Positions 1 through 64,000 of a DNA stretch of 64,000 nt are shown one piece after another. The DNA comes from Onthophagus taurus (lineage: Eukaryota > Arthropoda > Insecta > Coleoptera > Scarabaeidae): positions 2,790,001-2,854,000 of the forward strand of contig NC_091973.1 in the NCBI RefSeq assembly GCF_036711975.1. Reading direction: 5' to 3'. The translations under genes and the position numbers were made by a program. Each line of letters starts with the position of its first letter. Positions within the stretch are counted from its first letter, which is position 1. The notes beneath the pieces were generated by a model. The model saw only the letters and a list, made by a program, of their open reading frames with translations. It did not search any database and had not been told where the DNA came from.

Positions 1-35
1 AATAAATGTTCTAAATAAGTGATTTTTACTTATAG

Positions 36-1013
36 AGAAATAGTGATTCAAAAAATACGCAAAGTAATAATGCGTATCCAGCACAAGGAAAGGTGAAGAA
101 AGTTCAAGTGGCGACGCAGCGTTTAGATAGAGAGTTGCAACAATTGTGTCTGCAAAGGAAACAAGCGGCTTTAGAGCGCGAATTGCGACTGCAAAAGTCT
201 CTGTCTGAAGAGTGTGAAGATTTGGGTGTGGATGAGCCGAGCACAAGCGACCTGTTTCCGGAGGCGGAATTGTTGTTCGATTCAAACCATTCGCCGTCGT
301 TCGAACAGACATCGGACGTGACTAAACGAATCGTCGTTCAGCAGGAAGGAGGTAAGGAAGAGGCTAAGTTGACGTTGTTCAGCGATGACGATTTTTTATT
401 TGAGGCCGGTGAGTACCAGAAAGGTGAAGGTACGGCCGAATACGATGGGAGGACCAACGGACAGAGCAACGACGCGGCGTCGCCTTGCGAAGACGCGACG
501 CTGCTCAGGACTTGTACCTCCATGTCGGATGTAACACTCAATTCGCCAATTTCGCCGGACACTTTCCGTCCGACGACTCCTCCCCCGTTACACAAATATG
601 TACATAAGTATAGCAATAGGAAAAAGAGTGATAAGACTACAAAGCAAACGGATAATTGGACGGGTGAAGTGTCCAGTTCCGAGGATACGACCGGAAGTAA
701 TGAAATAAAAGGCGGTAGTCCGGAGGTTTGTTCGAGCAAAGGAATGACGATCGACGAAGACGGTCATCACTTTACTGACGGTAATTCGCATTCATTTAAA
801 GTGGTGCGTGTCGCCGTTGCTAAACAGGAATGTGGCGATTGTTCGGAAGATGGCGACTGTTCGTTAAGCGGCAGAGGTGCACGGCGTAGTGTTAAGAAAT
901 TGTGTTCCTGTTGCAACGGCGCATCATCGCAGGACTCGCGAAAGCGACCCGCTCAGCCGCACCAACACGTACCCGTGCCGCAGAAGAAGGTTTTCCCCAT
1001 GAAAAAAAGATAG
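36..1013 (+). CDS. 3'-terminal coding exon of an unrecognised gene (partial)
   Basis: The reading frame is open from a splice acceptor (TTTTTACTTATAG, ending at 35) to a TAG stop at 1011-1013, giving about 325 residues. No in-frame ATG fits a start near the 5' end and the frame runs cleanly into the acceptor, so upstream exons must lie outside the window. I do not recognise the protein. Visible parts are a charged helix near the start (VATQRLDRELQQL onward, rich in Gln, Arg, Leu and Glu, probably coiled coil), a long acidic and Ser/Thr-rich disordered middle, a Thr-Pro patch (RPTTPPPLHKY), a cluster of Cys residues around CGDCSEDGDCS and CSCC, and a basic tail ending PMKKR. GC content is clearly above the flanks, as expected for coding DNA. 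It could be the tail of a scaffold or cytoskeletal protein, but that is a guess. Confidence 0.75.
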   Translation, partial: RNSDSKNTQSNNAYPAQGKVKKVQVATQRLDRELQQLCLQRKQAALERELRLQKSLSEECEDLGVDEPSTSDLFPEAELLFDSNHSPSFEQTSDVTKRIVVQQEGGKEEAKLTLFSDDDFLFEAGEYQKGEGTAEYDGRTNGQSNDAASPCEDATLLRTCTSMSDVTLNSPISPDTFRPTTPPPLHKYVHKYSNRKKSDKTTKQTDNWTGEVSSSEDTTGSNEIKGGSPEVCSSKGMTIDEDGHHFTDGNSHSFKVVRVAVAKQECGDCSEDGDCSLSGRGARRSVKKLCSCCNGASSQDSRKRPAQPHQHVPVPQKKVFPMKKR

Positions 1014-2979
1014 TGTGTGCGAACATGTGTCGTTAGTTTATTCGGCGCCTGTAGGCAGGCTTTCAAGTGATTGCACTTTAGTACAAAATACGAAATACTT
1101 CAAAACTACGTATCATTCATTTCTTTCCGGTCTGCCTGGCGGAAATGAACATAAACAAAAAAGGTAAATAATAATAAACGATTTTAAATAACGTAAATGA
1201 ACAAAAGATTATCTCTTGTAAATTTCTTCTTATTGTAAAATAATGTATGTGCAGTTCTTCATTGATGTAAATAAAATATATCTTTCCATTTAATAGCGCA
1301 ATAATATGTATTATTAAGGACAGTTTTCACATTCTGTTTACATCATTTCTCTATAACACATTTTTGAATAATTATTCTTATCTTTTAGTGGCGATAGAAG
1401 GTAAATATTGAAATACTGTTTCAAGGGAAACCATAAAAATTTATTATTACTATATATTACCTGATAACAAAAGTATTATTTTAATAGGTACAAAAGAAAA
1501 GTTGCTGTAAAAATTGGAAACGACAATGTGCTTCTATTGCAGGTAATATGATGGAAATGTTTATGTTGCCACAAAAACAATTTACGTATATGCCATCTAT
1601 CATATCTAAAAAATAGGAAACGGGATAAAGACGATAATTTTTTTGTTATTCGCAGAATGGAGAGCTGATCCGTAAAGTTCTCGATTATTTTCATCATCTA
1701 AAAGTATGCTCAGAAATTAAAAAAAAATGATAAGAAAAAAATACTTTTTAGAGAAGCCTTGTTAATATTGTAATGATATTTCGTACTTAGATATAGAAAG
1801 GATCCTACCCTCTTTTCTGTTTTCGTACGTACATTTCGTATGCACTCAGTTTCTTTGAAACCGCGTCCAGTTATTTTAGCAATAGTTAAGTATTCTGTTG
1901 AACGATTCAAAAAAGGAAACTAGAGCAATAAAAGTGCGGTATATATAAAAAAGAAACGGGTTCTACATTATTTTGGTAAATTTAGTTTATTTCATTTCCT
2001 TTTTAGAGTTTAAAGAAAATTTTCGTACAATTTATGTGTGGTAGAAATTTTTCTAGTCATTTGACATAAATGAGAAAGCACTTGTGATATATGATTGTTG
2101 TCCGCAATTTATTTTGACTGTTTGTTTAGTTTATTTCAACATTGTCGTGGAATTCTTCTTTTTGTAATATTTTTCCAAAGCTAATAAACGTTTTGCTTTA
2201 GGATAAACGCAATTTCTAGTTTTAGATGGAGACGGCGAAGAGCGGGAAAATATCGTGTATTAGTTGTGACTTTTTTTTGAAACTGAGTGTAGAATAGTCA
2301 GATATTATAGAGTAAAAAAAGAAAAAAAATAATTTAGGACATAAGTTACTTTTACTGTACATATAAGCAAAAACTTTTATTTATTTTGTTATCAGTATTG
2401 TAATAAATGCGTATTAAATGATTTATTTTTCATTTTTGTCCACGCTATCTTTTTAATTTTTCACACTTTTCTCGCCAACAAATATTATCCGCATTTTTCA
2501 AACGCGATTCGGTTCCAAATTACGTTTTTCTTACTTTTACACGAAGTGGATAACACGTTGTTGAGGTGCCAAATTTTGAAGCTTCGTATTTATTAAATTT
2601 TTATACCTTTGTAATATTTGTAAATCTAATGAATTTGATATTCATATGTATGTGCAATACAAATGACAGATCTACTAGATACTTATTTATAATATTATAA
2701 CTACTAATGTAATATAGTAATTAAAAAAAGTTGTCAAATCAAACCTTTTTATAGATAAATTGTTTTTCATTTTTATTTTTCAGTTTCATTTTGTCTATAC
2801 ATGTATAATGAAGTTTATTTTATTTCCTTTTTTATATTTATTTGATGTCTGCCTGATATTTAATAAGATTGACTAAATAAATTTATTAGAAAAATATAAT
2901 GATGATTTTTTTTAATTTTAATACCAATTTTATCACTGATTATTGAACTACAAAAGAAACTAGTTACAACGATATACAG
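1014..2979 (+). other. 3' UTR and AT-rich noncoding flank of the first gene
   Basis: AT-rich DNA with no supported coding region. Possible poly(A) signals AATAAA lie at 1269-1274, 2183-2188 and 2402-2407 on the + strand, so the transcript of the upstream gene could end at any of these. The short open frames here have coding-poor composition and no splice context. Confidence 0.5.
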
Positions 2980-3266
2980 GTGTCCCGTATCTTCCGCATC
3001 AGAGCATTATACCGTTGTAGGATACATTCTGAAGCGATCTTTCTAATAAAATTTTTCAAAATGTTTATAATAAAAGCAAGGGAACTGTTTAAAATACCGA
3101 TTCAACAAAAGCTTAGGGAAACGCCCTCGGCCGATCATAACTCGTTTCTCAAGTGTACTCACCAATAGATTCGACACAGAAAGAGAAATCAACTTTTTCC
3201 GTGAATTCGCTATTGGACATCTTTAAACAGTTCCCTTGCGATTATTATAAACAAGATACGGGACAC
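2980..3266. mobile_element. 287-bp hairpin MITE with terminal and subterminal inverted repeats
   Basis: The ends are a perfect 14-bp inverted repeat: GTGTCCCGTATCTT at 2980-2993 and its complement at 3253-3266. Inside lies a second perfect 16-bp inverted pair, GCAAGGGAACTGTTTA at 3076-3091 and its complement at 3224-3239. The element has no coding capacity. The CAGGTGTCCCG-type end recalls Tc1/mariner-derived MITEs, but I see no clean TA duplication, so the superfamily is uncertain. Confidence 0.65.
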
Positions 3267-3330
3267 TCTTTTTTTCCTTGAATTTTGAGAAAAATATGAA
3301 AATTAAATGAATTCGTAGTTTGCCATGTTG

Positions 3331-3392
3331 TGATATATCGTACAAATAATGTCGAAATATCTATTGTGACAACTAAAGTGAAACACACTGTA
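3331..3392 (-). mobile_element. Solo terminus of a TA-flanked transposon family
   Basis: Read on the minus strand, the sequence starting at 3392 (TACAGTGTGTTTCACTTTAG, then GTTGTCACAATAGATATTTC) matches the inverted termini of the elements at 32011-32147 and 58383-60229. The dinucleotide TA follows the end, as expected for a Tc1/mariner-type insertion. No partner terminus was found nearby, so this looks like a truncated copy. Confidence 0.5.
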
Positions 3393-3815
3393 TAATATAT
3401 ATACCCGTAAAAATTTTGACAATGAACAAATTTGAATATAAATGCTAATTAGCATATTTATGTAATTTTATTTCATCCTTGACTCAATCTGATGATTGCT
3501 TAAAATAAACAAAGACCGGTTCTAAGATTGAAAATATAAATAATACACTCATCGTGTTAATTTAAAAAAATGACGAATAATTTAACCAATAAATCACGTT
3601 AAACGTTTAAAAATCTAAACAAACAGCGTGAATCTGCTTTCACATCAAAAAGCTTACCACTTCTTTGTGAAAGTTTGACCGCGCGGTCATGGTCACAACA
3701 ATCGCCATTGGAGACAAACTTTCACACAGGTCGTTGAGCAATAAACGATATATTTACCAAAGCCAAATTTACACTCGATACAAAATTTCACAAAAATTAA
3801 AAAAAATTATTTCAT

Positions 3816-5093
3816 TCACGTTTTATGTTGCGATCGTTTCCTTCGAAATTCTTCTTCGGTTTTCCGCATGATTTCAATTTCTTGAAGTCGCTGCAGTTCC
3901 CTAATTTCAACTTCGCGGCCGAGTTTTTCCGCTAATTTTCTTCTTTCGATTTGTCTGATGGTGTTTTGAAACGAAAATTTTTTATGGTTAGTTTTTTCGA
4001 TGGGATTTGACACGTTTGTTGGATTTCCACTTGGTAAATACATAATCCTCCCTTTTCTTCGTCGCGATTCATCTTCTAACGAGTTAAAACCGTTGTTTAA
4101 AGAATTCGGGGCGGATTTACTTAAAAACCAATTGGTGTTTTGAAACGAAGTTTCAAACAAATCAGGTACGCGTAACCCGGTTAAAATTGATTTATTTAAA
4201 TCACGCTCACGCGGTAGTGATAAGCTGAAGATATGGGGAAAAGTAAACGATGGTGTTGATGTTGTTTCATCGTCGATGCTTGAATCGTTTCCTAAATCTT
4301 GTTGAGGTGTCCAAGATTTTTCTTTCCCGTATTTATTAAACGTTTTTGGGCTATCATCGCCGGAAATTCCCGAATCACCCGATTTATCTTGGAGATAAAT
4401 TTCTGAACGCAAAACCGCCGTTTCGATTATTTTAGCTTCTAAAAGTTCTTGCTCGGAAATATCATCGCGGGATGTTTCTTGATCGCTTTGATTTTGAGAC
4501 GATAACGAATCAACTCGCAATAATTTCCACGCCGAGCCAGGTGAAAATCTTGGCGTTTCTAACCGCTTTTTTGGGAGATGTGGTCGCAATCTTAAAAGAA
4601 TTTTTTCTTGGTCAATTTCGTAATCTGAATCTGACGAATTTGGGTTCAATTGAGGTTTATCCATTCCGAAATAAAATCGTTTTTTTTCGTCGAAATTATT
4701 TTCTTTGAAATTGTTGTTATTAATAATTACATTTTGTGTTTGGAGATTTTCGGCGGTGTTTTTTGTGTTTTTGCTTTCAATTCTTGTTTTGTATAATCTT
4801 TTGGTTCTAAAATCTTGATCGACGGGTCTTGGTGGTGCTTTGTATTTTTTTGGGCGTGTGTAAGCAAGTGTTTTCTTTTCGAATTGGGGGTTTTTCCTTA
4901 AATCGGGTTCGGAACCGTAAAATTTTTCCCGGGAAATCCGCGCCCTCGACAAAGTCCCCCCGGCTTGGAGGATGTCCCCATTTTCGGTTTGTCTTAATGT
5001 CGAATTTGTTGATCTTATTGGTAGCACTTTAGTTCTGGGGGGTTCTTGGGGGTACTTTTGCATTGTTATTACTTGGCTGTTTACGTTACCCAT
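3816..5093 (-). CDS. Disordered protein with predicted N-myristoylation signal, unrecognised
   Basis: A 425-residue open frame from ATG at 5093 (minus strand) to a stop at 3816. I do not recognise the family. The N-terminus MGNVNS fits the N-myristoylation consensus (Gly2, Ser6), which suggests membrane attachment. The rest is mostly polar and disordered, with acidic Ser-rich stretches (DKSGDSGISGDDSP; SSDSDYEIDQEK), a more hydrophobic patch (SFTFPHIFSLSLPRERDL), and a charged C-terminal helix running from IRQIERRKLAEKL to the end, probably coiled coil. The coding part is intronless. The 5' leader seems to contain a 53-bp intron (5097-5149 on the minus strand: donor CAG/GTAAAT, acceptor AAAACAG) ending 3 nt before the ATG. 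It is divergently oriented to the alpha2/delta gene. The open length and codon usage support a real gene; the function is unknown. Confidence 0.8.
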   Translation of the reverse strand: MGNVNSQVITMQKYPQEPPRTKVLPIRSTNSTLRQTENGDILQAGGTLSRARISREKFYGSEPDLRKNPQFEKKTLAYTRPKKYKAPPRPVDQDFRTKRLYKTRIESKNTKNTAENLQTQNVIINNNNFKENNFDEKKRFYFGMDKPQLNPNSSDSDYEIDQEKILLRLRPHLPKKRLETPRFSPGSAWKLLRVDSLSSQNQSDQETSRDDISEQELLEAKIIETAVLRSEIYLQDKSGDSGISGDDSPKTFNKYGKEKSWTPQQDLGNDSSIDDETTSTPSFTFPHIFSLSLPRERDLNKSILTGLRVPDLFETSFQNTNWFLSKSAPNSLNNGFNSLEDESRRRKGRIMYLPSGNPTNVSNPIEKTNHKKFSFQNTIRQIERRKLAEKLGREVEIRELQRLQEIEIMRKTEEEFRRKRSQHKT

Positions 5094-5149
5094 AATCTGT
5101 TTTAAATAATTAGGTTATTATTGTGTTAATAAATGGTTTATTTATTTAC

Positions 5150-5735
5150 CTGTTTATTTTCCAAAAACTGTGTGGGTTTGAATGTCGGAAGCAGTAAACT
5201 TTCTTGTCGGATAGTGATTGAGCGACTCAAAGGTTCATTTTCAAGTTGATCGCTTTCTAGTGGCCAAGCCTCCCGTTCGCGGTGACGATAAACGAGTGAA
5301 AACGAAGAACCGAGCACCTGCAGCAGACGGCACTCTCGATGACCAATTTGAATACAAACGGCGGATCTTTCGCACAGCCCAACACCATCAATGGGAAGAT
5401 GCGGAGACTCTCACTTTTGTTTTAAACCAGAAACCAATTAATTTTTTTTACAAAACAATATTAGAAAATCGAATCGAAAAAACCGTTTTATTCCAAACTA
5501 ATTTTTTGTGTATCTTTTTTTTTTTAAATTTCGAAATTCGGAAAGACTTTCGTAATGAAGACATCCGACTTAGAGTTGCATCGCCGTTCCGTTTCGTTGA
5601 AACTCTTTCCGCTTTTTTAAGTAATAAGTTAGAAATTTTATTTATGACATTCCAACAGAAACTTGGTTATTATTATTACATTAGGAGATCTTATGCGGCT
5701 TTAAAATTAATTAAATTTAATTGTAATATAAAATA
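5150..5735 (-). promoter_or_regulatory. 5' leader and probable promoter side of the minus-strand gene
   Basis: The stretch begins at the predicted 5' UTR splice donor (5149/5150). It includes a GC-richer block at about 5215-5420 that is CpG-containing and unlike the AT-rich flanks. That composition fits a 5' UTR or promoter of the gene ending at 3816. No core promoter motif could be fixed by eye. Confidence 0.35.
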
Positions 5736-5895
5736 AAATATATAATATAAAATTATTATTATTGTAATATAAATTTTTATAAAATTTTATATATAATATA
5801 AAATTATTATTATTATAATATAAATTTTTATATATATTATAAAATTATTATTATTATAATACAAATTTTTATATAATTTTATATATATTATAAAA
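5736..5895. repeat. AT-only minisatellite, about three 53-bp units
   Basis: Roughly three imperfect copies of a unit built from ATATAATATAAAATTATTAT followed by ATAATATAAATTTTTATA-like sequence. It is pure A/T low-complexity DNA without coding potential. Confidence 0.7.
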
Positions 5896-6109
5896 AAATT
5901 AAAAAAATATTATTGTTGATTTAAATCAATAGTGTGATATTTTAAAAGCTTTTACTTGTTGACCCAAAAAATAAATAAATTTTATATATATATAAATAAA
6001 TTAAAATATATCGTTCTCATGAACTTTATTTGTTAAATTTTAATAAAAATATAAGAACAAAATAAAAAAAGAGTTATAGTAATAAGAAGATGTTAGATGT
6101 AGTAAATCG

Positions 6110-6730
6110 ATAAATAGCTGTAAGGGTTGCGCGCGTCGTCGCGTAACTTCGGGTTAAAACGTAAAAGTGGGGGTTTTCCATAGTGAGATGATATCAAGGG
6201 GTTGTTCAGTAAACGTTTTCCCATCAATTTTCCTCGCGGATTAGAATCAATTTCTCATCATGATCCATGTTGATGTGGGTTTTTAATAAGTCGGTGAAAA
6301 TGTTTGATTCGGTAATTCGGGGATGTTCGCAGTGGCGTCGCAAGGGGTTGTTGTACGGTAGCGACACCATTCGGGAAAACTGAAGTGGTGGCGGTTTCAT
6401 TGCGCAAGCTACTACGTTACCTCGTCCTAAAAATAGATTTAGGAAGTCGGGTGTGTACTCGAACGCGTTCGGAGAACCGCGACGGCTCCGGTTTCCACTT
6501 ATTTTCCCGGAACCGTTAACACGCGTATACCCGGTTTTCCGTACGGATTTCGGGGGCCCGGTTTTTCCGGGGGGTGAGTTCCCCGGCTATTTTTTAACCG
6601 GTGGGCGATCGATCGACTTCAAAGGTCCAGTAGAAAAGCAGCCCCCCTTTTCTGCCGAACTGTTATCAAGGAAACATATTTAAATGTAAAATAGGAATGT
6701 GATTTGATAAAGGGAAAATTCGTGTAAAAA
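6110..6730 (+). promoter_or_regulatory. CpG-rich promoter and 5' UTR region of the alpha2/delta gene
   Basis: After an AT-only stretch the sequence turns abruptly CpG-rich (GCGCGCGTCGTCGCG at about 6128), and this continues to the ATG at 6731. It contains an arthropod Inr-like TTCAGT near 6206. A Pro/Gly/Phe-rich open frame at 6453-6683 lies in the presumed leader; it may be an uORF or simply GC-rich leader. The transcription start cannot be fixed from sequence alone. Confidence 0.45.
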
Positions 6731-9700
6731 ATGTCGAGGGTTTTTAAAATCCCGATTCTAGTTATTTTCCTGCTCGTCTCAATGCTTGTGTTGCCGGTTA
6801 CTTTGGAACAGGACGAAGACATTCCTCATAACGAGTAAGCATTCATTTTTTTATTAGTAATTATTATCCAAAAAATATTTTGGACAATTTCGTTACTCTA
6901 AGAATCGGAAATCTAAGGTTGCGTTAAGCTGCTAATTCCTTACGACTATGGCAGGTACGGTAAAGGTATCGATCGATCTAACGTTAAATTATAATACTCA
7001 TATGGAGAGTAAGTAATTGGCCATTTAAGTGGATTTGACGATTTCAATGATTTATCAAACTAAAACACAAATTAAAATTTTTTATAAATTTCAACAGGTT
7101 TTGTTATAATCAATATTAATCTTTACTTCGATCAATTAAATTCCATATTTTTAATCATAATTGTAATAAATAACGTTTTGACCCAACCCAATCTTTATAA
7201 TTACTCCTGAAGATGGTCAATTAGACAGAAACTTTTTTATTTAATTTTTTTAATAATTTAATATCAATAATTTTTCTATTTTCTGAACTAAGATGTTCTC
7301 GTTTTAGAGTAAAAAATTGGGCGTTAAAGTTTGGTGTCGACCTCTGGGAATACGGCAGGCAACTGACAAGAATGAACGAATTGCAAAGAGTAAATAATAT
7401 TTATTAAAAAGTAATCTACTTATTAATTTCTTTCATCATTATTAGAAATATCATGAAGTTGAATTGGATATAGAAAGAAAAGATGGGTTATTGCTTATCC
7501 GGGAAATGGCAGCTGAAGTCAAGAACATGATGGACTTTAAGATGAGTGCAGTGATGGTAAGAAAATAATTTTAGAAATTTTCAAAAAAACGTAAATCGTA
7601 GCTTTCATAAATTTTTATATGTAAATTTAACACATCGTTATGGAATTATCAGCATTTATTATACAAATCATAAGCTTTCCAATGACCGAAGCGGATTTTT
7701 AAAATATCTCTTAGTTTTTGAGATATTAATCTTTAAACGTAATAAGGCATTATAGCATAAATAATCATTTTCAAAAAATCGTAATAAATCGTAAATTTAA
7801 CACATCGTTATGAAATTATCAGCATTTATTATACAAATCATAAGCTTTCCAATGACCGAAACGGATTTTTAAAATATCTTTTACTTTTTGAGATATTAAT
7901 CTTTAAACGTAATAAGGCATTTTAGCATAAATAATCATTTTCAAAAAATCGTAATAAATCGTAGATTTAACACATCGTTATGAAATTATCAGCATTTATT
8001 ATACAAATCATAAGCTTTCCAATGACCGAAACGTATTTTTAAAATATCTCTTAGTTTTTGAGATATTAATCTTTAAACGTAGTAAGGCATTTTAGCATAT
8101 AAACATTTTCAAAAAATCGTAATAAATCGTAAATTTAACACATCGTTATGAAATTATCAGCATTTATTATACAAATCATAAGCTTTCCAATGACCGAAAC
8201 GGATTTTTAAAATATCTTTTAGTTTTTGAGATATTAATCTTTAAACGTAGTAAGGCATTTTAGCATATAAACATTTTCAAAAAATCGTAATAAATCGTAA
8301 ATTTAACACATCGTTATGAAATTATCAGCATTTATTATACAAATCATAAGCTTTCCAATGACCGAAACGGATTTTTAAAATATCTCTTAGTTTTTGAGAT
8401 ATTAATCTTTAAACGTAATAAGGCATTTTAGCATAAATAATCATTTTCAAAAAATCGTAATAAATCGTAAATTTAACACATCGTTATGAAATTATCAGCT
8501 TTTATTATACAAATCATAAGCTTTCCAATGACCGAAACGGATTTTTAAAATATCTCTTAGTTTTTGAGATATTAATCTTTAAACGTAGTAAGGCATTTTA
8601 GCATATAAACATTTTCAAAAAATCGTAATAAATCGTAAATTTAACACATCGTTATGAAATTATCAGCATTTATTATACAAATCATAAGCTTTCCAATGAC
8701 CGAAACAGATTTTTAAAATATCTTTTAGTTTTTGAGATATTAATCTTTAAACGTAATAAGACATTTTAGCATAAATAATCATTTTCAAAAAATCGTAATA
8801 AATCGTAGATTTAACACATCGTTATGAAATTATCAGCATTTATTATACAAATCATAAGCTTTCCAATGACGGAAACGGATTTTTAAAATATCTTTTAGTT
8901 TTTGAGATATTAATCTTTAAACGTAATAAGGCATTTTAGCATAAATAGTCATTTTCAAAAAATCGTAATAAATCGTAAATTTAACACATCGTTATGAAAT
9001 TATCAACATTTATTATACAAATCATAAGCTTTCCAATGACCGAAACGGATTTTGAAAATATCTCTTAGTTTTTGAGATATTAATCTTTAAACGTAGTAAG
9101 GCATTTTAGCATAAATAATCATTTTCAAAAAATCGTAAATTTAACACATCGTTATGAAATCCTCAGCATTTACTATACAAATCATAAGCTTTCCAATGAC
9201 CGAAACGGATGTTTAAAATATCTCTTAGTTTTTGAGATATTAATCTTTAAACGTAATAAGGCATTTTAGCATAAATAGTCATTTTCAAAAAATCGTAATA
9301 AATCGTAAATTTAACACATCGTTATGAAATTATCAGCATTTATTATACAAATCATAAGCTTTCCAATGACCGAAACGGATTTTTAAAATATCTCTTAGTT
9401 TTTGAGATATTAATCTTTAAACGTAGTAAGGCATTTTAGCATATAAACATTTTCAAAAAATCGTAATAAATCGTAAATTTAACACATCGTTATGAAATTA
9501 TCAGCATTTATTATACAAATCATAAGCTTTCCAATGACCGAAACAGATTTTTAAAATATCTTTTAGTTTTTGAGATATTAATCTTTAAACGTAATAAGAC
9601 ATCTTAGATAAATAATCATTTTCAAAAAATCGTAATAAATCGTAGATTTAACACATCGTTATGAAATTATCAGCATTTATTATACAAATCATAAGCTTTC

Positions 9701-12700
9701 CAATGACGGAAACGGATTTTTAAAATATCTTTTAGTTTTTGAGATATTAATCTTTAAACGTAATAAGGCATTTTAGCATAAATAGTCATTTTCAAAAAAT
9801 CGTAATAAATCGTAAATTTAACACATCGTTATGAAATTATCAGCATTTATTATACAAATCATAAGCTTTCCAATGACCGAAACGGATTTTGAAAATATCT
9901 CTTAGTTTTTGAGATATTAATCTTTAAACGTAGTAAGGCATTTTAGCATAAATAATCATTTTCAAAAAATCGTAAATTTAACACATCGTTATGAAATCCT
10001 CAGCATTTACTATACAAATCATAAGCTTTCCAATGACCGAAACGGATTTTTAAAATATCTCTTAGTTTTTGAGATATTAATCTTTAAACGTAATAAGACA
10101 TTTTAGCATAGTCATTTTCAAAAAATCGTAATAAATCGTAAATTTAACACATCGTTATGAAATTATCAGCATTTATTATACAAATCATAAGCTTTCCAAT
10201 GACAGAAACGGATTTGTAAAATATCTCTTAGTTTTTGAGATATTAATCTTTAAACGTAATAAGGCATTTTAGCATAAATAATCATTTTCAAAAAATCGTA
10301 ATAAATCGTAGATTTAACACATCGTTATGAAATTATCAGCATTTATTATACAAATCATAAGCTTTCCAATAACCGAAACGGATTTTTAAAATATCTCTTA
10401 GTTTTTGAGATATTAATCTTTAAACGTAATAAGACATTTTAGCATAAATAATCATTTTCAAAAAATCGTAATTAATCGTAAATTTAACACATCCTTATGA
10501 AATCCTCAGCATTTACTATACAAATCATAAGCTTTCCAATGACCGAAACAGATTTTTAAAATATCTTTTAGTTTTTGAGATATTAATCTTTAAACGTTAT
10601 AAGGCATTTTAGCATAAATAATCATTTTCAAAAAATCGTAATAAATCGTAGATTTAACACATCGTTATGAAATTATCAGCGTTTATTATACAAATTATAA
10701 CCTTTCCAATGACCGAAACGGATTTTTAAAATATCTTGTAGTTTTTGAGATATTAATCTTTAAACGTAATAAGGCATTTAGCATAAATAATCATTTTCAA
10801 AAAATCGTATAAAATCGTAAATTTAACACATCGTTATGAAATTATCAGCATTTATTATACAAATCATAAGCTTTCCAATGACCGAAACGTATTTTTAAAA
10901 TATCTTTTACTTTTTGAGATATTAATCTTTAAACGTAATAAGGCATTTTAGCATAAATAATCATTTTCAAAAAATCGTAATAAATCGTAGATTTAACACA
11001 TCGTTATGAAATTATCAGCTTTTATTATACAAATTATAACCTTTCCAATGACCGAAACATATTTTTAAAAAATCTTTTAGTTTTTGAGATATTAATCTTT
11101 AAACGTAATAAGGCATTTTAGCATAAATAATCATTTTCAAAAAATCGTAAATTTAACACATCGTTATGAAATTATCAGCATTTATTATACAAATCATAAG
11201 TTTTCCAATGGACGAAACAGATTTTTAAAATACCTCTTAGTTTTTGAGATATTAATTTTTAAATATAACAAGATTTTTCTCAAATTCTTTAAAAAAAAGT
11301 ATTAATGAATTGTTACATTCTTTTATGACACTACTTTTGTTTGATTTAAAGCGAATTATGGATTCTGCCGAACAAATTGCATTAACACCTCAAAATGATA
11401 ATGGAAACATAAAATATTTCAATGCAAAAAAGTTAAATATTTTCGGGCACGATGGAAAACCAGCTGATGGTTCGAGGGAGATGATGTTGACGGCAAATCC
11501 TCATTTTGATTATTTACCAGTAAACACTTCGTTTAGTTCGGTTCTTATTCCAAGTGATATTCATGAATCAGGTAAAAAATTGTGAAGAAAAATGTGTTCG
11601 TTTTGTAACCGTTTTAATTTTTAGATCCTGATGTGATTAATTCAATTCAACGTTCTGAACATTTAGATCCGTTATTTGTTAATAATTACGAAGATGATCC
11701 ATCTTTATCATGGCAATATTTCGGAAGTTCTTCCGGTTATTTAAGAAGATATCCTGGTAACACTTCATCTTTACATAGTAATAAAATTAATAAATTTTGG
11801 TTATTTCATTTTAGCCATCGCTTGGCCACCAGAAGAAATGTCTACTGCTTGGCAACGCTCTTCCGAAGATAGAAATGTTTATGATTTTCGCCGCACTGCT
11901 TGGTATGTTACAGCAGCAACATCGCCAAAAGACATCGTAATTTTAGTGGATTCATTAACGGCATCTAGTGGAAGACATTTGGCAATAACAGACGCAATAG
12001 TTACGGCTATTTTAGACACGTTAACTAACGATGATTTCGTAAATATTTTCAAATTTTCCGAAATCGCCGAAGAAAGCGTTCGGTGTTTCCAAGATGTTTT
12101 GGTGCAAGCCAACAATGAAAATAAACGTTGGTTGAGGGAATCTATAAAAAGTCTTCGAGCCGATGACATTGATAAACAAGATTTTACTAACGCTTTAATT
12201 AAAGGATTTGAAATTTTGCACAAAGTGAGTCAAAATAAAATTTTAAACGATTTAAGTTAATTAATTGTATTTTTTTAATTAGTATAATAGAACAGGACAA
12301 GGATGTCAATGCAACCAAGCTATAATGTTAATCACCACTGAAGCTTCCTCAAAACATAAAGAATTGTTCAAGAAGTACAATTGGCCACATAAACCAGTCA
12401 GGATTTTTACCTATTTGGTTGGATCTGAAAGTGCGAGCGTTGAAGATCTGCATTGGATGGCTTGTAGCAATAAAGGTCGTCTCAATCGCCAATTATTATT
12501 CATTTATTAACGAAAAGTTAAACTGACGCTTTTTTAATGTATCTTTTATATAGGTTACTACACACGAGTGTCGAAACCTGATGAGGCAAAGCAGCAAGTG
12601 TTGCGTTACATTGAAGTCATGGCTCGACCTGTTGTTATGTATCAAAACGATCATCCCATTCAATGGACGTCTGCTTACGTTGGAGGAAGAGTAAGTTGTA

Positions 12701-15700
12701 GTTTTGAAGTTAAATTAAAAAATTAATAAAAAATTTTCTTTTAGAAGGATAGTTTAGGTGGTGGAAATCAAGGACAACTAATGACATCTGTCACAACGCC
12801 TGTTTTCGATAGAAGAAATCATTCGGTACTTATTTATTATAAATTATTAATTAAAATTTAAAAATTACAAAAAAAATTTATTTGTTTTAAGATGCGCGCT
12901 GCTAATATCTTAGGAGTAGTTGGAACGGACGTTTCTGTGGAACAAATTAAGAAACTCGTGCCTCCATATAAAGTAATACAAAAAATTTTTCTAAATTAAT
13001 TATTAATTAATTATTTTTTTAGTTGGGTGTAAACGGTTACTCTTTTATCGTAAACAACAACGGGCACGTTTTGTATCACCCAGATGTTAGGCCCTTGGTA
13101 AATATTAATCATTTTTTTCTCTAAAAAAATTTTGCAAAAACCTTATTAATTTTTAGTACGGAAATAGACAGTACGAAAGCACTTTAGAACCGACTTACGT
13201 TACTGTTGATTTATCCGAGTTAGAGCTAGTCGAAGCGGAAAATGGGCCTAGAGAGAATCACTCGGCACTTCTTGAGGTAACCAAGAATAATATTGATCAA
13301 AATTATTTATTAATTTAATTTATTTTTTAGTTAAGACACGATATGATTGATCAAAAAGAAGGCGAGACCGAGTTAACAGTGAAAATTCATTATGATAATA
13401 TGGTGAGTAATTTTTTTTTTAATATATAATTATCATACCCGACGTCATCATTGCAAGTATGCAACTAATATTACAGTACTGGTATTACAATACACGATTT
13501 GAATATTTGGTTGCATACTTGCAGTTCTTGAGAAATAAATTTTTGAAATATATATATATATTAAGCAATACTTTTATTAATAAATTAATTTATTTATAGA
13601 GACGAGTTACAACACGTCGCCATAAATATTTTTACAACCCCATTGAAGGAACACCATTTTCTTTGGGGTTGGCAATTCCGGAAGGTTATGGAATGTATCA
13701 ATTAAGAGCTGAACAAGAAGTAAAAAGAAGTCAGAAGAATGGTAAATAAAGTTAAGATATAAAAATGTGGTTGTTAATGTGATTTATGATTATAGTTGAA
13801 GAATATTTCAAAGGAAATAATTGGAAAGTTCATCCAGATTGGGTTTATTGTGAATATACAAATGGGCCATCTGGTGGCGATCAAGGATTTAGTACAGCTG
13901 AAGAACGAGTTCTTCATTTTCTTTCAAGAAGTAGAAGGCCGGGGTGGAAATGGATGTCTTTAAGACCAAGATCGCCATCGCAAAGGGATCATTACCATCC
14001 AACTAATAAACAAGATAAAGATGCGTATTATTGTATGTTTTAGATTTATTGAAAATTTTGAAATTGGAATAAAACAGGGATTTATTGTAGGCGATAAAAC
14101 TTTGTTGCAATCGCTGGTGTTGGATGCAATGGTTACTGAAGAATTAGAAAGACATGCTTCGAGACCACCTTACACTGAAGAAAATAATCAGTAAGTATTA
14201 AATGTTTAGTTTAGAACAAATGTTTTTCCAAAAAATGTAGTGCATGGATAGATAGTGTTGAAGCACAATTCTATGTTTAATAACGAACTATTAATTAATT
14301 AATTAATTATGTATCTTTGCACATTAGCCCGATTGCAACACTTTTGGTTTTATTGCAAAGGTAAAGTTATTTACGGGTATTTGTTGTAACATATGACTTT
14401 TTTATTTGTTTGTCTAAAAAATATTCGTTTTAATTCGAGCACAATCATGTTTTATTGCTCGGCATGAGTGTTTTTTACATGATTTCAACTTTTACCATAT
14501 TTTTGATTAATTCACCAAAGAAATCATGTAAAACATATTTTTCGTCGTGTTTAAATCATTTTTAATAAGCACGCAGGAGATGTAAGTATAAATAATTATA
14601 TTAAAACATGTTATTATTAAAACAGCATTTCAACGATCCAGATCCAGGTCTCCTTGTATAAAGAAATGGCATATATCATAAAATCATGAATTAAGTTTCT
14701 TCAGACAGCTTGACAAAAAGAGGATTACATAATCATTTGTTTCCGATTTAATCGTTCCGTTCTAATCTAGTTTTATTTACAGTCAAGGCTTCCATATGTT
14801 CGGATTAACGCTATCGTTCGTTGCTACAAGAAGTGGATTATTACGATGGACGGATCATACTCCACCGGAACAAAACCAACAGTGAGATTGAATTGTATCT
14901 GAATTATTCAAATATAATTTTTGTTGTATTAGACATTTTAGTCAAAGTAATGTAAGAGCGATAGATGAAGTTTGGTACAAAAGAGCGGTTGATCAGCACG
15001 CGATTGAACCTGAAAGTTTTGTCTTTTCCGTACCTTTCGATGTCAAAGCAACCTCTAAGTCTTTAGTAACAGCCACTCACGCGGTTTTTGTTGAACACGG
15101 TGGTCATCGAGCTCCGGCTGCTGTTGTTGGGTTGCAATATCAACACAGCACTTTGGCTTCCCATTTTATTAACATTACTTCCGCGGTAAATAAATTGTGC
15201 CAAAAAGCGAATTATATGGAATGAAAGTATCATTTTTTAGTGCACCGGTCCTTCTGCTTGTCGCAAAACTTGTGCCAGTACTGAATTGGATTGTTATATC
15301 TTAGATAATAATGGGTTCATTATTATTTCTGAAAATTCTGAACATACCGGAGTATTTTTTGGGCACATCGATGGGACCATTATGGATTCTTTAGTTCAAG
15401 ATAGAATTTATAATAAGGTTACTGTTTATGATTACCAAGGAAGCTGCGCTAGCAAACGCGATTATTTCAGCGGATCTGCAACACCAATTAAAGTAAATTT
15501 TTATTTTTTTTAAATCTCCAATAATTAATTATAACTATTTATTAGAAAGCATCGTTCCTAAATATCTGGTTAACAAACTTCCTAACTTTTTGGGCTGGTA
15601 TTATACATTACGTACAAGGAATAGCCATATCATATACTCAAGACCCAGGTAAATCCGAATCAAACCAAAAATCCAAATAAATTTAATACTAATTAATTTT

Positions 15701-18700
15701 AAGATGCATATCTCGATTATGATCCCGATGATATATATCGACCGGACGATATTGTGGATGAATCCGATATCGGTCATACACATTATACAATTTCAAATGG
15801 TCCAACTTACATATCGGATAATGACGCACAAATGGATAACATGGATAGAAGTGAAGATACCGTCCGACCGTGCGATAGGAAAGTTGATTTGTACGTGTTG
15901 CAACCTGATAGATTAAATACTAGTGGACAAAGCAATCCGTTGAAAGGAAAATTAACTAATTGTCATGTAACAGGATGTGAAAGGTAAATATTATGATATA
16001 AAAAATTTCTTAAAGAACTTCCATCTTGGTTTTTGCCGTCATAGTCGAGATATCGTGTACACATATATTATTTAGGATATATTACATAGTGGAGATCTTT
16101 GTGCCAGACTATTTTTATTCTTGTCATTTTCTCCTGGAAGTACCTTATCTTCAGAAAGGATGCCTAGGTTCCCTTCCCAGGCTGGCTTTGATCATTTTTG
16201 CAAACAGGCCATCTTTCCAGACGGAGTTGTAAGCCTTCTCAACATTTAATAGCATCAGAATCAACTGATGTGTTTTGTTCTGAACAAGCTCCTCTACATC
16301 ATCACATTCATTATTAACAGAACTGTCGCTGTTATCACTTTCGATTATTAATTAAAGTATCCTTTTTTTAATGCAAAAAGCCGTTTTGAAAAATCGCTTT
16401 TATTTCTTGAGTTTTGCAATTTTCGCCGATTAAGATTTAAAAATTCGTATAAAATCCATTTCTTGGAATATGAGTTTGAAAATTTGCCAACGTGTTAATG
16501 AAAGTGTCCTCTTTCCAATGAACCAACACGTTTTAACAAATAACTTTTAGTTTTTGAGAAAACAATATTTGAAGTTTTGATTAAATTTTCGATGTTGCAA
16601 TTTTCATCGATAATTTTCAAAATTCGCTATAAAATTAATTTCTTGAAGGATCCTTGAGGAAATATCACCAATTATTAATTAAAGTATCCTCTTTTTAATG
16701 CAAAAAGCCGTTTTGAAAAATCGCTTTTAGTTATTGAGAAATAAATTTTTGAAATTATGGAATTTTGCAATTTTCGCCGATTAAGTTTTAAAAATTCGTA
16801 TAAAATCCATTTCTTGGAATATGAATATAAAAATTTCCCAAAGTGTTAATAAAAGTGTCCTCTTTTCAATGAACCAACCCGTTTTGAAAAATAACTTTTA
16901 GTTTTTGAGAAAACAATAATTTGATAAAATGTTCGATGTTGCAATTTTCATCGATAATTTTCAAAATTCGCTATAAAATTTATTTCTTGAAGGATTCTTA
17001 TGGAAATATCACCAATTATTAATTAAAGTATCCTCTTTTTAATGCAAAAAGCCGTTTTGAAAAATCTCTTTTAGTTATTGAGAAATAAAGTTTTGAAATG
17101 ACCGAATTTTGCAATTTTCGCCGATTAAGTTTTAAAAATTCGTATAAAATCCATTTCTTGGAATATGAGTATGAAAATTTCCCAAAGTGTTAATAAAAGT
17201 GTCCTCTTTTTAATGAACCAACACGTTTTGAAAAATAACTTTTAATTTTTGAGAAAACAATAATTTGATAAAATGTTCGATGTTGCAATTCATCGATAAT
17301 CTTCAAAATTCGCTATAAAATTTATTTCTTGAAGGATCCTTGAGGAAATATCACCAATTATTAATTAAAGTATCCTCTTTTTAATGCAAAAAGCCGTTTT
17401 GAAAAATCGCTTTTAGTTATTGAGAAATAAATTTTTGAAATTATGGAATTTTGCAATTTTCGCCGATTAAGTTTTAAAAATTCGTATAAAATCCATTTCT
17501 TTGAATATGAGTATGAAAATTTACCAAAGTGTTAATGAAAGTGTCCTCTTTTCAATGAACCAACCCGTTTTGAAAAATAACTTTTAATTTTTGAGAAAAC
17601 AATAATTTGATAAAATGTTCGATGTTGCAATTCATCGATAATCTTCAAAATTCGCTATAAAATTTATTTCTTGAAGGATCCTTGAGGAAATATCACCAAT
17701 TATTAATTAAAGTATCCTCTTTCTAATGCAAAAAGCCGTTTTGAAAAAGCGCTTTTAGTTATTGAGAAATAAATTTTTGAAATGATCGAATTTTGCAATT
17801 TTCGCCGATTAAATTTTAAAAATTCGTATAAAATCCATTTCTTGGAATATGAATATAAAAATTTCCCAAAGTGTTAATAAAAGTGTCCTCTTTTTAATGA
17901 ACCAACACGTTTTGAAAAATAACTTTTAATTTTTGAGAAAACAATAATTTGATAAAATGTTCGATGTTGCAATTTTCATCGATAATTTTCAAAATTCGCT
18001 ATAAAATTTATTTCTTGAAGGATTCTTATGGAAATATCACCAATTATTAATTAAAGTATCCTCTTTTTAATGCAAAAAGCCGTTTTGAAAAATCTCTTTT
18101 AGTTATTGAGAAATAAAGTTTTGAAATGACCGAATTTTGCAATTTTCGCCGATTAAGTTTTAAAAATTCGTATAAAATCCATTTCTTGGAATATGAGTAT
18201 GAAAATTTCCCAAAGTGTTAATAAAAGTGTCCTCTTTTTAATGAACCAACACGTTTTGAAAAATAACTTTTAATTTTTGAGAAAACAATAATTTGATAAA
18301 ATGTTCGATGTTGCAATTCATCGATAATCTTCAAAATTCGCTATAAAATTTATTTCTTGAAGGATCCTTGAGGAAATATCACCAATTATTAATTAAAGTA
18401 TCCTCTTTTTAATGCAAAAAGCCGTTTTGAAAAATCGCTTTTAGTTATTGAGAAATAAATTTTTGAAATTATGGAATTTTGCAATTTTCGCCGATTAAGT
18501 TTTAAAAATTCGTATAAAATCCATTTCTTTGAATATGAGTATGAAAATTTACCAAAGTGTTAATGAAAGTGTCCTCTTTTCAATGAACCAACCCGTTTTG
18601 AAAAATAACTTTTAATTTTTGAGAAAACAATAATTTGATAAAATGTTCGATGTTGCAATTCATCGATAATCTTCAAAATTCGCTATAAAATTTATTTCTT

Positions 18701-20202
18701 GAAGGATCCTTGAGGAAATATCACCAATTATTAATTAAAGTATCCTCTTTTTAATGCAAAAAGCCGTTTTGAAAAATCGCTTTTAGTTATTGAGAAATAA
18801 ATTTTTGAAATTATGGAATTTTGCAATTTTCGCCGATTAAGTTTTAAAAATTCGTATAAAATCCATTTCTTGGAATATGAATATAAAAATTTCCCAAAGT
18901 GTTAATAAAAGTGTCCTCTTTTCAATAAACCAACCCGTTTTGAAAAATAACTTTTAGTTTTTGAGAAAACAATAATTTGATAAAATGTTCGATGTTGCAA
19001 TTTTCATCGATAATTTTCAAAATTCGCTATAAAATTTATTTCTTGAAGGATTCTTATGGAAATATCACCAATTATTAATTAAAGTATCCTCTTTTTAATG
19101 CAAAAAGCCGTTTTGAAAAATCTCTTTTAGTTATTGAGAAATAAATTTTTGAAATGATCGAATTTTGCAATTTTCGCCGATTAAATTTTAAAAATTCGTA
19201 TAAAATCCATTTCTTGGAATATGAATATAAAAATTTCCCAAAGTGTTAATAAAAGTGTCCTCTTTTTAATGAACCAACACGTTTTGAAAAATAACTTTTA
19301 ATTTTTGAGAAAACAATAATTTGATAAAATGTTCGATGTTGCAATTCATCGATAATCTTCAAAATTCGCTATAAAATTTATTTCTTGAAGGATCCTTGAG
19401 GAAATATCACCAATTATTAATTAAAGTATCCTCTTTTTAATGCAAAAAGCCGTTTTGAAAAATCGCTTTTAGTTATTGAGAAATAAATTTTTGAAATGAC
19501 CGAATTTTGCAATTTTCGCCGATTAAGATTTAAAAACTCGTATAAAATCCATTTCTTGGAATATGAGTTTGAAAATTTCCCAAAGTGTTAATGAAAGTGT
19601 CCTCTTTTTAATGAACCAACCCGTTTTAAAAAATAACTTTTAGTTTTTGAGAAAACAATATTTGAAGTTGCAGTTTTCATCAATTATTAAATAAAGTAAA
19701 TCGCTTCTTAATTAATCTCCTTCTGGCAATCAATAATTCATCTTTTTGTTCAACTTTAAAGTGTTTGCCCCAGATATACGATGTTAATATCTCTATATTA
19801 AGTATTGCTTGGGAAGTATTTTTGATTTAATTAAATTTATTTTTTTGTTTTAGACCATTTAGTGTACAAAAAGTACCACATAGTAATTTAATATTGCTTG
19901 TTGTGGATACATTGTGCCCATGTGGTAGTAAACAATTAAGTATTACGCCTCAAGAATTAATTTATGATAATGGTAATGGAAGGTGTTTACATAAACCTAA
20001 AGAGAGTTTGTACAGAAGGCGCCCACCAAAGTGTATTAATTATCATCCGGAGGTAATCGAGAAGTATTTTATTATTATTTTTTTACATTTTATTTATTTG
20101 CAGGAGATTGAAATTTCTCTTTGCGGTTCAGTATCGCGTGTAACGTCGGCATTCGGCGTGTTTACAACGTTAACAATAACGTTATATTTAATCCTGTCGT
20201 GA
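6731..20202 (+). CDS. CACNA2D: Voltage-gated calcium channel alpha2/delta subunit, complete, 23 exons
   Basis: Auxiliary subunit of CaV channels that controls their trafficking and synaptic abundance; it is extracellular and membrane-anchored. Exons, all GT-AG with phases that join: 6731-6834, 7308-7389, 7446-7556, 11352-11571, 11625-11756, 11815-12224, 12283-12475, 12554-12690, 12745-12825, 12892-12972, 13023-13097, 13157-13276, 13331-13402, 13600-13741, 13796-14032, 14091-14190, 14783-14881, 14933-15185, 15241-15492, 15546-15648, 15704-15983, 19854-20052, 20104-20202. They total 1193 aa. Order: signal peptide (1-26), VWA_N region (LDPLFVNNYEDDPSLSWQYF), VWA domain (about 255-430), Cache-type region (ILGVVGTDVSVEQIKK), Cys-rich delta part, and a hydrophobic C-terminus (FGVFTTLTITLYLILS) consistent with a GPI signal. 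It is closest by eye to alpha2/delta-3. Odd points: the MIDAS is degenerate (DSLTASS at 262-268, TTE at 371-373), the exon 7 donor is GTCGTC, and satellites fill introns 3 and 21. Confidence 0.95.
7577..11270. repeat. Satellite A: about 22 tandem copies of a ~168-bp AT-rich monomer in intron 3
   Basis: Monomers carry landmarks in a fixed order: TTTAACACATCGTTATGAAA, ATACAAATCATAAGCTTTCC, AATGACCGAAACGGA, then AATATCTC-TTAGTTTTT-GAGATATT and TTTAAACGTAATAAGGCATT. Spacing between landmarks is 165-170 bp. The AATATCTC/GAGATATT arms form an 8-bp dyad around a 9-nt centre. Diagnostic variants (CGAAACAGAT at 8701 and about 9539; GACGGAAACGG at 8868 and about 9705; CCTCAGCATT at 9161 and 9998) recur at about 837 bp, so a five-monomer block was duplicated. 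The array lies wholly within the alpha2/delta intron 7557-11351. Confidence 0.95.
13431..13523. repeat. Small hairpin repeat in alpha2/delta intron 13
   Basis: A perfect 14-bp inverted pair, TGCAAGTATGCAAC at 13452-13465 and its complement at 13510-13523, encloses 44 bp. The left flank (TATCATACCCGACGTCATCA) is shared in reverse orientation with a copy at 35252-35289 in a Cadps intron, so this is a dispersed family, probably a MITE. A satellite-B-like fragment (TTGAGAAATAAATTTTTGAA) follows directly at about 13528. Confidence 0.6.
16075..16300 (-). pseudogene. Relic of a non-LTR retrotransposon reverse transcriptase
   Basis: Read on the minus strand, the frame gives LLNVEKAYNSVWKDGLFAKM, close to the reverse transcriptase motif of Jockey-like non-LTR elements (ALLDVEKAFDSVWHDGL-type), followed by a stop. 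Downstream and out of frame comes a degenerate SLAQRSPL that fits the QGSPLSP motif of the same domain. Frameshifts and stops show it is dead. It sits in intron 21 of the alpha2/delta gene, antisense to it, just before satellite B. Confidence 0.6.
16345..19690. repeat. Satellite B: about ten copies of a 343-bp dimeric repeat in intron 21
   Basis: Each unit of about 343 bp consists of two related half-monomers of about 171 bp. Half A has CTCTTTTTAATGCAAAAAGC and TTTTGCAATTTTCGCCGATT; half B has TTTTTAATGAACCAACACG and AATGTTCGATGTTGCAATT. Both halves carry the core TTTTAGTT(A/T)TTGAGAAA at the same place. A variant (AGGATTCTTATGG) recurs at 16991, 18019 and 19047, exactly 1028 bp apart, so the array has a three-dimer higher-order period. 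It lies wholly within the intron 15984-19853. Confidence 0.95.
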
Positions 20203-21515
20203 TTTACTATAGAAGAGTCGTACGTTCTGTTGGCGTGACCTGAGAAAGTTGCGTGACGAAAATTTTAAAAGAATAATAAAAAAAAAGTTGTAAGAAAGAA
20301 AAAAATAATTAAAAAAAATGTAATACAGAAAGTATATTTAAAAAAAAGTATCTTCAAATATTTGTAACTCTAGTTAAAGTTTTTTATATAATTTATATTT
20401 GATAAGTGTCGTTTTTCTTTTTCAGCGTATTTTGTACATATCAAGCATAAACCGATGTGTTGTTAAGCGGCCACTATTAGAGATAAATGTGAAAGGGTAA
20501 AACACAGTGATGACAATAACTACTTAGGTTGACAAAAAAGACTTTCGAAAATCTGACAAAAAAAATTTATCAAAAAAAAAATATAATTATTATTATAATA
20601 ATAAAGATGAAAAAAGGACAGTATACACACGTATATACATATATATACATTCACGCGATCATATTGTATAGATTATACACCCGTTATATATGTATATAGG
20701 TTGAAGTTTTGACGTCAATGTACATATCGTGGCTTTGTGCGTAATTAACAAAACTAGTTAAAAGAAAAAAACTTAAAACTGTAAGATCCCCTTCCCTTTT
20801 TCCTTCGGGCATAGTAGTGAATTAAATCTCTTTTAGCTATTTAAATAGCTTCACTACTATTGCGAACAGCGTCGAGTTCTCAAACCGCCAATTGGATAAT
20901 ATACCGTGTGAACAAAATATTCAAACAGTAAATAAAATACGTTTAGGTTCAATATGTATACATACTCGTTGAGGGTTTTTGGAAGTCGCGTTATACTTCC
21001 AACTTCCTATTTAAAAAAAACATGAAATGTAACTCTAACTGTAATTTAAGCTTTGGGCTTAAGTATAACATTAAATTTACCGGAGATAAACTAAAAATGA
21101 GAAGAAAAAATATGATGATGATGATCCTACAATATAGTAAGTTTGATACATCAATTTTTAAGATAGACCATATCAATGGAAAAATGTAACTACGTTATAA
21201 CGCTAAAACCGAGTCTTCCAATAAACAAATAATAAATTGTAAGTTATGTAAAATTGTAGAAAAGATGTTAGCGTTTAAAAAATATATATTGATTTTTTCC
21301 GGTCGCTGGAAACAGTTTTTATGCCTTATCGTTTTCTCTTTATCTTGTACATCGGTTATTACGTATATTGTCGTAATAGACCTATTACACTCTTATCTAA
21401 AACAAATTGCATAGATTTAATTAAATTATACTATATTTATATGCGTTTTTATTTCATTCCATCATTATTATTTTTATACCAACCTCGCGATCCTTTCACA
21501 ATAAATTAAAAATAA
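20203..21515 (+). other. 3' UTR and downstream region of the alpha2/delta gene
   Basis: Noncoding DNA after the TGA at 20200-20202. There are AATAAA-type signals at about 20273, 20931 and 21500. No other gene is visible. It ends where satellite C begins. Confidence 0.5.
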
Positions 21516-21518
21516 ATC

Positions 21519-24500
21519 TTGAAAATTTGCTTTTTATAATAAATTGTTTTTTATTTCATAATGATATCTCAATTAGTTTTTGAGATACACAAAATTAATT
21601 ATCGTAAAATTTTTGTTTAAAATTAAGCAAGGTTGAGTTCAAAAAATCATAATTTATAAATTTGAAGATTCCAAAAAATGATCTTCAAAACATTAAACAC
21701 CAAAGAAATTTGCTTTAAATTGTTTTTTATTTCATAATGATATCTCAATTAGTTTTTGAGATACACAAAATTAATTATCCTAAGATTTTTGATTAAAATT
21801 AAGCAAGATTGAGTTTAAAAAATCATAACTCCAAAATTTGACGGTTAAAAAAAATGATCTTCAAAACATTAAACACCAAAGAAATTTGCTTTAAATTGTT
21901 TGTTATTTCATAATGATATCTCAATTAGTTTTTGAGATGCACAAAATTAATTATCCTAAGATTTTTTATTAAAATTAAGCAAGGTTGAGTTCAAAAAATC
22001 ATAACTCCAAAATTTGAAGTTTCCAAAAAATGATTTTCAAAACATTAAATAGTAAAGAAATTTGCTTTAAATTATTTTTTATTTCATAACGATATCTCAA
22101 TTAGTTTTTGAGATGCACAAAATTAAGTATCCTAAGTTTTTTTATTAACATTAAGCAAGGTTGAGATCAAAAAACCATAATTTGTAAATTTGAAGTTTTC
22201 AATAAATAATCTTAAAAACATTAAACACCAAAGAAATTTGCTTTAATTTGTTTTTTATTTTATAACGATATCTCAATTAGTTTTTGAGATATACTCCTAA
22301 GATTTTTGTTTAAAATTAAGCAAGATTGAGTTCAAAAAATCATAACTCAAAAATTTGAAGTTTCCAAAAAATGATTTTCAAAACATTAAACACCAAAGAA
22401 ATTTGCTTTAAATTGTATTTTATTTCATAACGATATCTCATTTAGTTTTTGAGATACACAAAATTAATTATACTAAGATTTTTGTTTAAAATTAAACAAG
22501 GTTGAGTTCAAAAAATCATAACTCCAAAATTTGAAGTTTCTAAAAAATGATTTTCAAAACATTAAATACTAAAGAAATTTGCTTTAAATTGTTTTTTATT
22601 TCATAACGATATCTCAATTAGTTTTTGAGATACACAAAATTAATTATGCTAAGATTTTTGTTTAAAATTAAACAAGGTTGAGTTCAAAAAATCATAACTC
22701 CAAAATTTGAAGTTTCTAAAAAATGATTTTCAAAACATTAAACACCAAAGAAATTTGCTTTAAATTGTTTTATATTTCATAACGATATCTCAATTAGTTT
22801 TTGAGATACACAAAATTAATTATCCTTAAATTTTTGTTTAAAATTAAGCAAGGTTGAGTTTAAAAAATCATAACTCCAAAATTTGACGGTTAAAAAAAAT
22901 GATCTTCAAAACATTAAACACCAAAGAAATTTGCTTTAAATTGTTTTTTATTTCATAATGATATCTCAATTAGTTTTTGAGATACACAAAATTAATTATG
23001 CTAAGATTTTTGTTTAAAATTAAGCAAGGTTGAGTTAAAAAAATCATAATTTGTAAATTTGAAGTTTTCAAAAAATGATTTTAAAAACATTAAACACCAA
23101 AGAAATTTGCTTTAAATTGTTTTTTATTTCATAACGATATCTCAATTAGTTTTTGAGATACACAAAATTAATTATGCTAAGATTTTTGTTTAAAATTAAG
23201 CAAGGTTGAGTTTAAAAAATCATAACTCCAAAATTTGAAGTTTCCAAAAAATGATCTTCAAAACATTAAACACCAAAGAAATTTGCTTTAAATTGTTTTT
23301 TATTTCATAACGATATCTCATTTAGTTTTTGAGATACACAAAATTAATTATGCTAAGATTTTTGTTTAAAATTAAACAAGGTTGAGTTAAAAAAATCATA
23401 ATTTGTAAATTTGAAGTTTCCAAAAAATGATCTTCAAAACATTAAACACCAAAGAAATTTGCTTTAAATTGTTTTTTATTTTATAACGATATCTCAATTA
23501 GTTTTTGAGATATACTCCTAAGATTTTTGATTAAAATTAAACAAGGTTGAGTTCAAAAAATCATAACTTGAAAATTTGAAGTTTCCCAAAAATGATGTTC
23601 AAAACATTAAACACCAAAGAAATTTGCTTTAAATTGTTTTTTATTTCATAACGATATCTCAATTAGTTTTTGAGATACACAAAATTAATTATCCTAAGAT
23701 TTTTGTTTAAAATTAAGCAAGGTTGAGTTCAAAAAACCATAACTCCAAAATTTGAAGTTTCCAAAAAATGATTTTCAAAACATTAAACACCAAAGAAATT
23801 TGCTTTAAATTGTTTTTTATTTCATAATGATATCTCGATTAGTTTTTGAGATACACAAAATTAATTATGCTAAGATTTTTGTTTAAAATTAAGCAAGGTT
23901 GAGTTCAATAAGTCATAACTTGAAAATTTGAAGTTTCCAAAAAATGATCTTCAAAACATTAAATATCAAAGAAATTTGCTTTAAATTGTTTTTTATTTCA
24001 TAACGATATCTCAATTAGTTTTTGAGATACACAAAATTAATTATCCTTACATTTTTGTTTAAAATTAAGCAAAGTTGAGTTCAAAAAGTCATAACTTGAA
24101 AATTTGAAGTTTCCAAAAAATGATCTTCAAAACATTAAACACCAAAGAAATTTGCTTTAATTTGTTTTTTATTTTATAACGATATCTCAATTAGTTTTTG
24201 AGATATACTCCTAAGATTTTTGTTTAAAATTAAGCAAGATTGAGTTCAAAAAATCATAACTCCAAAATTTGAAGTTTCTAAAAAATGATTTTCAAAACAT
24301 TAAACACCAAAGAAATTTGCTTTAAATTGTTTTTTATTTCATAACGATATCTCAATTAGTTTTTGAGATACACAAAATTAATTATCCTTAAATTTTTGTT
24401 TAAAATTAAGCAAGGTTGAGTTCAAAAGTCATAACTCCAAAATTTGAAGTTTCCCAAAAATGATCTTCAAAACATTAAACAGCAAAGAAATTTGCTTTAA

Positions 24501-27345
24501 ATTGTTTTTTATTTCATAACGATATCTCAATTAGTTTTTGAGATACACAAAATTAATTATCCAAAGATTTTTGTTTAAAATTAAGCAAGGTTGAGTTTAA
24601 AAAATCATAACTCCAAAATTTGAAGTTTCCAAAAAATGATTTTCAAAACATTAAATAGTAAAGAAATTTGCTTTAAATTGTTTTTTATTTCATAACGATA
24701 TCTCAATTAGTTTTTGAGATACACAAAATTAATTATCCTAAGATTTTTGTTTAAAATTAAGCAAGGTTGAGTTCAAAAAATCATAACTCCAAAATTTGAA
24801 GTTTCCAAAAAATGATTTTCAAAACATTAAACACCAAAGAAATTTGCTTTAAATTGTTTTTTATTTCATAACGATATCTCGATTAGTTTTTGAGATACAC
24901 AAAATTAATTATGCTAAGATTTTTGATTAAAATTAAGCAAGGTTGAGTTCAAAAAATTATAACTCCAAAATTTGAAGTTTCCAAAAAATAATTTTCAAAA
25001 CATTAAATAGTAAAGAAATTTGCTTTAAATTGTTTTTTATTTCATAATGATATGTCAATTAGTTTTTGAGATGCACAAAATTAATTATCCTAAGATTTTT
25101 GATTAACATTAAGCAAGGTTGAGTTCAAAAAACCATAATTTGTAAATTTGAAGTTTCCAATAAATAATCTTAAAAACATTAAACACCAAAGAAATTTGCT
25201 TTAAATTGTTTTTTATTTTATAACGATATCTCAATTAGTTTTTGAGATATACTCCTAAGATTTTTATTTAAAATTAAGCAAGGTTGAATTCAAAAAATCA
25301 TAACTCCAAAATTTGAAGTTTCCAAAAAATGATTTTCAAAACATTAAATACTAAAGAAATTTGCTTTAAATTGTTTTTTATTTCATAACGATATCTCAAT
25401 TAGTTTTTGAGATACACAAAATTAATTATCCTAAGGTGTTTGTTTAAAATTAAACAAGGTTGAGTTCAAAAAATCATAACTTGAAAATTTGAAGTTTCCC
25501 AAAAATGATCTTCAAAACATTTTACACCAATGAAATTTGCTTTAAATTGTTTTTTATTTCATAATGATATCTCAATTAGTTGTTGAGATACACAAAATTA
25601 ATTATCCTAAGATTTTTGATTAAAATTAAGCAAGATTGAGTTTAAAAAATCATAACTCCAAAATTTGAAGTTTCCAAAAAATGATCTTCAAAACATTAAA
25701 CACCAAAGAAATTTGCTTTAAATTGTTTTTTATTTCATAATGATATCTCAATTAGTTTTTGAGATACACAAAATTAATTATGCTAAGATTTTTGATTAAA
25801 ATTAAGCAAGGTTGAGTTCAAAAAATCATAACTACAAAATTTGAAGTTTCCCAAAAATGATCTTCAAAACATTAAACACCAAAGAAATTTGCTTTAAATT
25901 GTTTTTTATTTCATAACGATATCTCAATTAGTTTTTGAGATACACAAAATTAATTATCCTAAAATTTTTGATTAAAATTAAGCAAGGTTGAGTTCAAAAA
26001 ATTATAACTCAAAAATTTGAAGTTTCCAAGAAATGATCTTCAAAACATTAAACACCAAAGAAATTTGCTTTAAATTGTTTTTTATTTCATAATGATATCT
26101 CAATTAGTTTTTGAGATACACAAAATTAATTATCCAAAGATTTTTGTTTAAAATTAAGCAAGGTTGAGTTTAAAAAATCATAACTCCAAAATTTGAAGTT
26201 TCCAAAAAATGATTTTCAAAACATTAAATAGTAAAGAAATTTGCTTTAAATTGTTTTTTATTTCATAACGATATCTCAATTAGTTTTTGAGATACACAAA
26301 ATTAATTATGCTAAGATTTTTGTTTAAATTTAAGCAAGGTTGAGTTCAAAAAGTCATAACTTGAAAATTTGAAGTTTCCCAAAAATGATCTTCAAAACAT
26401 TAAACACCAAAGAAATTTGTTTTAATTTGTTTTTTATTTCATAATGATATCTCAATTAGTTTTTGAGATACACAAAATTAATTATCCTAAGATTTTTGAT
26501 TAAAATTAAGCAAGGTTGAGTTCAAAAAATTATAACTCCAAAATTTGAAGTTTCCAAAAAATAATTTTCAAAACATTAAATAGTAAAGAAATTTGCTTTA
26601 AATTGTTTTTTATTTCATAATGATATGTCAATTAGTTTTTGAGATGCACAAAATTAATTATCCTAAGATTTTTGATTAAAATTAAGCAAGGTTGAGTTTA
26701 AAAAATCATAACTCCAAAATTTGAAGTTTCCAAAAAATGATCTTCAAAACATTAAACACCAAAGAAATTTGCTTTAAATTGTTTTTTATTTCATAACGAT
26801 ATCTCATTTAGTTTTTGAGATACACAAAATTAATTATCCTAAGATTTTTGTTTAAAATTAAGCAAGGTTGAGTTCAAAAAATCATAACTCCAAAATTTGA
26901 AGTTTCCAAAAAATGATTTTCAAAACATTAAATAGTAAAGAAATTTGCTTTAAATTGTTTTTTATTTCATAATGATATCTCAATTAGTTTTTGAGATACA
27001 CAAAATTAATTATCCTAAGATTTTTGTTTAAAATTAAGCAAGGTTGAGTTCAAAAAATCATAACTCCAAAATTTGAAGTTTCCAAGAAATGATCTTCAAA
27101 ACATTAAACACCAAAGAAATTTGCTTTAAATTGTTTTTTATTTTATAACGATATCTCAATTAGTTTTTGAGATATACTCCTAAGATTTTTGATTAAAATT
27201 AAGCAAGGTTGAGTTCAAAAAATTATAACTCAAAAATTTGAAGTTTCCAAGAAATGATCTTCAAAACATTAAACACCAAAGAAATTTGCTTTAAATTGTT
27301 TTTTATTTCATAACGATATCTCAATTCGTTTTTGAGATACGATAT
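21519..27345. repeat. Satellite C: about 33 tandem copies of a ~176-bp AT-rich monomer
   Basis: Spacing between successive TTAGTTTTTGAGATAC cores is about 175-177 bp. The landmark order is AAATTTGCTTTAAATTG, TTTTATTTCATAACGATATC, the core ATCTCAA-TTAGTTT-TTGAGAT, CTAAGATTTTTGTTTAAAAT, AAGCAAGGTTGAGTTC, CATAACTCCAAAATTTGAAG and CAAAACATTAAACACCAAAG. The core is a 7-bp dyad around a 7-nt centre. Some units carry a deletion variant after the core (GAGATATACTCCTAAG). It fills most of the space between the alpha2/delta and Cadps genes. Confidence 0.95.
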
Positions 27346-28438
27346 TTTAAATTTGTATTAATAAAGTCTTAATAATTAAATATGCAGAGTTAAAAAAAAA
27401 GATAATAACAACATTGTGGACAAAATGAAAGAGTTTTCATAAACACCCACGCGTAAAGATTCAAAGTAATAAGGATCTCCACGCGCATGTCTCCCTGATC
27501 TAATGATTTGTTTCGCCTGAAATTTCATGCCTCCTCGTTGGGTTAACAGTCGATATCTGGTCGTCGACGAAAGAATTTCAAGCTGAAACTACAAAAAATA
27601 GTGTGGGACGTGTTATAAGGCCAACGAATCGGAGGTAAGAATCAATACTTAAGAATTTTTCAATTTCTTTTGATCATTTTTTAACCCAGCTTTATCGAGA
27701 TTGGAACGATTGGCATGCATGCAGTCTGTTGACTGATGTTAAAGTATCTTCGAGCGATGGGATAGCAGCTGATGCTTCTAGATTTTAAAAGTGGGTGAGA
27801 TAAGAGTATAAGGGTTTAAAAAGGTTTCGAAAAATAATCGTCGTCTTTTGTTTGTCGTACCTTGCCGTCTTCACTTTGTAAGGACGATCAATACTATTTT
27901 CGCACCCCTTTGTTACATTTTTTTATTCATTTTATTAAACGAAATTTGATCGATTTTACAAAGTGGAGATACTTAATAAATTCGAAAGATGTGGTGAAGT
28001 TTTTTTTAATACAGTGTTCTTTGTCTTGTCCTTGGAGAATAGAAGCCATAAAAAAATCGTAAAAGAAAAGTATTTTTTTAATGTACTGTATTATATACTA
28101 GATTTTTTTTAATTTTATTGTATTTCGTTCGTTTTATTTCAAAGAAAATTGAACATTAACTTTTAAACAACATTCCCGTCGAGCTTTCAGTGTGGTAGTG
28201 GGGAGCGTGCGATCATTTTCCGATGAACGGCAACCCGAAAGCGCAAGCTCCCTGAAAGCTCACCGATTGGTCTGAAAGTGCGTTAATGAATTTAGTCCAC
28301 ACGGCAAAACATCGTTGGCCTGAAAGCGCGCAGTGCGTCAAAGCTCCCTACCGAGCTGCTTTCGAAAAGATTAAAAACGGTCTTCCCGTTTCCGGTAATT
28401 TGTGTGCAGGTTGACGTGCTCAGACTGGTTAGGATAAG
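27346..28438 (+). promoter_or_regulatory. Upstream region and probable 5' UTR exons of Cadps
   Basis: The region is GC-richer than the satellite before it. A good donor follows CGGAG at 27634 (GTAAGA) and a good acceptor (TGTGTGCAG) ends at 28409, 29 nt before the ATG, so a 5' UTR exon ending at 27634 spliced to 28410 is plausible. No core promoter element could be fixed. Confidence 0.4.
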
Positions 28439-31400
28439 ATGATCGACCCGTCATCATCTGAAGAGGATAGCGAGGAGGAACATTTAACCCATCATCCGAG
28501 TGGTCATCATCATGGATCGCATCATCATCACCCCGTAAGTTTTTTTGACGTTATCTTTTTAATTAATCTTTTATAAATAAATAGGTGGAAAATTTTAGAT
28601 TAGCCCACCGTATCTATATGTGTTATCAAAGTTGAAACGAGGTTAGGTTTTCGCAATCAATTTTGTTATCTTTTTTCTGCGCCAGGCGGAGTCTTCACCA
28701 TATCACCATCATAGCCAATCGGAATCGGGCAGCGGAAACTTAGAAGTCCCCAATAACCCTGCGACATTGTCGAGATCGCTATCACCTTCAAGTGCTGTAT
28801 CCGTAGAAACGTTGAATCATAGCGTAGGTTCATCGCGGGCGAACTCACTTCCAAGACCGACCAGTCCTTCACCATCAGTGGCCTCAGAGAAGACGGAGGT
28901 TGACCTGCAGGAAAAGCAGGAACGCGAAGAAGAGGAAAGGAAGAGGCGCCTGCAACTTTACGTCTTCATTTCAAGATGCATCGCGTACCCATTCAATGCG
29001 AAACAGCCGACGGACCTCACCAGGAGGCAGACGAAGATTACCAAACACCAACTCGAAACGATCACCGCAAGATTTCAAGTAAGAATATTTTTAGGATATA
29101 GGTCTTCAATGAAAGTACAAATAGAAGATTTAAGAAAAAAATCTCGATTGATTTGTTTTTGGATTCGTTTAGAGTTTCTTGAAAGGAGAAACGCAGATAA
29201 TGGCGGATGAGGCCTTTCAAAATGCCGTTCAAAGTTATTACGACGTTTTTCTGAAGTCTGAAAGGGTAGTGAAAATGGTGCAGTCTGGTGCCTGTTCGCA
29301 ATATGATTTTCGCGAAGTGTTCAGGAATAACATCGAAAAACGCGTCAGATCATTGCCAGAAATGGAAGGTCTAAGCAAAGAAACTGTGTTCACGTCGTGG
29401 ATGGCTAAGTTTGATTGTATTTTGAAAGGTAGACATGATTTGAGATTAATCAACGGATGGATTCAAATGGTGTTTTCTTTTTTGTTTTGTTTCGGGGTTG
29501 AGCAGGATTGGGAGACGAAGATAAACGGCCATCCAGGAACCAGCAACAATCGTTGAACGCGGAACTGATTTTGTCAAAAGAACAGCTCTATGATATGTTC
29601 CAGCAGATTTTGGGAGTGAAGAAATTTGAACACCAATTGCTATTTAATGCACTGATGGTATCAAAGAAGTAACTCAGGTTAACGCAAAGGGCGTAATACG
29701 ATTAATTGTAACGTTTTAGTTGGATTCGGCGGATGAACAAGCGGCAGCGATCCGGCGCGAACTCGACGGCAGGATGCAGAGAGTGAACGATATGGAGAAG
29801 GTATTAAAATCTTCATCGCTATAACAAAAAAACGAAAATGTACGAAACGAATTTTAGAACCGACGCCTCATGCCGCGATTCGTCCTTAAAGAGATGGAAT
29901 CTTTGTATATAGAAGAGTTAAAGTCCTCGATAAATCTACTTATGGCCAATTTAGAAGCGCTACCCGTATCGAAAGGATCGATGGACTCAAAATACAGCTT
30001 GCAAAAACTAAAGCGCTATAACCACAGGTTGCACAACCATAATAAACCCTATACTGTGAAGCACCTTTTGATGAACTATGTTACTTCTTTTAGATCCCAG
30101 GGATCTTTAGCAAAATTAGAAGGAGATTCCGCTGATAGCGATACGCAACTAACTAAACTTGACGTTGTGCTCACCTTTCAGCTCGAGGTATTCTCAAAAG
30201 CTTTCATCCACTCACCAAATCAAACAACACATCCTCTTTCATATAACAATTTCAGGTCGTTGTAATGGAGGTGAAAGGCTTAAAATCTTTAGCCCCAAAT
30301 CGCATAGTTTACTGCACCATGGAAGTGGAAAATGGCGAGAAGCTTCAAACCGATCAAGCAGAAGCTTCAAAACCCATGTGGGATACTCAGGGCGACTTTT
30401 GCACCACGCATCCATTACCATTTGTCAAAGTTAAACTTTACACCGAAAACCCCGGAATGTTGGCTTTAGAAGATAAGGAACTAGGAAAGGTTGTACTAAA
30501 ACCAACTCCTCTATCTTCTAAGGTAATTAATTAATAAACATTCATATCAAAAATGTAACTTAATTCATTTTAGGCACCCGAATGGCATAAAATGACCGTT
30601 GCTAAAAACTTACCAGATCAAGATTTGAAAATAAAAATCGCCTGTAGAATGGATAAACCGTTAAACATGAAACATTGTGGGTACCTTTATGCGTTGGGAA
30701 AATCCGTTTGGAAAAAATGGAAAAAAAGATACTTCGTTCTCGTCCAAGTCTCACAATACACGTTCGCTATGTGCAGCTACAAAGAAAAGAAGTCAGAACC
30801 ATCGGAAATGATGCAGTTGGATGGTTACACCGTTGATTACATAGAAGCAGCTAGTGGTAAGTCTTAGAATAATTAGTTCAACAAAAACAACTTTTTTGAA
30901 ATTAATATAAAAAGTTGTTTTTCGTTATAATTTTCGCTTTGACACAAAATCTACAGTGAAATGACTGAATTTTCAAGCAAACTTAATGGTCGGAATGGGT
31001 AAGCGTAAGTTACTTCAACATATTAATTTGCCTCCGTTGGGACGCAACCAGCTCAATCTTGGATTTTCTAGATTTGGAGGGTGGTCGATTCTTTTTCAAT
31101 GCAGTTAGAGAAGGTGATAGTGTCTTGTATGCCAGCGACGATGAAGGTGAATGTCAGTTATGGGTAACCGCGATGTACAGGGCAACTGGTCAATCGCATA
31201 AACCAACACCACCCATAACTCTTCAAGATAAAAATTCAACTATATCCAAAATACAAGGTAAGAAAAAAAAATTTGGCTATTAATGTATTAATTTAATAAT
31301 TGTTTAGATGCTGATAGAGCGAGAAAACATGGTATGGAAGATTTTATATCAGCGGATCCTTGCACGTTTGATCATGCATCTTTATTCAAACTTTTGCAAA

Positions 31401-34400
31401 ATCTTACTTTGGAGTATCGATTAAACGATCCTTATTCTTCATTGGTAAAAGAATTATTTTACATCACACACTAAATTAATTAACATCTTTTTTTGTGCTT
31501 ATAGGGGTGGTTCAGTCCTGGACAAGTATTCGTTTTAGATGAATATTGTGCTAGATACGGTGTAAGAGGATGCTATAGACACCTTTGTTACCTTTCGGAT
31601 TTGCTGGATAGAGCCGAAAAAAATGTAATGATAGATCCAACATTAATACATTACAGTTTTGCATTTTGCGCGAGCCACGTTCATGGTAACAGGTATGTAA
31701 TGTCGATCGGTAGCTCTAAGTAGGAAATGAAAAGAATAATAACCTACACATAATACTAACAGTAATGACTTCAGACCAGATGGCGTAGGAAGCGTTACTT
31801 CCGAAGAAAAGGAAAAATTCAGGGATATCAAGGAACGATTAAGAGTTCTTCTTGAACACCAAATAACTGATTTTAGGTAATTTTTAAGTTTTATTTATCA
31901 CCATCTTATTCTATTTTAATTCAAAATGAAGTTTTAATTTTTGAGAAAACAATATTTGCAGTTTTCAAATTATCCATTTCTTGGAATATAAGTTTGAAAA
32001 TTTCTACATATACAGTATGTTTGATTTTAGTTGTCAAAACAGATATCTCGACTAATTTTATTACAAATTCACATTATTTGTATAAATACATAATGTGATA
32101 GATAGCAACAATAATCAGGATATCTGCTGTGACAGCTAGAATCTGTATACATTTATATATAAATATGTTGTTTAGGTATTGTTTTCCATTTGGTCGTCCA
32201 GAAGGTGCATTAAAAGCAACTCTTTCTCTATTAGAAAGAGTTCTTATGAAAGATATCGTAACGCCAGTACCACCAGAAGAAGTAAGAGCAATGATCAAGA
32301 GGAGTTTGGAAAAAGCTGCCTTGGTGAATTACACGAGGTTATCGGCGGAAGCAAAAATTGAAGGTAATTAGATTTAGAATGAACTAAATCGAAACGATTA
32401 AAGATTTTTTTCAGAAGATTTGAGAAGTGAAACGATAGTTGCGCCTAATAAAAAATTGGATAATCTCATCCATCTTGCAGAGTTGTGCGTTGATTTGCTT
32501 CAACAAAACGAAGAACATTACGCGGAGGTAAAAAGCGATCTCAACCTTTTAAATGAGGTTGATCCTAGAGATTGCGTGTAATCAATGTTTTCTTTATCTT
32601 TAACATGAAGTCTATGACAGTTCCTTCGCATATTTATTATGGATTATTTTTCAAAAGGAATGAATTCTTAAAACGAATTGTTGATCAAATTTTTGAAACA
32701 TGATCCAAACAGAAAAATGATATATTAATGTATGTATGTAATTCTATGTGTACATGTGTAGCAGCTGCGAAAGGCTGATCGGCCACTGGCTATACAACAG
32801 TCAAGTTCGAACACGGGCACTCCAGTCCGAGAGGCCAAGCAGCAAAGTTCTGTGTATCGCTATTGCATGCCACAGCATGCCACTTACACTCCACCAGACC
32901 TGACGGCACGTACTACTATCTCTTTCTTTCTTAATACGCGAACGACAGTGGAAAGAAATTCATTCTTAGTTAACACGATTTTTGAAAAACAAATTTTCTT
33001 ATCACTGTCGATAAAAACGTGGTTTTCAACCATCTTTCATATTCGTATTATAAATAAACGTGATTAAAATAAAATTATGTAAGCAGGTGCCGACTGATAT
33101 CCCATAACGCGTCGAGTGTTAAAATAAATCATTTTTTTTGTATATAGTCATCTCTAAACGATTTGTCTAACTGACTAAATTTTTGTAAGGTAGAAATTTT
33201 TATAATATAAAACGAACGCTTGTTTTCTTAAGCTAGCCCCTTTCCATATCTATCTCGTATCTATTGCTTTAAATGTCAGATCATCAAAAAAAAAAAATAT
33301 ATATATGATGAAACCCTATGCTTGAATTTTGGTGTGTATAGTCTTCTCTTGCAAGTCACTCCACCGATGCTCGCATTAAGACTGTCGCCTATAGAACGTG
33401 CCTACTTTTTCTACGTTGTTCTTTCAGTCAGCGCCTGAAATGACGTGCATGTTTGTTACCGACGTGTGAAAATCATGGGTAAAAATTTGATTTGGACATT
33501 TTTTTAATACATTTTCATTTCATTCAGATTGAATACAAATTGAAGCTTAAAATAACAGGAAATCTTATTTAGGCCTTCGCCTGGTTCAGCGATTTATTAG
33601 TAGAACACGCTGAAATATTTTGGTCGTTATTCGCTGAAGATATGGATAGAATTTTAGCGGAGCAATCGCCGGATACCTGGGATTCGTTTCCGTTATTCCA
33701 AATCTTGAACGATTATTTAAGAGCTGATGGTAAATTTGAATCAAATAAATTCCGACAAAAAAAAATCAATTATTTTATTTTTTTTAAGACAACTTGAAAA
33801 ATGGCCGATTCCATCAACACCTGAGAGATACCTTCGCACCTCTAGTAGTGAGATACGTCGACTTGATGGAGTCATCGATCGCGCAGAGTATCCACAAAGG
33901 ATTCGAAAAGGAAAGGTGGGAAGTGAAAGGGTGAGCATGCCTTAGATGACTTGGACATAGCTGCATCTTCATTAGCCATCAGTTTAGATGAAACGGTATA
34001 GGCTGTACTAGATGATTTAGGAGATGATGTGGCTTATTTCTGTATATATATTATATATGTATGAAGTAGATTTATAATCAATGTGATCTTCAATTGCCAC
34101 CCGAAAATAAACGCTTGAAATCTTTTAGAAAAATGTTTTTTTTCCAGCAATGGATGTGCGACTTCGGAGGATCTCTTCTGGAAATTGGACGCTTTGCAGT
34201 CTTTTATAAGAGATCTTCATTGGCCAGATGCCGAGTTCCGTCAACATCTCGAACAAAGATTGAAGTTAATGGCTTGCGATATGATTGAGTCTTGCATTCA
34301 AAGAACTGAGAGTGCTTTCCAACAATGGCTAAAGAAAACCGTCACCTTCATATCAACGGATTATGTTATTCCATCGGAAATGTGCGCAATGGTTAATGTT

Positions 34401-35610
34401 ATCTTAGATGCTAAAAATCAATCTTTCAAGCTTTGCGCAGTTGATGGTATTGATGTCGTAAGTTTATTAAATTAAAAAGAATTTAAATTTGACAGTAAAT
34501 TTTTAGCATCAATACCACACAAAAATCGATGACCAAATCGATAAAACTTTAGCGAGCATGAACCAGGGAATGATAAGCAAATTAATGTCCGTCTTAGAGG
34601 CCTCTCTTTCAAAACTATCCAGATACGACGAAGGAAGCTTAATCGGTTCTATTTTGAGTTTCACAAACGTTTCCGGTTCGGGTAAAGACATGGGTCAAGG
34701 TTACGTCAACTTTACCAGGAACTGCATGGACCAAATCCGCGGAAAGGTCACCGACGAACTTTGGATACTCAACTTCTTCGAGCAGTGGTACACTGCTCAA
34801 ATCAATATGCTGTGCAACTGGCTCTCAGAGCGACTCGATCACACCTTACATCCTTACCAATGCACGTGCCTTGCCCATATAGTCAAAAAGGTCTACTCGG
34901 ACTTCGAACTGCAGGGCGTCATGGAAGATAAATTAAATTCAAAAGCTTATCAAACAATCGCCCAAAGAATGCAAACTGAAGAAGCCACCTGTGCTCTTAC
35001 AATGGGTCAAGCCGAAGGGTAAGATAATTTTTTTCAAGTTTTATTGAGAAATATTATTATTGAGGTGCTACAATTAATACCATATCAACCCAAAATTGGA
35101 AAAAGCATATTTTATTATTTTATTATATATTTATATTAGCTAAGCATATTTTTTTATTACTCTGCTGATTACTTTATTACTATTACGCATTGTTGTTGGA
35201 CTGTCTGATGTAAAAGTGTCTTTCAGATGTTCGGCAAACAAATTAAATTGGGTTGCATACTTACAATGATGACGTTGAATATGATAATTAATTAACACAG
35301 TGTATGTCTTTCCATGTTTAAGCCGAGAACTCTATAATTAAATTGATTTGCTTTTTTATAAATACCTAATTAATAAAGCTAATTAAAAAAAATTTATACA
35401 TTAAGTATTAATGAAATTTATAGAGATGCTTTGGATGATGATGGTGATGCAAGGAGTAGATCAAAAGGAAATATTATGGAAAGTTTAAGTGAAGATGGTA
35501 ATTACGTAGCAAATATTGGTACGATGGTGGCTGGGAAAGTTGGTAATATCTTCGGAAAAGGAATCGGAGGATTAACGACGAAATTTGGGAGCGGCCCAAG
35601 CTGGTTCTAA
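28439..35610 (+). CDS. Cadps: Calcium-dependent secretion activator (CAPS), complete, 20 exons
   Basis: Cytosolic priming factor for dense-core vesicle exocytosis; it binds PIP2 and SNAREs. Exons: 28439-28534, 28686-29078, 29173-29428, 29506-29657, 29720-29800, 29858-30027, 30094-30187, 30256-30522, 30574-30856, 31072-31257, 31308-31444, 31505-31692, 31775-31876, 32176-32363, 32415-32527, 33573-33729, 33789-33930, 34148-34457, 34507-35018, 35424-35610. Phases join throughout and total 1337 aa, the usual length. The start [10 protein letters not shown] is the conserved CAPS start. Order: acidic and His-rich N-terminus, conserved [14 protein letters not shown] block, C2 domain (about 415-503, [20 protein letters not shown]), PH domain (about 535-645, [20 protein letters not shown]), then the MUN/MHD part ([36 protein letters not shown]), ending in the invertebrate-type tail FGSGPSWF. 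The splice exon 17 to 18 ([17 protein letters not shown]) omits the Pro-rich segment that I recall between these blocks in vertebrates. Confidence 0.97.
31929..32004 (+). repeat. Stray satellite B fragment in Cadps intron 13
   Basis: The blocks TTTTTGAGAAAACAATATTT and CCATTTCTTGGAATATAAGT, then TTTGAAAATTTC, match parts of the satellite B dimer from 16.3-19.7 kb. It is a single degraded copy placed directly before a small TA-flanked transposon. Confidence 0.6.
32011..32147. mobile_element. 137-bp MITE with TA target duplication
   Basis: The left end TACAGTATGTTTGATTTTAG and the reverse complement of the right end (TACAGATTCTAGCTGTCACA) share the same terminus, and both continue into AGATATC(T/C)(C/T)GA-type sequence. 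TA dinucleotides flank both sides (32009-32010 and 32148-32149). The termini belong to the family seen at 3331-3392 and 58383-60229. There is no coding capacity. Confidence 0.6.
35252..35289 (-). repeat. Second copy of the hairpin repeat, in Cadps intron 19
   Basis: GTTGCATACTTACAATGATG followed by ACGTTGAATATGATAATT matches, with a few changes, the reverse complement of 13427-13465 in the alpha2/delta gene. Only one arm is present here. Confidence 0.5.
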
Positions 35611-38395
35611 ACTCTTGCGATAGGAGAAGCTTTATATTTTCTAATATACACGTAACAAAAAAAACATCGCTAAGTTGCCGGATAGTTGCAGATACTTCTT
35701 CGGGGGCGTAACTAAATAAAAAATGAAATGCTTATATTTTCTGACATACAAACGGATACCGAAAGATAAGATATAACTATAAGACATTATTTATGAAATG
35801 AAATAAGTTCGAAGCAATTTTTTTTGTGTGTGTCTTTAGAATCCGTTCTATTTATATTTCATTAAAATCACCAGATTCTTTTAATTAAAAAATACATTTA
35901 TGCCTATACGATTATTGTAGTAAATACATCGGAATTGAACGATAAAAAGTCGGAGCGTGAATACGGTTCCTATTTATAAAAACAAACCGAAATAATTGAA
36001 AATAATAAATAAAAAGCATATCAGGTGATTCGCGTTTAAATCGTTACCATAGCACATAGCAATAATATGTCATATACAAATAAGCTCCAATGAAAAAGAA
36101 ATAAATAACTAAAATAAAGCTACCAAGGAGTATTCACAAGAAATAAATAAACGTCTAGACTAGGTGTGATAACCAATGGCCTTCATCGGTAACTACACAT
36201 TTATCTAATTATCTAATAAATAATTTATTTTATCAAATCGTCGTCCGATGTACTTACTATTCTAACACAATACGAACAATAAAAGATTTTTGTTTATGGT
36301 AGAGACGTTTGCTTTATTACCAAATATATATTATATTTATTTAATTAAAAAAATATTATTTAAATTTAGCAAACTCTCTACTGTAAATTAAATCTACATC
36401 ATCGAGGATTTATATTATCTCTGAGTTTTTCGGATAATCTTAATTTAAAATTAAAAAAAAATCATAAAACCTCGATGATCTATATATATAAAAATCGATT
36501 GAGTCCTCCTTTTCAGAAATCGCAAAATAAATTAGAAAAAGAATGCATGTATGTTACATATTGATGTATTTATTATCAAAAATAAAATAGTAATCACCAT
36601 ATCATAACGGAGCCTATGTTAATACGAATGTTATATTTATAGTGCTATAAATTATCTAAAAAAAAAAAATGAACAGAATTGTATAGGATGCTATGTTGAT
36701 TTCTGAAAACGGAGAAAAGGATATATATGTATATGTGTTCTCAAAATAAAGCTAATAAAATACAAAACACCGCAAAAGGAAACAATAACAAATTATGATG
36801 AAACTTAAAAAAACAAAACAAGAAGTAAAACATAACGTAAAAATGTTCCGTTATAAGTTGAGTATGAATTACTTGAATCACAAGCGATTATTGTATGAGA
36901 TTCCTGGATATTGTTTATCTCGGCTATTGTAGTATTGTATGATATAAAAAAATGGCAAACAACGATAACTTGATATTGATAATAATAGTTAATGTATTTG
37001 CTGCATGCTCTAACGAAAAATCTTCTTAAATGCGTTAAAAAAATCCTTAAACAATAAAAAATTAGAAATCAGCGAAGTTACATTTCTGATATAAGTACAA
37101 ATTACGATGACGTTCATTATGTGCTAGCATAGATTAAAAAATCGGTAATGAAAAAAAAATTGAAATTGAAAAAGTATTGGTCGAATCGAATTTTTGATCC
37201 TAATCAATTGATTTGTTAAATGTGTAAATATAGTTTTCGATAAACTAGCAACTAGAAAGGAGATGAAATAAAAAAAATAAGATAAAATTCAACAAGGTTC
37301 TACCTATTTAGCCTATTTATATAAAAATGTTAAAAAAATTTGAAAGTTTAAAAACAGAAAATATTTCTAATAATACAATTGCAAATAAGTCCTAATAACT
37401 AAGTTGTCACTTTCAGACCTTATTGACTTGTTCGCTAAATATACCAAATAAATATTTTAGATAACTTTTTAATATAGCAGAGATTAATCAATATCTAGTC
37501 AACTCAAACGTTTAATACATCTAACTTTAAATAATTCATTCAGTTCTTTTACGCCGAATTTAACATTAAAAGGAAATAAAACACTTACAATTAAATAAAA
37601 ATAATTAAATTAAAGAAACGGTTTATATATGGCAGAACTTACCGTTTATAGCGAAGAGGCCTGTGATTATTCAAGCAAATTCTATATACTATTTAGCCTC
37701 TAAAAACACCTAACAGAGGTCGGATAATATTGTTATGTTGAACTCTTAACTTATACTTATCGAAAAATAAATTGTTTTAAAATGTACCAATTTAGTTCTT
37801 CATTTTATATTTTCCTCATTCATCTCACCATGAAAAATCAAAAAGAATTTCAATTTAATCATTCCGATTAAAGGTAAGTACATTAGATTTTAAGGAGCTT
37901 TCTTATTAATTTCATTTTTATTCAAATATCGCAATAATGTGGCAATATTATAACCATATAATGCCGGATATCCGGCTTTTCGCAAAATCACTAGTATTTA
38001 AAGTTATGAAAATAATTTTTTGAAATTTTCAAGTGATTTTTTTGAATTTTTTCTCAATGAAGTTTCTTTGAAATAATTTCTTTCCGTTGAGTTCATACAG
38101 AATTTTAATCTATTTCATTATCAACTATTTCCTGGAATCTTCGTTACAGTTTTTTTTAAACGAACGCAACATCCTCCACGTCTCTACAACGCCACGTAGA
38201 GTTAAAAAGAATTTTTTCAACCATGTATTGAGTACTAAAGTCCCTTGAGTAATGAAACGCAATATATATCGATAACTTTTGTGCTAGTGAACGCTTGATA
38301 CGAAACAGTTTTAATAGAAATCCCCAAAGGGTTCAATCATCAACGCGTTTTTTCATCGTTTTTACTTCAGTGCGTATTCAGTTCGTCACTTAACC
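35611..38395 (+). other. Cadps 3' UTR, then upstream region of the KLF gene
   Basis: AT-rich noncoding DNA. Several AATAAA signals follow the Cadps stop (for example near 36103, 36278 and 36746). A donor-like AAAG/GTAAGT at about 37872 and an acceptor (TTTTTACTTCAG) ending at 38370 could bound a 5' UTR intron of the KLF gene. No other coding region is supported. Confidence 0.45.
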
Positions 38396-39316
38396 ATGCC
38401 ACCAGACGATTGTTTAATTCAGTTACTACAAAACGAATTATTATTCAGTGAAATCAACAACAATGAGAACAAAAATAACGGGATTTTCGACGACTTTGAC
38501 TTCCAAAACGAACTTATCTTCCCAGAACAACCCGTAAGTTTAAACAACACAGTTCAAGAATGCCAAGAACTTCAATCGATAGATCATAATCTTTTTCAAA
38601 ATGATATTAATTTTTTTAACCCGGAAACTATTGTTGATATGGATTTTAATTCGTACGAAAATATCGATATCGATCAACTTTTTGGACACCATTTCGAAAC
38701 ATTTGCAAATAATCAAGACGACAAACACATACAAATTGAAAACATGCAAATGGAAGATGTTCAAAATCAAGATTTTCAAATTAAAGACAACTCAATCAAA
38801 GATAATTTAATTACTTCGTCTGACTTAATTAATTTATTCCCTCATATTTGCGAAGAAAAAAATCGCAGAAGAAGATCGTTACTTTTTGAAAGTACATTTA
38901 ATCCAAAAAATAACAAAAAAGAAGAAATTAAAAATGTTTATACTAAACGAATCGATCCTTTATTAAGTCATGATTATGCTCAAAGGAGAAACGATGAAGA
39001 TAAATACTTTCCATGCCCGGAAAGGAGTTGTGAAAAAGTTTACGCGAAGTCATCACATTTAAAAGCTCATTTAAGAAGACATTCAGGGGAAAAACCGTTT
39101 GCTTGTAACTGGCAAAATTGTAATTGGAAGTTTTCGAGATCCGACGAATTGGCTCGCCATAAACGATCGCATTCGGGAATAAAACCTTATAAGTGTGAAC
39201 TTTGTGAGAAAGCCTTCGCCCGATCCGACCATTTGGCCAAACATGTTAAAGTTCATCGTAAAAAAATGGCACAATTTGGTGATTATTACATCAAAAAAAG
39301 AGTTGTTAAAAATTAG
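38396..39316 (+). CDS. Klf15: Kruppel-like transcription factor, KLF15-like
   Basis: A 306-residue protein encoded in one exon. The ATG sits just after a plausible 5' UTR acceptor (ending 38370) in a good context (ACCATGC). The N-terminal two thirds are acidic and Asn-rich, typical of an activation region. The C-terminus has three consecutive C2H2 fingers with KLF/SP spacing: C-x4-C-x12-H-x3-H ([11 protein letters not shown]), the same ([13 protein letters not shown]) and C-x2-C-x12-H-x3-H ([13 protein letters not shown]), joined by SGEKPFAC and SGIKPYKC linkers. It would bind GC/CACC boxes in the nucleus. The [10 protein letters not shown] linker and third finger resemble KLF15 more than other KLFs by eye, so KLF is certain and KLF15 likely. 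It is convergent with the cyclin G gene. Confidence 0.9.
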
Positions 39317-40181
39317 ATAATACAAACATTTATTATTAATAACGAAATTTATTAAAATTTATAACATTTACTTCCATATCATTTAATTATAACCTCCCCA
39401 AAATTAGAATTAATTTAAGAATTTATTTTCTCAGCCGAGATTATATCTTATTTTCTTGTTGTTTTTCATGCATCCTTTAAGTTGCATAAACCCATGTTTC
39501 TAGTTCTAGGCACTATTAGTGTATATAGGGTGGTTGTAACTTGTCTTATTACCTATGTAAAAAAAATTTAGTTTTAAATGAAACAAAAAATTTCTGTGCA
39601 AAAGATATATTTGAGAAATGGCATGTTACAAAGGAAACGTTGGAATAGAGGATAAATACAATGTTCCTACACAGAGACTACCGTCACCATCGTCAAATGG
39701 AACAAAAATTAATAAACGTTGGTAACAGACAATGACTAGTAGCAAATTTTTCCATAAATATGTTTATAAATTTGAAAGGATAAAAATGACAAATTCTTAA
39801 TTGTTTCGTATAAATGCAAACCATTCAAGCACCTTTCTTCGAACGTTTGTAAATAACATTATTTTTTGAGAACAAAAAAAATTGATTAAAAATCATAATA
39901 CAACTACACAAAAAAATGTAAAATACAGTTTCAATAAGACTCGACAAATTTTCATCCAATAAATACCTAACACTTAAACGCTTACGGACTATTTTATTAT
40001 TATTCTTATTATTATATATAACATAGACTACTAAAAAAGGTTAAGTCCGATTATATATAATAATTTAAAACATCAAAAAATAATATATGTATATATACTT
40101 TTTTTTTGGATATTTTTTTAAGAGATTGACTTTTTTTTGTATTTTTTCTTTTGTATCACGTCGAAGTTTCGAGTCGCCGAT
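39317..40181. other. Convergent 3' flank between the KLF and cyclin G genes
   Basis: AT-rich noncoding DNA that holds both 3' UTRs. A degraded scrap of the GC-rich repeat family (TCAGCCGAGATTATATCTTA) lies at about 39433. Nothing else was recognised. Confidence 0.4.
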
Positions 40182-43100
40182 TCAGGCCACTTCACTAATC
40201 CTCGATAAATTAGTACTGAACGAATCCAATGGTCGCGGGCCTAACAAGGTGCTCAGAGAGAATTGCCACCGCATCTTCTGTTTTGTTTCCGACTTCTTGT
40301 AATCATCGTAATGTTTCAAGACGTGCTTTACGTTGTTATAACAGGTATAAAGTTCCCCTGCATTAACCTGAAACACAAAAATAATATTTTTTTAAAATAA
40401 AAAAAAAACATTTCTCAGAATTATTACTCATACTTAGTAGTAAGTAAACATATTTGAAAATTCCTTTTAAAATTATTTACTTACCATGCATACACTCTGC
40501 AGATCCACTATAACTGTTAAAAAACGTAAAATTTCAATAGAGTAATAAGGTGATTTTGAAGGAACTTCTGCGGCCAGAAATTGTTCAATTTCGTATTGTA
40601 TCAAAGCTAATGCAATCAGTGGGTAACGAACTGATGCACAAACATGGTTTATCATAACCACTTCAAGACGTCTTGATAATATCTTTTTCTGCAACAAAAT
40701 CATTGATTAAATTAACAATATATAAAAAAAACCTTTAGAACAAAAGTTGTAGTAAATTTTGTAAATCACTCGGGATTCAAAGCGTGAAACCAAGTCTACC
40801 CTGCTTGAAGTTTATGTACGTAAGTATCATTAATGACCAAGTAGTGTCATTAATGATACTTTGGGCGGATTTGAAGTCGGCCGAGAACGAACAATACTTG
40901 GGTTGGGTTGGGTTTACAATTAACAACTTTATGGAACGAGTAATCTCGGCCGATTTCGAAGATGTAGGCCGCCCTTAGTTATATTTGTGATCTAAGAAAT
41001 AATCTCGGCTGATTTCGAAGACGTCGGCCGCCCAAACTATCGTTAATGATACTATTTGGTGCGGTCGACGTCTTCGAAGTCGGCCGAGATGATTTCTTAT
41101 ATCACGAACAATATTTGGGGTGGCCGATGTCTTCGAAGTCGGCCGAGATTACTTCTTATGTCACAAACAATACTTGGGTTGGGTTTAGGGTGTCCAGTCC
41201 CGGTATTTAGTCCCGGGTCCGTCTCGGGATTTCTTGAAAAAAATGTAGGTCCGGGACCACTAAGAAGTCCCGGGATTTTATAAGTCCCGAAATTAAGGAA
41301 AAAATTAAAATATCGGAACGACTACAACTAACAGGTTACAACCTGTTCAAAATATCGATCTCGAGGCACCGACTAGCTAACGGGTGATCTAACGAAACGG
41401 TTCTCCGAGTTCGTAAAAACCTAAATTGATAGGGGAATCACCGGCTAGAACGAGTTACGACTTGCAATATTTGTAGAATCGGTGTTATATACCGGCGGTG
41501 CTCCAGTTAATAGGTATAGTCGTGTGACACTGTGAGTTGTGGCTAGCCTGTGCTCTGGAGGTTTTTGTGTGCGCGTCAAATAATTTGTCATTAGCAGAAA
41601 AATTAAATAGGATATTTGAAAATGCAATGTCTACGTCCACCAGCACGAGAGCAATATCACCACCTCAAATTGGAACATCAACAAAAAATTCATTAATTAC
41701 AATAATCAAAGACGCCCTTTTCGAGAAAGGCGGTTGTCGAGGCAAGAATCTTCAACTATGCTACGAGTATTTGCTAACCATATCGCTCACGACTGTACAA
41801 TCGGAATGGGCGTTTACTATTGCCGGTTTTTTTGCAACGAAAATACGCTTGGTATTAGGAGATAAATCTTTAAACGCACTTTTAGCACTAAACCATATTT
41901 TAAAAAATAAATTTTTTTTTTAATTTCCTATTTTGTGATTTTTTTTATGTTTCTCTCATTCTATATAAATTTCTTTTATTCAATTGGTGAACTCCTACAG
42001 TAACACTAAAGTAAAAAACCCAAAGTACGTTTTTAACTGTTTTTTAAATATTTTTTTGCAAACGTATTTTGATTTCGGGACTATTTTCGGGAATTCGGGA
42101 CCTTTGGTCCAAGTACCGGGAATTAGAATTTAGTCCCGAATCCCGAAAACATTTTTAGTCCCGGGAATTGGACACCCTAGTTGGGTTGGTTTTACTATTA
42201 ACAACTTTATGGAACAAGTAATCTCGGCCGACTTCGAAGACGTCGGCCGCCCCAAGTTGTATTCGTGATATAAGAAATAATCTCGACTGATTTCGAAGAC
42301 GTCGGCTGCCCAAACTATCGTTAATGACACTACTTGGAGCGGCCGACGTCTTCGAAGTCGCCCGAGATGATTTCTTACATCACGAACAATATTTGGGGCG
42401 GCCGACGTCTTCAAAATCGGCCGAGATTACTTCTTATGTCACGGACAATACTTGGGTTGGGTTGGGTTGAGTTGCGTTGGGTTGGTTTTACTATTAACCA
42501 CTTAAGCATCTCGAACGAGACCCTCTCGCGCATCAAATGCCTTCCGATTTGCGCTATCCCGAGAAAAACCCTCGCATTAAGTGGTTAACAACTTTATGGA
42601 ACAAGTAATCTCGGCCGACTTCGAAGACGTCGGCCGCCCAAAGTATCGTTAATGACACCACTTGGTGCGGCCGACGTCTTCGAAGTCGCCCGAGATGATT
42701 TCTTACATCACAAACAATATTTGGGCCGGCCGACGTCTTCGAAGTCGGCCGAGATTACTTCTTATGTCACGAACAATACTTGGGTTGGGTTGGTTTTACA
42801 ATTAACGACTTTATGGAATAGATAATTTTGGTCCAAAGTGTCGTTAATGACACTACTTGGTGCGGCCGACGTCTTCTTTAATTAACAATATATTAAAGAT
42901 GAGTTAAATATTTACCTGTAACATTCTAGATGACAGTGGTTTGACGTTTAACTTTGTAGCAGCACATTCAAAAATACGCAAGAAGAGATTCAAATAGCTG
43001 TAAATGGTGACAGGTTGGGCTCGGGGCTCGATGTCCAATTTTTTCCGTATAATATCACACATTCGTTCCATATCGTTGATCGAACACTTCGTTTGCGAGA

Positions 43101-43452
43101 CGCTGATAAAAATATTTGGGTCAGCGGGTTGCTTGTGAATTTCGCACGAGATGTAGAGACAACTGATGGAAACGCAAGACAGGTACTTTTCCTGGACATT
43201 CATCTTGCTCAAGAATCGGTCGAGCAGAGTCACGGCCGTAAAGAAAGCCTCGGATGGGAGGCCCAAATAGAATTTGAGGAACCGGAGATTGCGAACTGCG
43301 ATTTCTCGCGCGGCAATCGCGCCTCCATCCAAGGCTTGCAAATCTATAGAGTGTTTCTCTTCTAAACCGAGAGCTTTTTGCAACTCGGCGGCGATTTGCT
43401 TTACGTTAGCATCCGGCACGGGCCGGCTCCGTCTTTTGCCCTTACGACTCAT
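40182..43452 (-). CDS. CycG: Cyclin G, complete, 3 coding exons
   Basis: Coding exons on the minus strand: 43452-42916, 40688-40485 and 40367-40182, all phase 0, giving 308 aa (vertebrate cyclin G1 is about 295). The cyclin box occupies roughly residues 45-150 (LDRFLSKMNVQEKYLSCVS; ISCLYISCEI), closely resembling the cyclin G signature LDRFLSKMKVQPKHLGCV. Exon 2 carries the second helical part (SRRLEVVMINHVCASVRYPL) and exon 3 the C-terminus with QKMRWQFSLST, matching the cyclin G1 tail. The N-terminus is basic (MSRKGKRRSRP). Cyclin G proteins regulate p53/PP2A and growth pathways rather than acting as core cell-cycle cyclins. Intron 1 (42915-40689) is filled by the GC-rich palindromic array and two nested transposon insertions. 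Confidence 0.93.
41186..42179 (+). mobile_element. hAT-type transposon relic, 994 bp, 8-bp target duplication
   Basis: Terminal inverted repeats are TAGGGTGTCCA and TGGACACCCTA, and both ends are rich in subterminal TCCCGGGA-type motifs. An exact 8-bp direct repeat GTTGGGTT lies at 41178-41185 and 42180-42187, the target duplication size of hAT elements. An internal frame (41537-41923) ends in a segment like the hAT C-terminal dimerisation domain: SEWAFTIAG matches the SERxFSxAG motif, followed by a Lys-Arg-Leu-type stretch and LNALLALNHILKN. The DDE catalytic core is missing, so it is an internally deleted, non-autonomous copy. Confidence 0.9.
41702..41923 (+). pseudogene. hAT transposase C-terminal (dimerisation) remnant
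   Basis: An open frame inside the hAT relic that ends at a TAA at 41921-41923. Only the last part of the transposase is recognisable (LLTISLTTVQSEWAFTIAG, then RLVLGDKSLNALLALN). A full transposase is about 600 aa, so this cannot be active. Confidence 0.7.
42498..42584. mobile_element. 87-bp TTAA-flanked mini-element
   Basis: Compared with neighbouring array units (ACTATTAACAACTTTATGG), this copy is split by an 87-bp insert that starts CCACTTAAGCATC and ends CGCATTAAGTGG, flanked on both sides by TTAA (42494-42497 and 42585-42588). TTAA duplication with CC...GG ends is the hallmark of piggyBac-type elements. There is no coding capacity. Confidence 0.65.
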
Positions 43453-44719
43453 CTCGGCTACAAACAGCGTTTATTTATTTCCTTCGACGGTCAGTCAGTT
43501 TTCCATACTTCGTACTGATTTGCAAAAAACAGGAGCAGGCCCTATCTGGGTAAAAAAAATTTATTAGATATTTAATATTCCAAGTTTAAATAAAATATTT
43601 CATAAGATTATAGAATGATGCAATAAAATGTCGAAATTAAAAAAAAATGTGTTGTAAACCAGGATAAATTAAATAAATAAACCGAAATAGGGCATTTTAG
43701 TACTACGCATTTTGTAAAGCCTCAAGGATTAGATTGTTAGCCGATCGTTTTATCAAACCGAAACAACAAACAATAATCCTTTGTTAGAAGTTACAAAAAA
43801 ACTTACACATCAAAAAACCCGTCTTATCTAAATTTTAATACAATATTAACTTACCCGGATGCTTTAAATTTGAAAATATGATTGCACTTCTCTAGTTAAG
43901 TTACTTGTTTCTCCTGCGAAGTAGGAAAAAAAGATGAATAACACTTGCAAACAAGTCGACTCGTTGAAGTATCGTATAAAACTGTTCCTAGTGCTATCTT
44001 ACGCAACCGTTATATTCTCGAAGCATAGAGGCCTTCTACATAAAGGCCAATTTCGCGTACTCACGTTTCGAGATCGTATCAATAGAGGACACCAATAACA
44101 AGAACGCAAAAACGTTTTAATCCTTTTACTTTATTACTGAACGAATCGTACCGAATGAAAGGTTTTAAAGATAACGTCCACTTATATCAATGAATTTTTG
44201 AACACGATTCAACTCGATTCCGGAATACCCATAATCTAGAAATTTCTACGGACAGGTTCTGACAGGTTAAGACTTGTTCGTATCCAAATATACCTGGAAC
44301 GTGAATAATTATGTATATTATCTTTGTAGTTTTAAATAAAAGATGGCGCTAGTTTGAATTATTTGAATTATGTCGAACAATTTATTGTATTGTTTGTTGT
44401 ATCACGAAGTTGCTATATTCATATTTAAAGTTATTATATATTTATTGTTATATAATAAGTATTGTTCGTGATATAACTTGAGGCGAAATTGTTAATAGTA
44501 TGTCGGTGCCCCCAAGTTATATTTATGAATACAACTACTCACGAATACAACTTGGGGCTGTACAAACAATAAAATGAGCTATAAAGTTGAAAAGTCTTGG
44601 ACACCCTTAATCGTTACTAGGTACTTACTAACTACAAAAAGGATGTTAGATCTTGATTAGATGAATTAGTTTGGAAGAGTATCTGTTGGAAGGTACACCT
44701 CTACTCGAAACTCTGCATA
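43453..44719. other. Cyclin G 5' leader and intergenic DNA
   Basis: The first 100 bp upstream of the cyclin G ATG are GC-richer and probably hold its 5' UTR and promoter. The rest is AT-rich with no gene seen. A few fragments of the repeat spacer (ATTGTTCGTGATATAACTTG near 44461) occur before array 2. Confidence 0.4.
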
Positions 44720-46466
44720 CCCCAAGTATCACGAATAATACTCATGTCGGCCGAGATTATTTCTTTCCATATAAGGACCAATAAAGGATACCATGAACAA
44801 TAATCTTGGCCGCTCTAAATATGACGAACAATACTTAGGGCAGCCAACATCTTCGAAGACGGCCGAGATTATTTGTTCCATAAAGTTATTAATAGTAAAA
44901 CCAACCCAACCCAAGTATTGTTCGTGATATAAGAAGTAATCTCGGTCGACTTCGGAAACGTCGGCCGCCCTAAATATTATTCATGATATTAGAAATCATC
45001 CCGGCCGACTTCGAAGACGTCGGCCGCACCAAGTAGTGTCATTAACGATACTTTGGGCGGCCGACGTCTTCGAAGTCGGCCGAGATTACTTCTTATATCA
45101 CGAATAATACTTGGGTTGGGTTGGTTTTACTATTAACAACTTTACCAACCCAACCCAATCTGCCACAATATGATAAACAATGCTTAGGTCGGCCGAGATT
45201 ATTTCTTATATCACGAATACAAGTTGGAGCAGCCGACGTCTTCGAAGTCGGCCGAGATTACTTGTTCCATAAAGTTGTTATTGTAAAACCAACCCAACCC
45301 AAGTATTATTCGTGATATAAGAGTAATCTCGGCCGACTTCGAAGACGTCGGCCGCCCCAAATATTGTTCGTGATATAAGAAATCATCTCGGCCGACTTCG
45401 AACACGTCGCCCACACCAAGTAGTATCATTAACGATACTTTGGGCGGCCGACGTCTTCGAAGTCGGCCGAGATTATTTCTTATATCACGAATACAACTTG
45501 GGGCGGCCGACGTCTTCGAAGTCGGCCGAGATTACTTGTTCCATAAAGTTGTTAATGATAAAACCAACCCAACCCAATACAGCCCAACCCAATCCAAGTA
45601 TTGTTCGTGATATAAGAAGTATTCTCGGCCGACTTCGAAGACGTCGGCCGCACCAAGTAGTGTCATTAACGATAGTTTGGGCAGCCGACGTCTTCGAAAT
45701 CAGCCGAGATTATTTCTTATATCACGAATACAACTTGGGGCGGCCGACGTCTTCGAAGTCGGCCGAGATTACTTGTTCCATAAAGTTGTTAATAGTAAAA
45801 CCAACCCAACCCAAGCATTATTCGTGATATAAGAGTAATCTCGGCCGACTTCGAAGACGTCGGCCGCCCCAAATATTGTTCGTGATGTAAGAAATCATCT
45901 CGGGCGACTTCGAAGACGTCGGCCGGTCCAAGTAGTGTCATTAACGATAATTTGAGCAGCCGACCTCTTCGAAATCAGCCGAGATTATTTCTTATATCAC
46001 GAATACAACTTGGGGCGGCCGACGTCTTCGAAGTCGGCCGAGATTACTTGTTCCATAAAGTTGTTAATGATAAAACCAACCCAACCCAATACAGCCCAAC
46101 CCAACCCAAGTATTGTTCGTGATATAAGAAGTATTCTCGGCCGACTTCGAAGACGTCGGCCGCACCAAGTAGTGTCATTAATGATACTTTAGGCGGCCGA
46201 CATCTTCGAAGTCAGCCGAGATTTTTGCATTATTTTTCTCGATATTTAAGCATCCGAGAGCAAAAATGATCTTAATGAACTTAATTATTCTATAAGTTTT
46301 TTTGTAGTATAGTCCGAATATCGAATATTTTATCATAAAAAATTGATTAATATATCTTAATTATGTTCTTAATTTCTTACCTTTGTTTGCTGCGTAGACG
46401 TCGTCTGAGATATTTCTTCCATAAACTTCAAGCAAGGTAGACTTGGTTTCACGTTCCGAATCCTGA
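44720..46466. repeat. GC-rich palindromic repeat array 2, intergenic
   Basis: Same family as array 1, mainly in the opposite orientation. About 14 palindromic blocks are separated by CCAACCCAACCC runs and ATATCACGAATACAACTTGG-type spacers. It ends at 46419-46466 with the reverse complement of the border seen at the start of array 1 (AAACTTCAAGCAAGGTAGAC, then TTGGTTTCACG). A direct repeat (TTTTTCTCGATATTTAAGCA at 46240, TTTTTCTCGATATTTACGCA at about 46487) straddles this end. Confidence 0.9.
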
Positions 46467-47069
46467 ATAATATCAAATTTTCCTATTTTTCTCGATATTT
46501 ACGCATCTGTGAGCAAAAGTGAAAGAAGGATCTAATTAAGGTTTGGATTAGAAGAAAAAAAAAGAAATATAATAGTGAAATTGCTACATTTCCAATACAT
46601 CAAATTGTTTAACAAATTCAAATAAACATTTACAATAAATTCAAATATACAACCATTAACCTAGTGTATTAACCATTGTACATAACTGTAACAATAAAAA
46701 AAAACAATACAATTTGGGTTGTTAAAGTACATTTTAAAGACTATGAAAGTATTTAACAATTGGTAATAAAAAGTACGATTAATAAACGGTTTCAAAATGT
46801 GTTTTTTTCCTATTTCACAACATAAATCTAAAAATAAGTTTGTCTTTTTTTGAAAAAATTTTCTTAAAAAGCAAAAAATGAGATATTTTTTAAGATCGAT
46901 TTATTTTTATCTTCTTTTAGTACAACGCCAAGAGTTTTTTTTGAGTATTCTTATAAAAAGAATTTTTTAAGATAAAGAGATTCATTTAAGTTTTACTGAG
47001 AACTACAACAACAACTCCATCATCATAGAATTCCATATTCTAGATACTCTAGATACATCTATTAATAAC
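46467..47069 (-). other. 3' UTR and flank of the IP3 receptor gene
   Basis: AT-rich noncoding DNA downstream (minus strand) of the IP3 receptor stop. Possible poly(A) signals are present on the minus strand. No other gene is visible. Confidence 0.4.
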
Positions 47070-50000
47070 CTACGATATATTTGGCGTTTGAAACAATGCC
47101 GACGCAGAATTCAACAACCCAATCCTTTGCTTTTGCTTCCGTTGTTCCGCCATTTGGTCTTTTAACTCCATCAATTGTTGCGATAAAGTTTGCACCAACA
47201 CTTGCGTCGTTTCTAGTTGTTGCTGAAGACTGCGCAATTCAATTTGCTCGCCATCCCCTTCCACCGAAGCCAAAGACATTGCACGTTTTCGTGGAAACCA
47301 TTCCAAATTCGATGCTTTTACCATCGATGATACATAACTTTCTGGACCCGTAAATTCCGTCGGATCTTTCACTTTTATCAATACTATGAAGTGAAGGTAA
47401 TGCCACATGTTGTGTTCACCTTTGATATGTTGTTCAAAACTTACAGTTTTATTATCAAATGCAGAACGATTTAATCCTACAACGATAAGAACTTTTTACT
47501 ATATTACATCGATATTTATTAATAAGTACCGCAAATAAAGCACGTATTTTTTAATGTAAGTTCCTTTTGTTGTTTTTCCGATCTTAAATCGGCGAATGTA
47601 TCGATGATGACACCAAAAATAAGATTAAGTACTATAATGATGACGATAAAATAGAAAAGGAGATCGTAAATAACCCGGGCTACAAAAAGCGCTTCCGTGC
47701 TGCTCCGAGCACGCAATATATCCCCGATTCCACCTCCATTTCTCAACCCTTGGTTAAGAGTGGTCAAGATGCACATTCTCAATGAATCGCAAGCTCTCTC
47801 TTTCGTTTCACCTTTCTCCCCATCCGTTGAATTACTAACAGCTAAAATAATCGTTAATTATTCAAAATTTTCTAATACAGCAAAATAAATTTGTGTGTTA
47901 ATAAAAGGCTCACATCAAAATCAATCAGAAATAAAGTTTAATCTAATTTTCTAAGATGCATCAAACTTAAAAAAATCACAAAAATCAAATTTTACCTTAA
48001 CCAAAAATTGCGCAACCCTAATTACAATGTGAATAATATAATATACATATAAATAAATATATGCTGTTTTTGATATTGTTTGGTTAAATACTTACGATCT
48101 TCGTCGACGTTGAGTAAGAAATCGTCCTTGAAAAACATGTAACCGATTATTGAGAACATGTAGACGAGTATTAACGCTAAAACGGCCGTTAAAACGATGG
48201 AACGTCCGTTTCTTGTTACGGAACGGATTACGTTGAGAAGAGTTTCTTCGCGATAAACAACATCGAATAACTAAAAAAAAATAATAATAAATTATAATTT
48301 TATAGATTTATGGTTTTGTGCTCACCAAAACAGAATAAAAGAATGGATTTATAACGATTCCTAATATACAAAATATAAGGTAACCCATATGATATAAAAG
48401 TTCAGCATCGGTGACGATCTTATGAACAGGTTTAGTGTGCGTCCCATGATTTCCCATGATGCTAAATAAATGAATACCTTTGAGAAGCACCGTTAAAGTA
48501 CCAAGAACTATCAACGTTGATTCTGGGCCGAGCGAAAATATAAGCCGTAGAATTGTAGATGCGACTAATGTCCTAATACCCGGCTCACGAGGTAGCTTAA
48601 ATACTATACCCGCTGCTGTCACCATTGTTATCCAAATTATACCCGACATTGTTGATCCTAATTCTATATAAAAAAGTATTATTTAATAATATTAATAATA
48701 ATAATTAATAATTTACCTGGTAATGGATTATCAAAAGGATAAAACAAAGCCATAATTAAATTGATAAGTACGGCACAATTAAATAATATATTACTCCAAA
48801 GTGACATGTAATTGCTGACCCAATACAAAATCGATTGTCCCCTAAGTTTTTTCTGCCATTTCATTTCGTTAAACATCGAATCGGTTCGTTCGAAAAATTC
48901 GCAAACTTTCGAACCTTGATCGTCTTTTTCGACGGTATTAAGTACTTTACCTTTGGTGTCTTCTGTAATGTACTCGCAAATTTCAGGAATAGGAAAAACG
49001 ATACGCTCCAATGTACGATCTTGTCGGACAATTTCTATTTGAGCTGTACGTTTTTCATAAAATCTCAACGCGTCAGCCGTTTTTTGGTCCGTAGCCGGAT
49101 CTGTTGGTTTTAAAAGAGCCGCTAAATCTTTGTTATGTTGGGCTAGTTGATAAAATAATATGTAAATGTTATGTCCGACATCGCGAGGTGAAACTCCGTT
49201 ATCGCTTCCGTTATCATCGTCGTCATCGTCATCTAAAGCTTCTTGATGGAATGCTTTACAAGCGACATCGACGAGTTGTTTTGGGTTCATGTTAAACAAT
49301 ATTCTTTCGGCGTTTTCAGTATCTCCACGACTTTCCATGATGGCAAGTAACAATTTTGAGGCGTTATTTTTCAACTCTAAAATAAGATCCATTCGAGATT
49401 TTCCTAAAGGGTTAATATCATTTAAAATGAGAGCGGTTATAATATCGAGGCCGTTCGATTCTTGCGTTGCTATACAATTTTGGTTTTCATGACATGGCCC
49501 TTGGCAATATTCCGTGAGCGTTTCTAACGTTTGGTTTATTAAAGCAACGTTATTTTCGTTTATGTAAAGACCTAAAAGTCCTAAACCACCGGTTGTTGAA
49601 CCACAAATACAATCGAGAAATAGGAGAGTTTCGGATACTAAGTTGTAATGAGTTTTATTATTTTGGTTTCTTAAGAGGTTTTGTAGTGATGAATTGTGGT
49701 TTTCGCAAAGTAGTTGTAAGAATCTTAGAATTGGTTGCATTATAAGTACTTTAGTTGATAAGACGTTTTGGTCGTCTTGTTCTCGGTGTCGTTCTAATTT
49801 TTCTGCTAATAAATCTTCGAATGTTGATATAGCCCCGGTTGGAACAGCCCCGTTTTCGTCTCCCGCTGTTATGTTTCTAACATGAGCGTAACTCATCCCC
49901 GTTGATTCAGCAGCCCTATTTAATTGCTCCCTTAAATCGTCGCTTATTGAAATACCATTCGTTTTATTTGGGTATTTTCTGTTTAATTTATCTGATTCTT

Positions 50001-53000
50001 TAGTGTCTTGTTTATCATCGTGAGCTTTTACCGTCATATCGGAGGTGTTTACAGTTACCGTTGATTTAATTTCTTGTTGGGCATCCCTCATTTTTTCATA
50101 AAACACTTTAAAGAACGATTGACTAAATTCACCGCGTAATAATTTTTTATACATGCTTTTTTGTATAATCGGATTACCCCCTTCTAAAAGTGCAATCCCT
50201 AACAAAATCGCCTCCTCAAATATCGAAGGAGAATGCACTGATTTTATAACTAATTCAACCACGAGATTTGACGCGCCCTCTTTATCAAGGTGAGTTTGTA
50301 CTTCGTGTAGAGTACGACCGGCTCTACTTAGTATTTTTGCTAAAATAAACACTAATTTATTAATTAATTCAAAAATCGGTTATTTAAGTTACCTCCAGGA
50401 CCGTGCATTGATGTTGAATATTTAAAAGTGTTAATATCGAAGGTTTCGTGTTTTAAAATAAAGGATTTTCCGAAATAACGTGCTAATAAACTATTACGTA
50501 ATACTTCACCCTGCAATTAAACAATAAATTAAATAAGAAATAAGAAATACAGTAAAAATTCGATATAATCGATCTGGTTAGAACGGACTTATATTTTTAT
50601 TGAACTAAAAGTGCGCGGGCACTTTGCCGCCAAAGTGTAATGGACATCAAAACCATGCAAAACAAGTTTAGTCGCTTCCCGCGCAAGATGTGTTAAGACC
50701 GAATGTTTGTAGTTTTAGTTGTTATTAAGTGCTACATTGTTGTATACTTAATTCAGTATTACTTTTAATCCGTTATATCGATATTTTACTATATTTAAAA
50801 TTATTTGAACGAATTGTAAATGAATTGTAACTAACCAAAACGAGGTTCATACATACTTACCGCTTCATTTTTAATAACTTTTTCACCCTTTTTACGTAAG
50901 CAATAAATACAAAAACTGTTGATCAAATAAAGTTCAAAATAAAAATGGTTTAAATTACCTTTTCGCCATAATCAGGATCAATAGCCATCATTTCGCGCAA
51001 CGTCTTTAAAACCTTCACGCAGAGCTTATCTTCTTTCTCCTCTAAAAGTTTTTCGGTGTGCTTTATTAATCTACAAATGAATCCGCCGCTTTCGCATTTT
51101 TTTCGCGCCTCCGTTCCGGGTGGAAACAATAATTCCGGTCTGTATAAAACGTCGACCAGCAAAGACAACTCAGATTGGACCAACGGTTTTAATTGATCCT
51201 CCAATAATGAGACGATATCTTGCAAGCCTTCGATAATACTGCGGTCTAATCTCATTAATTGCGATTGAGAACGTTCGATTTTTGGGCTTTTTGAGGCGTG
51301 TAACCATTTACTAGTTTGTTTTGATAAAATCGTCGCTTTATTAAACATTGCTACCACTTGACTTTCTAAATCTAATGGTATTGCTATTCCTCTTTTTTTC
51401 GCTATTTATTAAATTAACAAAAATAAAAACAAATTATTTGTAATAAAAGTAGAATTAAGTACATACCGACTTCAGATAAAGTACGTATACAATTTTCAAC
51501 ATTGAATCTTTGAGACGCTGATAACCAAGGGCATTGGGTTACTCTGAAGGCGGATTGTAAAAGTTGCACAAAAATTGGTTGACGGGTCTGAAAGGCGATT
51601 TTAACGTTATTAATAAAAAAGTTTTAATTTGTTGGTATTATTAGGGTTTTTTTAATGAATAAACGTTATTTGTTAATATATTTACGCTCAATCGGTTTCG
51701 GCTCGTCAGGATCAATTAATCGAGTTGAAATATCAACCTTATTTTTACGTTTATGGAATAAATGAAGTATTAGAGAAAAGCATGGACAATTTATTAAAAA
51801 AATGAAGATAAATTTTGCACTACCGAAGCAGGAAAGAAATCGAGAAATTACTTACGTTTTGTGGAAACGGCGCGTACTTTAACGGGCCGTTTACCGAAAA
51901 AGGATCGCAGTCGTCGATTGCGGAATCGCTCCAAAAAACCCTCGCTTCATGCAGATGTTTCTACCCATCACCCAAGATAAATACCAAAAAAAAATGTTTA
52001 CTGGCTGTATTGATAGCTATAACTACTACTATTACTACGATTTTTACTACTCTAAATAAGACAATTTAAATAAAAAAAAATTGTGATTGAAAATAATAAT
52101 TCAACACTTGCGTGATTCACTATCAATACAACTTTTGGTTAAGAGAATGCAAAAAGCAAATTAAGAATTAAAAAAAAATATTCTAAAAATATTCGAAATA
52201 AAAATAATCATGCATTTTACCCAAAAAATTAAAAACTCGACAAAATTAATACCTGTACTGTAGTGCTTTGATGAGAAAATGGACTACTAAAAAACGTCGA
52301 AATAATATTCATAACACCATTAGTAACATAATTTTCTAAAGCCTTATCCGGATGTTTGCGATCATGAGGTGCAGTCGCAATATCGGCCATATCAACAAGA
52401 AAAGAATTTTCGAACAAACTCCACATATGATTTGAGGTGTAAATTTCCTTCATTTCAACTTCTGTATCGATGTAACAATGATTTAAAAAACCCACATAGG
52501 CTTCTTTCACCTCTGGAATACAATCTCGATGAGTTACCATCGCCACAATATCATCTAATGGGAGTAAACTATGACATTTTATTTCCGTATACACATTTTT
52601 GCCCATTGTACAACAAGCAAGAAGTTTTACAAGCTCAACATGGTAACGAAGAGGACTTCCTTCATCCATGCTATGACGTTCTGAACGCATCATCTCAATG
52701 AAATGATTAAATGATGCTTTATCGTTATAAAAAACTAAAACGTCTTCACCGGCATTTATCAACTACAAACATTAATAATTAAATTTATTTTTTTAAATTA
52801 AAAAAAAAGTAATACCTCTTGCATAACTTTATCTTGACACTTTCGTATAAATTGATTCTCAGCTTTAACGATAGTTTGTAAAAATTTTAAATATTGCACG
52901 TGACGCCCATGGCTTTCAATACAATGCACAAAATGTTGTATGACTTTTTCGTTGACTTCATTGCACAAAGTGTGGTTGTCTTGGAATATTGAGCAAACGG

Positions 53001-56000
53001 TTTGAGCTTCTCTGATCTACAAAAAGTAAGTTATATCGATTTTATTGCAATATTTAGCGACGTACCCCGGGGTTTAAAAACAAATCCAAATGTTTATACA
53101 ATAATACTTGATTTTGTTGGTTTCCCAAACAAAAGTTTTGTAAAAATTCGTGTGCCAGTCGCATTAGTTCGTTCATTCTCACATCTTCTTTTTCATCGTA
53201 AGGGATTTGTAATAAATCCAAGACAACTGTGTGTACCCCAACGTTCCTGAGAAGACGTTGTTCGTGTTTTCTTGGTTTCATCGTTCCGGTAACGCCTTGA
53301 GCGCATAATTTATTCATACGAATCAAAATTTGTTGAATTTTTTTGTATTCATCCGCTTGATCTGGATGTAAAGGTGGCCCAACGTCTAAATTAATTGCAG
53401 AACCTTTCTTTTCAATCGAACTTAGCACAGGAGGTGATTTTCTTGGAGTAACTTCTTCTTCTTCTTCCTTGTTCTTTTTAGTTTCAGATGCCGCGTGATC
53501 TTCCACGCATTTTGATTTATAGACCCAAAGTTCTGATTTTTCAACTGATTGACGCAAAACATCCAAATCAACTTTAATTTGTTTGTAAGACTCAACATCG
53601 CTATCGGAAACTAACAGTTGTACTTGTCTGAAAGCTTGCAACACTTCTTGTCTTTGACTAAAGTGGCGAAATAATAAATGTAGAGCACCGGAAACTAGCT
53701 GCGGGTAATCATGCATCGTTAAATGCAATAAAACGCGTAAAAATGTTCGTCCACCGTGCCCATCAAGATCTAATTCAGTGCATTCTTTGGTGCTACCAAA
53801 AATTCCTTCAGCTTGACTTCCAATCAATTCTAAATCAATATTTTTTTGACCAAGTTGTAACGAGTCACCGGAATTTTTTTCCGACTCATCAAATTCTTGT
53901 TTAAAAATACTTAATAAACAGCTAATTCGAAAATCTAGTCTTACATCCAAAATAAACTACAAAAAATCAATTATTAAGTGAAAATATTAATTTATTTATC
54001 ACCTGTAATATTTCGATAATTTTTAATTTCGTATCCATAACTAAAGGATACTCTTTTAAATACTGAGTGTTTTTGTTGTGCTGATTAGAATTAGTGGAAA
54101 CAACGGATCGCCCAACGGGTCCTAATGCAAACGATGACATTACAGCGCCCATATCTCCGATTGTTCTCAGAACGCCACCTTCAGCTTTAACAGAATCGTT
54201 AACGATGAATAATTATTAAATAGTCATTTCACAAAAAAATAAACAAACAAAATTAAAGTCAAAGAAAAGATAATAACTTAGGGTTTAACTTAAAACCGGT
54301 CATAATCCTTTATTAAAAGTGTATCAAAGCTTATATTTTAAGATGATAAATCTAACAAGAAAAGGCTCAAAAGTGTCAATTTTAATCAAAGTATTACTAG
54401 GAATATAAAAATATATGATTTAGTGTTAACATGGCTTAGAAAAGATGCTACACTAACTTAATGAACATGGGTTAGGTTGGGTTAATAATTTATTAATTAT
54501 AACCTCGGGGATTCTCGGCAGATTATTACAAAAGTTGAATATTCTATAAAACCTGCTTCATCAGTGAACAGAATTTTGGTTAAAAAGTCTATTTCCCGTA
54601 AAAATTGACAAAATATTGATGTTGCGTATAAATAAAGACTTGCACACGTTGGAAGTTGTACCCACTTGAGCCGAAATTCTTCTCACACTTGCTTCGTGTT
54701 TTTCCTAAGTATTGTTCGTGATACTGATGATACTTGGGGAGATTAGTTCTTATATCATGAACATAACTCGGGGCAGCCGACATCTTCGAAGTCGGCCGAG
54801 ATTATTTCTTCCATAAATTTCAAGCAGGTTAAGAGAAATAATCTCGGCCGACTTCGAAGACGTCGGCCGCCCCAAGTATCAAAAAATAATTGCTACTTAA
54901 AAATAAAATTTTAATTTGGCACTCATGAGCCTATCATTGTAAAAAGTATAGTAAATGGCTGTAGGAGGGTTAAAACGATGACACGATGAAAAATGATAAA
55001 ATTAGTGATGTGCTAAAAGAACAAGGTTTAAAATATCAGCTTTCTAATATTATTTAAGTATAAATACCAACTTCATCTAAAAAAATAACTGGTTTTTATG
55101 TAAACCCCAAAATAATAGAACAAACAAAGAAAAGTAGACGACGAACGAGAAAATATATATGTAAATAGTAAACAATCACACTGTGCGTTTGTTAAAAAAA
55201 GGTAATACGCATGCATTTTATACCTCTATCTTCAGCTGCGGACGTGTCTTCAGCTGTGTATGGGAAAACAAATAGTTTGCACAAATTTGTTACAATCTAA
55301 ATTCGAATGTATAAAAAAAATACTTACATTCGACGTCGCCGGTTGGAAGTCGTCCATCGACGTAATCGTTTTCAGAAATGCAATCTAAAATACTTAGTAA
55401 CGTTTTCGTTAAACGCAATAAATCCCAAAAGCTATAGAATCCGAAGTAGATCAATTCTCTGGCCAATTTTACGACTTCGAATGTTAGCTTGTTTTGTTCT
55501 TGGTCGGAAAACGACCACATTTTCGCGACTACGTTACATAAATAATCTTCTACAAAGGCGATCGTTGAACAAAATTGTGCTCTTACTGCTTCTTTATTCG
55601 GATCTGGTGTTTTATTATTATCATAACTAAAAAAAATTAATTCGTTAACGAATTGAGGTGATGTATTAAAACACTTACTCTTGTATAGACATTTTTGATG
55701 GAATTTCTGACCAAAGCCTTGCATATTTAACTGGAGTAACTGGTTCTTGAGGATCTCTATCAACGTGTAAATGCAACATAAGTCGACAAAAAGACGCTCG
55801 AAGTTCATAACTAACGCTTTCGTCCGACATACATTTTAAAATCAGATCTATATCCAAGTGAGGTGAGAGATTGTTAAGTGCAAGGTATTGACGATTTAAA
55901 CACATATTCGAAAACAGATCTAATTGGTGACAATAATAATCTAAAATTGCTTGACTATCGCGATTGCCCATTTTGGCTTCTCGACACAAATCGCTTAAAG

Positions 56001-59000
56001 AAGCCGATTTTTGCCGATTATTCCACAACAACATCACGTGGCATTCTTCGACGAAAGTTAGAAGTGGTTCTAATTCGGCTTCGGCTTCGTCTTCTTGAAG
56101 CTGTTCGATTTGCGTCCGCATCATTCGAGTTTCGATGAGTATATCAGAATTTTTAGCGCTTAAAACGCTTTTACAGATCAATTCTTGAGTAACGGGAATC
56201 GCCTTTTTGTTTGAAATGCACAGATCAGAAAGATAATCGAGAAATCGCGACTCCCAGTTGTGCATATTTTTCCGTACCAACCCAACAAACGTTTCTATTT
56301 CCGCTGCCGTTATGTGCTTCTCGAGCAACTTCCGGTTGTTGTGCAATAATGCGGTTATTGTATCTTCTGCGAGAATATCGTAACCAATTTGTTTTTGCAT
56401 AAAACCAAAATGTTTTGCGATGTATTCCTAAATAAATAAATATATGCAATAAAATATAGTATAGAGGTGTTTTGTTTAGTTAGTATGAATGTGGTTTACT
56501 TGATTTTTTCTGTAATCTTGTTGGCTTAAACGAAGTATTCTGTAACACAACCTAAAAATGTATTTGTATGGACCATGTCTTGGGTCGTTTAATTCATCCA
56601 AACGTAAAAATGGTTGCTCTCCATCAGTTTCCATAAAAGGGCCCTATTACAAGTACAATTAAAATATTATAACTATTAGAAATCTAAATAATTGTAATAC
56701 CTGCAAAATTTTAAACAGTTGTTTTAAAATCGCTTGTTCTCTAAGTAACTTTTGCCGATCCCTATTCGGATTAGTAATGGCTAATTCTAAAGCTTCCGTT
56801 TTGTTTTGTTCGTTCTCTAATTCCGCCACGAAATAAACAATATCTTGCAGCAAATTCGTAACCGCCCTAAAAAATTACTTTTTTAACTTTCCAAACTTGA
56901 ATCTGCTGTTGCGTCAATAATGTGTTTTAAGTATTGACGTTTATACAAATAAAAAGATTAATCACCTAAGTATAATTCGTTTTTCTATATATACATGAAT
57001 TAATTTATGGTGAAAATGGATAACAACAATCTCAATAAATAAAAACTATACCTTCTTTCATTATGAGATATCGTTCCTTTTTCCAATCTGAGAGATAACG
57101 ATGACAAAAGTTTACAAGCATCATTTGCAAAATCTAAATCGCGTACTTCAACGGGAGACACGGGGATTAAAGCGAATGCCTCCTTATCTTCCTTGGTCAG
57201 TGCACAACCAACTTTAGACATAACAGGTTTTTCTTCATCTTTATCAATTGGTACCGATGTTGAATGTACCCATGTATTGGTAACAACGTGGTGTAACCTT
57301 ACATAACTCGATTGCGGGATGAGGGAATCACCGCGAGTTAACGTAGTTGGATCTAATTCGAAAAGTAGACAAATCTCGTTAGGGCTAACATAAGGTATCA
57401 AATGATAGTTTGGTCCATCAACGTGATCCGAGCGGAGTTTTTCGTTTGGTTCGTTGTTATCAGCGTCGACGGTTGCAGCTAAATAATGTCCGGTGGCGAG
57501 ATGTTTAAACCGAAACAACGAGTTCCAATGTCCGGCTCCACCACGACATGGATCATGGTGAATGACTTCAATTTCCCATAAAGCTTTACTACTTGTCGCT
57601 GCCGTTGCGCTTGTTCTACCGGTTGTTCGTAAAAAAACATGTTGAGTTTTTTTGTACTCATCCATCGTGAGGAACTTTTCTTGTTCCGCGTGAAACAGCC
57701 GTACGACGTCTCCACCTTTTAAGACATCTTCAGCGTTTTCGCGGTGTTCTAGAAACAGAGTAATTTTCCAAGAAGACGTTCCGTTTACTACATTAACTTC
57801 TTTACAACCGGGATTATCAGGAAGTTCATGATTGGCGGCAACGTGAAGTACTTGTTGCCCGGTATTAACCGGATTTAATATTACTTTATCGCCGAGGACT
57901 ATGTTATCACCATTTGCGCGTAATTTATAAAACGGTAAGATGTAAAACCAGGAACCTTCATTTCCGTTGCCATCCAAGTAAACTCGCATCGCGTTCTTTT
58001 CTAGCAACGCCGGCAAACGTTTGTTTACGGTTAAATATTTATTGGATTTTAAATGTAATAGCTATAAAATAAATATCGTTTTAGTTTATTGGGGAAAAAT
58101 CGTTTTAAATTAAAATTACTTGTACTGAGATTCCGTAATGCACATTTGAACCTAGCGTTTTCTTATGTTCGGTATCGTTTTGTTTCTTTTCGATTTCCGC
58201 TGCGTGCTATATTGGAGAAGATCAAAGAAAATTGTTATACAAACATTTTTTGCTTATTTCTTAATATCCCAAAAGATGTTGAATAAAATATGTAAATATA
58301 TTTGAATATTAATTAATGATGGCATTTCTATGTTTAGAATGTAAATACATTAATTTAATACATATATTTTATGACCATTCTATACAGTGTGTTTGATTAT
58401 AATTGTAACAACAGATATCTTGACCATATTGATCCATATCACTGAGGATTCTGCTTGAAGTTCATGGAAGAAATAATCTCGGCCCCAAGTATTATGAACA
58501 ATACAATAAGTCTACCTTGCTTGAAATTTATGGAAAAATAATCTCGGCCGACTTCGAAGACGTCGGCCGCCCCAAGTATCATGAACAACACAATAGTTCT
58601 ACCCTGCTTGAAATTTATGGAAGAAATAGTCTCGGCCGACTTCGAAAACGTCGGCCGCACAAAGTTTTGTCCATATTACTTGTCACGAACAATACTTGGG
58701 TTGGGTTGCGTTGGGTTGGGTTGGTTTTACTATTAACAACTTTATGGAACAAGTGATCTCGGCCGACTTCGAAGACGTCGGCCGCCCCAAGTTGTATTCG
58801 TGATATAAGAAATAATCTCGGCTGATTTCGAAGACGTCGGCCGCCCAAACTATCGTTAATGATACTACTTGGTGCGGCCGACGTCTTCGAAGTCGGCCGA
58901 GATTACTTCTTATGTCACAAACAATACTTGGGTTGGGTTGGGTTGGTTTTACTATTAACAACTTTATGGAACAAGTAATCTCGGCCGACTTCGAAGACGT

Positions 59001-60731
59001 CAGCCGTCCCAAGTTGTATTCGTGATATAAGAAATAATCTAGGCTGATTTCGAAGACGTCGGCCGCCCAAACTATCGTTAATGATACTACTTGGTGCGGC
59101 CGACGTCTTCGAAGTCGGCCGAGATTACTTCTTATGTCACAAACAATACTTGGGTTGGGTTAGGTTGGGTTGGTTTTACTATTAACAACTATATGGAACA
59201 AGTAATCTCGGCCGACTTCGAAGACGTCGGCCGCCCCAAGTTGTATTCGTGATATAAGAAATAATCTCGGCTGATTTCGAAGACGTTGGCCGCCCTAACT
59301 ATCGTTAATGATACTACTTCGTGCGGCCGACGTCTTCGAAGTCGGCCGAGATTACTTCTTATGTCACAAACAATACTTGGGTTGGGTTGGGTTGGTTTTA
59401 CTATTAACAACTTTATATAACAAGTAATCTCGGCCGACTTCGAAGACGTCGGCCGCCCCAAGTTATATTTGTGATATAAGAAATAATCTCGGCTGATTTC
59501 GAAGACGTCGGCCGCCCAAACTATCGTTAATGATACAACTTGGTGCGGCCGACGTCTTCGAAGTCGGCCGAGGTTACTTCTTATGTCACAAACAATACTT
59601 GGGTTGGGTTGGGTTGCGTTGGGTTGGTTTTACTATTAACAACTTTATGGAACAAGTAATCTCGGCCGACTTCGAAGACGTCGGCCGCCCCAAGTTGTAT
59701 TCGTGATATAAGAAATAATCTCGGCTGATTTCGACGACGTCGGCTGCCCAAACTATCGTTAATGACACTACTTGGTGCGGCCGACGTCTTCGAAGTCGGC
59801 CGAGATTACTTCTTATGTCATCAACAATACTTGGGTTGGGTTGGTTTTACAATTAACAACTTTATGGAATAGATAATATTGGTCCAAAGTGTCAAATTAA
59901 CAATATAGTAAACTTGGTGCGGCCGACGTCTTCGAAGTCGGCCGAGAATACTTCTTATATCACGAACAATACTTCGATTGGGTTGGGTTGGGCTGCATTG
60001 GGTTGGGTTGGTTTTACTATTAACAACTTTATGGAACAAGTAATCTCGGCCGACTTCGAAGACGTCGGCCGCCCCAAGTTATATTTGTGATATGAGAAAT
60101 AATCTCGGCCGACTTTGAAGACGTCGGCCACACAAAGTTTTGTCCATGATACTTGAGGATCAACATTTTGTCATATCTCCAACAATAATCAAGATATCCG
60201 CTGCGACAACTAAAATCAAACACACTGTATATGTATAACCTTCAGCATTTTATTTTACCTTGAAGTATCTAAAATATCAGATAACAATCTGTTTAAAAAC
60301 TGTTATATTGATGCAAATTAATACAAATTTAAAACGCTCAAGGAACTATATTTATAAAATAAAAAAAATAGATGTAATTACTTAATAACTTACATGTAAA
60401 CGTTTTAAGAGATTTGCATCTGTATTCGAGCCCATACTTTGTTTTGCGGCTTTCCAAAATTGTTTTTGTGCAGAATACCGATTTGCAGGACATATTTTAA
60501 ATAAACAATCTATAAATGAATTAATGATATTTGAATAAAGTAAATGTAAAATTTTTGTTTTGTACCTCTAAATTTTTTTGGTGGTGTTACTAAATCTCCT
60601 GCATCCGGGCAAACAACACACCGGTCATCGACTAACCCTAAAGTACTTAAAAACCCACTAACGTTCCCTTCTGCATAAAGGGAAACGATATCACCCATAT
60701 GAAGTAAACTTGATGATCCCATCTCAACCAT
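47070..60731 (-). CDS. Itpr: Inositol 1,4,5-trisphosphate receptor, complete, 20 exons
   Basis: ER calcium-release channel gated by IP3. Exons: 60731-60566, 60509-60394, 58206-58120, 58061-57052, 56866-56701, 56643-56500, 56427-55679, 55626-55328, 54184-54003, 53956-53066, 53016-52816, 52762-52253, 51587-51467, 51401-50959, 50510-50393, 50339-48717, 48663-48326, 48270-48096, 47841-47530, 47476-47070. Phases join and give 2685 aa. The ATG context is CAAAATGG. Visible parts: N-terminal beta-trefoil/MIR region ([20 protein letters not shown]); IP3-binding residues RTTGR at 268-272, R495/K499/R502 in [11 protein letters not shown] and R595/K596 in [10 protein letters not shown], all conserved; RIH-type helical domains; a run of membrane segments from about residue 2220; pore filter GGGIGD at about 2482-2487; and the CFICG...H zinc-finger-like linker with the C-terminal coiled coil ([19 protein letters not shown]). 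Introns 2 and 8 carry GC-rich repeats. Confidence 0.98.
51856..51960 (-). CDS. Itpr: Candidate 105-nt cassette exon of Itpr
   Basis: Within the intron between exons 12 and 13, a block with acceptor GATGGGTAG and a perfect donor GTAAGT is exactly 105 nt, open in the phase required (phase 0 both sides), and far GC-richer than its AT-rich surroundings. It would insert 35 residues (starting [19 protein letters not shown]) between Gln1507 and Thr1508, that is between STTVQ and TRQPIF. I do not know this insert from IP3 receptors I can recall, where these two motifs are contiguous. Optional inclusion is inferred. Confidence 0.6.
54470..54885. repeat. Small copy of the GC-rich palindromic repeat in Itpr intron 8
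   Basis: Contains GGGTTAGGTTGGGTT, spacer pieces such as AAGTATTGTTCGTGATACTG, half a palindrome (CATCTTCGAAGTCGGCCGAG) at about 54781, and one complete palindromic block at about 54846-54870. It is diverged and short compared with the main arrays. Confidence 0.75.
55224..55253 (-). CDS. Itpr: Candidate 30-nt microexon of Itpr
   Basis: In the intron between exons 8 and 9, a 30-nt block has a strong acceptor (TTTTCCCATACACAG) and a donor (AG/GTATAA). Flanking phases fit exactly: T from exon 8 plus CT opens a codon, and the final G plus CT of exon 9 closes one. It would add ten residues, reading [10 protein letters not shown] before [10 protein letters not shown]. By eye the site corresponds to the small alternatively spliced SIII insert of vertebrate ITPR1. 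Confidence 0.6.
58383..60229. mobile_element. 1.85-kb TA-flanked element carrying GC-rich palindromic array 3, in Itpr intron 2
   Basis: The ends are inverted repeats of about 40 bp: left TACAGTGTGTTTGATTATAA through AACAGATATCTTGA, right the complement (TACAGTGTGTTTGATTTTAG through AGCGGATATCTTGA). TA flanks both sides (58381-58382, 60230-60231), as for Tc1/mariner-type insertions. Inside, from about 58444 to 60140, lie six to seven tandem units of about 220-230 bp, each with two or three palindromic blocks, a TTGGG run and the ACTATTAACAACTTTATGGA spacer. No transposase is encoded. Either the array arose inside the element or the element captured it. Confidence 0.7.
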
Positions 60732-61180
60732 TTTTGAGGTTATAGTTGAGTTTTTTAATTTTTAGGTTAAAGATCAGGAAAACATGTTACTTTTCTCTCA
60801 TTTGTCTAAAATAAATTAATATAAATTGTATAAAAAAATAAAAATATTAAAACTAGTTTTTTTTCTTTTAATGGTTTTAAAGTAATTACAAAATAACTTA
60901 CCTAGCACGGAGAGGTTATGATACCTTCCTGCTAGTTTCTATTTAGAATAAAAACTAAAAACGAGAATTTTCGTCGCGAATCACATGTAATACTGAGAAT
61001 TTCCGTATAAAAACGATAAAATTCAGTAAATTTACATAAACAAGACCGAAGACGTACACGATACGCACAGCTTAGTTTCAAACCACATACATATTTGTGG
61101 ATTCCTGCTATATTTTTGTTACCACCTTCTATCTTTTTCCTATCTATTAACAAACCCATCTTCTATCTTTGTCATTTTAT
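60732..61180 (-). promoter_or_regulatory. 5' leader and probable promoter side of Itpr
   Basis: On the minus strand a good donor (GTGCTAG/GTAAGT at 60902/60901) and a good acceptor (TTTATTTTAG ending at 60806) suggest a 96-bp 5' UTR intron, with the leader resuming at 60805 and reaching the ATG at 60731. The upstream exon end is not determined. Confidence 0.5.
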
Positions 61181-61494
61181 TTTGAAAAATAATAGTGGGG
61201 AAAATTTAATCCTAATAGAATCCTGTATACGTCTCAATTAAGAAGCAACAATAAGATTGTTCCTTAAATTGAAGACTTCGTTAAACATTAATAAAAGAAG
61301 AAAATTTTTAATTCTTCTTTTTTTTTAATATTAGCACTCATTTTTATACGTTTTTTGGTGTATTTTTAATTAAAACAGTTTTCTTTTCTTTTTTTATATA
61401 GTGAAAACTCTATGTTTTATCTCTTTCTTTGATTTATATTGTTATTAACATTCTAGTTTTACAAGTAGTTATTGCTTGAAGAAAGAAAGGTATA

Positions 61495-61690
61495 TCTCGG
61501 TCGCTCTAAATGTTGTTTATGATACTTTAAATTTTAAGTATTCGAAGTCGGCCGAGATTATTTCTTCAATAAAGTTGTTAATGGTATCACTTGGAATTCG
61601 GAGTATTAAACCATGCCTATCTTGCTTTAAATCTCTAGTGATACTATTAACAACTTTATATAATCTCGGCCGACTTCGAAGCCGTGGGAA
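61495..61690. repeat. Degraded fragment of the GC-rich palindromic repeat
   Basis: Holds half-palindromes (TTCGAAGTCGGCCGAGATTA at about 61540; AATCTCGGCCGACTTCGAAG at about 61662), the TAAAGTTGTTAATGGTA spacer and a decayed border motif (TTAAACCATGCCTATCTTGC). Confidence 0.75.
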
Positions 61691-61895
61691 ATTTCTAGTT
61701 TTGACCCTGTCATGAAGGAGCATGTCAAATTAGCAATGAAAGGTGCTTTAAACTTTAAATGAAAGGTGGAATTAGTGGATCCATTATAGTGGCAAAAATA
61801 TACAAAATGAATTAATAGAATTCATTTCGCAAAGAATTCAAAGCATTTTGCCATAGATGACTGTACTCCTGATATAAGCCATAGAGTTGTGATTA

Positions 61896-62068
61896 CAAAC
61901 ATTAATTATATCGTGAAGTTTTCTTTAGCAATTAGTAATGGCATTTATAGCGTAAAGTTTTCTTTTGTAATGTCATTTATAGCATGAAGGAATGTTGGGT
62001 AAGGTTAGTTTTGTTTACAAACATTAATTATACCGTGAAGTTTTCTTTAGTAATTAGTAACCGAGTGT
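61896..62068 (+). repeat. Two-copy direct repeat, 116 bp apart
   Basis: ACAAACATTAATTATATCGT followed by GAAGTTTTCTTTAGCAATTA at about 61896 recurs with two changes at about 62012. A partial third copy (GTAAAGTTTTCTTTTGTAAT) lies between. It has no coding capacity. Confidence 0.7.
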
Positions 62069-62109
62069 AGAATATCGACGAGGCAGAACTTTTCTAGAAA
62101 ATTTTTACA

Positions 62110-62275
62110 AAACTTCAAATTAGAGATCGACTCAAATCAAAATGAGACACCAGAATAGCTCTCTGGGTGGATAGAGTAACTAACAGAACAGTATTTTGGA
62201 CATATTATGAGAAACAGAAAAAAATACCGCCTACAGAGACTTCACACTCAAGAAAAAGAACTGGCTTAATTCATT
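62110..62275 (+). pseudogene. Relic of a non-LTR retrotransposon ORF2 C-terminus
   Basis: One frame reads ALWVDRVTNRT and a shifted frame reads YFGHIMRNRKKYRLQRL. Both are recognisable pieces of the conserved tail of insect RT-like proteins (SWVDRVTNEEVL ... YFGHIMRNEKYRLL). The segment normally between them is deleted and the frame is broken. Confidence 0.6.
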
Positions 62276-64000
62276 GAAGAATTCATTGAACTAAGATTGT
62301 CACGCATAATTTTTAGATAGCAAAGTATAATGTTAAAAACAATTAAGTGGTGAATAAAAATAAAAAATTACTTACCTTGATAATAACTTATGATGCATCT
62401 GGGTAAAAAAAATGTGTGATGAAAAAACTACCTTGAGACGTAATTTAGGATTTATATTTTATTGTATTGAGTTTTGTCAACATGGAAAAGTACAAATATT
62501 GCATTACACCGACTCTAGCCTGGAATCACAATACATTGTGTGTAATGTAGTACTGGTTTCGTCCCGCAATTACTTGTGCACGAGGAATTCGCCTCCCTTC
62601 GCCCTCATTGAACTTTCCCTTCGTTAAAAACGGTTCCGTAAAGAAAAACCGTTTCCCAGTACGATTGTGTACGTTTTCAATCGAGTTACTCGTTATCATT
62701 TTTTTTTGTATATTTATTTTATTATTTCATTTTGTTTTTTTTTCTTATTTCGTTTGGATCTGAAGACCGATAACTTGTTTCGCGTTTACCAGCAATTCAA
62801 CACAGCCATTCTAAATAACGTAACCAAAACCGAACAAAACCGCCCGATTCATTTTTTCGAGCAATATTTTTCTCCGTAATGTTTCCGTCGCGATGTTGTT
62901 AAACGCCCTTCCATTTTTTTTTGTTTTTTTTTAAATTTTTTCGTCGATATAGATATCGCGTCGATTTTCATTTTACTAGACGTACTCAACTAATGTTAAT
63001 ATATTAGGTTATGGTCTATTATATCTAAATATCAATTTATGATACAATAATAGGTACAGGTTACAAATGACAATTATTACACACAAATGCGGCATGTGAC
63101 ACTGGACAGTAAGCATAATTAATAAACGACAATTAACGCTGAGTATGGTTTTTTTATAAACTAAACTAAATAGAGATAAGAGATATAGAAGAGAGGAATA
63201 GTCCGGAAACACGGATACTTTCAATCGATTTAAGTCCAGCACACAAATTATTTTCTTTTCTTTTCATTTTTTTTGTTTCGTTATTTATTTATATTTTTTT
63301 GCATTCAACCTTTTTCTCCGTGTACAGGATACCCCAAAGACATCGATCATGGGGCGTCCCGTCTATTTCATTTTATTTTCTTAAATAGTTTTTTTTACAT
63401 CAACCACGTCGCCGTTGACGAGATATTATCATTATTATTATTATTATTCAGCTGATGATGGGGACAAGGTGCACCGCTCCTTACTCTCGCTTATTTTTCG
63501 CTCAATTACTTAAATATTTTGCATCGATTTGGTTTTTTTTGCTGATATGTCGCTAACTTTTCACGTCCGAATTTTCGTCGGCTAAATGACGAAAACGCCT
63601 CAAATTTATTGAAATAAAGACGGTTGTGATGGTTATTTAGGTTGCGTTAAAAGATCCGCCGGAAGTACAGCTAAGTAACGATTTAATAATAAGTCGATTC
63701 TTCAACGCATGCGGAGTATTATTTTCACGTCCTGGAAAATGCGATTCGCAAGCGCGGAAGGATCTATTTGTATATCAGTCAGATCTTATTTTTTATTTAT
63801 TTTTTTTCGTTGTGTAACGTTTGTCGTCATTCGGCCGATCGTTTTACATTCACCTTTTTTTTAATCCTAAAGCTAAAAACATACTGTTTATAAGACGTCT
63901 CTTATAATTAAAAGTTATTGCATGAAATAGTAATGAGGTACTGTACTCCTAATAATATAACCTCTGTACATTTTACATCTTAAGAACTTTTTTTTCTCAT
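62276..64000. other. No gene recognised
   Basis: AT-rich sequence with T-rich runs and several GC-moderate islands (about 62520-62690 and 63310-63480). Open frames are short with no recognisable product or splice context. It could be a UTR or intron of a gene lying beyond the window. Confidence 0.3.

Follow-up and report, generated by a model that had tools for sequence, protein, structure and literature searches.

The stretch of the Onthophagus taurus genome analysed here (64,000 nucleotides, the window) raises the question of how a 25-bp near-palindrome, CGGCCGACTTCGAAGACGTCGGCCG, keeps its sequence constant while the surrounding DNA changes. That this block recurs in both orientations was the starting point of the original prediction and is borne out, as the window holds 47 copies at no more than 3 mismatches, 26 of them exact, and 100 dinucleotide-preserving shuffles hold none. 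Genome-wide we counted 1,320 exact copies (650 on the plus and 670 on the minus strand) and 2,406 copies within 3 mismatches, a family larger than first described, with no copy of the reversed pattern used as control. Exact blocks are present on the contigs C1, C2, C3, C5, C6, C7 and C8, the last being the contig that carries the window, and at least one is found on C16; a restriction to this locus by local segmental duplication is thereby ruled out. Variants with C or G at position 7 amount to six copies, and the window variant CGGCTGATTTCGAAGACGTCGGCCG has three copies in the genome, all three inside the window. The exact 25-mer was absent from the viral contigs searched, no RNA family matched positions 40000-62000 of the window at gathering thresholds, and pieces of the 25-mer from both strands gave no match in an open-access literature text search.

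Arrays among the exons of two genes

Within the window the blocks occupy 40947-42751, 44943-46218, 54774-54869 and 58545-60130, with both orientations represented. They are arranged in tandem or near-tandem, as in a 1.688-like X satellite, with array units of 59, 222, 237 and 449 bp, and a domain search of the window places the arrays next to exons or between them. Array 1 (40769..42881, both orientations) adjoins a minus-strand exon with a Cyclin_N domain (42904-43452, from the domain search) and is split by a nested insertion with inverted ends (41187..42180, ends set by eye), which looks hAT-like by eye and serves below as the control family; its ORF at 41537-41923 had no match in Pfam. Array 2 (44841..46226), again with both orientations, is located between the cyclin exon and an IP3-receptor-like gene, and the exact block at 45002..45026 on the plus strand is an example of CGGCCGACTTCGAAGACGTCGGCCG. 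The spacer stretch that opens Array 1 at 40769 has an inverted copy of 89% identity at 46420..46466 on the minus strand (C8:2836420-2836466). From 48.7 to 58.0 kb the IP3-receptor-like gene, also on the minus strand, has exons for RIH_assoc, RIH and Ins145_P3_rec/MIR, and a two-block unit (minus, then plus; 54739..54885) lies between its RIH_assoc and RIH exons. Array 3 (58445..60146) is built of higher-order units of about 222 bp and is found upstream, in the sense of the gene, of the MIR exon, and degenerate remnants follow at 61496..61690 with partial blocks at 61530 (8 mismatches) and 61667 (5 mismatches).

The block outlives its spacers

The block is preserved relative to spacer and flank in copies that were found without using the block, and the repeat family has a mosaic make-up. 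In alignments seeded outside the blocks, the block differs by only about 8% where the spacers differ by 20% or more, although the extension of an alignment through intact blocks may still favour blocks even with such seeds; where the spacers are less than 5% different, block and spacer differ about equally. When seeds were allowed in the block, the differences were 5.8% for the block and 16.0% for the spacer. Copies on C8 that were found through their flanks had exact adjacent blocks in 31 of 46 cases at spacer identities of up to 89%, with 1.2 to 7.4 expected, and in 5 of 15 cases above 89%, with about 6.2 expected without any constraint; this count took 40 of the 44 non-self matches and left out three short ones at 2.39-2.40 Mb and one at 3361548. 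A cruder test on nearest spacers (3-8 mismatches off) gave differences per site, for recognisable blocks, of 10-18% (right side) and 4-12% (left side), the spacer itself differing by 9-24%, so that the right side showed no clear difference between block and spacer. Copies and alignments are non-independent, as they have higher-order units in common. Several otherwise unlike loci, among the matches listed, can be aligned only within the 45-57 bp that surround the block. The claim that the block is better conserved than its spacers thus stands for longer divergence and not for recent duplicates, in which both decay equally, and an equal divergence of block and spacer in all copies is not what we found.

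Inside the block the least variable part is the core TTCGAAGA, which is asymmetric and less GC-rich than the palindromic arms yet varies less than they do. The original proposal, which put arms and loop together as far better conserved than the spacers, is corrected on this point. The single strand folds at -9.8 kcal/mol, which only 1 of 200 shuffles equals, but among 86 distinct variants with up to 6 mismatches 190 stem-pair states were changed on one side only, and changes on both sides kept the pairing in three cases and lost it in six. Moreover, a sister version of the block, CGGCCGTTTTCGAAGACATCGGCCG, lacks part of the stem of CGGCCGACTTCGAAGACGTCGGCCG and is nevertheless exact beside diverged flanks in 14 of 27 cases (0.8 to 3.7 expected; 34 of 40 non-self matches examined). 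Because the core varies least and stem changes are uncompensated, pairing is not the conserved property, and the hairpin or cruciform originally proposed as such is rejected. The arms may still have a physical role, as the core was found flipped in place between unchanged flanks in a few copies.

Concentration on one chromosome

The strongest fact on the block family is its concentration on C8. Where the copy list is complete, exact copies number 31.4 per Mb on the first 1.75 Mb of C8 and about 0.23 per Mb on C1-C7, a 135-fold excess for copies and a 48-fold one for clusters. Among the matches listed, which give places for 100 of the 1,320 exact copies, the excess on C8 ranges from 135- to 144-fold for exact copies and from 48- to 51-fold for clusters, and partial views of the family assign 32 of 34, 47 of 50 and 45 of 45 copies to this contig. 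The family is seen on C8 from 0.15 to about 9 Mb, a gene-bearing part that includes the genes of the window, and spacers at places megabases apart are mostly 90-96% alike. The insertion nested in Array 1, the one control family that was mapped, has 3 of 13 copies on C8 and shows no comparable excess. C8 probably represents the X chromosome of Onthophagus taurus, in which case the family has the X excess expected of a dosage-compensation site or a 1.688-like satellite. The sister version CGGCCGTTTTCGAAGACATCGGCCG has 39 of its 79 exact copies on C16, a contig of 3.24 Mb in this male-derived genome that is possibly Y-linked.

Explanations and known systems

The explanation we prefer, to which we give an even chance, is a complex, dispersed, X-concentrated and satellite-like family of the euchromatin, comparable to 1.688 of Drosophila, whose module is probably recognised by a protein and which is kept by spread and homogenisation and not by selection on each copy. 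The module would comprise about 45-57 bp, made up of the block with some 10-15 bp of flank at either end, and would form short arrays in both orientations, in introns and between genes, with exchangeable spacers as joints. A DNA-binding protein would read the core TTCGAAGA inside its frame CGGCCG..CGGCCG, and copies with an intact block, chiefly those within C8, would be the ones to spread, amplify or convert others; this would account for a block that is kept in the lineage although fresh duplicates decay like spacers. Recognition by a sequence-specific protein is suggested by the long-run constancy of the block amid changing DNA, and binding is plausible given that the core is most constant and that unlike loci align around the block; this analysis turned up no protein that binds the block, nor is one known. 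Of the two original alternatives, an element under selection or a subrepeat belonging to a mobile element, the second is well supported in the form of a subrepeat of a dispersed satellite-like repeat.

In another reading the module would be a cis site, for transposase binding or another purpose, in non-autonomous DNA transposons, of which only copies bearing the site can move and which grew in tandem on C8. Single and paired copies dispersed over most large contigs, the paired inverted blocks of many units and a lineage that is constant while fresh copies are not, as a master-copy model predicts, all agree with it, but no termini with target-site duplications were established, and in 30 aligned loci the supposed ends mostly run on between two inverted blocks. 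For a transposon it is also unusual to have about 50 times more clusters on a single chromosome. ORFs of at least 110 aa were listed in 17 loci and five ORFs near autosomal copies were scanned with Pfam, which gave hAT, HTH, RNase H and YqaJ domains, and no partner transposase was present among the ORFs looked at. We regard this origin as unlikely. The ORF with the YqaJ domain is located within an insertion inside the array of locus L048. We are more doubtful still that the palindrome itself keeps the block, its arms driving pairing, template switching or short-tract gene conversion with no binding protein involved. The core flipped in place, the equal decay of recent copies and the good folding of the GC-rich arms would fit such a process, but it is the asymmetric core that varies less than the arms, stem changes are uncompensated, and the second version with its weaker stem is kept beside diverged flanks as well.

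Between these two in probability, and hence also improbable, we place an X-recognition element through which a DNA-binding protein would recruit dosage-compensation or other X-wide chromatin machinery to the one X that males have. We know of no DNA-level mechanism by which beetles distinguish the X from autosomes. The strong excess on C8, which fits an X, the arrays within and between genes and the long-run constancy of the block point in this direction, and euchromatic X satellites of Drosophila (1.688-related and Rsp-like) are reported to be linked to dosage compensation and to contribute to recognition of the X (PMC7919458, PMC6063223). Against it, fresh copies show no visible constraint, though 1,000 redundant sites could mask selection, and a published O. 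taurus accessibility study reports no X excess for minor males versus females. On the supporting side, the same study assigns to the X 52.3% of the 151 regions with greater openness in minor males and 55.7% of the regions whose openness in females exceeds that in major males, and finds recently evolved open regions to be repeat-rich. Dosage compensation in the flour beetle is called 'controversial' in a 2025 review, and an open-access text search for Onthophagus X satellite DNA, X-linked repeats and dosage compensation gave only a blowfly match. Least probable of all appears an extension to chromosome-specific palindromic address tags, with the first type marking the X and CGGCCGTTTTCGAAGACATCGGCCG another chromosome, which related DNA-binding proteins would read for X dosage compensation or for joining X and Y in male meiosis.

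With its constant 25-bp core and an enrichment on the putative X of roughly 50- to 140-fold, the repeat supplies pull-downs, FISH and CUT&RUN with a concrete probe, and accessibility data are already published for this beetle. Even if the family were a mere selfish satellite, its signature separates a sequence kept because it spreads from one kept because each copy matters.

Several known systems share parts of this picture. The CENP-B box nTTCGnnnnAnnCGGGn and similar motifs are common to otherwise unlike satellites, and the beetle block likewise resembles a protein site, being short and unchanged in repeats of different kinds. By eye it agrees with 7 of the 9 fixed positions of the box, the central A and the last G both being C in the block, and it was rejected as a CENP-B box; its copies lie mainly in gene-bearing C8 and not in the satellite blocks sampled. 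The pairing centres of C. elegans, located at one end, carry chromosome-specific short motifs. They resemble the beetle family in being chromosome-biased multicopy motifs with related versions on different chromosomes, but the block is scattered along about 9 Mb of C8 and not confined to one end, and the second version is biased to C16. MSL recognition elements, including some that a Helitron is reported to have dispersed along a neo-X of Drosophila, are, like the block, a short X-concentrated motif carried by repeats; the element is a GA-rich motif of 21 bp, whereas the block is not GA-rich. Closest in arrangement are X-linked satellites of Drosophila, for which a 15-50-fold X excess is reported in the simulans complex (PMC7919458, PMC6063223). 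The 1.688-related and Rsp-like satellites described there share short arrays in X euchromatin, a strong X excess and satellites nested within other arrays with the beetle family. The likeness is one of arrangement and chromosome bias; the beetle unit differs in combining both orientations, as a mosaic built around an unchanging near-palindrome of 25 bp.

Arrays of the palindromic block

The 25-mer CGGCCGACTTCGAAGACGTCGGCCG (type 1), which matches its reverse complement at 20 of the 25 bases, occurs 47 times in the window with up to three mismatches, 26 copies being exact, compared to none in 100 shuffles. One array (40769-42881) adjoins an exon encoding a Cyclin_N domain (42904-43452, minus strand), another (44841-46226) is located between this exon and an IP3-receptor-like gene, and further ones occur among the exons of the latter (RIH_assoc, RIH and MIR domains), with a two-block unit at 54739-54885 and an array at 58445-60146 that in the sense of the gene is upstream of the MIR exon. 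Within about 146 kb of C8, including the 64 kb of the window, block-to-block steps of 53, 56 and 59 bp are the most frequent, and the 271 neighbouring pairs less than 400 bp apart show the orientations +- (101), -+ (89), ++ (41) and -- (40). At the locus L058 (C8:1.74 Mb) the array spacers resemble a 153-bp satellite found at C8:20.0 Mb (L064) with 76–87% identity over 47–112 bp, and thus block modules alternate in the arrays with fragments of a satellite from C8. Three more tandem arrays in the window (7621-11263, 16412-19666 and 21540-27340, whose units measure roughly 170, 171/342 and 176 bp) are AT-rich and by eye show no relation to the block.

The array regions (40769-46468 and 58440-60150) contain 29 of the window's 30 matches to TTGGGTTGGG or CCCAACCCAA, so that telomere-like DNA (TTGGG) is present inside a euchromatic, block-bearing repeat. 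TTGGG is also the repeat in the first 600 bases of C8, presumably its telomere, and one study reports such repeats from database records of three scarabaeoid beetles including Onthophagus taurus (PMC8233369). The first array carries a nested insertion (41187-42180) with inverted ends that is hAT-like by eye; its first 144 bp match six other places at 95–97%, so it is probably recent, and a Pfam scan of its ORF found no domain. In a locus on C3 (L048, ~3517-5940) an insertion with a broken coding region and a YqaJ-like domain lies inside an array of block units.

Conservation of the block and its core

As a block-based search favours intact blocks, searches with flanking sequence only were added. 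Block places adjacent to 40 of the 44 non-self C8 matches of an 82-bp spacer were read, and 36 of 61 were exact. Next to spacers with at most 89% identity 31 of 46 places were exact, whereas 1.2 would be expected for a spacer-like change and 7.4 for half that rate, and nine held unrelated sequence (13–18 mismatches). Above 89% identity, five of 15 were exact versus ~6.2 expected without constraint, and five held unrelated sequence.

To follow divergence over time, we used alignments of 120 bp or more whose seeds lay only outside the blocks, and one half of the spacer sites served for binning. In these 732 alignments, which are not independent and whose extension can still favour intact blocks, the differences in the remaining spacer sites and in the block were 1.5/2.2%, 3.8/3.2%, 7.6/4.7% and 10.4/5.9% in the lower bins and 15.3/8.7%, 17.4/10.5%, 23.6/8.0% and 26.4/8.5% in the upper bins. 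Block and spacer decay equally in recent copies and the block is preserved only over longer time, a pattern that fits better with a block required for spreading or repeatedly renewed than with strong selection acting on individual copies.

A second version of the block (type 2, CGGCCGTTTTCGAAGACATCGGCCG) shares with type 1 the frame CGGCCG..TTCGAAGAC.TCGGCCG, with a folding energy of -6.4 versus -9.8 kcal/mol for type 1. Its 79 exact copies are found on C16 (39), C8 (5) and C2, C3, C5, C6, C7, C10, C11 and C15 (together 35). A 106-bp type 2 flank gave 40 non-self matches (40 of 64 candidates scored), and in the 34 read for the block it was recognisable in 27 and missing in seven. These 27 blocks were exact in 14 cases versus 0.8 or 3.7 expected, with a difference of 7.7% in the block and 17.1% in the flank. 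C16 (3.24 Mb), which includes the type 2 loci L077 and L078 and at least one exact type 1 copy, could be Y-derived or else an unplaced autosomal part; Y-linkage may apply since the source animal was male. L077 also contains an apparent kinase gene, as judged by eye.

To see which part of the block is kept we counted changes per position in 307 copies with up to six mismatches from the C8 pieces, resulting in 1–10 for the core TTCGAAGA, 16–29 for the outer five positions in both arms and 4–22 in between. C-to-T and G-to-A account for 199 of 338 changes. Base composition accounts for part of the contrast, but C/G positions show 5–10 changes in the core versus 8–29 in the rest of the block. The stem pairs of 86 distinct variants showed 190 one-sided changes, three two-sided changes with pairing kept and six without. 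Among the matches listed, some otherwise unlike autosomal loci align over just 45–57 bp around the block, while other pairs share more. A short site retained across differing repeats is most simply explained by a putative sequence-specific protein that recognises it.

In L058, one place of the repeated unit has the core one way in two copies and reversed in the third with the same flanks, and cores inverted in place between unchanged flanks are present in a few copies (L058 1473, 2406 and 3339; C8:3542659). A simple rule finds a flipped core in five of 227 C8 copies; three look clear, two of these being copies of one event. That five positions change together while the arms stay fixed points towards template switching or conversion via the arms.

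Enrichment on C8, a putative X chromosome

The assembly (290.8 Mb, 33 contigs), in which the window occupies C8:2790001-2854000, contains 1,320 exact copies, and positions were taken from the first 100 listed, which are complete up to C8:1753532. Among these, C1–C7 (194.2 Mb plus C4, at most ~12.5 Mb) have 45 copies in 23 clusters and the first 1.75 Mb of C8 has 55 copies in 10 clusters, which corresponds to an excess of 135- to 144-fold in copies and of 48- to 51-fold in clusters, the latter with a Poisson P of ~1e-14. Exact copies preceded by a base other than T are located on C8 in 32 of 34 cases and on C6 in two (complete list), and those preceded by AVCT on C8 in 84 and on C1–C7 in 16 cases (100 of 241 matches listed). 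One spacer stretch had 47 of 50 matches on C8 (40 of 82 candidates scored), another 45 of 45. Along C8 exact copies were seen between 0.15 and 9.0 Mb, and matches to the spacer between 0.03 and 9.5 Mb; the block was absent from six 3-kb samples beyond 10.5 Mb (best match 11 mismatches), three of which consist of a 152/153-bp satellite. The nested insertion, a single control family rather than a ranking of all families, gave 13 matches, ten of them outside C8; the three on C8 are the insertion itself and two copies located past 14.9 Mb.

The plexin cytoplasmic domain has six matches in the genome, all of them on C8 (1.01 and 4.19 Mb), and the window contains a MUN-domain exon resembling CAPS. 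In Drosophila, the plexins and Caps sit on the fourth chromosome, which is thought to be the counterpart of the ancestral insect X. We infer that C8 is the X of O. taurus. The published assembly of 290.0 Mb, from one male, names Scaffold 8 as X (PMC10942260).

Relation to known euchromatic satellites

The best supported reading is a satellite that would spread and homogenise along one chromosome around a module probably recognised by a protein. We have not filed the family as a transposon, because ends and duplications are not established. According to the O. taurus study, the X holds 52.3% of one class of differentially open regions and 55.7% of another, but the comparison of minor males with females showed no such excess (PMC10942260). 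Among known repeats, the family comes closest to the euchromatic satellites on the X of Drosophila, for which the literature describes a 15- to 50-fold X excess and satellites inserted into arrays of other satellites (PMC7919458), as well as X-linked repeats enhancing nearby dosage compensation (PMC6063223). A comparable role in X recognition is possible for the block repeats of O. taurus.
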